DNA of 64,000 bases from Yersinia massiliensis CCUG 53443 (lineage in GTDB: Bacteria > Pseudomonadota > Gammaproteobacteria > Enterobacterales > Enterobacteriaceae): positions 62,001-126,000 of the forward strand of contig NZ_HE997650.1 in NCBI RefSeq assembly GCF_000312485.1, in the 5' to 3' direction. The notes under the pieces are model-generated. The model was given only the letters and a program-made list of their open reading frames with translations. It did no database searches and was not told the origin of the DNA. Made by a program: the position numbers and the translations under genes. This document shows, in pieces, positions 1 to 64,000 of this stretch (position 1 is the first letter of the stretch; each line of letters starts with the position of its first letter).

Positions 1-494
1 TCGCTGAATTTTGTATCGGTTGAGGCCAATGCGATCGCTGTAGGTAACCCAGCGGCAAGCTCTTTCGCAAAAGTAGGTCCAGAAACGACAGCCAGGGGAA
101 TGCTTTCACCCAAGACTTCCCGCGCGACATCTTGCAGCAAGCGGCCAGTTTCTGCCTCTAACCCTTTTGTCGCCCAGACAATTCGTGCATCTTGGCGTAA
201 ATGCGGTTTCAACTGATGCAATACCGCGCCAAAGACATGACTCGGCACAACGACCAATACATCACGGCTGGCCGCTAAAGCACGTGCCAAATCCTTTTCC
301 AGAAGCAAAGTCTCTGGAAAAGGGACATCTGGCAAGAACGCTTGGTTACAACGGTCATGTTGCAAAACTTGAATGTGCTTAGGGTCATGGCCCCATAGCA
401 CAACTTGATGGCCATTACGCGCGAGTGTAATGGCTAATGCGGTGCCGTAAGATCCGGCACCGATAACTGTCATTGAAGCAGTCGTGGTGTTCAT
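1..494 (-). CDS. gpsA: Glycerol-3-phosphate dehydrogenase [NAD(P)+], N-terminal part (cut by window edge)
   Basis: This cytoplasmic enzyme reduces dihydroxyacetone phosphate to sn-glycerol 3-phosphate, the backbone precursor of phospholipids. Only the first 164 or so residues are in the window; the gene runs off the left edge. The start reads [20 protein letters not shown], with the glycine-rich [10 protein letters not shown] nucleotide-binding loop of a Rossmann fold. Farther in are VVVPSH and the ATKGLE and SGPTFAKE stretches typical of the family. The ATG overlaps the secB stop codon (ATGA), so the two genes are probably translationally coupled. The order secB-gpsA is the usual enterobacterial one. 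Confidence 0.95.
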
Positions 495-964
495 CAGGCA
501 TCCTGACGTTGTTCAGCACCTTCGCCTTCAGCCTGCTGTTGCAGATAGTTCATGAACAGGGCATCAAAGTTAACCGGTGCCAGATTCAGTTGTGGGAAAG
601 TACCACGAGAAACCAAGCTGGTGATGCATTCGCGAGCATACGGGAACAAGATGTTCGGGCAGTATGCGCCTAAGCAATGAGCCAGTTGGGTGCCGTCGAT
701 ACCGGCGATGGAGAAGATACCACCTTGCTGAACTTCACACAGGAATGCAGTTTCTTCGCCCAAAGAGGCCGTTACCGTCACACGCAGTACCACTTCATAC
801 ACATCTTCAGCTAGCTGACTGGAAGCAGTATCAAGATCAAGTTTAACTTCTGGCTGCCAATCCTGCTGGAAAACCTGCGGAGCATTTGGCGCTTCGAAGG
901 AAATATCCTTGGTGTAGATGCGTTGGATCTGGAAAGCCATTTCGGTGTTGTTTTGTTCTGACAT
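494..964 (-). CDS. secB: Protein-export chaperone SecB
   Basis: SecB is a homotetrameric cytoplasmic chaperone. It holds preproteins unfolded and passes them to SecA for export through SecYEG. The 156-residue product has the family length (155 in E. coli) and its recognisable core, including [21 protein letters not shown] and the conserved segment [20 protein letters not shown] near the C-terminus. The acidic, glutamine-rich tail ([11 protein letters not shown]) is typical. It sits between grxC and gpsA on the same strand. The ATG is preceded by a weak A/G-rich site and the stop overlaps the gpsA start. Confidence 0.97.
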
Positions 965-1052
965 GTGTATAGATACCCTAAAGTTAGACGTCCTTATTAA
1001 ACTGCACTGCCGCCGTGGGCTCTTCCATTAATGAGTGTGGCCCACTGACGAG

Positions 1053-1301
1053 TTAAAGCAGCGGGTCTAGCCCACTGCGCGCATCCAGGGCATGTAAATC
1101 ATCACAGCCACCGATATGCTGCCCATCAATAAATATCTGAGGTACAGTCGTCCGCCCGCTACGAGCAATCATCTCTTCGCGTTTGGCAGGGTCATTATCA
1201 ATTGCGATCTCTTGGAAAGCAGCGCCTTTACTGTTCAGCAGTGCTTTAGCACGGTGACAGAATGGGCAAGTTGCTTTGGTATAAATCTCAATCTTCGCCA
1301 T
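1053..1301 (-). CDS. grxC: Glutaredoxin 3
   Basis: This is a small cytoplasmic thiol-disulfide oxidoreductase of the thioredoxin fold. It is reduced by glutathione and can serve ribonucleotide reductase and mixed-disulfide repair. The 82-residue protein begins MAKIEIYTKATCPFCHRAKA with the CPFC active-site dithiol at residues 12-15. It also carries the cis-proline TVPQIFIDGQHIGGCDDL segment that binds glutathione. Length matches E. coli Grx3 (83). It lies between yibN and secB on the same strand, the normal order, and is probably cotranscribed with them. Confidence 0.97.
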   Translation of the reverse strand: MAKIEIYTKATCPFCHRAKALLNSKGAAFQEIAIDNDPAKREEMIARSGRTTVPQIFIDGQHIGGCDDLHALDARSGLDPLL

Positions 1302-1356
1302 GGATACACCTCAATTGACTATATAATTTATTGATATAGCGAAATTTGTATCGCAA

Positions 1357-1791
1357 TTACTTACCGCGCGCCAGTGGCAGATTCTCACCACTCCAGCCCG
1401 AGATACCTTCTTTCAAGGTAAACACTCGCTCAAAGCCTGCTTTGCTCAGCAGATCAGCAGAAGCACGGGAGGTTGTTCCTGTAGCACAAACTACAATAAT
1501 AGGCTGCGCTTTGTGCTTTTCCAACTCAGCTAAGCTGCCGTTTTTAATGTCGGTCGGCAACAAATTAAGAGAGCTGGCGATATGACCTTTGCGGTAATCA
1601 TCACGTGTGCGGATATCAACCACAACCGCATCTTCTTTGTTAATCAGACGCGTCGCTTCACCACGGGTGATCTCTTTCACTTTTGAGAGAGAACTTTTGA
1701 AAGTAGTGAAAATCACGGCGACGAACAACGCCACCCAGGCCAGACTCAAAACTGGATGCTGGCTAATGAATTGCATAATCTCTTGCAACAT
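1357..1791 (-). CDS. yibN: Membrane-anchored rhodanese-like protein YibN
   Basis: The 144-residue protein has one N-terminal transmembrane segment (about residues 12-30, [17 protein letters not shown]). A single rhodanese domain follows, with the [21 protein letters not shown] signature. The presumed active-site loop reads [14 protein letters not shown], with the catalytic cysteine at the normal position. Rhodanese domains carry persulfide on this cysteine, but the substrate of YibN is unknown; a link to the membrane or Sec machinery is only suggested by its neighbours grxC and secB. It is the first gene of the reverse-strand run yibN-grxC-secB-gpsA and is divergent from gpmM. Confidence 0.93.
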
Positions 1792-2049
1792 GGGGGTAAA
1801 AACTCCCGTTAGTTAGGGGATAATATTCAAGGTCACAGAGTATACCTGCGCGATGCGGCAAATACAGCCAATATGCAAGCGCGATTGCAGAAACTGCGAG
1901 CAATCTCGGGAAGTTTTGTCGCCTAAATAATGATATTTACGTAAAACCCAGCGCCAATGTTGATCTCTTTGGGCTATTTTTAACCGGTTTTATAGTAAAT
2001 TACCGCCTTTCAACATATATACCCAATAGAACAAGAAAGAGGTTATGCA

Positions 2050-3597
2050 ATGTCGAGCACTAAAAAACCACTGGTTCTGACTATTCTCGATGGCTACGGT
2101 CACCGTGAAGAACAGCAGGATAACGCCATTCTAAATGCAAAAACGCCGGTCATGGACCGCTTGTGGCAGCAGCAACCTCATACATTGATTGCAGCTTCCG
2201 GCTTGGATGTTGGTTTGCCCGATGGGCAGATGGGTAACTCAGAAGTGGGCCACGTCAATTTAGGTGCTGGCCGCATCGTTTATCAGGACTTAACTCGCCT
2301 CGATAAAGAGATCAAAGACGGTGACTTTTTCACTAACGCGACGCTAACCGCAGCAGTTGATAACGCGGTTAAAGCAGGTAAAGCAGTTCATATCATGGGT
2401 TTGCTCTCTGCCGGCGGTGTACATAGCCACGAAGACCATATTCTGGCCATGGTGGAATTAGCCGCCAAACGCGGTGCAAAGGCCATTTACCTGCATGCAT
2501 TCCTCGACGGACGTGACACTCCACCGCGTAGTGCTGAATCTTCACTGAAACGATTCACTGAGAAATTTGCAGAATTGGGTAACGGCCGCATTGCGTCGAT
2601 TATTGGTCGTTACTATGCCATGGACCGTGATAACCGTTGGGATCGTGTCCAACTGGCCTACGACTTACTGACGCAGGCTAAAGGCGAGTTTACTGCGGAT
2701 AATGCCGTCGCTGGCTTGCAAGCCGCTTATGCCCGTAATGAGAACGATGAATTTGTTAAACCGACCGTGATTCAAGCCGCTGGCGAAGCTCAAGCAGCCA
2801 TGAACGATGGTGATGCATTAATCTTCATGAACTTCCGTGCTGACCGCGCTCGTCAAATTACCCGTTGCTTTGTTAACGCCGATTTCGACGGTTTCAAACG
2901 CGATAAAGTGGTTAATTTCGGCGATTTCATCATGCTGACTGAATATGCTGCGGACATTAAAGTCGCCTGCGCTTACCCACCAGCATCACTGGAGAATACC
3001 TTCGGTGAGTGGCTGATGAAGCATGACAAAACGCAGTTACGTATTTCTGAAACTGAAAAATATGCGCATGTCACATTCTTCTATAACGGTGGCGTTGAAG
3101 AACCCTTTAAAGGTGAAGATCGCATTCTGATTAACTCACCAAAAGTGGCAACCTATGACCTGCAACCTGAAATGAGCTCGGCAGAATTGACCGAGAAACT
3201 GGTCGCCGCAATTACCAGTGGCAAATATGATGTGATCATTTGTAACTATCCAAATGGCGATATGGTCGGCCATACTGGTGACTATAATGCGGCGGTGAAA
3301 GCAGTAGAAACGCTGGATAATTGCATCGAGCAAGTGGTTGCCGCGGTCAAATCCGTTGACGGCCAATTGCTGGTCACCGCTGACCACGGTAATGCTGAGC
3401 AGATGCGTGACCCAGAAACCGGCCAAGCCCACACAGCCCATACTAGCCTGCCTGTGCCACTGATTTACGTCGGTAATAAAGAGGTGAAAGCGGTTGAGGG
3501 TGGCAAACTTTCTGACATCGCCCCAACCATGCTGTCACTGATGGAAATGGAAATCCCGAAAGAGATGACTGGTAAGCCGCTGTTCATCGTGGAATAA
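2050..3597 (+). CDS. gpmM: 2,3-bisphosphoglycerate-independent phosphoglycerate mutase
   Basis: This glycolytic enzyme interconverts 3- and 2-phosphoglycerate using two Mn ions and a phosphoserine intermediate. The 515-residue product matches the family (514 in E. coli). It contains the N-terminal alkaline-phosphatase-fold motif LTILDGYG, the catalytic-serine loop [16 protein letters not shown] (Ser about residue 64), [13 protein letters not shown]-type residues, and C-terminal metal motifs [13 protein letters not shown] and [13 protein letters not shown]. The ATG follows an AAGAAAGAGG ribosome-binding site. It is the first gene of the forward run gpmM-envC-yibQ; the envC ATG begins 9 bases after its stop codon. 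Confidence 0.97.
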
Positions 3598-3606
3598 TCC
3601 TTCGTT

Positions 3607-4980
3607 ATGAAGGAAAAAGCGGCATTCACGATATCAATGGCTTCAGACAATACCCCTGCGGGCAACGAAGAGCGTCATACTCCGTTGCCGACTCAGTGGG
3701 GGCGTCGTCCGTGGTTAGCACTGTACGCCAGCGTTTTTTGCGCTGGCGTATTGCTATTGCCATTTTCCGTCAATGCCGCGGATGCCCCCCCTGCGGCGGC
3801 AAAAACAACTGATAACAAAAATCAGTTGAAAACCCTTCAGCAAGATATCGCCGAAAAAGAAAAAAGTGTTCAGCAGCAAAAACAGCAACGTAGTTCATTG
3901 CTGGATCAGTTGAAACAACAAGAGAATACCATTGCTCAAGCCAGCCGTAGCCTGCGCGACACTCAAGGCACCTTGACTGAGTTAGACAAAGACATTTCCA
4001 AGCTCACGACCTCTATTGCCAAGCTGCAAAGCCAACAATCTCAGCAACAAGATATGCTGTCTAAACAACTTGATGCCGCCTTTAAGCAAGGCCAACACAG
4101 TGGTTTGCAGCTTATTTTAAGCGGTGAAGAGAGCCAACGCAGTGAGCGTATTTTGGCCTATTTCAGTTATCTCAATGAAGCTCGACAAAAATCTATTGAA
4201 GAGCTGGAACAGACCCGCACCGATCTCTCTGCAGAGAAAAAAACACTAGAACAGAAACAGAGTCAGCAAAAAACGCTGTTGGATGAACAAAAAAACCAGC
4301 AGCAGAAGCTGGAACAAGCGCGGACTGCGCGCAAGAAAACCCTCACTTCGTTAGAAGCCTCGCTGGAAAAAGATCAGCAGGGTCTGGCGGAGCTAAGACT
4401 GAACGAGTCACGGTTACGTGACCAAATTGCCAAAGCAGAACGGGAAGCCAAAGCCCGTGCTGAGCGGGAAGCCAAAGAAGCCGCCCGTGTCCGCGAGCAG
4501 GTGAAAGCCAAAGAGCAACAAGCCAAGAAAACGGGCTCCAGCTATAAACCAAGCGAAAGTGAGCGCTCATTAATGGCACGTACCGGTGGCCTTGGTCGCC
4601 CAGGTGCTCAAGCTGTCTGGCCTGTACGTGGTAACGTCACCCATCGTTTTGGTGAAGCCTTACAAGGGGAACTTCGCTGGAAAGGGATGGTGATTTCCGC
4701 ACCGGAAGGCAGTGAAGTCAAAGCGATTGCAGATGGACGAGTCTTGCTAGCAGACTGGCTACAAGGCTATGGTCTGGTCGTGGTGATTGAGCACGGTAAA
4801 GGGGATATGAGTTTATATGGCTACAACCAGAGCGCGTTAGTCAATGTCGGTGCACAGGTGAAAGCTGGCCAGCCGATTGCTCTCGTTGGCACCAGTGGCG
4901 GTCAGGGTGAACCATCACTCTATTTCGAAATCCGCCGTCAGGGGCAAGCTGTTAACCCACAACCCTGGTTAGGAAGATAG
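3607..4980 (+). CDS. envC: Murein hydrolase activator EnvC (degenerate LytM factor)
   Basis: EnvC is a periplasmic division factor recruited by FtsEX that activates the amidases AmiA and AmiB to split septal peptidoglycan. The 457-residue protein has an N-terminal hydrophobic export segment (about residues 35-58), a long Gln/Lys/Glu-rich coiled coil (about 70-300) and a C-terminal LytM (M23) domain. The LytM metal ligands are missing: RWKGMVISAP replaces the usual H-x3-D motif, and VVIEHGKGDMSLYGYNQ lacks the final His-x-His. It should therefore activate rather than cut. E. coli EnvC is 419 residues; the extra length is in the N-terminal leader and linker, and a start at Met11 (3637) is possible. 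Confidence 0.94.
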   Translation: MKEKAAFTISMASDNTPAGNEERHTPLPTQWGRRPWLALYASVFCAGVLLLPFSVNAADAPPAAAKTTDNKNQLKTLQQDIAEKEKSVQQQKQQRSSLLDQLKQQENTIAQASRSLRDTQGTLTELDKDISKLTTSIAKLQSQQSQQQDMLSKQLDAAFKQGQHSGLQLILSGEESQRSERILAYFSYLNEARQKSIEELEQTRTDLSAEKKTLEQKQSQQKTLLDEQKNQQQKLEQARTARKKTLTSLEASLEKDQQGLAELRLNESRLRDQIAKAEREAKARAEREAKEAARVREQVKAKEQQAKKTGSSYKPSESERSLMARTGGLGRPGAQAVWPVRGNVTHRFGEALQGELRWKGMVISAPEGSEVKAIADGRVLLADWLQGYGLVVVIEHGKGDMSLYGYNQSALVNVGAQVKAGQPIALVGTSGGQGEPSLYFEIRRQGQAVNPQPWLGR

Positions 4981-5003
4981 GGAACAACGTTAGGAAACAC
5001 GTA

Positions 5004-6014
5004 TTGCGCTATTTCAATGCACGCCGATTTATCATCGCCACGACTCTACTGATCGCCAGTGCCGCACAGGCAGGCAAACTTTCAATTGTCATCGATGACT
5101 TTGGTTATCGCCCGCAGAACGAAAACAAGATATTGCAGATGCCGTTACCTATTTCGGTCGCTATCTTGCCCAATGCTCCCTATGCCCGAGAGATGGCGGT
5201 TAAAGCCCACAATCAGGGGCGTGAAATCCTGATTCACCTGCCAATGGCACCGCTGAGCAAGCAGCCGCTGGAGCGTGATACCTTGCAGCCATCCATGAGC
5301 AGTGAAGAGATCCAGCGCATTATTCGCCAAGCGGTGAATAACGTCCCTTACGCCAGTGGCATGAATAACCACATGGGCAGCGCCATGACTTCCAGCTTAA
5401 CGGGGATGCAGAAAGTGATGCAGGTCTTGGAGCACTATCAGCTCTATTTCCTCGACAGCGTCACGATTGGCAATAGCCAAGCCAGCAAAGCGGCCGATGG
5501 CACTCGAGTGAAAGTGATTAAACGTAAAGTCTTCTTGGATGACTCACAAAATGAAGCAGCTATCCGCCTGCAGTTTAATCGCGCGGTAGAATTGGCACGC
5601 CGAAATGGCTCTGCTATTGCGATTGGCCATCCACATCCGGCGACGATTAAAGTGCTGCAACAGATGTTGCCTCAACTACCGTCAGACATCGTATTGGTCC
5701 GGCCAAGTGCACTGCTGAATGAGCCTGTAACCCATAGCAGTGGCACGACTTCACCGGGCAAATCAACACCGCGTGAACCCGCGAAAAATGATCGCCTGAA
5801 AGCCATCAAGCAATGCAAAGTGAAAGCCCATTATGTGCCAGAGAAAATCTATGCAGACAGGATGTTCGGCATCATCGGCGAGAGCCTGATGCAAAACCCT
5901 GCTGTCACCTTTATTCAGCGCTATTGGCAACCTCATTTTATGCCAGCCGTACCGGTAGATGAGCCAAAAGTAGATGAACCGACAACCCATCAGCCCAAAA
6001 CGGATACCCCATGA
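5004..6014 (+). CDS. yibQ: Divergent polysaccharide deacetylase family protein YibQ
   Basis: The product (336 residues) has a signal peptide (FIIATTLLIASAAQA), so it is exported to the periplasm. A divergent polysaccharide deacetylase-like NodB-fold domain follows, beginning LSIVIDDFGYRPQNENKIL, with the conserved IDDFG, HLPMAP, MNNHMGS and AIGHPHP motifs. The start is a TTG preceded by TAGGAAAC; no ATG fits in front of the signal peptide. The C-terminal 80 residues are extended compared with E. coli YibQ and end in Pro/Asp/Glu-rich repeats (VDEPKVDEPTTHQP). Its substrate is unknown. Position after envC suggests a cell-wall role, which is an inference. Confidence 0.88.
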   Translation: MRYFNARRFIIATTLLIASAAQAGKLSIVIDDFGYRPQNENKILQMPLPISVAILPNAPYAREMAVKAHNQGREILIHLPMAPLSKQPLERDTLQPSMSSEEIQRIIRQAVNNVPYASGMNNHMGSAMTSSLTGMQKVMQVLEHYQLYFLDSVTIGNSQASKAADGTRVKVIKRKVFLDDSQNEAAIRLQFNRAVELARRNGSAIAIGHPHPATIKVLQQMLPQLPSDIVLVRPSALLNEPVTHSSGTTSPGKSTPREPAKNDRLKAIKQCKVKAHYVPEKIYADRMFGIIGESLMQNPAVTFIQRYWQPHFMPAVPVDEPKVDEPTTHQPKTDTP

Positions 6015-6030
6015 TGGGCTGAAGAACAAA

Positions 6031-6057
6031 CGGGGCCACCAAATAATGGTCGCCCCG
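6031..6057. terminator. Hairpin between convergent yibQ and tdh
   Basis: The arms CGGGGCCACC and GGTCGCCCCG pair at 9 of 10 positions around a 7-base loop. The hairpin lies between the stop codons of yibQ (+) and tdh (-). Short T-rich tracts flank it, so it may end transcription from both sides. Confidence 0.65.
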
Positions 6058-6108
6058 CTTATTGTCATCTATGATTTTTTGTCATCAATAATTTGCTTTT
6101 ATCGACGA

Positions 6109-7134
6109 TTAATCCCAGCTCAATATGACCTTACCTGATTTCCCTGAACGCATGGCATCAAAGCCTTCTTGGAACTCATCAATAGAGAAACGGTGAGTAA
6201 TGATCGGCGTTAAATCTAAGCCAGACTGAATCAGTGCTGCCATTTTGTACCAAGTTTCAAACATCTCACGGCCATAAATCCCTTTGATAAACAGCCCCTT
6301 GAAAATCACTTGATTCCAATCGATAGACATATCAGATGGCGGTATCCCCAACATCGCGATACGGCCGCCGTGATTCATGGAGTTAAGCAGTGAACGGAAT
6401 GCAGGTGGCGCACCTGACATTTCTAGCCCCACATCAAATCCTTCCGTCATACCCAGCTCGGCCATCACATCATTCAAGTTCTCTTTACTGACGTTAACGG
6501 CTCGTGTGACGCCCATTTTACGCGCCAGATCCAAGCGGTATTCATTCACATCTGTAATGACAACATGGCGAGCACCGACATGCTTACACACCGCGGCAGC
6601 CATAATACCAATCGGGCCAGCACCGGATACCAACACATCTTCCCCCACTAAATCAAAGGATAATGCGGTATGCACAGCATTGCCGAAAGGATCGAAAATA
6701 GCGGCTAATTCATCAGAAATGTTATCTGGGATTTTGAAGGCATTAAAAGCAGGAATCACCAGAAACTCAGCAAAAGAGCCTGGGCGGTTCACGCCAACAC
6801 CGACCGTATTACGGCAAAGATGGGTGCGTCCCCCACGGCAGTTACGGCAATGTCCGCAAGTGATATGCCCCTCACCAGACACCCGATCACCAATATTAAA
6901 CCCTTTCACTTCCTGACCAATGGCAACCACTTCACCCACATACTCATGGCCGACCACCATTGGGACAGGGATCGTTTTTTGCGACCACTCATCCCAGTTG
7001 TAAATATGTACATCCGTGCCACAGATAGCGGTTTTGCGAATTTTGATCATGATGTCGTTGTGGCCGAGCTCTGGCTGCGGCACATCGGTCATCCAAATAC
7101 CTTCTTCTGCTTTCAGTTTGGACAATGCTTTCAT
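6109..7134 (-). CDS. tdh: L-threonine 3-dehydrogenase
   Basis: This zinc- and NAD-dependent medium-chain dehydrogenase oxidises L-threonine to 2-amino-3-ketobutyrate, the first step of threonine breakdown to glycine and acetyl-CoA. The 341-residue length equals the E. coli enzyme. Visible motifs are the catalytic-zinc site around [13 protein letters not shown] and GHEYVGEV, the structural-zinc cluster [15 protein letters not shown], and the NAD-binding loop SGAGPIG. The gene follows kbl with an 8-base gap, forming the kbl-tdh operon whose two products act in sequence and pass on an unstable intermediate. Confidence 0.98.
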
Positions 7135-7142
7135 GATATTCC

Positions 7143-8354
7143 TTACGCAATAACGTTGAGTTGCTTACCGATACGGACAAAGGCTTCAATCGCCCGCTCT
7201 ACCTGCTCTGTCGTGTGGTCGGCCGACATCTGTGTACGGATACGAGCCTGACCTTTTGGAACCACTGGGTAGAAGAAACCGGTGACATAAATTCCTTCTT
7301 TCAGCAATGCATTGGCAAACTCTTGCGCCAATGTCGCATCACCCAGCATCACAGGGATAATGGCATGATCAGCACCCGCCAGCGTGAAACCGGCAGCACT
7401 CATTTTCTCACGGAAGAGACGAGCGTTCGCCCACAGACGGTCACGCAGTTCGGCACCGTCTTCCAAGAGTGATAACACTTCAATTGAGGCGGCAACGATA
7501 GCGGGGGCTAATGAGTTAGAGAACAAGTAAGGCCGTGAACGCTGGCGCAACCATTCAACCACTTCTTTACGGCCAGCGGTGTAACCACCAGATGCCCCGC
7601 CGAGCGCCTTGCCCAAGGTGCCAGTGATAATATCAACGCGATCCATCACTTCGCAGTACTCATGCGTCCCACGCCCATTGGCTCCGACAAAACCGACTGC
7701 ATGAGAATCATCCACCATGACTAATGCTTGATATTCATCCGCCAAATCACAAACGCCTTTCAGATTGGCGATCACCCCATCCATCGAGAACACGCCGTCG
7801 GTGGCAATCATAATATGACGCGCACCCTCGGCTTTGGCTTGTTTTAGCTGCGCTTCTAGCTCGCTCATATCGTTGTTGGCATAACGGTAACGTTTAGCTT
7901 TACATAACCGCACGCCATCAATGATGGAGGCATGATTCAGCGCATCCGAGATAATGGCATCTTCTGGCCCGAGCAAGGTTTCAAACAAACCGCCGTTCGC
8001 ATCAAAGCAAGAGGAGTAGAGAATGGCATCTTCCATTCCCAGGAAACTGGCGAGCTTCTGCTCTAATGCTTTGTGAGTATCTTGGGTGCCACAAATAAAA
8101 CGCACCGATGCCATACCAAAGCCATGAGTATCCATGCCTTTTTTAGCTGCGGCGATCAGTCGCGGGTGATTTGCCAGGCCCAAGTAGTTATTGGCGCAGA
8201 AATTAATGACGCGGTTTCCATCAGCAACAGAAATATCGGCTTGCTGAGCGGAGGTGATAATTCGTTCGTTTTTATATAACCCTTCAGCACGGGTAGTTTT
8301 GAGTTGTTGTTCGAGTTGCTGATAAAGCGGGTTTCTCTTAGAAGGCAGGGACAT
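7143..8354 (-). CDS. kbl: 2-amino-3-ketobutyrate CoA ligase (glycine C-acetyltransferase)
   Basis: This pyridoxal-phosphate enzyme of the alpha-oxoamine synthase family cleaves 2-amino-3-ketobutyrate with CoA to glycine and acetyl-CoA. The 403-residue protein (398 in E. coli) shows the cofactor-binding segments [11 protein letters not shown] and the PLP-lysine motif [14 protein letters not shown]. The C-terminal [20 protein letters not shown] signature is also present. It is the promoter-proximal gene of kbl-tdh and is divergent from hldD across a 243-base gap. In E. coli the operon is controlled by leucine and Lrp; I saw no clear Lrp site here. Confidence 0.97.
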
Positions 8355-8597
8355 GCAGTTATCTCCAGAATGGCGGTTTCGCCTTACATTTTACTGCCTG
8401 ACTCGTGAACTGACGAGTAACCTTGGCTTATATTGCAAAAAATGCAGCACATATCACGGTGAACAATCCTAAAGCAGCACAGAAAGCGAGAGATTAACCC
8501 CCTTCCGGCTGTGCGCTACCCGATGAAATGTTATGATATCGCCAACTAACGTGTCGGGTATTGTGCCCGACCAAGAAGATTGACAAGGGTGAACCTG

Positions 8598-9530
8598 ATG
8601 ATCATCGTCACTGGCGGCGCCGGCTTCATTGGCAGCAACATTGTTAAGGCACTGAATAATATCGGCTATAAGGATATTTTAGTCGTAGATAACCTGAAAG
8701 ACGGCACTAAATTCGTCAATCTGGTGGATCTGGATATCGCTGACTACATGGATAAAGAAGATTTTGTTGCCAGTATTGTTGCCGGCGACGACATGGGCGA
8801 TATTGACGCGATTTTCCACGAAGGTGCCTGCTCTTCCACTACCGAGTGGGATGGCAAATACATGATGGATAACAACTATCAGTATTCAAAAGATATCCTA
8901 CACTTCTGTCTGGATCGCGGTATTCCGTTCTTGTACGCCTCTTCTGCTGCCACTTACGGTGGGCGCACAGATAATTTCATCGAAGATCGCCAGTACGAAC
9001 AACCGCTTAACGTTTATGGTTATTCCAAATTCTTGTTCGATCAGTATGTGCGCGAGATACTGCCGCAAGCTGATTCCCAAATTTGTGGATTCCGATATTT
9101 CAACGTTTATGGCCCACGTGAAGGCCACAAAGGCAGCATGGCGAGCGTCGCTTTCCATCTGAATAACCAGATCAATGCCGGTGAAAGACCAAAATTGTTC
9201 TCTGGCAGTGAAAACTTCAAACGCGACTTCATCTATGTGGGTGATGTGGCTGACGTTAATCTGTGGTTCTGGCAAAACGGTGTATCCGGCATTTTCAACT
9301 GCGGTACGGGTCGCGCTGAATCATTCCAAGCTGTCGCCGATGCGGTGGTTGATTTCCACCAAAGTGGGCCAGTGGAATATATTGAATTCCCAGAGAAACT
9401 GAAGGGCCGCTATCAGGCATACACGCAAGCCGATCTGACTAATTTGCGTGCTGCCGGTTATGACAAGCCATTCAAAACTGTCGCTGAAGGCGTCAAAGAA
9501 TATCTGGCGTGGCTTAACCGCTCAATCTAA
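8598..9530 (+). CDS. hldD: ADP-L-glycero-D-manno-heptose-6-epimerase
   Basis: The enzyme converts ADP-D-glycero- to ADP-L-glycero-D-manno-heptose, the donor for the LPS inner core. From the ATG at 8598 the product is 310 residues, identical in length to E. coli HldD (RfaD). A longer reading from TTG 8580 is not needed. It begins [20 protein letters not shown], a Rossmann GxxGxxG loop, and has the short-chain-dehydrogenase YGYSK catalytic pair and CSSTTEW. It heads hldD-waaF-waaC, with a 30-base gap to waaF. This supplies heptose for WaaC and WaaF encoded next to it. Confidence 0.98.
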
Positions 9531-9560
9531 ATTATTTGCTGCAAGGAATTGATAAACGGT

Positions 9561-10625
9561 ATGAAAATACTGGTCATCGGCCCTTCTTGGGTTGGCGATA
9601 TGATGATGTCGCAAAGTCTTTACCGCACCCTGAAGGCCGAATATCCGGCAGCAGTTATTGATGTGATGGCACCCGCGTGGTGCCGTCCGCTTTTGGCTCG
9701 AATGCCAGAAGTGCGTCACGCAATCCCCATGCCACTAGGACACGGGGCTTTTGCTTTTGATGAGCGTCGCCGCTTGGGTCTGGCCTTACGTGAATCAGGT
9801 TATGACCGTGCTTACGTGCTACCAAACTCATTTAAATCAGCCCTGATACCTTATTTTTCAGGTATTAAGCATCGTATTGGCTGGCGTGGCGAAATGCGCT
9901 ATTTCTTGCTCAATGATATGCGAATACTGGATAAAGAAGCCTTCCCAATGATGGTTCAGCGCTATGTTGCGTTGGCCTACGATAAAGAGAAAATTCATTC
10001 GGCGGCCGATTTACCACAACCGTTGCTGTGGCCCCAGTTGCAGGTCCGCGATGACGAAATCGTAGAAATTACAGAGTCATATAAGCTTAGCGAGAACCGC
10101 CCGATTATTGGTTTTTGCCCCGGTGCTGAGTTCGGCCCAGCAAAACGCTGGCCACACTATCACTATGCTACGTTGGCACAAAAACTGATTGATGCGGGTT
10201 ATCAGGTTATCTTGCTGGGCTCGGCGAAAGATAATGAAGCCGGTGAAGAGATCCGTCAGGCTCTGAGTGAAGAATCGCGCGAGTATTGCCTCAATCTGGC
10301 AGGCCAAACGTCACTGGAACAAGCGGTGGTACTGATTGCTGCTTGCTGTGCAGTCGTCAGTAACGATTCTGGCCTAATGCACGTTGCCGCAGCCTTGAAT
10401 AAACCCTTGGTGGCCTTGTATGGCCCAAGCAGCCCAGATTTTACGCCGCCGCTGTCTGACAAAGCGACCGTCATTCGCCTGATTACTGGCTACCATAAAG
10501 TGCGCAAAGGCGATAGCGCTCAGGGTTATCATCAGAGTTTGATTGATATCCAGCCAGAGCAAGTGATGGATGCCCTTGAAAAACAGCTTGCTGCGCAAAA
10601 ATGCTCAGCCAAAGAGGAAGATTAA
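9561..10625 (+). CDS. waaF: ADP-heptose:LPS heptosyltransferase II
   Basis: A GT9-family glycosyltransferase that adds the second heptose to the LPS inner core at the cytoplasmic face of the inner membrane. The ATG at 9561, preceded by CAAGGAATTG, gives 354 residues (348 in E. coli). It begins MKILVIGPSWVGDMMMSQSL. The conserved GT9 segments FCPGAEFGPAKRWP and the donor-binding VSNDSGLMHVAAALNKPLVA are clear. Its stop codon TAA overlaps the waaC ATG (TAATG), indicating translational coupling. An upstream TTG (9549) also opens the frame but has no better ribosome site. Confidence 0.97.
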   Translation: MKILVIGPSWVGDMMMSQSLYRTLKAEYPAAVIDVMAPAWCRPLLARMPEVRHAIPMPLGHGAFAFDERRRLGLALRESGYDRAYVLPNSFKSALIPYFSGIKHRIGWRGEMRYFLLNDMRILDKEAFPMMVQRYVALAYDKEKIHSAADLPQPLLWPQLQVRDDEIVEITESYKLSENRPIIGFCPGAEFGPAKRWPHYHYATLAQKLIDAGYQVILLGSAKDNEAGEEIRQALSEESREYCLNLAGQTSLEQAVVLIAACCAVVSNDSGLMHVAAALNKPLVALYGPSSPDFTPPLSDKATVIRLITGYHKVRKGDSAQGYHQSLIDIQPEQVMDALEKQLAAQKCSAKEED

Positions 10626-11590
10626 TGCACGTATTAATCGTTAAAACCTCTTCCATGGGCGATGTTTTACATACATTGCCTGCGCTGACAGACGCGATGC
10701 ACGCTATACCAGATATTCGCTTTGATTGGGTGGTCGAAGAGGGGTTCAGCCAAGTCCCGACTTGGCATCCTGCGGTAGATAAAGTCATTCCAGTGGCTAT
10801 CCGCCGTTGGCGAAAAAACTGGTTTGGTACCGACACGCGCCAAGAACGCTGTGATTTTAAGCGCATCGTGCAACAGCGGAATTATGACCTAGTGATTGAT
10901 GCGCAGGGGCTTATTAAAAGTGCCGCACTCATTACCCGCATCGCCAAAGGCGTTAAGCATGGGCCTGATTGCAAAAGTGCGCGAGAGCCATTTGCCAGTT
11001 GGTTTTATAACTGCCGACATGAAATCGACACTAAGCAACATGCGGTTGAACGTACACGCCAACTGTTCGCCAAAAGCCTGGGTTATGGCAAACCCGAAAG
11101 TTATGGTGATTATGCTATCGCACCCCGCTTTTTAAGCCAGTTACCCGCCGATGCTGGTCAGTATTTGGTTTTCTTGCATGCAACAACCCGTGACAGTAAG
11201 CACTGGCCTGAGAGCCATTGGCTGCAATTAATCGAACAGGTCGCCGCGACGGGGCTAAAAATCAAATTGCCTTGGGGCGCTGAGCATGAGTTCCAACGTG
11301 CTTTACGGCTAGCGGAGCATTATCCGCATGTTGAGGTATTGCCTAAGCTCAGTCTCCAACAAGTGGCAGAAGTCCTTGCTGGTGCAAAAGCCGTGGTTTC
11401 TGTTGATACGGGCCTAAGCCATCTGACTGCTGCATTGAATCGCCCCAATATCACGCTGTACGGCCCCACCGACCCAGGTTTAATTGGGGGTTACGGTGAA
11501 AACCAGATTGCCGTTATTTCCGAGCAAAAAAGTATGGATACTATTACAGCTAAAACCATTATGGCGCGATTAGAAGCATTGATTTCATAA
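10625..11590 (+). CDS. waaC: ADP-heptose:LPS heptosyltransferase I
   Basis: WaaC (RfaC) adds the first heptose to Kdo2-lipid A; loss gives deep-rough LPS. The ATG at 10625 overlaps the waaF stop and gives 321 residues (319 in E. coli), beginning MHVLIVKTSSMGDVLHTLPA. GT9 motifs include VIDAQGLIKSA, FLHATTRDSKHWPE and VSVDTGLSHLTAALNRPNI. In E. coli the large waa core operon follows; here there is only a 555-base AT-rich gap before waaA. The inner-core genes are therefore grouped without outer-core transferases or an O-antigen ligase. Confidence 0.97.
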   Translation: MHVLIVKTSSMGDVLHTLPALTDAMHAIPDIRFDWVVEEGFSQVPTWHPAVDKVIPVAIRRWRKNWFGTDTRQERCDFKRIVQQRNYDLVIDAQGLIKSAALITRIAKGVKHGPDCKSAREPFASWFYNCRHEIDTKQHAVERTRQLFAKSLGYGKPESYGDYAIAPRFLSQLPADAGQYLVFLHATTRDSKHWPESHWLQLIEQVAATGLKIKLPWGAEHEFQRALRLAEHYPHVEVLPKLSLQQVAEVLAGAKAVVSVDTGLSHLTAALNRPNITLYGPTDPGLIGGYGENQIAVISEQKSMDTITAKTIMARLEALIS

Positions 11591-12145
11591 ACAATAATGT
11601 GTTAATTCCGGCAGTGATTGGCCGTTTAAAATTTCGCCACCAAGCGCTTATTCTGTAATAACAATCGGCTCTGGTAATTATCAGAGTCGACAGTTATTGA
11701 TTTCACTATTGTTAAGCGCTGCTAATTAATTTTATAGATAATTAAGAAAATTATATTACTCATATTTTGTTAATAATCCACATTGATTTATCTACTTAAA
11801 TCATTCATGACGAAATACCATACCAACAAAACTCAAATTGAAACGATAAATAATAACTCGCTGAATAAAGGATTAAAATCAGGCAAAAGCACCATGGATA
11901 AATGGAGTGATAGCATCTATAGCCAAATCTCTGACAACCCAAGGATGGAAATGAAACCCATTCTCAATTTTGAATAGATGAAATCCATTTTACCGCTTTC
12001 GTTTACTCATAATGTTCAGAATATATATTCTTTTTTATGAATAACCTGTCTCTATTCAGGCAATCTTCGGTGTCCCTCTGAAAAGAGCCTTTCTTGCACA
12101 AATATGGTATTATTCTTAGTAATCCATATAAATGAAATTGATAGA
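11591..12145. other. AT-rich intergenic region between waaC and waaA
   Basis: A 555-base gap that is clearly AT-richer than its flanks. It contains a 56-codon open frame from ATG 11807 to 11977 (MTKYHTNKTQIETINN...) without a ribosome-binding site or recognisable similarity; I treat it as unsupported. No JUMPstart/ops element of the kind that precedes long LPS operons was seen. A promoter for waaA must lie in its right part. Confidence 0.6.
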
Positions 12146-13422
12146 ATGTTGCTGCGCTTATATCAGGTACTGCTCTACCTTATTCAACCTTTGATTTGGT
12201 TACGATTGCTGTTACGTAGCCGTAAAGCCCCCGCTTATCGTAAGCGTTGGGGTGAACGTTATGGTTTCTGCGCCGGTAAAGTCGTTGCTGGCGGCATCAT
12301 GCTGCATTCCGTTTCAGTCGGTGAAACATTGGCCGCTATTCCATTAGTTAGGGCATTACGTCACCGCTACCCATCGTTACCCATTACCGTCACGACCATG
12401 ACCCCTACAGGCTCGGAGCGCGTCCAGTCAGCGTTTGGTAAAGATGTTCATCACGTTTATCTGCCTTATGACCTGCCTGGTTCTGTCAACCGCTTCTTGG
12501 ACCAGGTCAATCCAAAGCTGGTGATCATCATGGAAACTGAGCTATGGCCGAACCTGATCAATGCCCTTTATCGCCGCAAGATACCACTGGTGATTGCGAA
12601 TGCGCGCCTCTCCGCTCGCTCTGCTGCTGGCTACAAAAAGATCGGCAGCTTTATGCGCAATATGCTGCAACGTATCACACTGATCGCCGCACAAAATAAA
12701 GAAGATGGGGATCGTTTCATTGAGTTGGGCCTCAAACGCTCACAACTGACGGTAACGGGTAGCCTAAAGTTTGATATTTCTGTCACCCCTGAATTAGCCG
12801 CCAGAGCAGTCACATTACGCAGCCAATGGGCAGCACACCGCCCAGTGTGGATAGCAACCAGCACCCATGACGGTGAAGAAGCTATTTTGCTTGAGGCTCA
12901 TCGGCAATTATTGGCGCATTTCCCAACCTTACTGTTGATTCTGGTACCACGTCATCCCGAACGCTTCCCAAAAGCGGTCGAACTGACGCAAAAAGCAGGG
13001 TTGAGTTACACCTTACGTAGCAAAGGCGAGATTCCTTCAGCCAGTACACAAGTGGTGATAGGCGATACCATGGGCGAGCTCATGCTCTTGTACGGAATTG
13101 CAGATTTAGCCTTTGTTGGAGGTAGTTTGGTTGAGCGTGGTGGTCATAACCCGCTGGAAGCGGCTGCACATGCGATACCTGTGCTGATGGGGCCACATAC
13201 GTTTAACTTTAAAGACATCTGTGCCAAGCTGGAACAGGCCGAAGGGCTGATTACCGTCACCGACACTTCATCGCTGGTGAAAGAGATAACCCTGCTGCTG
13301 ACAGATGAGGATTGCCGCCTCTATTATGGTCGCCATGCGGTTGATGTGCTGCATGAAAATCAGGGTGCCCTACAACGGCTTTTACACTTGCTGGAGCCTT
13401 ATCTACCGCAACGGAGCCACTA

Positions 13423-13423
<1 letters not shown>
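12146..13423 (+). CDS. waaA: 3-deoxy-D-manno-octulosonic acid (Kdo) transferase
   Basis: WaaA (KdtA), a GT30 glycosyltransferase anchored to the inner membrane, adds two Kdo residues to lipid IVA. The ATG at 12146 gives exactly 425 residues, the E. coli length, and starts [18 protein letters not shown], an N-terminal membrane helix. The conserved core [16 protein letters not shown], the [10 protein letters not shown] loop carrying the catalytic Glu, [10 protein letters not shown] and the donor-side [19 protein letters not shown] are all present. The waaE start overlaps the last base of its stop codon (TAATG), so waaA-waaE-coaD is a coupled operon. The frame extends 14 codons upstream without a good start. 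Confidence 0.97.
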
Positions 13424-14681
<1,258 letters not shown>

Positions 14682-14717
14682 TTTCAGTTAACTTTCGTCG
14701 CTATTATTGGATGGAAG

Positions 14718-15527
14718 TTAATGCTGGCAGTGGCGGCAGAAGAACGTACTACGCTGCCCATGTTTCGCCATTTCAATGCGTTGCCCGCATTGGCGACATA
14801 GCTCCCCTGCTCGCCCATATACTTGCAACTCTTGCGCAAAGTAGCCTGGTTTGCCGTCCGACTGTAAAAAGTCGCGCAATGTCGTGCCACCCTGCTCAAT
14901 AGAATGCAATAACACCGCCTTTATCGTAGCGACCAATCGCGCGATTTCAGCTTGCGTCAATGAACCGGCGGCACGCTCAGGTAAAATACCGGCAGCAAAT
15001 AAAGATTCGCTGGCATAAATATTGCCGACCCCGACCACAACTTTGTTATCCATCACCCACTGCTTGATCACCGTGCGTTTATTGCGTGATTTTTCAAACA
15101 AATACTCAGCCGTAAAATCATCACTCAGTGGCTCTGGCCCTAAATGCGCGAGCACATTACTGGTTTCAAGGTCTTTTGCCCATAACCAAGCACCAAAACG
15201 GCGTGGGTCGGTATAACGCAGTATTTTGCCATTACTGATCACTAAATCGACGTGATCATGTTTTTCTGCTTCAGATTCTTCAGACAAAATACGCAGGCTG
15301 CCTGACATCCCCAAATGCACGATAATCCAGCCCGTAGGCAACTCTAGCAATAAATACTTTGCCCGACGCTGCACACTCAACACCGGTTGATCACTGAGTG
15401 CCAAAATTTCATCGGACACCGGCCAACGCAAGCGAGCGTTTCTGACCACGGCATACAAAATCGTCTGGCCGACAAGATAAGGTTCGATCCCGCGTCGGCT
15501 GGTTTCAACTTCTGGTAATTCAGGCAT
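14718..15527 (-). CDS. mutM: Formamidopyrimidine-DNA glycosylase
   Basis: This bifunctional DNA glycosylase/AP lyase removes 8-oxoguanine and formamidopyrimidines from DNA. The 269-residue protein begins [20 protein letters not shown]; Pro2 and Glu3 are the catalytic residues exposed after Met removal. The H2TH region with [13 protein letters not shown] is present. The C-terminal zinc finger is C-x2-C...C-x2-C ([18 protein letters not shown] and FFCRHCQH). It follows rpmG on the same strand beyond a terminator, so it is probably expressed by read-through or from its own promoter. The length equals the E. coli enzyme. Confidence 0.98.
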
Positions 15528-15570
15528 GTCACCTCCCTAAACGTATCTCACTGGACTTTATATAATAAAA

Positions 15571-15590
15571 AACCCAGCCGAAGCTGGGTT
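15571..15590 (-). terminator. Rho-independent terminator after rpmG
   Basis: The perfect hairpin AACCCAGC-CGAA-GCTGGGTT is followed on the minus strand by TTTTATTATA. It lies 23 bases downstream of the rpmG stop, between rpmG and mutM. Confidence 0.9.
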
Positions 15591-15613
15591 TTCTTAATCC
15601 ACCAAAATTAAAA

Positions 15614-15784
<171 letters not shown>

Positions 15785-15792
15785 TCAGTTCC

Positions 15793-16050
<258 letters not shown>

Positions 16051-16095
16051 TCAGCTCGAGCTTCGTATAGGATTTGGCCGCCTCGTCAGGCTTTA

Positions 16096-16185
16096 GAGCC
16101 CATCTCAGCAAATTCACTGAGAAGACTCACTGTCATCAGGTCAGAAACCCCTGTCACCAGGTTATAAACCTGCTGAGATAGGCTC
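16096..16185. repeat. 90-base imperfect palindromic element upstream of rpmB
   Basis: The ends GAGCCCATCTCAGCA and TGCTGAGATAGGCTC are inverted copies (14 of 15 bases). Inside are two direct copies of CTGTC(A/T or C)CAGGT-type sequence, CTGTCATCAGGT at 16130 and CTGTCACCAGGT at 16151. The right copy runs into the small palindrome AGGTTATAAACCT. It lies in the radC-rpmB gap. It may be an interspersed repeat or a leader structure for rpmB; I do not recognise the family. Confidence 0.55.
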
Positions 16186-16292
16186 TTCACGCCAAACCCA
16201 AGATTCTCAAAGGTGGCGTAGTATACGCTCTGAAGCGTAAGTGCTCAAGTCCCGAACAGCTAAAGATCCTAAAAGGATCAATTATTATTTCA

Positions 16293-16961
16293 CTAAAGCC
16301 ATCCGCGTTCAGCAAATGAGACACATTCACCTCGGCCTACCACTAAATGATCGAGCACCCGAATGTCTAATAATGAGCAGGCTTTAATCACCCGCGTTGT
16401 CATTAAACGGTCGGCTTGGCTCGGTTCAGCCATGCCGGAGGGGTGATTATGCGCCAGAATCAGCGCGGCGGCATTCACCTTCAGCGCTTCACGCACAATT
16501 ACCCTCGGATGGACCTCAACACTGTTGATGGTACCAGTAAACATCTCCTCATGGCGAATAACACGATGCTGATTATCCAAAAACATCACTAAAAAAATCT
16601 CTCGCTCACGGTGAGAAAGAATATTCTGCAGAAATTTTTGCGTGACCTCGGGATTGAGCAAGACACTTTCTTGCATTAAGTGTGAGGAAAAGCAGCGGCT
16701 GGCCAGTTCACCTATCGCCTGAATCTGGCTGTATTTCGATGTCCCAACCCCTTTATGTGCGCATAACGTCTGATAATCGGCCGATATCAGCCCGTGAAGA
16801 GAACCGAAGGTTTCAATCAAACTTTCAGCCATTCTCATGACATGCATACCTGGGATACCTGTGCGCAGAAAAAGCGCAAGTAATTCGGCATCTGACAACA
16901 CGGCAGCGCCGTATTTAAGTAATTTTTCTCTTGGCGCAAGCTGCCCATTCCACTCATCCAT
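16293..16961 (-). CDS. radC: RadC-family JAB/MPN domain protein
   Basis: From the ATG at 16961 the product is 222 residues, the length of E. coli RadC (YicR), and aligns with it from the first residue ([18 protein letters not shown]). A longer open frame extends to 17042. The protein has an N-terminal helix-hairpin-helix region ([14 protein letters not shown]) and a C-terminal JAB/MPN metalloprotease-like domain with EVHPR and HNHPSG...D. The old link to DNA repair came from a recG allele in E. coli, so the function remains unknown. It is divergent from coaBC, as in E. coli. Confidence 0.92.
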
Positions 16962-17154
16962 TCCTTGGCTCCACTCATCCTTAAATATTGCAAGCAGCAT
17001 GACAGAAGGCTTTATGCCACGCGACATCGTCATGAAGAGCATGCGTAACGTCTCGCAAATTTGATGATTGATGGCATCAGGAGATGCCCTGATAGCTATT
17101 CTGCTCGGCGATTATGCTAAAATATCGGCTCTTAGGGCTTTCATACGGACAATC

Positions 17155-18387
17155 ATGATGACGGGACTTTCCGGCAAACATCTCTCCGGCAAGAAGATTG
17201 TGCTCGGGATTAGCGGAGGTATAGCCGCCTATAAATCACCAGAGCTAGTACGTCGCTTGCGCGATAGAGGCGCAGATGTACGTGTGGTGATGACCGCCGC
17301 TGCGAAGGCATTCATTACCCCCCTCACATTGCAGGCTGTCTCGGGTTATCCCGTCTCTGATGATTTACTCGACCCTGCGGCTGAAGCAGCGATGGGCCAT
17401 ATTGAACTGGGTAAATGGGCTGATTTGGTGATTATGGCCCCTGCCACTGCCGATTTGCTGGCGAGAGTGGCTGCAGGTATGGCAAATGACCTGCTGACGA
17501 CGCTTTGCTTAGCAACAGCGGCACCGGTTGTAGCCGTTCCTGCCATGAATCAACAAATGTACCGCGCTGCCGCAACCCAAGCGAATTTGCAAACGCTCGC
17601 CAATCGCGGAGTGCTTTTGTGGGGGCCAGACAGTGGTAGCCAGGCCTGCGGCGATGTTGGGCCAGGAAGAATGCTAGACCCGCTGGAAATCGTCGAATTA
17701 GCGCATGAATATTTTTCTGCGAAACAAGACCTGCAACATTTGAGTGTCATGATTACTGCCGGTCCAACACGTGAAGCACTTGATCCTGTGCGCTTTATCA
17801 GCAATCAAAGTTCAGGCAAGATGGGGTTTGCCATCGCTCAAGCAGCCGCTGCTCGAGGGGCAAAAGTCACGCTAGTTGCCGGGCCGGTTAATCTCCCAAC
17901 GCCCGCAGGCGTAGATAGAATTGATGTCGTCAGTGCGCTTGAAATGCAGCAAACCGTTCAGAATTTGGCCGCTCAGCAGAATATTTTTATTTCTTGTGCT
18001 GCAGTAGCGGATTACCGCGCCGTGCATGTTTCTGACGAGAAGATAAAAAAACAGGGTGATGAAATTACCCTTAAGTTAGTGAAAAACCCCGATATTGTCG
18101 CAGGGGTAGCTTCGATGGCGAAAAATCGCCCATTTGTTGTAGGATTTGCGGCTGAAACCCAGAATGTGGAAGAATACGCGCGACAAAAACTGGCGCGAAA
18201 GAATCTGGATCTTATTTGCGCTAATGATGTATCGCTTGCAGAGCATGGTTTTAACAGTGACACCAATGCCTTGCACCTTTTTTGGCCGACTGGCGAGAAA
18301 CGTTTACCGCTCAGCGATAAACACTTGCTCAGTCAGCATTTAATAGACGAGATTGTCAGCCGTTATGATGAAAAAAATCGACATTAA
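17155..18387 (+). CDS. coaBC: Bifunctional phosphopantothenoylcysteine decarboxylase / phosphopantothenate-cysteine ligase
   Basis: CoaBC (Dfp) performs two steps of coenzyme A synthesis: CTP-dependent ligation of cysteine to 4'-phosphopantothenate, then FMN-dependent decarboxylation. From ATG 17155 it is 410 residues (406 in E. coli). The N-terminal CoaC flavoprotein half has [15 protein letters not shown], the catalytic-His motif [22 protein letters not shown] and the substrate-clamp [10 protein letters not shown]. The CoaB half starts near [16 protein letters not shown] and contains KKQGD...VKNPDI. The frame extends upstream to 17068, but homology starts near 17185; 17155 or 17158 are the likely starts. 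The dut start lies inside its 3' end. Confidence 0.97.
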
Positions 18388-18823
18388 AATTCTGGATCCG
18401 CGTGTTGGCAATGAATTTCCTTTACCAACGTATGCAACCGAAGGTTCTGCTGGGCTGGATTTACGTGCCTGTTTAGACGAGGCCGTTGATCTCTTGCCAG
18501 GTCAAACCACCTTGCTGCCGACAGGTTTAGCGATACATATCGGTGACAATGCACTGGCAGCAGTTATTTTGCCGCGCTCAGGGTTAGGGCATAAGCATGG
18601 CGTTGTCTTGGGTAATCTGGTTGGCTTGATTGACTCGGATTATCAAGGACAATTAATGGTGTCTGTCTGGAACCGTGGTCAACAGCCTTTCACTATCGAG
18701 CCCGGCGAACGTATTGCACAAATGGTGTTTGTGCCGGTGGTACAAGCAGAATTCAATCTGGTTGAAGATTTTGACCTGAGTGAACGTGGTACTGGTGGTT
18801 TTGGTCATTCTGGACGCCAATAA
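18368..18823 (+). CDS. dut: Deoxyuridine 5'-triphosphate nucleotidohydrolase (dUTPase)
   Basis: The homotrimeric enzyme hydrolyses dUTP to dUMP and pyrophosphate, keeping uracil out of DNA and feeding dTMP synthesis. ATG 18368 gives 151 residues, as in E. coli; an adjacent ATG at 18365 is also possible. All five dUTPase motifs are present: [31 protein letters not shown] and the C-terminal P-loop-like [10 protein letters not shown]. The gene begins inside the last codons of coaBC, so the two are translationally coupled, the standard arrangement. Confidence 0.98.
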
Positions 18824-18944
18824 TCTACCCCAGACCTTGATACCGTAAAAAAGCTATCACATAAGCTATCGGGGTTGGGTATCCCCTGTGGCCGGTATTT
18901 GGGTTTTTGTTATTAAGTTATTTTTAGCAAGGGTCTACTCGGAC

Positions 18945-19541
18945 ATGGCAGAAAAAGAAAATACGAAAAGGAACAGGCGCGAGGAAATTTTGCAGGCTTT
19001 AGCGCAAATGCTGGAATCCAGCGATGGCAGCCAACGCATAACAACCGCCAAACTCGCCGCCACTGTGGGGGTGTCAGAAGCAGCTCTTTATCGTCACTTC
19101 CCCAGTAAAACGAGGATGTTTGATAGCCTGATCGAGTTCATCGAAGATAGTTTGATGTCCCGCATAAATTTGATTCTGCAAGATGAAAAAGAGACGTTCA
19201 ATCGTCTTCGGTTGATCCTGTTGTTGATATTAGGGTTTGCCGAACGTAATCCAGGACTCACTCGGATTATGACTGGGCACGCATTAATGTTTGAGCAAGA
19301 TCGCTTGCAAGGACGAATTAACCAACTGTTTGAGCGTATTGAAGTTCAACTTCGTCAGGTACTGCGCGAGAAAAAACTGCGTGATGGGCAAGGCTTTATC
19401 CATGATGAGGCTTTACTGGCAACGCAGCTATTGGCATTTTGTGAAGGGATGCTGTCGCGTTTTGTTCGCTCTGAATTCCGTTACAGACCGACACAAGAGT
19501 TCGATGCACGCTGGCCGCTGATTGTGGCTCAATTGCAGTAA
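18945..19541 (+). CDS. slmA: Nucleoid occlusion factor SlmA
   Basis: SlmA is a TetR-family DNA-binding protein that binds specific chromosomal sites and blocks FtsZ ring assembly over the nucleoid. ATG 18945 gives 198 residues, the E. coli length, starting [19 protein letters not shown]. The helix-turn-helix reads [20 protein letters not shown]. The frame is open 19 codons upstream, but the homology starts here. In E. coli the next gene is pyrE on the opposite strand; here it is a pectate lyase. The stop codon lies inside the first unit of a 15-base tandem repeat. Confidence 0.97.
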
Positions 19542-19591
19542 CTTCAATTGCAATAACTTCGATTGCTACAACGTCAATTGCTGCAGCTTAG
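19532..19591. repeat. Four imperfect 15-base tandem repeats at the slmA 3' end
   Basis: Units are ATTGCAGTAACTTCA, ATTGCAATAACTTCG, ATTGCTACAACGTCA and ATTGCTGCAGCTTAG, followed by a partial TTGCAAATC. The slmA stop TAA is inside unit 1. The unit length is a multiple of three. Confidence 0.8.
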
Positions 19592-19611
19592 TTGCAAATC
19601 GTATTCAAGAT

Positions 19612-19631
19612 GGGGGCAAAAACGAGCCCCC
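19612..19631. terminator. Possible hairpin between slmA and pelY
   Basis: GGGGGC and GCCCCC pair around an 8-base loop 71 bases after the slmA stop. There is no T-run on either strand, so intrinsic termination is uncertain. Confidence 0.35.
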
Positions 19632-19690
19632 GAAGGGAAAAGCGCCGAGCAGAGAGACCCTGGGAAGCCGTTGCTCGACACTTTTACCAG

Positions 19691-19714
19691 CAGTGACCCC
19701 AGCACGGGCCACTG
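19691..19714 (-). terminator. Possible hairpin downstream of pelY
   Basis: CAGTGACCC and GGGCCACTG pair at 8 of 9 positions, 7 bases beyond the pelY stop codon. There is no T-run. Confidence 0.35.
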
Positions 19715-19720
19715 TTGGGT

Positions 19721-21439
19721 CTATTTACGACCGTTGGGTTTCAGCTTCTCACCGACATTGAGCAAGAAGATTTCATTGTCACGGGTCGAAATACGCGCGG
19801 AACCATCATCCATTCGATAAGCACCCTCAGTAAAACCAGCCCCATTCAGGAAAGGTGCGACAGCTTGTGGCTTGTTACGCAGTGAAGCTTCCAGTGCCAG
19901 TAGTGCATAAGGTTCGATAGCATCGACATCAGCATATTGACGATCCGGTGAGGCCATAAAGAAGCCGTCGATATAACGGGTTTTAATGATGTTATCGCCG
20001 ATTTTCTCTGCTAATGCCCGATAATCAGCAACCTGACTCGCATTATAGAGATCCAGCAAGGCAAACAAGGCATAAGGGTCGCTATTCGTGGTATCTAGCT
20101 TGACCTTCATCTCTTTACCTGGCGCTGTACCGATATCACCTAACCCCTGATCATTTGCGATACCGCGAGCAACTTTCCACAGTAACGGATCATTATCAAT
20201 GGCATAGGCGCGGGCATAGGAAATCAGGAATTCGTTACCCGCTTTATACGGCTTGATCACCGTGCCTTTTTTGCCATAGTAGCCATCACGCGGCAGGGTA
20301 TAGTTTGATAAGTCCTGCCCGTTGGCAATCATCGGGCGGAAAGTATTATCCTGATCGTTATAAGCATATTTGGCGAACGCTTTCAGGCCATCGACAGTCC
20401 ATTTCAGCAAGTCCTGCCCTTGAGGGCCTAAGTCCTTGCCTAATTGCAACTGCATCAACGCATTTTCAGAATAAATCGTACTGGTGCGCCCTTTGAGCAT
20501 CATATTGCCTTCAAGCGCTCCTGCACCGAACTCAGGGCCAAATTGGCGCTGTGCACGGTCACCAAATTTAGAGTGCGTATCAGCATCATCCGTTGGCTCT
20601 TCTCGCTTCAGAGCTTGTGTAAACTGATAAACACCGAGGCCCGTTTTCGCATCACGCGGCAAGACGTATTGATCAGCTAAACGTTTAGCCCACACTAATG
20701 CCCCTTGGTCCTGCTGGTATTTGTAGAGTAGCGAAGCCGAATAAATCAGGTCATTACCCGCATTGAGGAAACTGAGCCCTTTGGTGGCAAAGAAAGGCGG
20801 CTGCTGTTCGAATTTGCTCTCCCACAACTCCCCCATCGGCTTGTTATACTCACCGTGGCGGCTGGTTTCCAGGATACGCCAGTCATAAACATGGGCGTTC
20901 CAGAAGCCACGAATAAAGCGCGCGGTGGCATCACGGTCAACACTAAACATTAAGTCATAATAGGGATAAGCATTTTTCAGCTCATGCACCATCTCTTTTT
21001 CGCTCGGCCCTTCTGGTTGCAGTGTTTTCAGATCAATAAAACGGTGCCCACCCCAGAAGAGTAAACCACTTGGATCCTGATAGTTCTGGAAGTGGTAGCG
21101 AACGATATCTTCAGCGCGCTTTTGATAGCGATTATCGCCACTTAGCTGGCTCAAGCCGCTCATGACACGCATCAAATTTTGTTGTGCCGAGAAGTTTGAT
21201 AATACCGCCCGACGACCATCGGGGAATATCCATTCCATTTGCTGCCCTGTACGGGGGTCAACACCATCTGCCAGCAGCGGGCTGGGCTTATCACCGTGAT
21301 AAGTGTCCGAGGCCTTGCTCAGCACATTATCGACATACTGCTTTACTACCGTCAGGCGATCGGTATCCGCTGCATGTCCGGCTGGTATATACAGCGTTGC
21401 CAATGCTGCCATACTCAAAAATAACGCTCTTTTTTTCAT
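19721..21439 (-). CDS. pelY: Periplasmic pectate lyase, polysaccharide lyase family 2
   Basis: The 572-residue protein has a clear signal peptide (MKKRALFLSMAALATLYIPA, cleavage after GHA, residue 23). It belongs to the PL2 family, which cleaves polygalacturonate by beta-elimination. In the mature numbering of Y. enterocolitica YePL2A, as I recall it, the metal ligands are His109, Glu130 and His172 and the catalytic base is Arg171. These map to His132, Glu153, His195 and Arg194 here, and all are present. PL2A enzymes are periplasmic and act on oligogalacturonides brought in by KdgM, whose gene lies 91 bases upstream. The cytoplasmic partner PL2B is not in this window. The gene occupies the place held by pyrE in E. 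coli. Confidence 0.92.
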   Translation of the reverse strand: MKKRALFLSMAALATLYIPAGHAADTDRLTVVKQYVDNVLSKASDTYHGDKPSPLLADGVDPRTGQQMEWIFPDGRRAVLSNFSAQQNLMRVMSGLSQLSGDNRYQKRAEDIVRYHFQNYQDPSGLLFWGGHRFIDLKTLQPEGPSEKEMVHELKNAYPYYDLMFSVDRDATARFIRGFWNAHVYDWRILETSRHGEYNKPMGELWESKFEQQPPFFATKGLSFLNAGNDLIYSASLLYKYQQDQGALVWAKRLADQYVLPRDAKTGLGVYQFTQALKREEPTDDADTHSKFGDRAQRQFGPEFGAGALEGNMMLKGRTSTIYSENALMQLQLGKDLGPQGQDLLKWTVDGLKAFAKYAYNDQDNTFRPMIANGQDLSNYTLPRDGYYGKKGTVIKPYKAGNEFLISYARAYAIDNDPLLWKVARGIANDQGLGDIGTAPGKEMKVKLDTTNSDPYALFALLDLYNASQVADYRALAEKIGDNIIKTRYIDGFFMASPDRQYADVDAIEPYALLALEASLRNKPQAVAPFLNGAGFTEGAYRMDDGSARISTRDNEIFLLNVGEKLKPNGRK

Positions 21440-21530
21440 TACCCGTTACCTGCCAAAAATTGTTATCTGTTAAAACCGTTATGGTGTGGTGTGACCCCAA
21501 ATATCAGAATCTGATAATTTCACTCATGGA

Positions 21531-22235
21531 TTAGAAACTGTATTTTATCCCGACGCGGTAACGAGTTTGGCGCTCGTCAGTAGCTTTACTGCCTGAGACA
21601 TTACCGACAGCCATATAAGGGGACCAATTCTTATCCCACTTGTAAGTTAATTTAAAATCGTGCGTCCAATCATAGCTTTCATTGTTCGATAAAATGACGC
21701 CGGCTTTATTGGCTTTTTTGTAGTCAATTTCATAATCTAATTGATAATCTTTGGCTATTTTATAGCTGATAACACTCGTTAAATTATAACCACTTTCAGA
21801 TGTGTCTTTGCTGGTATTAATATTGGCGCTGGTGCGTTTGTAATAGGGACGATAACGTAAGGAAACAGAGAGATCGTCAATGATATTTGCCTTGCCACGC
21901 AGGTAAGGACGATAGTTATTCGAGGTGGAGTTTGAGTCTAATGAGAAGCCTGGTTCAATAGAGAATGTTTTATCAATTTTATAAACATAACTCGCGACAA
22001 CTTCAGTCCCATTACTGACAGTTTCATTAAATGCTTTATCTTTATCTTGAGCACCTTTCCACTTACCTTCCAGAGACAATCCAAAGCCATTTGCGAAGCG
22101 GTGGGACATTAATAAGCGGTCTTTATGAGTGTTGCCACTTTGGTCTTGCATTTCATGACGATAGTCAATTGTTACCGCGACGGCGCTGGTGCTAAGAAGT
22201 GTTGCTACTGCCAGAGATAATAATTTAATTTTCAT
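21531..22235 (-). CDS. kdgM: Oligogalacturonate-specific outer-membrane porin KdgM
   Basis: KdgM is a small monomeric beta-barrel channel that admits acidic oligogalacturonides across the outer membrane. The 234-residue protein (236 in Dickeya) has a signal peptide (MKIKLLSLAVATLLSTSAVA) and then alternating aromatic/polar strands ending in a C-terminal phenylalanine (RYRVGIKYSF), as expected for outer-membrane assembly. It is upstream of pelY and the two probably form an operon for import and first cleavage of pectin fragments. A candidate KdgR operator lies 58-77 bases before the ATG. Confidence 0.93.
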   Translation of the reverse strand: MKIKLLSLAVATLLSTSAVAVTIDYRHEMQDQSGNTHKDRLLMSHRFANGFGLSLEGKWKGAQDKDKAFNETVSNGTEVVASYVYKIDKTFSIEPGFSLDSNSTSNNYRPYLRGKANIIDDLSVSLRYRPYYKRTSANINTSKDTSESGYNLTSVISYKIAKDYQLDYEIDYKKANKAGVILSNNESYDWTHDFKLTYKWDKNWSPYMAVGNVSGSKATDERQTRYRVGIKYSF

Positions 22236-22292
22236 TACGGTTACCTTATTTTAATAGAACATCGTTATCCCAAAAAAAATACAAACAATAGT

Positions 22293-22312
22293 TATGAAAC
22301 AGCATTCTATTT
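22293..22312 (-). promoter_or_regulatory. Candidate KdgR operator upstream of kdgM
   Basis: On the minus strand the site reads AAATAGAATGCTGTTTCATA. The half TGTTTCAT is a full match to the KdgR box, and the other half (AGAAT) is a weaker mirror. KdgR represses pectin genes in Dickeya and Yersinia, and kdgM is a known target. Confidence 0.5.
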
Positions 22313-22821
22313 ATTTTGATATAAAGTTCCGAGATCCATGACCGATAGTTCAAAATTAATGACACAAATATCCACTTATGTGACATGGTTCAAAGTAAAT
22401 TAAATTTATGTCATAACAAAGCATTGTAAGTTTTCTGTTATATCGCAGATGTGACAAGGGATTGATGCTATTTTCGGAAGGTAAATTCGCATTAAAAATA
22501 TTGTTGACGCGGTGGGTGATAATATTGTAAGACATTAAAAATATGAAATATAGATTCCAGACCAATATTTTCTCATCGGTATTATTATCAGCCTTAAGTA
22601 CTTTTACATATTTCAAATCCTGCCATCAGATTTTATAAGAAATTACTCAACAGATATTTCTCAGGGCCCGTACTGTAGGAATTATTGCCTAAAGATAAGT
22701 ATGACTTAATAGATAAATAGGGAATATTTCTATTTTTCCCAAAAGACGAAAAAACTGATTTCTAGCCATTGCGCAGCCATAAATACAAAACAAAAACTGA
22801 AAATGAAGGGGGTTACCCAAA

Positions 22822-22966
22822 GACATTGGGGCTACAGCTAGGCAGCCAGCAAGTAAATCCCGATGAGCTGACACTGGTCAGTGATTCGGGTGCGCGAGCG
22901 CAGCTAACAACGCTGTAGCACCAAGGACGAAGGGTAAATGCTGTAGCGTCAAGGATGAAGGGTATA
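22822..22966. repeat. ERIC element (Yersinia-type) with duplicated end
   Basis: The element has the ERIC core GGGTGCGCGAGCGCAGCTAAC, the long inverted repeat ATCCCGATGAGCTGACAC / GTCAGTGATTCGGG and the conserved end GGATGAAGGGTATA. The right end is present twice in tandem: GTAGCACCAAGGACGAAGGGTA, then GTAGCGTCAAGGATGAAGGGTA. The last copy overlaps the 3' end of the hmsP-like gene and supplies its stop codon. Confidence 0.85.
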
Positions 22967-24550
22967 GCGAGACTCAAACTCCTCCTGCGCCAACGCCTCC
23001 GAAAACAAAAAACCCTGCCCACATTGGATGCCATACTGCAGCAACCATTGGCGCTGCTCATCTGTTTCGATCCCTTCGGCCATCACTTTCAACTTCAATA
23101 CTTCAGAAACCGTGACTATAATACGCGCCATTACATCATCTTGTGGCAGGGATTTCACAAAACTCTTATCCAACTTAATCATGTTGATGGGTAAGCTTTT
23201 TAGATGGTTTAGGTACTGTAGGCTCGAATACCCTGTCCCGAAATCATCCAAGGCAATCGACAACCCAAGCTCACGAATTTCACGTAACAGCGTCAGTGCT
23301 TCATCAAGATTCTGTAAACGCGCTGTCTCGGTAATTTCCAAAATGAGTCGATGCGGATCAATAGCATACTGACTGATAAGGGCTTTCAAATGTGGGAGGA
23401 ACTGATCGCTCTGTACCTGTAAGCCTGAAATATTGACCGCAAGCGACAAGGTAATTCCTCGCGCCTTCCAGTCGGCCATAATACGGCACGCTTCTTCCAG
23501 CACCCAACTGCCCAGCGGCACCATTGCACCACTTTCTTCTGCTGCGTGGACAAACTCGGCTGGTAACCGGTAGTGCCCATCAGGCTGACGCCAGCGCAGT
23601 AACGCTTCCGCTCCGACAACCCGTTGTTCTGACATATTCCATTGCGGTTGCAAAAACAGGACGAAATCACCCTCTTCAATGGCCCGCAAAATATCGTTTT
23701 TCTGTGACAGTCGCCGTTGTATTTCTTCTGCAAAATACGGGTCGGATAAGTCAGCAACCGGATAACGAGTATTGATACGGTTCATGTCCGTATAGGCTTG
23801 CGCTAAGAGTTGCTGGTTACGATTATAATTGTGTACCAGTACCCCTAACTCATCATCTTGATGGTGAGCAGGTAAAGTCAGTTGGTGATTAAGCACGCCT
23901 TGCTGGCCCATTCTTTCCAACTCTTTCGCCATCGCGCGTAGTGGATGAATAATGAGGCGATTAATACACCAAGCGATAGAAACTGAGAGCACCAATGCCA
24001 ACAACAGATAGGTCGATAGCATGGCTGACAGCGCGCTGAGAATAAACTGATAGATTCGGTACGAATCCGCACGCAAGACTAAATGTGCCAAGGGCTGTGG
24101 ATTCGCAGATACCCGCTCCAGTGCATACAGGGGAACAGTTATTTCTACCGGTAGATAAAAAATACGTTTTGCCCAACGAGGTACTGGCCGCTCAGTGGGA
24201 AAGTTAGCGTGTAACACCTGAATTTGGTTAGGCAAAATAACTTCAGCGCGGCTGAGAATACCTATCGGCAATAGGCTATTGAGGATTTTTTTTGCTTGGG
24301 GGATATCAACGCTTAATACCGCTTCAGACAAGGGTTGGCGCACGGAATAGGCAATGCTCTCCAGTTGCCTGGCGTAATCATCCTTGCGCTGTTGCACAAA
24401 GTGAAATAACTGAAGGACGATAAAAATACAGATGGTGACCAATGCAACAACAGCCACTGCCGCCATTTGTTTAATCGTTAATGAACGCCTTACCCGCAAA
24501 CTCGCTCTCCGCCCAATGCCGACTGAATAAAAAAATGGTGGCCACGTCAT
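22949..24550 (-). CDS. hmsP: HmsP-like c-di-GMP phosphodiesterase lacking the GGDEF domain
   Basis: An inner-membrane EAL protein related to Yersinia HmsP and E. coli PdeK, which degrade c-di-GMP and limit biofilm. Of 533 residues, about 30-50 and 168-200 are membrane segments flanking a periplasmic domain. A HAMP region (about 195-250) and an EAL domain (about 285-530) follow. The EAL residues are complete: EAL at 315-317, Asn373, Glu405, DDFGTGYSS from Asp435, Lys459 and Glu492. The degenerate GGDEF domain that should follow HAMP is missing: RYPVADLSD (start of GGDEF) joins directly to DPYFAEEIQ (start of the EAL linker) near residue 270. The last codons (YTLHP, stop) lie in an ERIC element. 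A TTG start at 24499 with a GGAGAG site is an alternative (516 residues). Confidence 0.85.
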   Translation of the reverse strand: MTWPPFFYSVGIGRRASLRVRRSLTIKQMAAVAVVALVTICIFIVLQLFHFVQQRKDDYARQLESIAYSVRQPLSEAVLSVDIPQAKKILNSLLPIGILSRAEVILPNQIQVLHANFPTERPVPRWAKRIFYLPVEITVPLYALERVSANPQPLAHLVLRADSYRIYQFILSALSAMLSTYLLLALVLSVSIAWCINRLIIHPLRAMAKELERMGQQGVLNHQLTLPAHHQDDELGVLVHNYNRNQQLLAQAYTDMNRINTRYPVADLSDPYFAEEIQRRLSQKNDILRAIEEGDFVLFLQPQWNMSEQRVVGAEALLRWRQPDGHYRLPAEFVHAAEESGAMVPLGSWVLEEACRIMADWKARGITLSLAVNISGLQVQSDQFLPHLKALISQYAIDPHRLILEITETARLQNLDEALTLLREIRELGLSIALDDFGTGYSSLQYLNHLKSLPINMIKLDKSFVKSLPQDDVMARIIVTVSEVLKLKVMAEGIETDEQRQWLLQYGIQCGQGFLFSEALAQEEFESRYTLHP

Positions 24551-24662
24551 AGGCTACCCGTCGATTCTGTCTGAGTATACTCGATCGCTTTCAGATTTTA
24601 TCCGGTGATAAAAGACCGGAATGGAAGAATACCGTGGGTTTCAGTGTTTTCCTATCATGATC

Positions 24663-24703
24663 ACCACATCAGAGTGCAATTTCTCACTCTGATGTGGTTT
24701 TTT
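24663..24703 (+). terminator. Strong hairpin with T-run on the plus strand
   Basis: A perfect 14-base stem (ACCACATCAGAGTG / CACTCTGATGTGGT) has an 8-base loop and runs into six T on the plus strand. No plus-strand gene precedes it. On the minus strand (after dppF) there is no T-run, although the stem could still end dpp transcription. Confidence 0.75.
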
Positions 24704-24795
24704 CACACAAAACAATACAGCAAAGGGCCTAAAACCAGTGCGTGGCACTCACAGTGACATCGCTTCGGCCCCCATGGCCAGATAACCTCTTGAGC

Positions 24796-25821
24796 TTAGC
24801 TGGCTTTTTCCGCTTCATCCTGATCAACGGCAAAACAAGCCACCATTTGGTCACCATACTGTTTCAGTTGCGGCTGTAACTGAGTACAGGTCCCAAAGGC
24901 CCGACGGCAACGCGCATTAAACGCGCAGCCTGGGGGTGGGCTCATTGGGCTTGGTAACTCGCCCGTCAACTTAATACGTTCACGTCGCATATCGGGATTG
25001 AGCCGTGGTGTCGCGGATAGCAATGCTTGCGTGTAAGGATGACGTGGATTGTTAAAAATGGCCTCTTTACTGCCTTTTTCAACACAACGCCCCAAGTACA
25101 TCACCATCACTTCATCAGCAATATGTTCAACCACGGACAGATCATGGGAGATAAAGACGTAAGACAGCCCCAGTTCCTGCTGTAAATCCATCATCAGGTT
25201 CAAGACCTGCGCTCGCACTGATACATCCAGTGCTGAGACAGGTTCATCCGCAATCACCACATCAGGATTCAACATTAAGCCGCGCGCGATCGCGATACGT
25301 TGGCGCTGACCACCAGAGAACATATGAGGATAACGGTCATAGTGCTCGGTTTTCAGGCCGACCTTCGCCATCATCGCCAATGTTTTTTCGCGGCGCTCTT
25401 TGCTGCTGAGCTTGGTATTGATTTGCAGCGGCTCTTCCAGAATTTGCCCCACTTTCTTACGCGGGTTCAACGAACCATAGGGGTTCTGGAACACAATCTG
25501 GATTTTCTGACGACGCAGTTTTTCCGCACTTTCATCCGGCTTGAGCAGATCCTGCCCTTGGTAATAAAGCTCACCGCCCGTCGGGATTTCAATCATGGTC
25601 AGTAAGCGGCCCAGCGTGGATTTACCACAACCAGACTCCCCCACCACGGCCAAGGTTTTGCCCCGCTCTAAGGTGAATGAAACACCATCAAGTGCTTTCA
25701 CCAAGCGTTCTGGCGCGAATAAACCTTTCTTGACCGGATAGTATTTTTTCAGGTCAATGGCCTGTAACAAGGGCTTAGCGCCTTGGGATTCTGGTTTCAT
25801 TTCGGTGTTATTCTGGCTCAT
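24796..25821 (-). CDS. dppF: Dipeptide ABC transporter ATP-binding protein DppF
   Basis: One of two ATPases that power the Dpp dipeptide (and, in E. coli, heme) importer at the inner-membrane cytoplasmic face. The 341-residue protein has Walker [10 protein letters not shown], signature LSGGQRQR (here FSGGQRQR), and Walker [12 protein letters not shown]. The C-terminal oligopeptide-transporter extension has the iron-sulfur-type cysteines ([17 protein letters not shown]). It overlaps dppD by 4 bases and ends the operon dppABCDF. The nearest stem-loop downstream is at 24663-24698. Confidence 0.97.
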
Positions 25822-26798
25822 AGGGTCGGCCTCCCCGCATCATCGAGCGGTGTATGGCATTTAACCTGACGCCCCGCTGGCCCCAACAGTTCAGGCTCTT
25901 CACGGCGGCAACGATCGTTGGCATACGGGCAGCGTGGGTTAAGTAGGCAGCCTTCAGGGCGGTCATACTTACCCGGCACCACACCCGGTAATGAGGCAAG
26001 CCGCGCTTTATCCTGAGCAAACTCCGGTAAGGCACGCAGTAATGCCTGCGTATACGGGTGTCGCGGCGCGCGGAAAATTTCTGATGATTTACCGGTTTCC
26101 ACCACCTGACCGGCATACATCACAATAATGTGATGGGCCGCTTCGGCGACCAGAGCCAAGTCATGGGTAATCAACAACAGCGCCATATTTTCACGCTGCT
26201 GTAATTCCAGCAGTAGCTCAATGATTTGCGCCTGAATGGTCACATCCAGCGCCGTTGTGGGTTCATCAGCGATCAGTAATTTTGGTCGACACGCGATCGC
26301 CATGGCGATCATGACGCGCTGGCTCATCCCGCCAGAAAGCTGGTGCGGATATACGTCCAAACGCGAAGCCGGATCAGGAATACCAACCAATGTGAGCAGG
26401 TCTACCGCACGCTGATGACGCGTTTTACGGTTCCCCCCCTGATGCACCTTCAGCGCTTCCATAATCTGGAAACCGACGGTGTAGCATGGGTTAAGGCTGG
26501 TCATCGGGTCTTGGAAGATCATCGCCACTTCCGAGCCAACTAACTGACGCCGCTCTTTTTCTGAAATCTTGGTCAAGTCGCGGCCATTGAACTCCAGTTT
26601 GTCAGCCATGACTTTGCCGGGGAAATCGATTAACCCCATGATAGCCAGTGAACTGACCGATTTACCGGAGCCAGATTCACCGACAATCCCGACCACCTGC
26701 CCTTGATCAATGCTGTAACTGATACGGTCTACGGCCTTGAACGGCGCACCTTCGTCACCGAAGTGCACCGACAATTTATCTACATTTAAAAGTGCCAT
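25818..26798 (-). CDS. dppD: Dipeptide ABC transporter ATP-binding protein DppD
   Basis: The second ATPase of the Dpp importer, 326 residues (327 in E. coli). It has Walker A GESGSGKS, signature LSGGMSQR and Walker [13 protein letters not shown]. The C-terminal cysteine cluster [22 protein letters not shown] is typical of the oligopeptide/dipeptide ATPases. Its stop codon overlaps the dppF start, so the two are likely coupled. It follows dppC by 15 bases. Confidence 0.97.
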
Positions 26799-26813
26799 CT
26801 CTCTCTACCTCTG

Positions 26814-27716
26814 TTACTGCTTGAGTTTGGGGTCGAGAGCATCACGCAGGCCGTCCCCCATCAGGTTAAACGCTAGAACCGTTAGCAAGATCGCCACACC
26901 TGGGAAGGTCACGACCCACCAAGCGCTTTGAGCGAACTGCAACACGTCAGAGAGCATGGTGCCCCATTCCGGTGTTGGCGGTTGCGCACCCATGCCAAGG
27001 AAGCCGAGAGCGGCCATATCGAGAATAGCGTTAGAGAAGCCGAGAGATGCCTGCACAATTAATGGCGCGAGGCAGTTGGGTAAGATATTGATAAACATTT
27101 GGCGCAAGTCACTCGCACCTGCCACTCTTGAGGCCGTGACATAGTCTCGGTTGACCTCAACCAGCACGGCTGCGCGGGTTAACCGCACATAATGTGGCAA
27201 AGCGACGAAGGTGAGCGCTAACGAAGCGTTGACAATGGAAGGCCCGAATACCGCCACCAAGACAAGTGCCAGTAACAAACTTGGCAATGCCAGCATGATA
27301 TCGACAATACGCATGATAATGGCATCGACGACGCCGCCAAAATACCCAGCCAGTAAACCGAAAATGACGCCCATCACTAACGACAGCACAACGACCAGAC
27401 AGCCGACTAACAGCGAGAGTCGTGCGCCATACATCAAGCGGGATAAGACATCGCGGCCCACATCATCAGTACCGAGAATAAACTTCCAACTGCCGCCCTC
27501 TTCCCAGACTGGCGGTTTCAACAACGCATCGCGAAATTGCTCTGCTGGCCCGTGCGGGGCAAGCCAAGTCGCACCGGCGGCAATAACCAGCATGATAATG
27601 ATGTAAAACAGGCCGATAACAGCCCCTTTGTTGCGCTTGAAATAATGCCAAAACTCCTGCAAAGGAGTCATCGGCTTCGGCGCACTTTTTACTGCAGACT
27701 CAGTAAGTTGAGACAT
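26814..27716 (-). CDS. dppC: Dipeptide ABC transporter permease DppC
   Basis: An inner-membrane permease subunit of 300 residues with an N-terminal extension and about six transmembrane helices. The ABC permease EAA loop is near the C-terminal third (VAGASDLRQMFINILPNCLAPL). It pairs with DppB to form the translocation channel. The conserved FILGTDDVGRDVLSRLMYGAR segment after the first helix is typical of the OppC/DppC family. It is separated from dppB by 10 bases. Confidence 0.97.
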   Translation of the reverse strand: MSQLTESAVKSAPKPMTPLQEFWHYFKRNKGAVIGLFYIIIMLVIAAGATWLAPHGPAEQFRDALLKPPVWEEGGSWKFILGTDDVGRDVLSRLMYGARLSLLVGCLVVVLSLVMGVIFGLLAGYFGGVVDAIIMRIVDIMLALPSLLLALVLVAVFGPSIVNASLALTFVALPHYVRLTRAAVLVEVNRDYVTASRVAGASDLRQMFINILPNCLAPLIVQASLGFSNAILDMAALGFLGMGAQPPTPEWGTMLSDVLQFAQSAWWVVTFPGVAILLTVLAFNLMGDGLRDALDPKLKQ

Positions 27717-27726
27717 TCTGCGCCCC

Positions 27727-28746
27727 TTATTTCTTGTGACGAATACGCGGGTTAACTACGCCATAGAGCACATCTACCAGCAAGTTAACTAAAATAATCA
27801 TGATAGCGACCAGCAACACACCACCTTGTACCACTGGGTAGTCGCGACGCTGCAATGCGTCCATCAACCAGCGGCCTAACCCCGGCCAAGAGAAGATGGT
27901 TTCAGTCAAAATCGCCCCAGCTAACATGGTACCGACTTGCAGACCAATGACCGTGACGACAGGCAGTAAGGCATTACGCAAAGCATGCACCACAATCACG
28001 CGCATCCGGCTCAAGCCCTTAGCCCGTGCCGTACGGATATAGTCTTCGCCCAGTACTTCCAACATGGAGGAACGGGTCATACGCACGATGACGGCTAAAG
28101 GAATGGTGCCCAAGACGATGGCCGGTAGAATCATATGCATCACGGCATCTTTAAAATCACCCGGTTCGCCCCAAACAAAGGTGTCTATCAGCATGAAACC
28201 GGTGAGCGGTAGGCTGTCATCAAGGAATACGGTATCACTGACTCGCCCTGAGACAGGGGTCAGGTTCCATTGCACCGACACCAGCATGATCAGCATGATG
28301 CCCCACCAGAAGATAGGCATTGAGTAGCCCGTCAGGGAGACGCCTACTGCAGTATGATCGAATATTGAACCCCGCTTGACGGCAGCTAACACTCCAACCG
28401 GAATCCCCACGGCGATGGCAAACAGCATCGCGCAGATCCCAAGTTCCAGCGTCGCTTTAAAGCGCGGGACGAACTCTTCCCATACGGAAATACGGCTTTT
28501 CAGCGAGATGCCGAGGTCACCATGTAATACGCCATTCACATATTGGAAGTATTGTTGATAAAGAGGCTTGTCCAGCCCCATTTCCGCCATGATTTGCGCA
28601 TGACGTTCTGCGGAGATACCGCGTTCCCCAGCCATGATGGTCACCGGGTCGCCGGGGATCATATGGACAAAAGCAAATGTCAGCAACGTAATGCCGATAA
28701 ACGTTGGGATAACTAGCCCCAAACGTCGGAGTATGAACTGCAACAT
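27727..28746 (-). CDS. dppB: Dipeptide ABC transporter permease DppB
   Basis: An inner-membrane permease subunit of 339 residues, the E. coli length. It begins MLQFILRRLGLVIPTFIGIT, with the first helix and the periplasmic MIPGDP motif, then about five more helices. The coupling loop reads EDYIRTARAKGLSRMRVIVV (EAA motif). It follows dppA after a 282-base gap that contains a hairpin. That gap is probably an mRNA processing or attenuation point giving more DppA than permease. Confidence 0.97.
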   Translation of the reverse strand: MLQFILRRLGLVIPTFIGITLLTFAFVHMIPGDPVTIMAGERGISAERHAQIMAEMGLDKPLYQQYFQYVNGVLHGDLGISLKSRISVWEEFVPRFKATLELGICAMLFAIAVGIPVGVLAAVKRGSIFDHTAVGVSLTGYSMPIFWWGIMLIMLVSVQWNLTPVSGRVSDTVFLDDSLPLTGFMLIDTFVWGEPGDFKDAVMHMILPAIVLGTIPLAVIVRMTRSSMLEVLGEDYIRTARAKGLSRMRVIVVHALRNALLPVVTVIGLQVGTMLAGAILTETIFSWPGLGRWLMDALQRRDYPVVQGGVLLVAIMIILVNLLVDVLYGVVNPRIRHKK

Positions 28747-28978
28747 ATCCCGAACTCTCTGTGTAGAATGCCAAGCTGCTCGTGGGCAACCCAGCTTATT
28801 AAACCCATCCCATTAGGCTATTTTGTGCATCATTTTGAGAGAACAGTGCTCATCACCGTCACGTATAAGGTGTTTCGGTGCTTGGGCGCAATCCATGCTC
28901 AAAATTACGGCGACAATGACACTTATTAGGAGAGGTTATATGGCTCACATCTGTATCTGTCTTAACCTAAACAAAGAA

Positions 28979-29011
28979 ACCGGTGAACATGCAGCTTGCA
29001 CATCCACCGGT
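28979..29011 (-). terminator. Hairpin between dppA and dppB
   Basis: The perfect 7-base arms ACCGGTG and CACCGGT enclose a 19-base loop, 17 bases after the dppA stop. It probably reduces read-through into dppBCDF or stabilises dppA mRNA. Confidence 0.5.
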
Positions 29012-29028
29012 CAACTACTCGGTTAAAA

Positions 29029-30636
29029 TTAATCCAGTGACACGTTCTCGAAATGGTGTTTACCTAACGGATCAACAACATAGCCTTTCACTTCTTTACG
29101 CACTGGCTCGTATACCGTTGAGTGAGCAACAATCAGCGCTGGCGCTTGATCATGCATAACAACCTGAGCTTGTTTGTAAAGCGCGACACGCTTGTCATGA
29201 TCAGACTCAGCACGGGCTGGCTGGATCACGTCTTCGAACGGCTTATAACACCACTTGGAATAGTTAGAACCTTGTTTGGCCGCATCACAGCTGAACAGGG
29301 TAGCGAAGAAGTTATCTGGGTCCCCATTGTCCCCGGTCCAACCCATCATCACCGTTTCATGCTCGCCGTCTTTAGCACGTTTGAGGTATTCGCCCCACTC
29401 GTAGGTAACAATCTTGGCTTTCACGCCCACTTTCGCCCAGTCAGACTGGATCATTTCAGCCATACGACGTGCATTCGGGTTGTACGGACGTTGAACTGGC
29501 ATTGCCCACAGGTCGATGGAGAAACCATCTGGTAAACCTGCTTCTTTTAACAGCTCTTTCGCTTTAGCGGGATCATAAGCGTAATCTTTTACATCATCGT
29601 TGTAGCCCCACATTGTTGGTGGGATCAGGTTCTTAGCCGCTTGGCCAGCACCCTGATAAACCGCATCGATAATGGCTTCTTTGTTGACAGCCATGGTTAA
29701 CGCTTGGCGAACCTTAACGTTATCCAGTGGTTTTTTCTCAACGTTGAAAGAGAGGTAACCAACGTTCAGGCCAGGCTGCTCCATCAGGTTGATGGTTTTA
29801 TCTTCTTTCATGCGAGCGATGTCAGCAGGGTTAGGGTACGGCATAACCTGACATTCGTTTTTCTGCAATTTAGCGTAACGCACTGATGCATCTGGGGTGA
29901 TAGAGAAGACCAGACGATCAATTTTTGGTTTAGTCCCCCAGTAGCCATCAAATGCTTTGTACAGGATACGGGAGTCTTTTTGATACTGCTGCAACTGGAA
30001 CGGGCCAGTACCGATTGGGTTCAAATCGACTTTTTCTGGTGTACCGGCTTTCAGCATATTGTCCGCATATTCGGCAGACAAGATTGACGCAAAGTCCATC
30101 GCCAAGTCAGCCAAGAATGGTGATTCTGGGCGGGCCAGCTCGAAACGAACTGTGTTGTCGTCAACTTTAACGATATTGGTGATCAAATCACCCATCCCCA
30201 TACCTTGGAAGTATTCATAGCTGCCGCCAGACACTTTATGGTACGGATGTTTATCATCTTTCTGACGCATGAAGGAATAAATCACATCGTCAGCATTGAA
30301 ATCACGAGTAGGTTTGAATTCTTTGTTATCTTGCCACTTCACGCCTTTGCGCAGGTGGAAGGTATAGCTCTTACCATCTTCACTGACTTCCCACTTCTCA
30401 GCCAGACCCGGTTCAATTTCGGTTGTCCCGAGTTTGAATTCAACCAGACGGTTGTAGATAGGAACGGAGCTTGCGTCATAGGTTGTGCCCGAAGTAAAGA
30501 GCTGCGGGTTGAAACCTTCTGGTGAACCCTCAGAACAATATACTAATGTTTTCGCCTGTACACTGGCCGCTACGGTCAGTGCAATCAGCCCAATACCGAA
30601 TTTCAGTATCCCTGTTTTTCCCAAGGAAATCGTCAT
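29029..30636 (-). CDS. dppA: Periplasmic dipeptide-binding protein DppA
   Basis: The solute-binding component of the Dpp importer, 535 residues (E. coli 535). It has a signal peptide (about 28 residues ending SVQAKT) and the SBP family-5 signature in the region VEFKLGTTEIEPGLAEKWEV. It binds dipeptides in the periplasm and, in E. coli, also mediates dipeptide chemotaxis and heme uptake. It is the first gene of dppABCDF. The 5' leader contains a C/A-rich GcvB-type target 18-37 bases before the ATG, so strong repression by GcvB is likely. Confidence 0.98.
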   Translation of the reverse strand: MTISLGKTGILKFGIGLIALTVAASVQAKTLVYCSEGSPEGFNPQLFTSGTTYDASSVPIYNRLVEFKLGTTEIEPGLAEKWEVSEDGKSYTFHLRKGVKWQDNKEFKPTRDFNADDVIYSFMRQKDDKHPYHKVSGGSYEYFQGMGMGDLITNIVKVDDNTVRFELARPESPFLADLAMDFASILSAEYADNMLKAGTPEKVDLNPIGTGPFQLQQYQKDSRILYKAFDGYWGTKPKIDRLVFSITPDASVRYAKLQKNECQVMPYPNPADIARMKEDKTINLMEQPGLNVGYLSFNVEKKPLDNVKVRQALTMAVNKEAIIDAVYQGAGQAAKNLIPPTMWGYNDDVKDYAYDPAKAKELLKEAGLPDGFSIDLWAMPVQRPYNPNARRMAEMIQSDWAKVGVKAKIVTYEWGEYLKRAKDGEHETVMMGWTGDNGDPDNFFATLFSCDAAKQGSNYSKWCYKPFEDVIQPARAESDHDKRVALYKQAQVVMHDQAPALIVAHSTVYEPVRKEVKGYVVDPLGKHHFENVSLD

Positions 30637-30653
30637 CGCTTGTGCTCCATTAT

Positions 30654-30673
30654 GGTGATGTGTGTTGTGTGTT
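30654..30673 (-). promoter_or_regulatory. GcvB-type sRNA target in the dppA leader
   Basis: On the minus strand the leader reads AACACACAACACACATCACC just before the GGAG ribosome site. GcvB uses a G/U-rich single-stranded region (R1) to pair with C/A-rich leaders; dppA is one of its established targets in Salmonella and E. coli. The site is seen directly; the pairing is inferred. Confidence 0.65.
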
Positions 30674-31382
30674 CGGCCAGACCCTATAATTTTTTAGCCC
30701 GTTGTCTGTACCGTTTTGGCTTATTCGCCGCAGGGATGCGGGATTGAGGTGCCGGATAAATCTTATCGCGACCACAATTTTTGGTGCGTGGAATCACCCA
30801 AATTGCACTCTATTACTCGCCCTGAGGCTACCAATTTGGCAACAGTTGATGGCAACGTCAATACGGTCTACAAGGATTTATCAAGACAATGAGAAACAGC
30901 ATGCAAACATAAAAAAACTTTCCGTTAACATTATTAGCATGAAAAATTGTGCTAGCAGTGCTATTCCAGCCAAATTAACTAGGTAATTAAAATTAAGCAG
31001 TGGTAACGCCCAATGACAAAGCAAAAAACTTTGTTGCTAAATGATGCTTAACCGTTCAGATTTTTTTGTAATCTCGACAGAAAACAGGAGGAAATGCTGC
31101 TGTTACAGCCGATAAGTGACGTGAGCACTGTCACATTCAGCCATAATCGAACACATCTTGCGTGGCGTTAAAAAAGCAAAACTGACTTGTTCCTTCCCTC
31201 ATTTCCCATGAGAGAGCCTCGATATTCATCCGAAAGCCTCGATATTGAAGAAGAGCACGATAATGGTGCACCAAAATAGGGCTGGGTATTTTTACGGCGT
31301 TAATTGAGGCTCATTCCAGCCCGATATTTCGCCAGAAAATCTGCATAGGGCATCGGTATTGCTTCTGTGATTATAGATAAAT
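30674..31382. other. Intergenic region between dppA and the TpsB-like gene
   Basis: About 710 bases. The left end must hold the dppA promoter; TTATAG (minus strand, about 30683-30688) is a possible -10 element. No supported gene, RNA or terminator was found in the remainder. Confidence 0.5.
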
Positions 31383-32651
31383 CTAATATTGCCAAGTCAC
31401 CGAGAATCCAAAGACCCAGGGTTCAGCATGAGTTTTATCGGGTTTGATGATAGGGATACCCACATTAAAATCATAACCCACTGAATGATAACGGCCGCGA
31501 GCCCCCACGACGGCCCCTACCAAACGATTACCTCGAAAAATTGAATGGCCACCTTCACTCACCTCCCCGTAATCCAGACCAAAATAAGTTTGTTGACCCG
31601 CGATCGGGTCATGCCATAAAACATCGTTTCTCACATACCACCCTTGTGGTCCAACTACCGCGCTATTGCCATTGAATCCGCGTACAGACTGGCGACCACC
31701 AATCGAAAATCTATCCTGCACGTTGATCGCTGAATAGGTATATTGATGGCTGAAAGCGGGCTGATAATTGAAAGCTTGCGCCCCCAATTTGAACGGGATA
31801 TCCAATGAGCCGGTGATCGCTACCAACCGTGCAGGTGACCTATCTATTTTGCCTTGAACAGGCCTGGCTCCCCACCATGTTGCTCCCTGTTGATAGCGAA
31901 TACTGCCCCTGAGGGTTGCCCCTGATATCGAGCGATAATACTCAATCCCCAATTGCCAGTCTGTCGTCTTAACTCGCTGGATACGAAGCTCTTTATTGGC
32001 ATAAAAACTGGCAGACTGCCGTATTAATAATCCGGCATACCCCGCCGTTTTATCATGGTCACCACGCGAAAGCAGCCGCTGAATTCGTACGTCAAACATA
32101 TTCCAGCGAGTACTGTACTGAAATGTATTATCTGCCAGTATTAGCGACTGATAGCGACGTCCTTGACTCCCTGTCATGCTCAATAACCAATTGCCATACG
32201 GGACTGAATAATGAAGTGCATAATTGCTGTAACCTTTGTCATGGTGTTTATCAGCATCACGATTAAACGAAAAATAGAGCAATTCACTCAACGAGAAAGG
32301 ATTATCGATAGACAGGATGAAACCGGAACGATAGTGTCCCAAAGCATAAGGCCCACCATCATCAAAGTATGCATTGGCTCGCCACAAACGTGCTTGCTGG
32401 CGATTAATCTTTATCTGGCTACTTAAGTCATCCTTGCTTATTTCAATATTGTTAACCAACACGCAGGCCCGTTGTTCCTCATTCAAAATAGGGTTTGATG
32501 GTGATCTTTCAGCAATAGCCTCTATCTCAGCAACAGCCTGAGTCGAGAATAACCCGATATTCATGTGAAGAAATAATAGAAATGTAATATTACTCCAGCA
32601 ATATTCATACCTATCTATTTTTCTCACATTTGTTTTATTTTTTAATTTCAT
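31383..32651 (-). CDS. Orphan TpsB/FhaC-family outer-membrane protein with POTRA region deleted
   Basis: The C-terminal about 320 residues match the 16-strand barrel of two-partner-secretion transporters (ShlB, HecB, FhaC). They begin ARLWRANAYFDDGGPYALG and contain the loop-6 motif VRGF (RQSVRGFNGNS) and a final aromatic residue (FSVTWQY). The N-terminus has an export segment ending near TQAVA, then only a trace of POTRA 1 (ACVLVNNIEI) before the barrel. At 422 residues it is about 130 shorter than functional TpsB proteins (about 550). The missing part corresponds to the two periplasmic POTRA domains that recognise the exoprotein. No tpsA gene is nearby. It is probably a non-functional remnant or an altered porin. 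ATG 32651 was chosen over GTG 32666 because AGG precedes it. Confidence 0.75.
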   Translation of the reverse strand: MKLKNKTNVRKIDRYEYCWSNITFLLFLHMNIGLFSTQAVAEIEAIAERSPSNPILNEEQRACVLVNNIEISKDDLSSQIKINRQQARLWRANAYFDDGGPYALGHYRSGFILSIDNPFSLSELLYFSFNRDADKHHDKGYSNYALHYSVPYGNWLLSMTGSQGRRYQSLILADNTFQYSTRWNMFDVRIQRLLSRGDHDKTAGYAGLLIRQSASFYANKELRIQRVKTTDWQLGIEYYRSISGATLRGSIRYQQGATWWGARPVQGKIDRSPARLVAITGSLDIPFKLGAQAFNYQPAFSHQYTYSAINVQDRFSIGGRQSVRGFNGNSAVVGPQGWYVRNDVLWHDPIAGQQTYFGLDYGEVSEGGHSIFRGNRLVGAVVGARGRYHSVGYDFNVGIPIIKPDKTHAEPWVFGFSVTWQY

Positions 32652-32666
32652 ATTAATCAACCTCAC

Positions 32667-32930
32667 TCAAATAAAAAACAAGTAATAGCCGACCGAAATA
32701 AAATGAAAAACTCGTCGATAAATGAATAATTACATCTATCGATTAGCGGCAACTCATGGTGATAGGAAATGTTAATTAATATAATATTGTATTTTTCTAC
32801 AATCAATAATATAAAACAAATGCACCATTAATATAAAAGTATTAAGTTTATATTATGGTCATTAATAATGACGTACTTCCCTCGGCATTGAGAGGATAAA
32901 AAACGGAATGAACACAGAGAAAAAACACGA
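32667..32930. other. AT-rich intergenic region beside tRNA-Pro
   Basis: Very AT-rich sequence between the TpsB-like start and the tRNA terminator. It must contain any promoter of the TpsB-like gene. No other feature is supported. Confidence 0.5.
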
Positions 32931-32936
32931 AAAAAA

Positions 32937-32957
32937 CCCCGACATTTCTGTCAGGGT
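32937..32957 (-). terminator. Rho-independent terminator after tRNA-Pro
   Basis: On the minus strand CCCTGACA-GAAAT-GTCGGGG forms a stem followed by a run of T (T6 from 32936-32931), starting 10 bases after the tRNA CCA end. Confidence 0.85.
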
Positions 32958-32966
32958 TCTTAAATT

Positions 32967-33043
32967 TGGTCGGCGAGAGAGGATTCGAACCTCCGACCCA
33001 CTGGTCCCAAACCAGTTGCGCTACCAAGCTGCGCTACTCGCCG
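32967..33043 (-). tRNA. proM: tRNA-Pro (anticodon TGG)
   Basis: A 77-base cloverleaf with encoded CCA. The acceptor stem is CGGCGAG...CTCGCCG, the anticodon stem-loop is ACTGG-TTTGGGA-CCAGT, and the T arm has GGTTCGAATCC. The anticodon TGG reads CCA and, by wobble, the other proline codons. It stands alone, with a terminator, between the uhp genes and the TpsB-like gene. Such tRNA genes are frequent integration points, but no second copy of its 3' end was seen. Confidence 0.97.
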
Positions 33044-33172
33044 AATCGGGGCGCATCTTACTGCTACGGCTCTAGGGCGTCAATCACTTTTTAACAACCC
33101 GCTGGCGACTGTTGGTAATATCGCCACCAGCGGTCAAAACAACACCATTTAACGCTTTTCTTCTTGTTTCTA

Positions 33173-34504
33173 TCAGGCTTCAGTGGGTTTCAACTGTGGC
33201 GATTGTGCCCGTAGGAAGGGCAGCAAGAATAACGCAGATAAGCAGGCGGCAATAGAGATAACCACAAAGAAACCATTCCAGTGCCAAATCTCCATCACGC
33301 GAGCAATAGGGTAGCCAGATAAAGCCGCCCCTAAGTAGGCAAACAAGCCGACAAAGCCCGTGGCAGCCCCCGCAGCATCTTTATGTGAACATTCTGCTGC
33401 AGCCATGCCAATGAGCATTTGCGGGCCAAAAATAAAGAAACCAATCGCGAAGAAGCAGCCTGCCTGTAAGACATAACTGACCCCCGGCATAATCCACAAC
33501 GAGGCAACAGAGAGGAAGATCCCAATGGCGAAAATCAGGTTCATTGGTCCACGATTACCACGGAACCACTTATCAGACCCCCAACCGGCCACCAGCGAAC
33601 CAATAAACCCCCCCACTTCAAATAACGAAATAGCGGAGTTGGCAGTCATCAATGAGTAACCTTTCTCTTGGGTTAAATAGAGATTACCCCAGTCATTAAT
33701 TGCCGTACGAACGATATAAACCAGTACATAAGACACCGCAAGCAACCAGATGTATTTATTGGTTAATACATAGCGTTTGACGATTTCTTTATTTGAGAGT
33801 CCCCGACCTTCTGATTCTTGCACCAACTCCATCGCATCGTTACGCCACTTACCGACCGTTGGCAGCCCCATGGTGCTTGGCTTGTCGCGCAAGCGCCAAC
33901 ACATCAACAGACCAATCACCACACCAATGATACCGGGGATAATCATGCCGTAGCGCCAGCTAAAGTGGAGAGAAATCACCCCCACTAACAAGGGGATTAA
34001 TGCCCCACCAAAGTTATGAGACGTATTCCAAATTGCCCACCAGCCACCACGCTCTGAGCGCGAATACCAACTGGTTAAGATTTTGGAACACGGTGGCCAG
34101 CCCCATCCTTGGAAGAACGCATTCAATATCCACAACGTGCCAAAGACCATGAGTGATGAACTCATGCCAAACAGGATATTGATAATCCCCGTCATCACTA
34201 ACCCGATACCCATAAAGTAACGCGGATTTGAACGGTCACTGATCATGCCAGAGATGAATTTAGAGCAGCCATAGGTGATATAAAATAGGGTGCCTAAAAT
34301 CCCGACATCAGACATCGTGAGGCCCAAATCACTGAGCATGGCTGGCATGATGAAGGTGAAACTTTTACGGGTAAAATAGAACGCCGCGTAGCCGATATAC
34401 ATCGTCCACATGAGTTGGATACGCCAATATTTATAGGACGAATCAATTTGAGTTTGATCCGTGACAGACGCGACGTTATCTCGACTTTTGAGGAAGGACC
34501 ACAT
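33173..34504 (-). CDS. uhpC: Membrane sensor UhpC for hexose-phosphate signalling
   Basis: UhpC is an organophosphate:phosphate antiporter-family membrane protein (12 helices) that senses external glucose 6-phosphate and activates the kinase UhpB. The 443-residue protein (439 in E. coli) aligns with UhpC rather than with the transporter UhpT. Examples are YRYWR-like YKYWRIQ at the N-terminus, SDRSNPRYFMGIGL, FFQGWGWPPC and MLIGMAAAECSHKDAAGAATG. It is the last gene of uhpABC, 95 bases after uhpB. The transporter gene uhpT, which follows uhpC in E. coli, is not here. Confidence 0.93.
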   Translation of the reverse strand: MWSFLKSRDNVASVTDQTQIDSSYKYWRIQLMWTMYIGYAAFYFTRKSFTFIMPAMLSDLGLTMSDVGILGTLFYITYGCSKFISGMISDRSNPRYFMGIGLVMTGIINILFGMSSSLMVFGTLWILNAFFQGWGWPPCSKILTSWYSRSERGGWWAIWNTSHNFGGALIPLLVGVISLHFSWRYGMIIPGIIGVVIGLLMCWRLRDKPSTMGLPTVGKWRNDAMELVQESEGRGLSNKEIVKRYVLTNKYIWLLAVSYVLVYIVRTAINDWGNLYLTQEKGYSLMTANSAISLFEVGGFIGSLVAGWGSDKWFRGNRGPMNLIFAIGIFLSVASLWIMPGVSYVLQAGCFFAIGFFIFGPQMLIGMAAAECSHKDAAGAATGFVGLFAYLGAALSGYPIARVMEIWHWNGFFVVISIAACLSALFLLPFLRAQSPQLKPTEA

Positions 34505-34599
34505 GTTGAACCTCAGAATATTATTACTAGTGCCATCATCATGGTGCGCACATGCATGAAACCCATGAGAGAAATTCCCGCTAGACCCGAGAATATTTC

Positions 34600-36129
34600 C
34601 TAGTTTTCATTAGTGACCGAAGGAACTGTGGGAAGGATCACATTTAAGCAAGTCCCCTGATTGACACTCAGGTTGAAGCTGCCGCCAAGTGCGCTCACAC
34701 GAGATTGCATACCACGTAGCCCATAACCAGGGGTCAATGTGGCTAAATCGATGCCCTTTCCGTTATCGCTAATCGTTAGATATATCTTCTGCTTATCTTG
34801 CCGCGCATTTATCTCAATTCGGCTGGCCGCACCATGGCGATAAGCATTAGTCACACCTTCCTGGCAAATTCGGTATAGCGTGATTTTCAGTGTTTCATCT
34901 ATCGGGTGGTCATCCAGTTGCCAATTCAATACACCCACGACAGTTTGATCTTGTGGGATCAGCTCCCGCATCAACGCAGCAATTGCCGCCGAAAGCGGCA
35001 AGTTATTTAATGCTGCTGGCCATAATTTGGCGAGAACATCATGAACGCCATCGTAGACCCTCAAAGCGAGCATCTCTATCATTTCAGCACTTTTCAGTAC
35101 CGGTGCTTCTGCTGTCAACCGCTTGATAATACTGGCTTGAGTTCGAATAACAGTGACTGTTTGCCCCACTTCATCGTGTAGTTCTCGCGCCACATCACGG
35201 CGAGCATGCTCTTCCGCCACCACTAATGCTTTAGCCAGTTCACGGTTCTCATTCAAGCGTATTTGCAGTTGTTGGTTTAACTCCCGCTGGCGTTGAATAC
35301 CCGCCCCCAGAAGTAAGCCCGTTAAACTTTGCGCCAACAGTGACAGCAACAGGTCGCGATGAGAGTCCAATTGCAGCGGTGTATTGATCAATAGCACCAC
35401 GCTATTTAGCAATGTTGCTGCCGCGCCTCCTTGCCAACCATAACGGTAGGACATAAAAACAATCGGAATGACGAGACAGAATGGCGCAAAGAGATGTAAA
35501 TCCGTTTCGGTGACTTCGTATTGCAACCAAATACTCAGCGCAAACAGCAGCAGATACCACATAATATGCTGCAGACGCAGGTTTATCGGCTTATGAATGA
35601 GCCCCGGTTCTAACGGCAACCAGATTTGGCGAGCCAGATAGTGCCACAGCAATAGGCAGGTTGGTGCAATCGTGAAGCCCCCAACTAAACCGAGCAACAG
35701 TGCCATCGCCCCCTGATGACTGGCAATCTGCCAGCCTAATGCCTGTATTAGAGCTGCGGCTAATATCACTGAGCCTTGCATCAACGGCCATTGCCACTCA
35801 CTGGTATTTTTCTGATGGCGTAATAGCCATGGAGAAGCAAAAACCGCCAACAACGTCGTCGCCAATAACAGCGGAAGCGCGTACCACAGCAGGTCAACGT
35901 AACCAAATTGATCCGTGAGCAGCCACCACAATAGGGCATCACCCAGCAGAATACCCGGCCAATACTGACGTGGGCTTTGCAATAAAATGCCCATCCGCAG
36001 GCCAAAGGGAAATAGCAGTAAGGCCTGTAAAGGCCGATCGACCAGTTGCGTGCCAATTGACCATAAACAGAAAGCTGCGGTGGTATAAATAAACATCAAC
36101 GCGACCAACATGATCAAACGCTGCATCAT
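34600..36129 (-). CDS. uhpB: Sensor histidine kinase UhpB
   Basis: The kinase receives the signal from UhpC and phosphorylates UhpA. The 509-residue protein (500 in E. coli) has about eight membrane segments in a MASE1-like N-terminal half. A HisKA_3 dimerisation domain follows, with the phospho-accepting His318 in [15 protein letters not shown], then an ATPase domain with NAYRHG (N box) and DNGKGI (G1). Its ATG overlaps the uhpA stop codon by four bases. Confidence 0.95.
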
Positions 36130-36716
36130 GAGTTCAGAACCTGCTTCGCCAATTCAACATTATTACTGACGCCCAACTTGGCAAATAGGTTTGCGCGATG
36201 GACATGGACCGTTTTGGGAGACAGCCCGAGCGATTCCGCAATCTCGCGCACTTCCATTCCTTGCGCGAGCAACACCGCCACCTCACGTTCACGGCGAGTC
36301 AAGGGATCGACAGCAATACGGGCCAGTTGCTGGGCAATCTCAGGCATTAAATAGACACCACCGCTGCCCACAGTACGGACGGCGGAAACCAAATCTTCTG
36401 GTTTACATCGTTTAGACAGAAAACCGCGCGCTCCACGCTCTAAAGCCATCTCAACTAGAGCAGGACTGTCGTGCATTGACAGCATGATGACCGCCAGACC
36501 TGAGGGTAAATCCTTCAATAAGTCTAAACCACTTTCATCTGGCATAGAAATATCACAAATACAGACGTTAGCCTGTAAACTCGGCAATCCGGCGCGGGCC
36601 TGTTTGGCAGAGTTGAACTCCCCAACCACCTGAATATCTTCTTCTAACGACAATAATTGAGCAAATCCTGAACGCACGATGTCATGATCATCAATAAAGA
36701 CAACACGGTAAGTCAT
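36126..36716 (-). CDS. uhpA: Response regulator UhpA
   Basis: The response regulator that activates hexose-phosphate transport genes. ATG 36716 gives 196 residues, the E. coli length; the frame extends to 36761 without homology. The receiver domain has Asp9/Asp10 (FIDDHD), the phospho-acceptor Asp55 ([10 protein letters not shown]) and the conserved Lys (FLSKRCKP). The C-terminal LuxR/NarL-type helix-turn-helix reads [16 protein letters not shown]...[12 protein letters not shown]. Its usual target uhpT is absent from the neighbourhood, so it must act elsewhere on the chromosome or on a new target. Confidence 0.95.
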
Positions 36717-36828
36717 GGAAGGCTCCAGCCAGTGATAGATCAAGGCTGGAGTATACCGCAAGCTGAATGCTCGAATGGCGATTAGCGTCGAGGATCGCGC
36801 CAGAATAAATTATATCTATGCTAATTAA

Positions 36829-38520
36829 TTATATTACCGGCTGAGGATGTCGGCTTGGTGCCTGACACCAGTTGTTTTGTTCATTAATCCCACCATCCGG
36901 CGAGGTGTAGCCCAAACAGCCTAAAATAGAATCAAACAGTTCAACATGACGATGTGTTTTACCCACACGTTGCTCTGCTTGTAGTTGCTCAAAGGCAGCG
37001 AGGTGCTCGGGTTGAGCCAAAAATTTATCTGAAGCCCAAACCATTAATGGCACACGAAATTGCTCTGGGGGGGCCATTTCACGCGGCGTACCGTGGAAGT
37101 GAGTATTATCATCGATAGACTCACCGTGATCGGCGGCATAAAACACTAATGCCTTTTTTTGCCGCATTTGGTCGATAACATTGGCGATAAATGAGTCGGT
37201 GTATAACACGCTGTTATCAAATGCATTGAGCAGTTGTTGCTTGCTACAAAAATCATCCACCCCCATACATTCTGGCTGATAGCGAGCATAACTACGGGGG
37301 TAACGCTGGGAGTAGAGATAGTGGGATCCTTTGGTATGCAGAATAACCAGATGCTTTCCTTGCGGATAACGTCCAAGTGACTCTTTCAACTCATCGACCA
37401 GCAACATATCATCCACAGGCTTATCATCATTACGCTTCTCTGAGGCGATAAGCTCGCGGAATGAGTAATTATCGGTGTTGGTATTATTGTAGAACCACAT
37501 CTCACTCTGCATGGCGAACAGCTCAGAAGTGAACCCCAATGATTTCATGACTGCGAAGATATTTTGTTCTTTCAATGTGCGCTGTGGGTTATCTTCCGCA
37601 CCGCCTTCACGTACAAACATGCAGCGCAGTGATAATTTCGTGGAGGTATCGCACGATGTGCCACGAAAAGCGACCAGATTCTTCTCTTTACTTAAACGGG
37701 GCGTCGTATCACGTGAATACCCCAACAGGCCCATATGATCCCAGCGGGTTGTTTCACCAATGATAAACACGACATAAGTGTCATCAATGCCTGCCGGAGC
37801 CACATAGGTATGATGTTCTGCTGGATCATACAGCGTTGCCGCATCATACCTTTCGTTGTATTGCGTATATGCGTATAACCCCAGTGCGGCCAACCAGTTA
37901 GAGGGCAGGTATGAGTGAGCCACTACGCCACCATAGCTGGGTAAATCTACCGTTTGCAGTTGCTCATTGGCCGCTTGCACTTTATCTAGATAACGAAGGG
38001 GCAACCAAACTAGCGCCACTGCCACTATCATCAACAAAATCGGCCTCATACGCTGACCAGGTGTCTTGCACTGCTCAAGTAGGGTTAAGCGCAGAGTGTT
38101 TTTCCAGATCAGCAGCAGAGGCAAAGCGCTGACCAGCACCATCCAGATAACAAAATGCAGCCCAATCACTTCTTTTGAAAGATCGGTATCTGTGGTTAAA
38201 ACGGAAATAACGATGCCATAACCAATCACGACATTGAAAAAAGTCATGTAATAGCTGGCAGCAACAGAAATGAGTACCAAGAGGGTCGCGACAACACGAT
38301 AAAACCACCGCCCACCGAGTGAAATCACCCGCATCACAAAAAAGGTAAACAGGATAATGGCCATCACTTCAATGATAGCGGTCACGACTTTTATCCCTTG
38401 GATACCTTGGCTAAAGGAGTCAAAACGACGATAAAAGACAGAGATATTCAAGAAAATGCCAATATAAACAGCCAACAACAAAGAAAGACTTTGCTGTGAT
38501 AAAGATTTTACTCTGTCCAT
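36829..38520 (-). CDS. eptB: Kdo2-lipid A phosphoethanolamine 7''-transferase EptB
   Basis: EptB transfers phosphoethanolamine from phosphatidylethanolamine to the outer Kdo of LPS in the periplasm, reducing surface charge. ATG 38520 gives 563 residues, the length of E. coli EptB; a GTG at 38544 is also open. There are five N-terminal transmembrane helices, then a periplasmic alkaline-phosphatase-fold domain. The catalytic signature includes IGETTRWDH, the nucleophile-threonine region CDTSTKLSLRC, and the zinc motif YAADHGES. The C-terminal LGYTSPDGGINEQNNWC matches E. coli closely. In E. coli eptB also neighbours dpp. It complements the waa genes of this window. Confidence 0.95.
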   Translation of the reverse strand: MDRVKSLSQQSLSLLLAVYIGIFLNISVFYRRFDSFSQGIQGIKVVTAIIEVMAIILFTFFVMRVISLGGRWFYRVVATLLVLISVAASYYMTFFNVVIGYGIVISVLTTDTDLSKEVIGLHFVIWMVLVSALPLLLIWKNTLRLTLLEQCKTPGQRMRPILLMIVAVALVWLPLRYLDKVQAANEQLQTVDLPSYGGVVAHSYLPSNWLAALGLYAYTQYNERYDAATLYDPAEHHTYVAPAGIDDTYVVFIIGETTRWDHMGLLGYSRDTTPRLSKEKNLVAFRGTSCDTSTKLSLRCMFVREGGAEDNPQRTLKEQNIFAVMKSLGFTSELFAMQSEMWFYNNTNTDNYSFRELIASEKRNDDKPVDDMLLVDELKESLGRYPQGKHLVILHTKGSHYLYSQRYPRSYARYQPECMGVDDFCSKQQLLNAFDNSVLYTDSFIANVIDQMRQKKALVFYAADHGESIDDNTHFHGTPREMAPPEQFRVPLMVWASDKFLAQPEHLAAFEQLQAEQRVGKTHRHVELFDSILGCLGYTSPDGGINEQNNWCQAPSRHPQPVI

Positions 38521-38794
38521 AAAACGCCCGGTCTCCAAAGACACTATTTGCGGCTTGAATCAATCAGACAGTGAACCCGCTATCAGGTTCAGTGTGATAT
38601 CAATAAGCAGGCTATAGATTTTTCGCGAGAAATATCTTAGCCGCTCTCAATGGTCCTGTCCGCGAGCTAACGCAAACTCTCCATAGCGGATATGGGTTTA
38701 ACTATCCCAAAGCAGTGTAGAACGAGGCAGCATGTACGAGGGCGAAGAACAGCCCACAAGAAAAGTCTTATGGGCTTATGAGACGGGAACTGGC

Positions 38795-39220
38795 TTACTT
38801 AATATTGAGTGTGACATCGATATTGCCACGAGTGGCATTGGAATAAGGGCAGACAACATGCGCTTTCTTTACTAAATCTTCAGCCACACTTCGTTCAATT
38901 CCCGGCAAGCTGATATCCAGTTGAACCTCAATGCCAAAACCCGTTGGAATGGCACCAATGCCGACAGTCCCTTCAATGTTGGCATCATCAGGAATTTTAA
39001 TTTTTTCTTTCGATGCAACGAACTTCAGTGCGCCAAGGAAGCAGGCAGAATAACCCGCAGCAAACAGTTGTTCGGGGTTCGTCACCGCACCACCTGCGCC
39101 CCCCATCTCTTTTGGTACGCCCAACTTCACATCCAATACGCCATCAGAGGAGGTTGCTCGGCCGTCACGGCCGCCAGTGGCTTTAGCTTTGGCGCGATAT
39201 ACGACTTTTTCGATAGACAT
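38795..39220 (-). CDS. ohr: Organic hydroperoxide resistance protein (Ohr)
   Basis: This is a cytoplasmic thiol peroxidase of the OsmC/Ohr fold that reduces organic peroxides and is recycled by lipoyl proteins. The 141-residue protein has both catalytic cysteines, Cys60 ([10 protein letters not shown]) and Cys124 (VVCPYSNAT), and the Ohr residues Arg18 and Glu50. These, with the spacing of the cysteines, separate Ohr from OsmC. No ohrR regulator gene is adjacent. It lies alone, between eptB and a hydrolase gene on the same strand. Confidence 0.93.
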
Positions 39221-39290
39221 AGTGCTTTCCTTTCAGGGTCAATGAAGATGAAGAACAGGTACAACGTGAAAGTATGGCACTCATATGAAA

Positions 39291-39312
39291 AAGCCCCCAA
39301 TTTTGGGGGCTT
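39291..39312 (-). terminator. Rho-independent terminator after the S33-type hydrolase gene
   Basis: AAGCCCCCAA / TTGGGGGCTT forms a near-perfect stem followed on the minus strand by TTTTTC. It separates the hydrolase gene from ohr. Confidence 0.85.
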
Positions 39313-39342
39313 CAAAAGTCATCTGGCCGTGCGGGTTATCAA

Positions 39343-40806
39343 TTACTGTGCAGGGGCATCAATTTTATCGTCGATTCGCTGCAACATATAGGGGTAGAAA
39401 GGGTTGGACGAAATTCGCATCAAGGAATCCAAGCCCACAACCAGCACTGCACGTTCACCGCGTGCAGCAAACGTACCCAAACTGATACCGTACTGGTCCC
39501 GTGGCTCAGGATAACGGCCATACAATGAATCACTCATTGGGAATGGTAACGCAACATGAGACAACGAGAAGATATCAGGCGGATATATCAAGCCTGTTGG
39601 CACGGTAGTCTCGTTGGTTTGACCCGCTAGAGTCGTTATCGCAACGGTCTCATTACTTTGTGGAGAAACGTTGGTAATCACCGTTGCACTGTAATTACGT
39701 GGCGGCGGCGGCAATAAGCGAGCCAGTGCAGTGTAAGAAGAGTTTCTCAGTAATGGGCCGAAGCTGGCAGCGCGGTTTAAATCAAACAATACCACTTCGC
39801 TGCCATTTTTTGGCAAGTGATTATAGAGCGCTGTCACTACTGCACGAGTACTGACGGTTGAATCCATTAATGACTGGAACGTCAGAATAGGTGGAAGCTC
39901 TTCCATCTTATTGTTTCTGGAATCACGTGCAATTTGCTGCTGCAATACGGATGTCAGTAAATAAGATTGGCGAGCAGCATTCACTGGGAATGAGTTGTAC
40001 TTGAACGGGTTAAACTCAGGCACGATCCCTAACCAAGCTGCTTTAGCAAAAGCTGGGAAGATAGCAGGCCACCCTGCAATACCGGCAAAACGCGCAAAGC
40101 TCGTCACACCGATCATTGGGGATATCAATATCACCCGCGCAGGTTTCGCCAATGCGGGGTCATCTAATGAGTCCAGCGTGTATTTCATTGCCAGTGCACC
40201 GCCATTGGAGAAACCAACAACATGCAAAGGTAAATCTGGACCACTCAGTGTTTTAGCTTCACGAACAGCTAAACGTGTGGCGGCTAACCAATCCTGCCAT
40301 TCAACATCGGTCAAGGCACCCGGTACAGAACCATGGGCAGGTAAACGGATACCGATAGCAACATAGCCACGCTGACGATAATTTTCAGCGATATGGCGCA
40401 AGCTATATGGGGTATCGGTTAAGCCATGCAGCAATACCACAGCACCTTTAGGTTTCCCATCGGGCTGCAGAATATAAGAACGGTTCCAGTCGTTTTTAAA
40501 ACTTGGTGGATAAATCGAGCTGCCAGAATAATAACGGTTTAGTGGAATCTCCGTTCTTGGTTCCAGCTTTTCAGTCACATTTTTCCGAACTTCATCAAAA
40601 ATATTATTTTCAGCTTTCATGTAATCCGCCCAGCTAGCTTTATCTATCTCAGCCGCGCGCATTTCATGTGGAACAAAAGTGTGCCAAAGCTCTAGCTTCG
40701 GACCACGCTGTGTATCGTAAATTCGAATTGCCAGTATGGTAACGGAAATTACCACCAAGACTAGAATAATCCGTTTAATCCACCGCTTAATGGCTATGGA
40801 AAGCAT
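39343..40806 (-). CDS. Membrane-anchored alpha/beta hydrolase (serine aminopeptidase S33-type)
   Basis: The 487-residue protein has one N-terminal membrane helix (about residues 12-28, IILVLVVISVTILAI), so the bulk is probably periplasmic. An alpha/beta-hydrolase domain follows. The oxyanion-hole motif is LLHGLTDTPYS (His127-Gly128), the nucleophile elbow is VGFSNGGA (Ser200), and RLPAHG matches the lysophospholipase/S33 group. The C-terminal 120 residues carry a PPPRNYSATV linker and a final region with LVVGLDSLM. The substrate is unknown; a lipid ester or peptide is possible. It is a single gene flanked by terminators. Confidence 0.7.
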   Translation of the reverse strand: MLSIAIKRWIKRIILVLVVISVTILAIRIYDTQRGPKLELWHTFVPHEMRAAEIDKASWADYMKAENNIFDEVRKNVTEKLEPRTEIPLNRYYSGSSIYPPSFKNDWNRSYILQPDGKPKGAVVLLHGLTDTPYSLRHIAENYRQRGYVAIGIRLPAHGSVPGALTDVEWQDWLAATRLAVREAKTLSGPDLPLHVVGFSNGGALAMKYTLDSLDDPALAKPARVILISPMIGVTSFARFAGIAGWPAIFPAFAKAAWLGIVPEFNPFKYNSFPVNAARQSYLLTSVLQQQIARDSRNNKMEELPPILTFQSLMDSTVSTRAVVTALYNHLPKNGSEVVLFDLNRAASFGPLLRNSSYTALARLLPPPPRNYSATVITNVSPQSNETVAITTLAGQTNETTVPTGLIYPPDIFSLSHVALPFPMSDSLYGRYPEPRDQYGISLGTFAARGERAVLVVGLDSLMRISSNPFYPYMLQRIDDKIDAPAQ

Positions 40807-41186
40807 GATCCGTTACTCCGTAGGTCTATAATTTTTTTTACAATTGGGGTCAGTTTATCACCATCTGGCGACGCTGCTACTTTAAACGCAAAATATTCTC
40901 TTGGAATAGAGTGCGATATAACTAAATCAGTATGTGGTTATTGTTGTCAAATGAATACCGATGTTCAGTTTCATTATGCGATATATCTTGCGTATAACGA
41001 CGGTATTAAATATGCCTGTGGAATTAAAAATATCTGATTTAATCTTGTGTTGTGGCAATGCTGAGATAATCATGCTGACCAATCAATTAATGACTTTGGT
41101 TATCATTCCTAGTTTTCATTTTAATACTACACCTAATATAAGACTTAATTTGTGAAGAGTAATCCGTTCACCCGCTATGAAGATAC
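40807..41186. other. Intergenic region before the hydrolase gene
   Basis: AT-rich sequence of about 380 bases. It holds the promoter of the hydrolase gene at its left end (ribosome site GGAGTAAC before ATG 40806). No other supported feature was found. Confidence 0.5.
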
Positions 41187-41216
41187 TTAGCCACTGAATA
41201 CACTATCAGTGGCTAA
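41187..41216 (-). terminator. Hairpin after the hut permease gene
   Basis: TTAGCCACTGA and TCAGTGGCTAA are perfect 11-base arms around an 8-base loop, starting 15 bases beyond the permease stop. The following minus-strand sequence is only weakly T-rich. Confidence 0.6.
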
Positions 41217-41231
41217 GCTGCATACTCCCCG

Positions 41232-42629
41232 TTAGGCTTCGCTGCTTTCAACTTGCGGTTGGGGAGCAGACGCGGGCGATTTACGTAACCAGATCCACCA
41301 TGCCAGCGTCATTAAGGCAACCCATGCCAAACCGACATACATGGCAATACGAGTGGCAGGGAAATACCCTAGAACGACAATGATGAAAGCCATAAAGAGA
41401 ATGGTCAGAATCGGTGCGACTGGCCAAAACGGAACAGGGAAGGCAAGTTTGGCGACACTCTCCTTACTCATCTTCCGGCGCATGGCCACTTGCGACACTA
41501 AAATCATCAACCATACCCAAACGGTGGCGAAAGTCGCAATTGAGGCAATTATCAGGAACACATTTTTTGGAATAAGGTAGTTCAGTACCACGCCGCATAG
41601 CAGCGCAATGGCCATCACTAAAATGGTCATCCAAGGCACGCCATTACGTGTCAGGCGACTAAAACACTTGGGTGCTAACCCTTCTTGCGCCATGCCATAC
41701 ATCATACGACCTGCGCCGTAGATATCGCTATTAATCGCTGAGATGGCCGCACTGATCACCACCAGATTTAGAATATTCGCGGCGGAGCTGATCCCTAAGC
41801 TACTGAAAATTGCTACAAAAGGACTGCCATTTTGCCCAATACTATTCCACGGATAGATCGCCATCAGAACAAAGAGCGTTAAAACGTAGAATAAAAGAAT
41901 ACGTACCGGCACGGTGTTAATGGCGCGTGGTAATACTTTTTCCGGATTTTTTGCTTCACTGGCCGTCACGCCGATAATTTCAATGCCGCCAAAAGCAAAC
42001 ATAACAACCGCAAACGAGGCAATCACCCCCGTCAGTCCATTGGGCATAAACCCTTGATGCGACCATAGATTACTAACACCAGTGCTCTCATGACCGGCAC
42101 CAAAACCAAACATCATAATGCCAAATCCAGCGGCTATCATGGCAATAATCGCCGTCACTTTGAGCAGCGATAACCAGAACTCCATCTCACCAAAGACTTT
42201 AACTGAGCAGAGATTCAGCGCACCGATAAAGAAGATGATACTCAGCACCCAAACCCACTGTGGGGCATCTGGAAACCACAATCCCATATAGATACCAAAT
42301 GCAGTGACATCGGCCAACGCCACGATAATCATCTCAAAGGTATAGGTCCAGCCGGTCAGAAACCCCGCCAGTGGCCCAAGATAACGACTGGCATAATGAC
42401 CAAATGACCCCGCAACCGGATCATGCACCGCCATTTCACCGAGTGCACGCATCACCATAAATACTGCCGCACCGCCAATCAAATAGGCGAGTAGGACTGC
42501 TGGCCCCGCCAAACGAATAGCTTCGGCAGAACCATAAAATAAACCCGTACCAATGGCGGAACCTAATGCCATGAACCGGATATGTCGCGCACTAAGGCCG
42601 CGTTTGAGCGTGGATGAATCATTCTTCAT
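41232..42629 (-). CDS. hutT: Amino-acid permease of the APC family, probable histidine transporter
   Basis: A 12-helix inner-membrane permease of the amino acid-polyamine-organocation family, closest in pattern to ProY/HutT. ATG 42629 gives 465 residues, beginning [20 protein letters not shown]. This is followed by the family's first-helix motif [18 protein letters not shown]. Later comes [20 protein letters not shown]. The frame extends to 42710 without a better start. It lies 104 bases downstream of hutH on the same strand; this context suggests histidine uptake, but substrate cannot be read from the sequence. Confidence 0.8.
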
Positions 42630-42733
42630 GGTACATTCTCGCAAGATTTGTGCCCTTTCAGGCAGGGGTTCAGAGAGGGTGATCTCGCGAACGGGATCAC
42701 CTATAGGCAAAAATTATTGCTGCTTTTTATTTA

Positions 42734-44266
42734 TTAGAGGCTAGGTAAGACATGCGGAGGCATCAGTTCGTTCATATGACGTTGCGCAATTAACTGGCTT
42801 GCTGCTTCAATATCTGGAGCGAAGAAGCGGTCTTTTTCGTAATAGGCTACATGCTGGCGCAATAACTGACGCGCCGGCTCCAGCGCATCCGACGTTTTCA
42901 AGCCTTTGCGCAAGTCCAGCCCCTGACACGCAGCCAGCCATTCAACGGCCAAAATGCCGCGTACATTTTCAGCCATTTCCCATAAGCGTTTACCGGCACG
43001 AGGAGCCATAGAAACATGGTCTTCCTGGTTGGCAGAAGTAGGAATACTGTCAACACTGGAAGGGAAGGCTAACCCTTTATTCTCGCTGGTGAGTGCGGCT
43101 GCGGTGACTTGCGCGATCATAAAGCCAGAGTTGACACCGCCGTTCTCCACTAAAAATGGCGGCAACTGCGACATATGTTTATCCATCAATAACGAAATAC
43201 GGCGCTCTGATAGTGACCCCATTTCGGCCAACGCCAGTGCTAAATTATCCGCTGCCATAGCCACAGGTTCAGCATGGAAGTTACCACCAGAAAGCACATC
43301 ACCTTGCTCAGCAAATACCAGAGGGTTATCGGATACCGCATTAGATTCAATAGCCAGTACCTCTGCAGCCTGACGCATTTGGGTCAGGCAAGCGCCCATC
43401 ACTTGAGGCTGACAGCGTAGAGAGTATGGATCCTGCACTTTGTCACAATTACGGTGAGACTCCGACACTTCGCTGCGATCGCCTAACAGATGGCGATAAG
43501 TACTGGCAGCATCAATCTGCCCGCGCTGACCGCGTACCGCATGAATACGAGCATCAAATGGATTACGGGAGCCTAAGGCGGCTTCAACCGTCAAGCTGCC
43601 AAAAACAGATGCCGCAGCATAGAGATCTTCCGCCTCAAATAAGCCACGCAGTGCGTAAGCGGTAGACACCTGCGTGCCATTAAGCAGCGCTAACCCTTCT
43701 TTCGCCGCCAATGTGAGTGGTTGTAGGCCCGCTTTTGCCAGCGCGCTACGGGCATCTAACCATTCGCCTTGATAGCGAGCCTTGCCTTCACCTAATAGCA
43801 ACAGGCTCATATGGGCCAATGGGGCCAAATCCCCTGACGCTCCCACCGAACCTTTTAGTGGAATATGTGGATAAACCTCGGCATTAACCAACGCGATAAG
43901 CGCCTGAATGACCTCAAGGCGAATACCCGAAAAACCGCGAGCCAAGCTATTGATTTTAAGCACCATAATCAGGCGTACAATGGCATCATCATTGGCCTCT
44001 CCGACGCCAGCGGCATGAGAAAGCACGATCGAGCGTTGCAGGTTTTCCAAATCTTCCGTGGCAATACGCGTTGATGCCAACAAACCGAAGCCAGTGTTGA
44101 TGCCATAGGCGGTGCGTTTCTCGGCCAATATGGCTTGTACACAATCAACACTCTGTTGAATCGGTGCATGCGCACTTTCATCAAGAGAGATCTTCACTGG
44201 ATGCAGGAAAATATGCCGTAAATCTGCCAGAGTCATTTGGCCCGGGCGCAGTGTCATCGTTTCCAT
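42734..44266 (-). CDS. hutH: Histidine ammonia-lyase
   Basis: HutH removes ammonia from L-histidine to give urocanate, the first step of histidine use. ATG 44266 gives 510 residues ([20 protein letters not shown]), the length I recall for Yersinia HutH. ATG 44290 (518 residues) overlaps the hutU stop in an ATGA arrangement and is also plausible. The electrophilic MIO cofactor forms from the Ala-Ser-Gly in [15 protein letters not shown]. The QEDHVSMAP and NNG-type [10 protein letters not shown] regions are conserved. The protein differs at several positions from Y. pestis HutH as I remember it, which argues against that species. Confidence 0.96.
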
Positions 44267-44286
44267 GGTTGGATTGATTCCTGTTT

Positions 44287-45978
44287 TCATGAACGTTTCC
44301 CCTGAGTTGCGGCAACCATTGGCAGATTTAATCCTTGCTCTTGGGCACAATGAATAGCGATATCATAACCTGCATCGGCATGACGCATGACGCCCGTTGC
44401 CGGGTCATTATGTAACACCCGAGCGATACGTTCAGCGGCTTCATCACTACCATCACAAACCACCACCATGCCAGAATGTTGAGAGAAGCCCATCCCGACG
44501 CCACCACCATGATGCAATGACACCCAAGTAGCGCCACTCGCTGTATTGAGCAGGGCATTCAGCAATGGCCAATCAGATACGGCATCAGAGCCATCTTTCA
44601 TGGCTTCCGTTTCACGATTAGGGCTGGAGACTGATCCAGAATCCAGATGGTCACGGCCAATCACAATGGGAGCCGACAATTCACCAGTGCGCACCATTTC
44701 GTTGAAAGCCAAACCTAATTTTGCTCGCTGGCCCAATCCAACCCAACAAATCCGCGCTGGTAGACCTTGGAAACTAATACGTTCGCGGGCCATATCGAGC
44801 CAATGATGCAAGTGTTCGTCATCAGGGATCAGCTCTTTAACCTTAGCATCCGTCTTATAAATATCGTCTGCCTCACCAGAGAGCGCCGCCCAGCGGAATG
44901 GGCCGATACCGCGACAGAATAATGGCCGAATATAGGCAGGGACAAAACCTGGGAAATCAAAAGCATGAGTGACGCCCATATCCTGTGCCATTTGGCGAAT
45001 ATTATTGCCGTAATCGAACGTAGGGACACCCATGTTGTGGAAAGCCAGCATCGCTTCGACATGCTCTGCCATCGATGCTTTAGCCGCGTTCACCACCAAA
45101 ACAGGTTCACTTTGAGCACGCTGACGATACTGTTCCCAGCTCCAGCCTTTTGGCAAATAACCGTTCAATGGGTCATGAGCACTGGTTTGGTCGGTCACCA
45201 TGTCAGGTCGTACACCACGGCGAACCAATTCCGGTAAAATTTCAGCCGCATTACCGCATAAAGCGATAGAAACGGCTTCACCCGCAGCGGTATATTTTCC
45301 GATACGTGCTAATGCATCATCCAGATCGGCAGCTTGTTCATCGACATAACGGGTTTTTAAGCGAAAATCGATACGGCTCTGTTGGCACTCAATATTTAAG
45401 GAACAAGCACCCGCTAATGTTGCTGCCAGCGGCTGCGCGCCCCCCATACCACCTAGCCCTGCGGTGAGCACCCAGCGCCCTTTCAGGTCACCGCCAAAAT
45501 GCTGCCGACCCGCCTCGACGAATGTTTCATAGGTACCCTGGACAATGCCTTGGCTACCGATATAGATCCAACTCCCCGCTGTCATTTGGCCGTACATCGC
45601 CAACCCTTTAGCGTCCAGTTCGTTAAAATGCTCCCAATTAGCCCAATGAGGGACTAAATTTGAGTTGGCAATCAATACCCTAGGTGCATTACTGTGGGTT
45701 TTAAAGACACCGACAGGTTTACCAGACTGAATCAATAAGGTCTCATCATCATTTAAGTGTGTCAGACTTTCTACAATCTGGTCATAGCACTCCCAATTGC
45801 GGGCTGCGCGGCCAATACCGCCGTAAACCACTAATTCTTTAGGATTCTCAGCCACTTCAGGATCAAGGTTATTCATCAACATGCGCAGCGGGGCTTCTGT
45901 AAACCAACTTTTTGCGGTCAGTTTTGTTCCACGAGCGGCTCTAATCTCATTATCACGAAATCTGTTTTGGGCAGTCAC
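44287..45978 (-). CDS. hutU: Urocanate hydratase
   Basis: HutU is an NAD-dependent enzyme that converts urocanate to imidazolonepropionate, the second step of histidine breakdown. GTG 45978, preceded by AAGGAAATTGCC, gives 563 residues, the usual length. A TTG at 45993 has no ribosome site. The NAD-binding and core segments include [32 protein letters not shown] and the catalytic region around [12 protein letters not shown]. It is first in hutU-hutH-permease; hutG and hutI are not in the window. Confidence 0.97.
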
Positions 45979-46046
45979 GGCAATTTCCTTCAACCAGTTT
46001 TTCAGGTGTCGACGACATTACTTCTCTTGAGCTTTTATTAACATAT

Positions 46047-46062
46047 ACTCGTATAGACAAGT
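46047..46062 (-). promoter_or_regulatory. Candidate HutC operator upstream of hutU
   Basis: ACTCGTATAGACAAGT is a near-palindrome matching the HutC-type operator CTTGTNTANACAAG with one mismatch in the left arm. It lies 69-84 bases before the hutU start. HutC is a GntR-family repressor relieved by urocanate. No hutC gene is in the window. Confidence 0.6.
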
Positions 46063-46249
46063 ACAATCAAGCACAAGGAAAACGACAACAAAACGGCAGA
46101 AACATCAAAATAAAATCAGGTAATAACCTTAATTATTAATTGGTTATGGTTGATATCATTTTGAATTAATGTATAGCAAAAGGATTTTTGACGTGTTTTT
46201 CTCTATGAAATCAGCATAAAATTGGTGTGTTTTTGCGCACGGAGTCACA

Positions 46250-46589
46250 TATAATTCACATGGATTTTACATTGTGACACCCTTATTGAGCAATACATCG
46301 CAGCTAAAACACCGTTCAATATCGCCTAAATCAATACCAAAAACTAATATGTTGATATATCTCACACAAATTAAAGCCGCGATAGAAATCCGTCAAAATA
46401 CGTATTTTAGCTTGGATAAGAAGATGAGAAGGTCAGTGACTATAGAGGTGAGATTAATTTCGGCATCGGCAAAGGGTTGGTGATATTCCTCCATTTAAGT
46501 CAGACTAAAAACAACCTTAATATATAATGAGTTACATAATATCTGGCACTAAAATGATAAAAGCCCTGACTGAGTTAGCCAGGGCTTTT
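46250..46589 (+). other. Possible short transcription unit without a recognised gene
   Basis: A perfect TATAAT at 46250-46255 with a poor -35 region is followed by an intrinsic terminator at 46559-46589. Between them a GTG-started frame of 69 codons (46274-46483) has no recognised similarity or ribosome site. It might be a small RNA or nothing. Confidence 0.3.
46559..46589. terminator. Rho-independent terminator
   Basis: The perfect arms AAAAGCCCTG / CAGGGCTTTT surround an 11-base loop. The symmetric A/T flanks let it act on either strand. No protein gene ends directly before it on either side. Confidence 0.8.
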
Positions 46590-47938
46590 AAGGTACTACA
46601 AATTTAAAATTAAACATTAATCAACTTAATAACGTATTACTTATCTACGTACTGTTTATATCGATGTACATGTTTCTACAGGAATATTTTGTTTAGTGTT
46701 AACTCTCCCTCCAATATTTTAACTGAATGGTAACAATTCCTGCTTAATTCATTTCAGTCATGCCTATGATAAGACAGACTAAATTAGTACATCCCCTCGC
46801 GATATATACTCTTGTTACATGGCTTTAACTCTCGTCGCGATATTCTCGATCTCATACTCACGTACACAAATCGCGAACATTACTATTAACAACAAAGCCT
46901 TAACTCATCGCGTTATCGTCCACAGAATGCGATTGTAAAGATTTACTGCGTGGCCTTAAAGCATCATCACAATGGTCATTTATAAAAAAACCGCCGTGAA
47001 TCTCACATAAAAAAGTATTTCGTGACCTTTATCGCATTATTTAAATCTTGCTACATGGACACCGGTTAAATAAAAATTTCGTTACTCATTGCACCGGTGT
47101 TAAATTCCAATCTACTTGTTCTGCATGAGATGTCAATACTGTTTTTAAGTACATGGTTTTATTATCAGCACGACAAAATGAGAATGCTTTACACCGACCT
47201 TAATTGAGTTTTAATTCATTATCTTAGCGTCAAGGATTCCAATCATCCGTAATATCGTGACTGTTATGTTGGGTTTAACTTAATCTTGGTCCAAGGAAAG
47301 TGGCATACAACTTAGATATGATTTTTTCTACCTTTAGGCTTATTTGAGTTAATAGAATCTTTGCTAATATCTTTCAGTCATTAAGACTGCCAATATTGTG
47401 TGAAGCACTGTGACATGATTAGCACAATAAGAAAGCAAGTGATTGAGAAGCGTGACAACAAACACAGGTTATCTTAATCAACTCAGTCACGATGACATAT
47501 ATCGAGTTTTAGCATTTTTTTGAAGTGAGAAGCTCTAATTACAGAGACCCCATGCTTTAGTGCCACTAATCCATAAAAACGGTATATCTACCCTCTCGCA
47601 CACTGAAACAAGCTGCCAGCATCACTTTTGAGAATTTCCTCAAAAGTACATAACAACATAAAAAATATCGTGTTTTATTACATTTTTCATGCTTAACTTT
47701 CGTTCTATGCCACACTGTTAGAGTAGAAATAACAATTAATATGATTATGACTACTATCTAATGTCAGGTATGCAAAAATTACACATATACTTTATCAGTA
47801 TCAGTCGGGTGTTCTCGATAGCATCACACGACAGAGGCTAGAATTATCACAAAAAACCAAGTGGGCCAGGGATGAGCTATTTTTAACGACTGGCTAAGGT
47901 AACTAAAAGACACATAGATATTTTTTGGGGGATCGCGC
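46590..47938. other. 1.35-kb region without open frames upstream of rpfR
   Basis: AT-rich sequence with no open frame of 60 codons on either strand. It contains clustered TCGCGA motifs (about 46798-46875) and an imperfect direct repeat, CTTTAACTC...TCGCGATAT (about 46824) and CCTTAACTC..TCGCGTTAT (about 46898). It also has a perfect 9-base hairpin ACTTTTGAG / CTCAAAAGT at 47624-47647. It must contain the rpfR promoter at its right end. A c-di-GMP (GEMM) riboswitch was looked for and not seen. Confidence 0.6.
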
Positions 47939-49162
47939 ATGTTCGAAGACCAAGACACATCGATCCTCAATACCTATTTTGGTACCCACAGTCCTTTTTG
48001 GCGACTTGCTTTTGATAGCCAAGCTTTAGAGTTATCAGCAATTAAAGGGACGACTATTATTGCGATTCCCCTCAATTCAGTTCAAACAATGAAAATCCGG
48101 AGTTTAACTGGTATTACCGCCAGTTTAGATGTCGAAATTAAGATTTACGGACATCCACTTCACTTACACCTCGTTGGCCGCAAAATTAATGACAAAGAAT
48201 GGGGAGGGACAGCCTCAGCTTATGCTGATACCGAGTCTGTCGCACGCGATTTAGTAGTAGGGCTTTCTTTTGCCGAACAGGTCGTTTCTGAAGCAAATTC
48301 AGTGATCGTTATTCTTGATAAAGAAGGCTGCGTCCAACGTTTCAATCATCTCAGCGAAGAATATACCGGGAAGAAAGAACAAGATGTGATTGGCAAAAAT
48401 GTCTATGACTTGTTTATGACCGCTAAAGAAGGGGCATCATCCCGTAAGAATATTGAAGGCTTCTTCCAACGTGGTGCGTCTTATGAAGTTGAACGTTGGG
48501 TCAATACCGTTAAAGGGAAGCGTCTATTCCTATTTCGTAATAAATTTGTTCATAGCGGAAGTGGTAAAAATGAACGCTACCTTATCTGTTCCGGTACAGA
48601 TATAACGAAAGAGAGACGAGCTCAAGAACGCCTCCGGATTTTAGCGAATACCGATATGATTACGGGTCTTCCTAACCGTCATGCTATTCATGAGCGCATT
48701 AATAGCGCGATCCAAACTCGTGGTGAAACTTCGGTCGGCATTATTTATCTCGATCTCGATAACTTTAAAAAAGTAAATGACCATTATGGCCATATGTTTG
48801 GTGACAGATTACTTAAAGACGTCTCGCTGGCTATTTTAGGTTGCTTGGGTGAGAACGAAATGCTTGCCAGGCTAGGCGGTGATGAGTTTATTGTTCTGGT
48901 CGAAAATGCCCGCATGAGTGAGTTAGAAACGACAACACAGCGTATTCTTAATCGCATGAAAGCGCCTTTTAGAGTCGGATTAATCGAGGTTTATACGGGA
49001 TGCTCCATTGGCATTGCATTATGCCCAGAGCATGGCGATACGCTGGAAAATATTATTCGCAGTGCAGACACCGCCATGTATACCGCAAAAGAACATGGTA
49101 AGCGTACCTACTCAATCTTTTCACAAGAAATGAATAAAAAGTATCTGAGTATGTATGGCTAG
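47939..49162 (+). CDS. rpfR: RpfR N-terminal part: RpfF-interaction, PAS and GGDEF domains
   Basis: This 407-residue product is the N-terminal 60% of RpfR, a cytoplasmic receptor for diffusible signal factor (cis-2 fatty acids). RpfR is known from Burkholderia and Cronobacter. Residues 1-90 (FEDQDTSILNTYFGTHSPFW...) match the RpfF-interaction domain. Residues about 110-225 are a PAS domain, with SFAEQVVSEANSVIVILD, then a PAC segment ending CSGTDITKERRAQERL. Residues about 235-395 are a diguanylate cyclase domain with an intact GGDEF at 313-317. The ATG has a strong GGGGGA site 7 bases upstream. The frame ends at TAG 49160 just after the frame change, adding only YLSMYG of foreign sequence. 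Confidence 0.88.
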   Translation: MFEDQDTSILNTYFGTHSPFWRLAFDSQALELSAIKGTTIIAIPLNSVQTMKIRSLTGITASLDVEIKIYGHPLHLHLVGRKINDKEWGGTASAYADTESVARDLVVGLSFAEQVVSEANSVIVILDKEGCVQRFNHLSEEYTGKKEQDVIGKNVYDLFMTAKEGASSRKNIEGFFQRGASYEVERWVNTVKGKRLFLFRNKFVHSGSGKNERYLICSGTDITKERRAQERLRILANTDMITGLPNRHAIHERINSAIQTRGETSVGIIYLDLDNFKKVNDHYGHMFGDRLLKDVSLAILGCLGENEMLARLGGDEFIVLVENARMSELETTTQRILNRMKAPFRVGLIEVYTGCSIGIALCPEHGDTLENIIRSADTAMYTAKEHGKRTYSIFSQEMNKKYLSMYG

Positions 49163-49170
49163 ATACCAAT

Positions 49171-49932
49171 TTGCGTAAAGGTTTAGAACAGCACCAATTA
49201 CAAGTCTTTTACCAACCTAAAATATCGACTCAAACCGGTAAAGTGCACAGTGTGGAAGCCTTAGTGAGATGGCTTTCACCTGAACGCGGTTTAATTGCCC
49301 CTCTGATGTTTATTTCATATGCGGAAGAGTCTGGGCTGATAGGACCACTGGGTAAATGGGTTCTACAAACCTCAATGCAACAAGCTGTAGATTGGAAAAA
49401 GCGAGGAATTAATCTGAGAGTTGCCGTTAATGTCTCTGCTCGGCAATTAATTGATGAGGCGATCGTCACCAGTTTTAGGGAATCACTAGAAGCAAGCAAT
49501 CTAGAATACAGCTTGGTGGATGTAGAATTAACCGAAAGTTGTTTGATCGATGATGAAGATGCGGCTATCAACATCATGAAGCAATTACGTCACTTAGGTG
49601 CACAGGTTCATTTGGATGACTTCGGCACCGGTTATTCTTCGCTTTCCCAATTGGCACGTATTCCCATTGATGCCATTAAGCTGGATCAAAGCTTTGTTCG
49701 TGGCATTGATAATAATCCTATTTCACAATCACTGGTTCGAGCCATTATTGTGGTTGCTGAAGCGCTTAAAATGCGGGTCATTGCCGAAGGGGTGGAAACA
49801 AAAGGTGAAGAGGTGTTCTTGGATTCTATAGGTATTGATGAAAAACAAGGATTTCTTTACGCCAAACCAATGCTCGCAGATGAACTGGAGCATTGGCTGG
49901 TCACACAACACCCTCACCTTTTACAAGATTAG
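49171..49932 (+). CDS. rpfR: RpfR C-terminal part: EAL phosphodiesterase domain
   Basis: The 253-residue frame holds the whole EAL c-di-GMP phosphodiesterase domain of RpfR. The catalytic residues are present: EAL at 29-31 (SVEALVRW), NVSARQ, ELTES, DDFGTGYSSLSQL, KLDQSFV and AEGVET. It starts with TTG 49171 only because that is the first start codon after the frame change; real homology begins upstream at VSEYVWLDTN. There is no ribosome-binding site for separate translation, so this domain may be made only by frameshifting or not at all. Confidence 0.82.
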   Translation: MRKGLEQHQLQVFYQPKISTQTGKVHSVEALVRWLSPERGLIAPLMFISYAEESGLIGPLGKWVLQTSMQQAVDWKKRGINLRVAVNVSARQLIDEAIVTSFRESLEASNLEYSLVDVELTESCLIDDEDAAINIMKQLRHLGAQVHLDDFGTGYSSLSQLARIPIDAIKLDQSFVRGIDNNPISQSLVRAIIVVAEALKMRVIAEGVETKGEEVFLDSIGIDEKQGFLYAKPMLADELEHWLVTQHPHLLQD

Positions 49933-49960
49933 GTGCCAAAAACGCCTTAGATAACAAAAG

Positions 49961-50827
49961 CTATATTGCTTTAGGCATTGTCGAAGTATGCCTATCTTGT
50001 AACATCACCAATCGCTCAATATAAGCGATATCCTTTGGCTCAATTGAGAATACAGAATCGACCCAATCTTCAGTTATATCCATTAACTCAGAACGTGTTA
50101 GCTGTAAAACACGCTGCCGGACTCGAATCATGGCTCTCATACCATTTAACTTAGGTCTGATTGTGTCTATAAAGGTGCGAGTCGCAAGATACGCATCGCC
50201 CGGTTGAAATAACTTATCCACTAACCCTCGGCTTTCATACCATTCGGCAGCATGTGATTCTCCTGTCCAAATCAGTTGTTCAGCCACCCGCATACCCGCT
50301 TTTCTCGCGACCAGTGAATATCCTCCCATCCCAGGGAATAGGTTAAAGGCAATTTCAGGAAAGCCCATTCTGGCAGTCGTCTGTGCCAAGACAAAATGAT
50401 GAGCGAGTGCCGCTTCAAATCCTCCCCCTAGCGCACTACCTTCAATCATCGCAATCGATACGGCACCAGTATCAAATCCGCGAGAAGCTGCATGGACGCA
50501 ATCGACGCAAGCACGAGCATAGGCCATGAGTGATTCACGTTTACGGCTTCGAATCATTTGTGCAAAAAAGCTTAAATCCCCCCCCACATTAAACATATTA
50601 GGTACGACTGACCCTGTGACCCAAAAGTCGAAGGGCAATTTCGACTCTTTAGCCGCCTTTACTAGCGTCATAATATTTTCAATTAACTCGAGGTTAAAAC
50701 AAGGGCGTGGATGCGCTCGCAATAGCATCCACATAATATTGCGCTCTTCTTCATAATAAGCCGATATTTGGGATAAATGGCCGGCTTCAGTAAAAGGGCG
50801 GCAGCTAGGCAGATTGATCATATTCAT
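49961..50827 (-). CDS. rpfF: DSF synthase RpfF (enoyl-CoA hydratase family)
   Basis: RpfF is a crotonase-fold enzyme that makes cis-2-unsaturated fatty-acid signals (DSF/BDSF) from acyl-ACP, with both dehydratase and thioesterase activity. The 288-residue protein (289 in Xanthomonas) has both key glutamates: Glu138 in ALGGGFEAAL and Glu158 in GFPEIAFNLFPGMG. They are 20 residues apart, as Glu141/Glu161 in Xanthomonas RpfF. FNVGGDLSFFAQ is also typical. It is convergent with rpfR, with 28 bases between their stops, the arrangement I recall for Cronobacter and Burkholderia. No rpfC/rpfG is present, so the signal would act through RpfR. Confidence 0.88.
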   Translation of the reverse strand: MNMINLPSCRPFTEAGHLSQISAYYEEERNIMWMLLRAHPRPCFNLELIENIMTLVKAAKESKLPFDFWVTGSVVPNMFNVGGDLSFFAQMIRSRKRESLMAYARACVDCVHAASRGFDTGAVSIAMIEGSALGGGFEAALAHHFVLAQTTARMGFPEIAFNLFPGMGGYSLVARKAGMRVAEQLIWTGESHAAEWYESRGLVDKLFQPGDAYLATRTFIDTIRPKLNGMRAMIRVRQRVLQLTRSELMDITEDWVDSVFSIEPKDIAYIERLVMLQDRHTSTMPKAI

Positions 50828-51116
50828 ATTCCATCCAATGAGTTAGTTGAACACGGAAAGGACTTCTCAAGCCATATCCTCCTTGAGGAACGCTCAAAAG
50901 ACCGTAGTCACGGCAATCTAAGCTGGCAGTTAAATAGTGAGTCACTCAATGGATAAATGAGGGGAAAGCAGTAAAATATTAAATAACCGGAATGTTTAGC
51001 GCGCAGCTATGCAATGCGTAGAATATACCTTTTCATGAGCATTGAATTTTAGATGAAAAAATTCTGATATTGCAGATAAAATGCTGACTGAAAATTTATT
51101 CCTGACGGATTTTTTT

Positions 51117-52307
51117 ATGTTGCACATTCTGCACTTTTTTCTGGCATTGATAACCATTGCCATACTGGCATTACTGGCGAGCCGCGACCGTAAGAGTATT
51201 AGACTACGCTTTATTTTCCAATTACTGATTATAGAAATAGCACTCGCTTATTTTTTCCTACACTCAGAAAGTGGATTAGGCGCAATCACTTATTTCGCAG
51301 GATTATTCGAAGTATTGATGAAATTTGCAGCGGTCGGCACCAGTTTTGTTTTTGGGAATATGAATGAGCAAGGTTTAGCCTTTATATTCTTGAATGTCCT
51401 TTGCCCTATTATTTTCATTTCCGCACTGATTGGTATTTTACAGCATTTCCATGTACTACCACTCATCATACGGGTTGTGGGTACACTGCTGTCAAAAGTA
51501 AACGGAATGGGCAAACTCGAGTCCTTCAATGCTGTAAGCACCTTGATTCTAGGGCAATCCGAGAATTTCATTGCCTATAAAGGAATTATTGCTGATATCT
51601 CACCACGCAGAATGTACACCATGGCTGCAACAGCGATGTCAACGGTGTCGATGTCAATCGTGAGTGCTTATATGACCATGCTCGAGCCAAAATTTGTGGT
51701 AACAGCACTCATTTTGAATATGTTTAGTACTTTTATTGTTCTTTCTATCATTAACCCTTATCACCCCAGTGAAGAACCGGAATTAAAACTAAACAAGCTT
51801 CATGAAGATCAAAGTTTTTTTGAAATGTTGGGCGAATATATTCTAGCCGGTTTTAAAATTGCCATGATAATAGCCGCAATGTTAATCGGGTTTATTGCCA
51901 TCATTTCTGCTATTAATGCTTTATTTAGTAGCCTATTCAACATCAGTTTCCAAGGTGTTCTAGGGTATCTATTTTATCCACTGGCGTTTCTAATTGGCAT
52001 TCCTGCTCAAGATGCCTTGCAAGCAGGGAGTATTATGGCAACCAAATTGGTCGCCAATGAATTTGTTGCCATGATTGAGTTGAAAAAAGTGGCCGCTGAA
52101 ATGTCTCCGCGTGGCTTAGGGATTCTTTCCGTATTTTTAGTCTCTTTTGCCAACTTTGCTTCTATTGGCATCGTGGCGGGCGCCATTAAAGGATTGAATG
52201 AACGCCAGGGTAATGTGGTATCACGATTCGGCTTAAAACTCGTTTACGGTTCAACGTTAGTCAGCCTGCTTTCTGCCGCCATTACAGGGCTTATCCTGTC
52301 GTTGTAG
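51117..52307 (+). CDS. NupC-type concentrative nucleoside:H+ symporter
   Basis: A 10-helix (or so) inner-membrane carrier of the CNT family. ATG 51117 gives 396 residues and aligns from the first helix with E. coli NupC ([19 protein letters not shown]). The shared core includes [16 protein letters not shown] and [31 protein letters not shown], then [20 protein letters not shown]. These match NupC more closely than NupX or PsuT. It is probably a NupC paralogue, since the main nupC locus is expected elsewhere. The frame also opens at 51081, without homology. It is divergent from rpfF. Confidence 0.85.
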
Positions 52308-52341
52308 CCGTATCATCGTACACAACACCTCAGATAATCAG

Positions 52342-52400
52342 CCTTTTATCTCTCATTGACTCGCTGTACAGCATTGATTCATCAATGATGAGATAAAAGG
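52342..52400. terminator. Long inverted repeat between nucleoside carrier and DUF3574 genes
   Basis: CCTTTTATCTCTCATTGA and TCAATGATGAGATAAAAGG form an almost complete 18-base stem with one bulged base and a loop of about 22 bases. It lies between the two convergent stop codons, so it is likely a two-way terminator. Confidence 0.65.
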
Positions 52401-52425
52401 TCATGCAGTCATACGAAGATCGTCC

Positions 52426-52920
52426 TTAAAAATCTACGCATACGCTGTTATCAACGCGCATCACAGACTCTTGCTCAAACTGCTGCTTATAGCGAGAACG
52501 CACAGTATCAATATCAGCACTTCTATCATTTTTGTGGATAAGCACCAACGCCTTGCTGTTTTCTTTGGCGACACGCCCGTCATTTCCCAACCACTGTCCC
52601 TTGGCATCAATAACGGTCAGCCCCTCTTTGAAACGGCTCGTCACATCATTATCAACAAATGACTGCCATTCATTCGAAGTAATCACAGGACCATGAGGCC
52701 GATTCAGGCCGAAATAGAGTGTCGTTTGTACCATAGACTCACCCCGGCTACAGACCGGTGGCGAAACTCTCGACAGGGTTGTTTTATCATTTGTTGCATT
52801 TCCATGGCCCCTACTTTCGGAATCAGTGTGATTAACACAGCCAGTTAGCAATACGATGATGGCAACCATACCGGTAAATAAACTCACCCGATAGTGATGC
52901 CGATGAATATGCATATTCAT
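52426..52920 (-). CDS. DUF3574 lipoprotein
   Basis: A 164-residue exported lipoprotein. The signal peptide ends in the lipobox LLTGC (Cys28), so it is predicted to be lipid-anchored. The C-terminal 100 residues match DUF3574: TTLYFGLNRPHG, SNEWQSFVDNDVTSRFKEGLTV and DAKGQWLG. Many homologues sit near other envelope or metal genes, but the function is unknown. The start could also be Met3 of the frame. It is convergent with the nucleoside carrier gene. Confidence 0.75.
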   Translation of the reverse strand: MNMHIHRHHYRVSLFTGMVAIIVLLTGCVNHTDSESRGHGNATNDKTTLSRVSPPVCSRGESMVQTTLYFGLNRPHGPVITSNEWQSFVDNDVTSRFKEGLTVIDAKGQWLGNDGRVAKENSKALVLIHKNDRSADIDTVRSRYKQQFEQESVMRVDNSVCVDF

Positions 52921-53226
52921 GTAAAAATCCCACTGAATTAAAAGATAAAAACTACCATCGGATCAGCAACACTGCAATTGGACTCGGTCATCATAATCAC
53001 GCAGCAGCAGTATTGCGGCAAACCCCAAACTGATGTTTTTTTCAAAAGAAAAAATAATGATAAATATTAAATTTTATTGTTTTTTATTCATATATATTAA
53101 ATAGATAATAATTTTATTGATTAGATAATATAATTTGAAACTCATGACTTAGAAAATCTCAGTCGCGATAATAAACCTGAGTGATTATTCTGCGGCCTTT
53201 TGCAGCCCGAAAGAAACGTGATCATT
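52921..53226. other. AT-rich junction between the accessory block and the backbone
   Basis: The stretch 53030-53150 is extremely AT-rich (TATTAAATTTTATTG type), a likely bent or H-NS-binding region. It holds the promoters of the DUF3574 gene and yicG. Confidence 0.5.
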
Positions 53227-53844
53227 ATGCTACTCAGCGTTCTCTATATTATTGGTATTACCGCCGAAGCCATGACAGGGGCATTGGCCGCAGGCCGCCG
53301 CCAAATGGATATGTTTGGCGTCATTATTATCGCATCCGCTACGGCAATCGGCGGAGGTTCAGTTAGAGATATGCTGCTAGGGCATTACCCGTTGGGCTGG
53401 GTTAAACACCCTGAATACATTGTTATTGTGGCTGTCGCTGCCATTGTGACAACGTGGATGGCGCCATTAATGAAGCACTTGCGCCATTTATTTCTCGTAC
53501 TAGATGCCATTGGGCTCATTGTTTTTTCTATTATTGGCGCACAAATTGCTCTCGATATGGGTCATAGCACCATTATTGCGGCCATTGCTGCGGTCATTAC
53601 GGGTGTCTTTGGTGGTGTCCTACGCGACATGTTTTGCAACTGCATTCCACTGGTTTTCCAGAAAGAAATCTATGCGGGCATCTCATTTGCTGCCGCGTGG
53701 ATCTACATCGCTTTGCAATACACGCCGCTATCTCATAACTGGGTTATTATCATCACCCTCATTACTGGGTTAAGCGCACGATTGTTAGCATTAAGATTCC
53801 GTCTAGGTCTGCCCGTGTTCAAATATGAGCACTCAGATCACTAA
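53227..53844 (+). CDS. yicG: TRIC/UPF0126 family membrane protein YicG
   Basis: A seven-helix inner-membrane protein of the prokaryotic TRIC (trimeric intracellular cation channel-like) family. ATG 53227 gives 205 residues, as in E. coli, and starts [20 protein letters not shown]. The two inverted repeats show the family motif [11 protein letters not shown] and [10 protein letters not shown]. Homologues conduct monovalent cations or glycine, and the role of YicG is unclear. It is adjacent to ligB as in E. coli, so the backbone resumes here. Confidence 0.95.
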
Positions 53845-53857
53845 ATCAAGCCCCTGT

Positions 53858-55645
<1,788 letters not shown>

Positions 55646-55825
55646 TTAATATTTGCTGCAACAGGCCGAAATTACGCAATCCTCCCCGCAAAATCATAAA
55701 ATCGGGCTATTTATCGACAAAACATTCAGGTGAAATGTGTTGTAACGCTGCATGACGTGCAGCAGCCGTGTATACTGTGCGGAGATTCACACTTCTGCTT
55801 TCTATATATCAACCTAATCAACTGA

Positions 55826-56458
<633 letters not shown>

Positions 56459-56512
56459 ACAGAGTTTCAGTATCATGCCCAGTCATTTCGTCACCTGTGG
56501 AGTAGCAGAATT

Positions 56513-56788
56513 ATGGCACGCGTAACTGTTCAAGACGCTGTAGAGAAAATTGGTAACCGTTTTGACCTGGTGTTGGTCGCTGCTCGTCGGGCACGTCAAA
56601 TCCAGTCCGGTGGTAAAGACGCACTGGTTCCAGAAGAAAACGATAAAGTGACTGTGATTGCACTGCGTGAAATCGAAGAAGGCCTGATTACTAATCAGAT
56701 TCTCGATGTTCGTGAACGCCAAGAACAGCAAGAGCAGGAAGCCGCAGAGATCCAAGCGGTAACCGCGATTGCTGAAGGTCGTCGTTAA
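56513..56788 (+). CDS. rpoZ: RNA polymerase omega subunit
   Basis: Omega (91 residues) helps fold beta-prime and, in E. coli, forms one ppGpp-binding site on RNA polymerase. The start [20 protein letters not shown] is typical. The gene lies 54 bases after gmk and 18 bases before spoT, the universal gammaproteobacterial order. Confidence 0.98.
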
Positions 56789-56806
56789 TTAGACTGCGAG
56801 TCTGCC

Positions 56807-58909
56807 TTGTACCTGTTTGAAAGCCTGAATCTGCTGATTCAACGTTACCTGCCAGAGGAGCAGATTAAGCGCCTCAAACAGGCATATCTTGTTGCACGTG
56901 ATGCCCACGAGGGACAGACACGCTCCAGCGGCGAGCCTTACATTACTCACCCCGTTGCTGTGGCCTGTATTCTCGCGGAGATGCGACTCGATTACGAAAC
57001 CTTAATGGCGGCGCTGTTACATGACGTCATTGAAGATACCCCTGCCACATATCAAGATATGGAGCAGTTATTTGGGAAAAGCGTAGCCGAGTTAGTCGAG
57101 GGTGTTTCTAAACTCGATAAGCTGAATTTCCGTGATAAGAAAGAAGCCCAAGCGGAAAACTTCCGCAAAATGATCATGGCGATGGTGCAAGATATCCGCG
57201 TCATTTTGATCAAATTGGCTGACCGCACTCACAACATGCGAACGCTGGGTTCCTTACGCCCCGATAAACGTCGTCGTATTGCCCGTGAAACCCTCGAGAT
57301 ATACAGCCCGCTGGCACATAGGCTGGGTATTCATCATTTAAAAACCGAGCTGGAAGAGCTGGGTTTTGAAGCACTCTACCCTAACCGCTACCGTGTGATT
57401 AAAGAAGTGGTGAAAGCCGCGCGCGGTAACCGCAAAGAGATGATTCAGAAAATCTTGGCGGAAATTGAAGGGCGTCTGACTGAAGCAGGTATTCCTTGTC
57501 GGGTCAGTGGTCGTGAAAAGCACCTCTATTCCATCTATTGCAAGATGAACCTGAAAGAGCAGCGTTTTCACTCCATCATGGATATCTATGCTTTCCGAGT
57601 TATTGTAAAAGAAGTTGATACTTGCTACCGCGTGCTGGGTCAGGCTCACAGCCTTTATAAGCCACGCCCTGGTCGAGTTAAAGACTATATCGCTATCCCT
57701 AAAGCTAACGGCTATCAATCGTTGCATACCTCATTAATTGGCCCTCATGGGGTGCCCGTTGAGGTGCAAATCCGTACCGAAGATATGGATCAGATGGCCG
57801 AAATGGGGGTTGCTGCACACTGGGCTTATAAAGAGCAGGGTGAATCTGGCACTACCGCACAAATCCGCGCTCAGCGCTGGATGCAAAGCTTGCTGGAGTT
57901 ACAGCAAAGTGCGGGCAGTTCATTTGAATTTATTGAAAGCGTGAAGTCTGATCTCTTCCCTGATGAGATTTACGTTTTCACCCCCGAAGGGCGCATTGTT
58001 GAGTTACCTGCGGGTGCGACCCCTGTCGACTTTGCCTATGCCGTGCATACCGATATCGGCCATGCCTGTGTAGGTGCACGTGTTGACCGCCAACCTTATC
58101 CGCTTTCCCAGTCACTGAGTAGTGGCCAGACGGTAGAGATCATTACCGCGCCGGGTGCAAGGCCGAATGCCGCTTGGCTGAATTTTGTTGTCAGTTCAAA
58201 AGCCCGCGCCAAAATTCGCCAGTTACTGAAAAACCTTAAGCGTGATGAATCGGTCAGCCTTGGCCGCCGGTTATTGAATCATGCGTTAGGAAATGGCCGT
58301 AAAATCGCTGATATTCCTGAAGAAAATATCAAGCATGAATTGGACCGCATGAAGCTGGCGACGATGGATGATTTGTTGGCAGAAATTGGCCTCGGTAATG
58401 CCATGAGTGTCGTGGTGGCTAAAAACCTGTTGGGTGACCCTTCTACATTGGCAGCTTCTGGTGCACGTAAATTGCCAATCAAAGGTGCTGACGGTGTATT
58501 AATCACTTTCGCTAAGTGCTGTCGTCCAATTCCAGGCGACCCAATTATTGCCCATATCAGTCCAGGCAAGGGTTTGGTTATCCATCACGAATCTTGCCGT
58601 AATATCCGTGGCTACCAGAAAGAGCCTGAGAAGTTTATGGCGGTTGAATGGGATCAGGAGACTGAGCAAGAGTTTATCGCCGAAATTAAGGTTGATATGT
58701 TCAACCAACAAGGCGCTCTGGCGAATCTTACTGCGGCAATTAATGCAGCCGAATCTAATATTCAAAGCCTGAATACCGAAGAAAAAGATGGTCGGGTATA
58801 CAGCGCCTTTATTCGCCTGACTACCCGCGACCGGGTCCATCTGGCTAACATTATGCGTAAAATTCGTATCATGCCGGACGTGGTTAAAGTCAGCCGTAAT
58901 CGTAACTAA
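56807..58909 (+). CDS. spoT: Bifunctional (p)ppGpp synthetase/hydrolase SpoT
   Basis: SpoT hydrolyses ppGpp, with weak synthesis, and senses carbon, fatty-acid and iron starvation. The start is TTG (TACCTGTTTGAAAGC follows), as in E. coli. The 700-residue product has the HD hydrolase motif ALLHDVIEDT, the synthetase region, the TGS domain (DEIYVFTPEGRIVELPAGATPVDFAYAVH), the zinc-finger-like CCRPIPGDP region and a C-terminal ACT domain. It lies between rpoZ and trmH. Confidence 0.98.
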   Translation: MYLFESLNLLIQRYLPEEQIKRLKQAYLVARDAHEGQTRSSGEPYITHPVAVACILAEMRLDYETLMAALLHDVIEDTPATYQDMEQLFGKSVAELVEGVSKLDKLNFRDKKEAQAENFRKMIMAMVQDIRVILIKLADRTHNMRTLGSLRPDKRRRIARETLEIYSPLAHRLGIHHLKTELEELGFEALYPNRYRVIKEVVKAARGNRKEMIQKILAEIEGRLTEAGIPCRVSGREKHLYSIYCKMNLKEQRFHSIMDIYAFRVIVKEVDTCYRVLGQAHSLYKPRPGRVKDYIAIPKANGYQSLHTSLIGPHGVPVEVQIRTEDMDQMAEMGVAAHWAYKEQGESGTTAQIRAQRWMQSLLELQQSAGSSFEFIESVKSDLFPDEIYVFTPEGRIVELPAGATPVDFAYAVHTDIGHACVGARVDRQPYPLSQSLSSGQTVEIITAPGARPNAAWLNFVVSSKARAKIRQLLKNLKRDESVSLGRRLLNHALGNGRKIADIPEENIKHELDRMKLATMDDLLAEIGLGNAMSVVVAKNLLGDPSTLAASGARKLPIKGADGVLITFAKCCRPIPGDPIIAHISPGKGLVIHHESCRNIRGYQKEPEKFMAVEWDQETEQEFIAEIKVDMFNQQGALANLTAAINAAESNIQSLNTEEKDGRVYSAFIRLTTRDRVHLANIMRKIRIMPDVVKVSRNRN

Positions 58910-58914
58910 CGCCT

Positions 58915-59607
58915 ATGAGTCCTCAACGCTATGCGCGGATTTGTGAAATGCTTGCGACCAGACAGCCGGATCTGACGGTCTGTCTGGAGCAAGTCCATAA
59001 ACCTCATAATGTCTCCGCGATTATTCGCACCGCTGATGCCGTCGGTATCCATCAGGTACATGCCATTTGGCCGACGACAGAAATGTACACGCGGCTCTCT
59101 TCTGCCGCTGGCAGCAATAGCTGGGTACAGGTCAAAACACACCCCCATATTACCGATGCCATCAGCCATCTAAAAGCGCAAGGCATGCAGGTATTAGCAA
59201 CACATCTCTCTGATAAAGCGGTCGATTTTCGCGAAATTGACTATACCCGCCCAACCTGTATTTTGATGGGGCAAGAGAAAACGGGGATCTCCCAAGAAGC
59301 ACTGGCGTTAGCCGATAAAGACATCATTATTCCGATGATCGGGATGGTGCAATCGCTTAATGTTTCTGTCGCTTCCGCACTTATTTTATATGAAGCTCAA
59401 CGTCAGCGGCAAAACGCAGGCATGTATCAGCGTGGGCAAAGTGTTCTGCCACTCGAAGTACAGCAGCGGCTTTTATTTGAAGGGGGCTATCCCGTGTTGG
59501 CGCAAGTCGCTAAGCGGAAGGGACTGCCTCAGCCTCATATTGATGAACAGGGCCAGATTATTGCCGATCCGCAGTGGTGGTCAGCCATGCAAGCCACGGA
59601 GTCTTAA
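58915..59607 (+). CDS. trmH: tRNA (Gm18) 2'-O-methyltransferase
   Basis: TrmH (SpoU) methylates the ribose of G18 in tRNA, a SPOUT knot-fold enzyme using S-adenosylmethionine. The 230-residue protein (229 in E. coli) begins MSPQRYARICEMLATRQPDL. It has the SPOUT motifs ARTADAVG-type IIRTADAVG, LMGQEKTGIS and IPMIGMVQSLNVSVASA. The gene starts 5 bases after spoT and its stop codon TAA is followed directly by the recG ATG, suggesting coupling. Confidence 0.97.
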   Translation: MSPQRYARICEMLATRQPDLTVCLEQVHKPHNVSAIIRTADAVGIHQVHAIWPTTEMYTRLSSAAGSNSWVQVKTHPHITDAISHLKAQGMQVLATHLSDKAVDFREIDYTRPTCILMGQEKTGISQEALALADKDIIIPMIGMVQSLNVSVASALILYEAQRQRQNAGMYQRGQSVLPLEVQQRLLFEGGYPVLAQVAKRKGLPQPHIDEQGQIIADPQWWSAMQATES

Positions 59608-61689
59608 ATGAAAGGCCGCCTGCTGGATGCCGTTCCCCTAAGTACACTTTCTGGTGTGGGTGCCAGTCAGGCTGGGAAACTGGCCAAAATGGGCCTCGAA
59701 ACCATTCAAGATTTGTTGCTTCACCTTCCACTGCGTTATGAAGACCGTACTCGTTTATACCGTATTGGCGATCTTTTACCCGGCCTTTCTGTCACGGTCG
59801 AAGGTGAAGTTCTGCGATCTGATATCAGTTTTGGCCGCCGCCGTATGATGACCTGCCAAATCAGCGATGGTAGCGGCGTTTTGACCCTGCGCTTTTTTAA
59901 CTTCAATGCCGCCATGAAAAATAGCTTGTCACCGGGCAAGCATGTAATTGCCTATGGCGAAGCCAAGCGGGGCAATACGGGGCCAGAAATCATTCATCCT
60001 GAATATCGGGTGCATGGCGAAAATATTGGCGTTGAATTGCAAGAATCCCTGACACCTGTTTATCCCACCACAGAAGGGATTCGTCAGGCAACACTGCGCA
60101 AGCTAATTGATCAAGCTCTGGCCATGTTGGATACCTGCGTCATTGCTGAGTTATTACCGATAGAATTAAGTCGCTCGCTGATTAGCCTGCCTGAAGCTAT
60201 TCATACATTGCATCGCCCACCAGCCGATATCCAACTGATTGACTTAGAGCAAGGGAAACATCCTGCACAGCGGCGGCTGATTATGGAAGAGTTACTGGCC
60301 CATAATCTCAGCATGTTAGCCGTTAGAGCGGGTGCTCAGAGCTATCGGGCACTGCCTTTGTTGGCAGAAGATGAGCTGAAGCAACGTTTTCTAGCTGCAC
60401 TACCGTTCACCCCCACGCACGCCCAGCAGCGGGTGGTGGCAGAAATTGAACAGGACATGACGCATAATTTCCCGATGATGCGGCTGATTCAAGGCGATGT
60501 GGGATCGGGTAAAACATTGGTTGCCGCACTGGCAGCACTACGTGCTATTGCTCATGGCAAACAAGTGGCGTTGATGGCCCCGACCGAATTGCTCGCAGAA
60601 CAGCATGCCAATACCTTCCGCCAATGGTTGGAGCCATTAGGTTTGGAAGTGGGCTGGCTCGCTGGGAAGCAAAAAGGCAAAGCGCGACTGGCGCAGCAAG
60701 ATGCCATCGCCAGTGGTCAGGTTGCGATGGTCGTTGGTACTCACGCGATGTTCCAGGAACAAGTGCGTTTTTCCGGACTGGCACTGGTCATTATTGATGA
60801 GCAGCATCGCTTCGGTGTTCATCAACGGCTCGCGTTATGGGAAAAAGGCGAAGAACAAGGGTTCCACCCGCATCAGCTCATTATGACAGCCACCCCAATT
60901 CCCCGAACGCTCGCCATGACCGCCTACGCAGACCTCGATACCTCCGTGATTGATGAACTGCCGCCGGGAAGAACTCCCGTGACAACCGTCGCCATCCCCG
61001 ATACCCGCCGTAGCGATGTGATTCAACGGGTGAAAAACGCTTGTCTGGAAGAGGGCCGACAGGCGTACTGGGTGTGTACCTTGATTGAAGAATCTGAGGT
61101 GCTCGAAGCCCAAGCCGCCGAAGTGACGTGTGAAGAGCTCAAAAATGCCTTGCCGGAGATTAAAGTCGGCTTAGTGCATGGGCGGATGAAAGGCGCCGAA
61201 AAACAGGCTGTTATGCTGGCTTTTAAGCAGGGTGAATTGCAGCTATTGGTCGCGACGACGGTGATTGAGGTCGGCGTAGACGTACCGAACGCGAGCTTGA
61301 TGATCATCGATAACCCTGAACGCTTGGGGTTAGCACAATTACACCAATTGCGTGGTCGCGTAGGTCGAGGCGCTGTCGCCTCACACTGTGTACTGCTCTA
61401 TAAAACGCCACTGAGCAAAACCGCCCAAATGCGTTTGCAAGTATTGCGCGACAGTAACGATGGTTTTGTTATTGCACAACGCGACTTAGAAATCCGTGGC
61501 CCTGGTGAGTTATTAGGCACTCGGCAGACAGGGAATGCAGAGTTTAAAGTGGCCGATTTACTGCGTGACCAAGCCATGATCCCCGAAGTGCAGCGCGTCG
61601 CTCGTCATCTGCACCAGCAATACCCCGAACATGCTCGCGCATTAATTGAGCGTTGGTTACCCGAGCGAACGCGCTATACGAACGCATAA
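59608..61689 (+). CDS. recG: ATP-dependent DNA helicase RecG
   Basis: RecG is a superfamily-2 helicase that remodels forks and Holliday junctions and regresses stalled replication forks. The 693-residue protein is the E. coli length. An N-terminal OB-fold wedge domain precedes the helicase core. Walker A is GDVGSGKT, the DExH box is IIDEQHRFG, and motif VI is QLRGRVGRG. The C-terminal TRG motif region is intact. It is the last gene of the gmk-recG run; a terminator lies 36 bases beyond. Confidence 0.98.
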   Translation: MKGRLLDAVPLSTLSGVGASQAGKLAKMGLETIQDLLLHLPLRYEDRTRLYRIGDLLPGLSVTVEGEVLRSDISFGRRRMMTCQISDGSGVLTLRFFNFNAAMKNSLSPGKHVIAYGEAKRGNTGPEIIHPEYRVHGENIGVELQESLTPVYPTTEGIRQATLRKLIDQALAMLDTCVIAELLPIELSRSLISLPEAIHTLHRPPADIQLIDLEQGKHPAQRRLIMEELLAHNLSMLAVRAGAQSYRALPLLAEDELKQRFLAALPFTPTHAQQRVVAEIEQDMTHNFPMMRLIQGDVGSGKTLVAALAALRAIAHGKQVALMAPTELLAEQHANTFRQWLEPLGLEVGWLAGKQKGKARLAQQDAIASGQVAMVVGTHAMFQEQVRFSGLALVIIDEQHRFGVHQRLALWEKGEEQGFHPHQLIMTATPIPRTLAMTAYADLDTSVIDELPPGRTPVTTVAIPDTRRSDVIQRVKNACLEEGRQAYWVCTLIEESEVLEAQAAEVTCEELKNALPEIKVGLVHGRMKGAEKQAVMLAFKQGELQLLVATTVIEVGVDVPNASLMIIDNPERLGLAQLHQLRGRVGRGAVASHCVLLYKTPLSKTAQMRLQVLRDSNDGFVIAQRDLEIRGPGELLGTRQTGNAEFKVADLLRDQAMIPEVQRVARHLHQQYPEHARALIERWLPERTRYTNA

Positions 61690-61724
61690 TATCGAGTAGC
61701 TGAAACCTATTGGTGATTGAATCA

Positions 61725-61764
61725 ATCAGAGGCAGCCTGACCTAACACATAGACTGCCTCTGAT
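61725..61764. terminator. Bidirectional hairpin between recG and gltS
   Basis: The perfect arms ATCAGAGGCAG / CTGCCTCTGAT enclose an 18-base loop between convergent stop codons. T-rich stretches are short, so it may also act as a 3' end stabiliser. Confidence 0.7.
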
Positions 61765-61768
61765 AGGA

Positions 61769-62983
61769 TTATCCGATGACCGCAGGGAAGATTGGCAGTA
61801 ATAGATAAAGTTTAATCACGATCACATTGACGATATCAATGAAGAACGCCCCCACCATAGGTACAACCAAAAAGGCCAAATGAGAGGGACCAAAACGGTC
61901 AGTGATCGCTTGCATATTGGCGATGGCCGTCGGTGTTGCACCTAGGCCAAAACCACAGTGCCCTGCCGCCAGTACCGCCGCATCATAGTTTCTCCCCATC
62001 ACCCGATAAGTGACAAAAATTGCGTATAGCGCCATCACTAACGCCTGTGCTGACAGGATAACCAGCATCGGTAAGGCCAAAGATGCTAACTCCCACAGTT
62101 TTAGGCTCATTAATGCCATCGCCAAAAACAGTGACAAACTGACGTTCCCCAGCACCGAGACCGCACGATCAAACACTTTATAAAAACCAATTGTCGACAG
62201 CGTATTACTGAGGATCACCCCAACAAATAGCACGCAGACGAAGGTGGGTAGCTCAAACATCGTGCCCTGTAGCCAGCCGGAAATCACTTGGCCCGCCATC
62301 AGGCAAATGGCAATCATGGCGATAGTTTCGACCAACACTAACGATGTAATCATGCGGCCAGCAGAGGGTTTTTCAAACGCAGAAGGCACTTCGCTGTCTT
62401 CTGGTGTACCGTCAGGGGTGGAAGAGTGCTTGACCAAATAACGAGCCACTGGGCCGCCAATCAACCCGCCGAGGACTAAACCAAAGGTCGCGCAGGCCAT
62501 CGCAACTTCAGTCGCATTTTCAAAGCCATAGCGCTCAACAAACACTTTACTCCACGCCGCACCAGTGCCATGACCACCCGATAAGGTAATGGAACCCGCC
62601 AATAATCCCATCAATGGGTCTAGTCCCATCAACTTCGCGAGGGCAACCCCAATCGCATTCTGTACAAGCAGTAAACCGACGACGACAAAGACAAAAATAC
62701 TCAGCACTTTGCCACCCGCACGTAAGCTGGCCAAATTGGCATTCAGCCCAATGGTCGCAAAGAATGCCAGCATCAAGGGATCTTTCAGCGACATATCAAA
62801 ACTGATTTCCCAGCCGAGAGTCTTTTGCATCAGCAGCATCATAAATGCCACGAGCAAACCACCAGCGACCGGTTCGGGGATGGTGTATTTTTTTAGAAAA
62901 GGGACAGTTTTTACGAGTTTACGGCCTAGCAGTAAAACCAAACAGGCCGCGACGAGCGTGCCATAGGTATCGAGATGAAACAT
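61769..62983 (-). CDS. gltS: Sodium/glutamate symporter
   Basis: GltS is a Na+-coupled glutamate importer of the inner membrane. ATG 62983 gives 404 residues (401 in E. coli), starting MFHLDTYGTLVAACLVLLLG. The two re-entrant loops carry the family motif in TLSGGHGTGAAW and GHCGFGLGATPTA. The open frame reaches 63052, without homology. It converges on recG and diverges from xanP, the E. coli order. Confidence 0.97.
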   Translation of the reverse strand: MFHLDTYGTLVAACLVLLLGRKLVKTVPFLKKYTIPEPVAGGLLVAFMMLLMQKTLGWEISFDMSLKDPLMLAFFATIGLNANLASLRAGGKVLSIFVFVVVGLLLVQNAIGVALAKLMGLDPLMGLLAGSITLSGGHGTGAAWSKVFVERYGFENATEVAMACATFGLVLGGLIGGPVARYLVKHSSTPDGTPEDSEVPSAFEKPSAGRMITSLVLVETIAMIAICLMAGQVISGWLQGTMFELPTFVCVLFVGVILSNTLSTIGFYKVFDRAVSVLGNVSLSLFLAMALMSLKLWELASLALPMLVILSAQALVMALYAIFVTYRVMGRNYDAAVLAAGHCGFGLGATPTAIANMQAITDRFGPSHLAFLVVPMVGAFFIDIVNVIVIKLYLLLPIFPAVIG

Positions 62984-63152
62984 CTTGGTACTCCATGCGA
63001 TTAAAATATCGAATAAAAATATGACGTTAGACAGTTCCTTAATAAACGCCAAAGCTGTAGAGGGGGGATTAGAAAAAAAATCTCGCCTAATTACAAGTTT
63101 AGCCGTTAAAAAAATCGGCTGATTGATGGAGAGAAATATTTATAAAAATGCA

Positions 63153-63168
63153 GCGCAACCGATTGCTT
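63153..63168 (+). promoter_or_regulatory. Candidate PurR operator upstream of xanP
   Basis: GCGCAACCGATTGCTT matches the PurR consensus ACGCAAACGTTTGCGT at 12 of 16 positions, with the core CGCAANCGNTTGC complete. It lies 54-69 bases before the xanP ATG. Xanthine permease genes are predicted PurR targets in enterobacteria. Confidence 0.65.
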
Positions 63169-63221
63169 TTGTGAGGCGGATCATTAAAATGCCCTCTTTG
63201 CCGATCAGGGTATGCCATTCC

Positions 63222-64000
63222 ATGTCTACGCAATCTGCCGAACTTGATGCGCCACAGCAGCCAACCACTCGTCCGAGTGAATTAATTTATCGTTTAGAAG
63301 ACCGCCCGCCTCTTGCCCAAACACTGTTTGCCGCCTGTCAGCATTTATTGGCGATGTTTGTCGCAGTCATTACTCCTGGCCTACTCATTTGTCAGGCACT
63401 TGGATTACCGGCAGAAGATACTCAGCGTATTATCAGCATGTCCTTGTTTGCCTCGGGTTTGGCGTCGCTATTGCAGATTAAAACGTGGGGGCCGGTAGGC
63501 TCTGGTCTATTATCGATTCAGGGCACCAGTTTTAACTTTGTTTCGCCGCTGATTATGGGTGGACTGGCACTGAAAAATGGGGGGGCTGATATCCCAACGA
63601 TGATGGCAGCGCTGTTCGGCACCCTGATGGTCGCTTCCTGTACCGAAATCATCCTTTCGCGCTTCTTACATTTGGCGCGCCGAATTATCACCCCATTAGT
63701 GTCTGGGATTGTGGTGATGATTATCGGTCTATCATTGATTCAAGTTGGCCTGACATCCATTGGCGGCGGCTATGCTGCGATGGGTGACAATACCTTCGGC
63801 GCACCGAAAAACCTGTTATTGGCCGGTGCCGTTTTGGTGGTGATTATTTTGCTAAACCGCCAACGTAACCCTTATTTGCGCGTGGCCTCGTTAGTTATCG
63901 CCATGGCGGTCGGTTATCTCTTGGCTTGGTCATTGGGGATGCTGCCTGAGAGCCGCCCAGTCGTGGATACCGCTCTGATTACCATTCCAACACCCTTGTT
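63222..64000 (+). CDS. xanP: Xanthine:H+ symporter XanP, N-terminal part (cut by window edge)
   Basis: XanP imports xanthine with protons and belongs to the nucleobase-cation symporter-2 family. The window holds the first 259 codons; the family length is about 463. It begins [20 protein letters not shown] and continues [20 protein letters not shown], with the conserved [15 protein letters not shown] segment and [14 protein letters not shown]. The sequence is very close to E. coli XanP. The ATG at 63222 was chosen because an earlier ATG (63211) is out of frame. A PurR box precedes it. Confidence 0.96.

What the first reader, a model, noticed from the sequence alone, without database searches (positions are those of the whole stretch)
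47939..50827. Convergent RpfR/RpfF fatty-acid signalling pair in an enterobacterium
The EAL/GGDEF/PAS gene and the crotonase-family gene form a complete DSF-type system: a synthase with both catalytic glutamates (138 and 158), and a receptor whose N-terminal 90 residues match the RpfF-interaction domain and whose PAS domain would bind the fatty acid. It has no RpfC/RpfG and sits in an accessory block with pectin, histidine and LPS genes. This suggests cell-density control of c-di-GMP in an environmental or host-associated Yersinia.
Basis: partly seen in the sequence, partly recalled or inferred. Interest (0 to 1): 0.85.

Follow-up and report, generated by a model that had tools for sequence, protein, structure and literature searches.

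The report
Known fatty-acid signalling pair, broken receptor

Summary
The gene pair is real, but it is known and, in this genome, broken. RpfF (49961-50827, minus) is intact and close to the solved B. cenocepacia RpfF, with Glu138 and Glu158 in place. RpfR is not one gene: FI-PAS-GGDEF is a frame of 407 codons (47939-49162), and the EAL phosphodiesterase domain (49171-49932) lies in another frame. All 80 named relatives examined carry the convergent pair; 79 of 80 read RpfR through, the exception being Y. pekkanenii with a different lesion. Of 25 Yersinia genomes, 23 carry rpfR and 21 have it in one uninterrupted frame, including the nearest relative. The break is therefore private to this genome and recent, or a sequence error. 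'Accessory block' is not supported: the pair is in most of the genus, in the same place, under strong purifying selection. Its presence in Yersinia is already in print. Best reading: a standard BDSF locus whose receptor has recently lost its attached phosphodiesterase, leaving an intact synthase and possibly a truncated receptor that still binds RpfF. In passing: HmsP, another c-di-GMP phosphodiesterase in this window, has no GGDEF domain, and is short in 15 of 25 Yersinia genomes.

The parts
47939..49162 (+). rpfR, first open frame, 407 aa: RpfF-interaction (FI) domain 2-94, PAS 114-223, GGDEF 236-389; ends at a stop before the EAL domain
   Evidence: motif GGDEF and PAS residues S168 N171 Y182 R186 N201 present
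49120..49170 (+). stretch in which the reading frame of rpfR changes; the gene is broken here
   Evidence: two frames, starts 1232 bases apart; model positions 404-412 uncovered; 79 of 80 named relatives read through
49171..49932 (+). rpfR remnant, second open frame, 253 aa: EAL phosphodiesterase domain with EAL, ELTE, DDFGTG and KLD motifs
   Evidence: (EAL 220.9 bits)
49961..50827 (-). rpfF, intact DSF/BDSF synthase of the crotonase fold, 288 aa
   Evidence: (PRK08788 408.5 bits, cut-off 177); E138, E158, F44, F88

Best explanation
An ordinary, vertically kept RpfF/RpfR (BDSF-type) signalling locus in which the receptor gene has recently been broken in this one genome. Shown by sequence: intact synthase, intact FI-PAS-GGDEF frame, intact EAL motifs in a separate frame, and an unbroken receptor in 79 of 80 named relatives. 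Inferred from B. cenocepacia and C. turicensis: RpfF makes a cis-2 fatty acid from an acyl-ACP; the full receptor would bind it at PAS and raise EAL activity, lowering c-di-GMP, while its FI domain holds RpfF back. Inferred for this isolate: if the 407-aa product is stable it can still bind RpfF and the fatty acid and keeps a GGDEF domain, but has no attached phosphodiesterase, so the signal can no longer lower c-di-GMP through RpfR and c-di-GMP is expected to rise.
For: Family. Two frames. Convergent rpfR in 80 of 80 named loci, one open frame in 79 of 80; the exception is L009, Y. pekkanenii, with one in-frame stop. Of 25 genus genomes (window's own included) 23 have rpfR; 21 of 23 in one uninterrupted frame, the others being the window's own and G017. 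Nearest genome G014 has a 671-codon open frame. Recent: against G014, the FI, PAS and GGDEF pieces have 0 nonsynonymous and 31 synonymous changes in all, the EAL piece 2 and 25. Not a generally error-ridden contig: of 111 G014 ORFs of 150 aa or more with an 80% match on contig C8, 107 are intact and 4 broken or partial, rpfR among them. Functional precedent: rpfR mutants have raised c-di-GMP in C. turicensis (PMC4698668, passage) and B. cenocepacia (PMC6361424, Results section).
Against: Only one assembly of this species was at hand, so a sequencing or assembly error cannot be excluded; besides rpfR one other ORF on the contig matched in two frames, though over 97% in one of them. No expression or biochemical data. 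The 2 nonsynonymous changes in EAL are too few to show relaxed selection. The truncated protein may simply be degraded.
Confidence: 0.72

Rival explanations
1. Sequence error: the receptor is intact in the living strain and the frame change is a mistake of the assembly. Then the first reader's 'complete system' would hold and the locus is wholly ordinary.
For: A single draft assembly in 22 contigs; the break is private to it; the two sides show no decay; the break lies in an A-rich stretch.
Against: Few other coding breaks on the same contig: 107 of 111 compared ORFs intact.
Confidence: 0.2
2. Programmed or leaky translation: ribosomes change frame, or restart, at the break, so that both a short FI-PAS-GGDEF protein and some EAL-bearing product are made.
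For: The first possible start of the second frame lies within 10 bases of the first stop, and both sides are conserved.
Against: No other genome examined has this arrangement: 79 of 80 named loci and 21 of 23 rpfR-bearing Yersinia genomes have one plain frame, and the remaining other genome has an in-frame stop instead. A programmed site would be expected to be shared.
Confidence: 0.05
3. The 288-aa protein is an ordinary enoyl-CoA hydratase and not a signal synthase.
For: It has the crotonase fold (PF00378 59.3 bits), and the NCBIfam model it passes, PRK08788, is named only crotonase/enoyl-CoA hydratase family protein.
Against: 449 bits to solved RpfF against 59 bits to the best crotonase outside that group; adjacent rpfR in 80 of 80 loci.
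Confidence: 0.03

Closest known systems
RpfF/RpfR (BDSF) system of Burkholderia cenocepacia and Cronobacter turicensis
   Same: Convergent genes; crotonase-type synthase with Phe44/Phe88; receptor with FI, PAS (S, N, Y, R, N fatty-acid residues), GGDEF and EAL domains (PMC6361424)
   Different: In this genome the receptor is split into two frames, so sensor and phosphodiesterase are not one protein
RpfF/RpfR loci of other Yersinia and of Serratia
   Same: RpfF identity 98% to Y. aleksiciae, 93-98% over 11 named Yersinia loci, 80-85% in 16 Serratia loci; same convergent order
   Different: Receptor uninterrupted in these except Y. pekkanenii (L009), which has its own in-frame stop
Xanthomonas RpfF with RpfC/RpfG
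   Same: Same fold and the aligned Glu pair (3m6m, 156 bits)
   Different: 188 bits to the NCBIfam RpfF model, cut-off 550; no RpfC/RpfG among the named neighbours

Membership tests
RpfF (BDSF synthase) | Closer to solved RpfF than to other crotonases | tested here: met
   449 bits to 6dgn, 59 bits to 5zai, the best outside the RpfF group
RpfF (BDSF synthase) | Two active-site glutamates | tested here: met
   E138 and E158; E at both in 80 of 80 named relatives; their catalytic role is recalled, from no call
RpfF/RpfR pair | Adjacent and convergently transcribed | tested here: met
   stated for the type system in PMC6361424 (passage)
RpfR | N-terminal FI domain | tested here: met
   2-94 to 6dga, 77.8 bits
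RpfR | PAS residues that hold the fatty acid (S, N, Y, R, N) | tested here: met
   S168 N171 Y182 R186 N201; same in 80 of 80 named relatives, Y182 in 79 of 80; roles from PMC6361424
RpfR | One polypeptide carrying FI-PAS-GGDEF-EAL | tested here: not met
   EAL is in another frame. The gene descends from an rpfR but is not an intact one here
RpfF/RpfR pair | Makes cis-2-dodecenoic acid; signal raises c-di-GMP phosphodiesterase activity | not testable with these tools
   needs LC-MS and enzyme assay
Xanthomonas-type Rpf (RpfF/RpfC/RpfG) | rpfC and rpfG beside rpfF | tested here: not met
   Named neighbours are hutU, hutH, a ProY-like permease, a NupC-type transporter, a PRK10578-like protein and a DUF3574 protein. 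One HD_5 (HD-GYP) match in the genome, on contig C1 in a 1013-codon frame, much longer than RpfG (recalled, about 380 aa). RpfC itself was not searched for genome-wide

The most novel reading that the evidence does not exclude
The truncated FI-PAS-GGDEF protein is stable and selected: a receptor converted from a signal-activated phosphodiesterase into a signal-binding RpfF brake with only a cyclase domain, reversing the sign of the circuit in this lineage. Y. pekkanenii would be a second, independent loss of an intact receptor beside an intact synthase.
Probability: 0.07. Interest if true: 0.5.

Novelty: already known. Interest (0 to 1): 0.18.

Why it matters
The pair itself is a documented, widespread system, so this adds one more genome. 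What is of use is the correction: annotation by domain hits alone would call this a complete quorum-sensing circuit, whereas the receptor is split. The genus survey also shows the pair in 23 of 25 Yersinia genomes with occasional lesions: receptor in 2 of 23 carriers, synthase in 1 of 23, both genes missing in 2 of 25.

Tried and rejected
Ordinary enoyl-CoA hydratase: rejected on score. Accessory island: rejected on genus distribution, a constant neighbour (yicG-like gene in 11 of 11 named Yersinia loci) and low pN/pS. Conserved programmed frameshift: rejected because relatives read through. Generally bad assembly: not supported by the contig comparison, though error at this one place stays open. 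Excess of lesions in rpf genes over background: not supported; the neighbour nupC fares worse, being near-complete in 8 of 11 named Yersinia loci, in two pieces in L007 and a short remnant in L004 and L008, and matched near rpfF in 20 of 25 genus genomes. Rfam found nothing in the long gap upstream of rpfR at gathering thresholds. Structure prediction was not used, since solved relatives of the synthase and of the FI and PAS domains cover the question.

Full report
What is there. Two genes converge at 47939-50827. On the minus strand, 49961-50827 encodes 288 aa that match NCBIfam PRK08788 at 408.5 bits (cut-off 177) and the RpfF model NF053515 at 188 bits, below its cut-off of 550. Among solved structures the best are RpfF 6dgn and 5fus (449 and 447 bits), then 7zq7 and RpfF 3m6m (157 and 156), then another crotonase, 5zai, at 59 bits. 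PMC6361424 identifies 5FUS as B. cenocepacia RpfF (Results section read). Glu138 and Glu158 are present, as are Phe44 and Phe88, which that paper says would clash with bound fatty acid in the FI-bound form. All four are identical in 80 of 80 named relatives.

The receptor is broken. On the plus strand the first frame, 47939-49162, holds 407 aa: an FI domain (2-94 to 6dga, 77.8 bits), a PAS domain (114-223 to 6dgg, 173 bits) and GGDEF (151 bits). The fatty-acid contacts reported for C. turicensis RpfR (S169, N172, Y183, R187, N202) correspond to S168, N171, Y182, R186, N201 here (the one-residue offset is read from the FI alignment). The frame then meets a stop. The EAL domain (220.9 bits) is in a second frame, 49171-49932, whose start lies 1232 bases from the first, that is, in another phase. 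NCBIfam PRK10060 is covered at 1-403 by one piece and 413-659 by the other.

Is the break shared? Not in what was examined. Of 324 confirmed relatives in the named genome collection the best 80 were kept; all 80 have rpfR converging on rpfF, and in 79 of 80 a single open frame runs through both pieces. The exception, L009 from Y. pekkanenii, has both pieces in the same frame with one stop. In 25 Yersinia genomes (the window's own included; they overlap with the 11 named Yersinia loci) rpfF is whole in 22, split in G005, and in G007 and G022 only distant crotonases match. rpfR is found in 23 of 25 at E 1e-100; 21 of the 23 have one uninterrupted frame of 670 codons or more, the window's genome has the frame change, and G017 has one TAA. 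G017 and L009 share contig number and position of rpfF, so they are almost certainly one genome. The nearest genome, G014 (about 96% DNA identity over most of the window), has an open frame of 671 codons.

Error or real? Against G014 the FI, PAS and GGDEF pieces have 0 nonsynonymous and 8, 13 and 10 synonymous changes; the EAL piece has 2 and 25; rpfF 1 and 21. So the gene was under strong constraint until very recently. On contig C8, 111 G014 ORFs of at least 150 aa have a match of 80% or more: 107 intact, 4 broken or partial. Of the 4, rpfR is the one split over two frames with 60% in the best piece; one other also touched two frames but kept 97% in one; one had a stop; one was partial. A further 87 G014 ORFs had no such match, presumably because more of G014 was fetched than C8 covers. 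In the other direction, of 114 C8 ORFs 109 are intact in G014, 4 broken or partial and 1 without a match. The contig is not riddled with breaks, but an error at this place cannot be excluded from one assembly.

Surroundings. In 11 of 11 named Yersinia loci the yicG-like gene (name recalled; PRK10578, 126 bits, cut-off 326) lies upstream of rpfF. The gene between, nupC, is near-complete in 8 of 11, in two pieces in L007 and a short remnant in L004 and L008; in the genus set it matches near rpfF in 20 of 25. hutU was found beyond rpfR only in Y. aleksiciae among the 11, though L007 and L011 end too near rpfR to tell. In the 69 other named loci (L012-L080) none of the six neighbours tested was found at E 1e-5, yet the pair stays together. 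So the pair travels as a unit and, within Yersinia, sits in a constant place. LPS genes (8580-13423, 36829-38544) and pectin genes (19721-22235) are in the window but not next to it.

Mechanism. In the type system RpfF dehydrates and hydrolyses 3-hydroxydodecanoyl-ACP to BDSF; BDSF stimulates the phosphodiesterase; FI binds RpfF and inhibits it (PMC6361424). Loss of rpfR raises c-di-GMP 3.9-fold in C. turicensis (PMC4698668, passage) and also raises it in B. cenocepacia biofilm cells. By inference, this isolate should make signal but fail to turn it into c-di-GMP breakdown by RpfR. Whether the 407-aa product exists, brakes RpfF or makes c-di-GMP is untested.

Prior knowledge. PMC4698668 says that homologs of both RpfF and RpfR are present in Achromobacter, Yersinia, Serratia, Enterobacter and Cronobacter (passage); PMC6361424 lists Y. 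enterocolitica for RpfR (passage). The search for RpfR, RpfF and Yersinia together listed 9 papers, of which these two were opened, in passages and, for PMC6361424, the abstract and Results. The listings showed no title on a frame-broken rpfR in Yersinia; that is a statement about those searches and titles only.

By-product. The window also holds HmsP (22949-24550, minus; named by NCBIfam NF008807, 922.9 bits), 533 aa with GAPES3, HAMP and EAL and no Pfam GGDEF match. The 670-position model has its GGDEF-like part at about 247-407, to judge by where RpfR's GGDEF matches it. In 15 of 25 Yersinia genomes the query matches in one run with open frames of 528-585 codons; in 10 of 25 it matches in two blocks, meeting at about residue 270, within open frames of 682-729 codons. 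So the genus seems to have a long and a short HmsP; the extra part of the long form was not itself scanned.

Noticed in passing
22949-24550 (-): HmsP (GAPES3-HAMP-EAL, 533 aa) has no GGDEF match, against a 670-position model. Short form in 15 of 25 Yersinia genomes, long form in 10 of 25; how often the change happened was not worked out.
   Followed up: partly
L009 (Y. pekkanenii), rpfR at about 6911-8890 (-): An independent rpfR lesion: one in-frame stop beside an intact rpfF.
   Followed up: partly
G005:C1:1433590-1434452: rpfF matched in two open frames (1-138 and 132-288) beside an rpfR in one open frame of 671 codons.
   Followed up: no
45994-47938: 1.9 kb AT-rich gap (35% GC) upstream of rpfR, without a listed ORF of 80 aa or an Rfam match; up to about 300 bases next to rpfR align in 10 of 11 named Yersinia loci, the rest only in Y. 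aleksiciae (in part) and G014.
   Followed up: partly
31383-32666 (-): ShlB/FhaC-type two-partner secretion transporter (427 aa) matching only 65% of a 545-aa ORF in the sister genome G014, which has extra DNA just downstream of it and within its 5' part.
   Followed up: no
51081-52307 (+); L004, L007, L008: The nupC-type gene beside rpfF is whole here but decayed in several relatives: two pieces in L007, short remnants in L004 and L008.
   Followed up: partly
60428-60682 (-): Rfam Ysr141 sRNA, full-length match at 216.5 bits, lying opposite the ORF 59608-61689 (+).
   Followed up: no
G000:C1:1434080-1434541 (+): The only HD_5 (HD-GYP) match found in this genome, in a 1013-codon frame.
   Followed up: no
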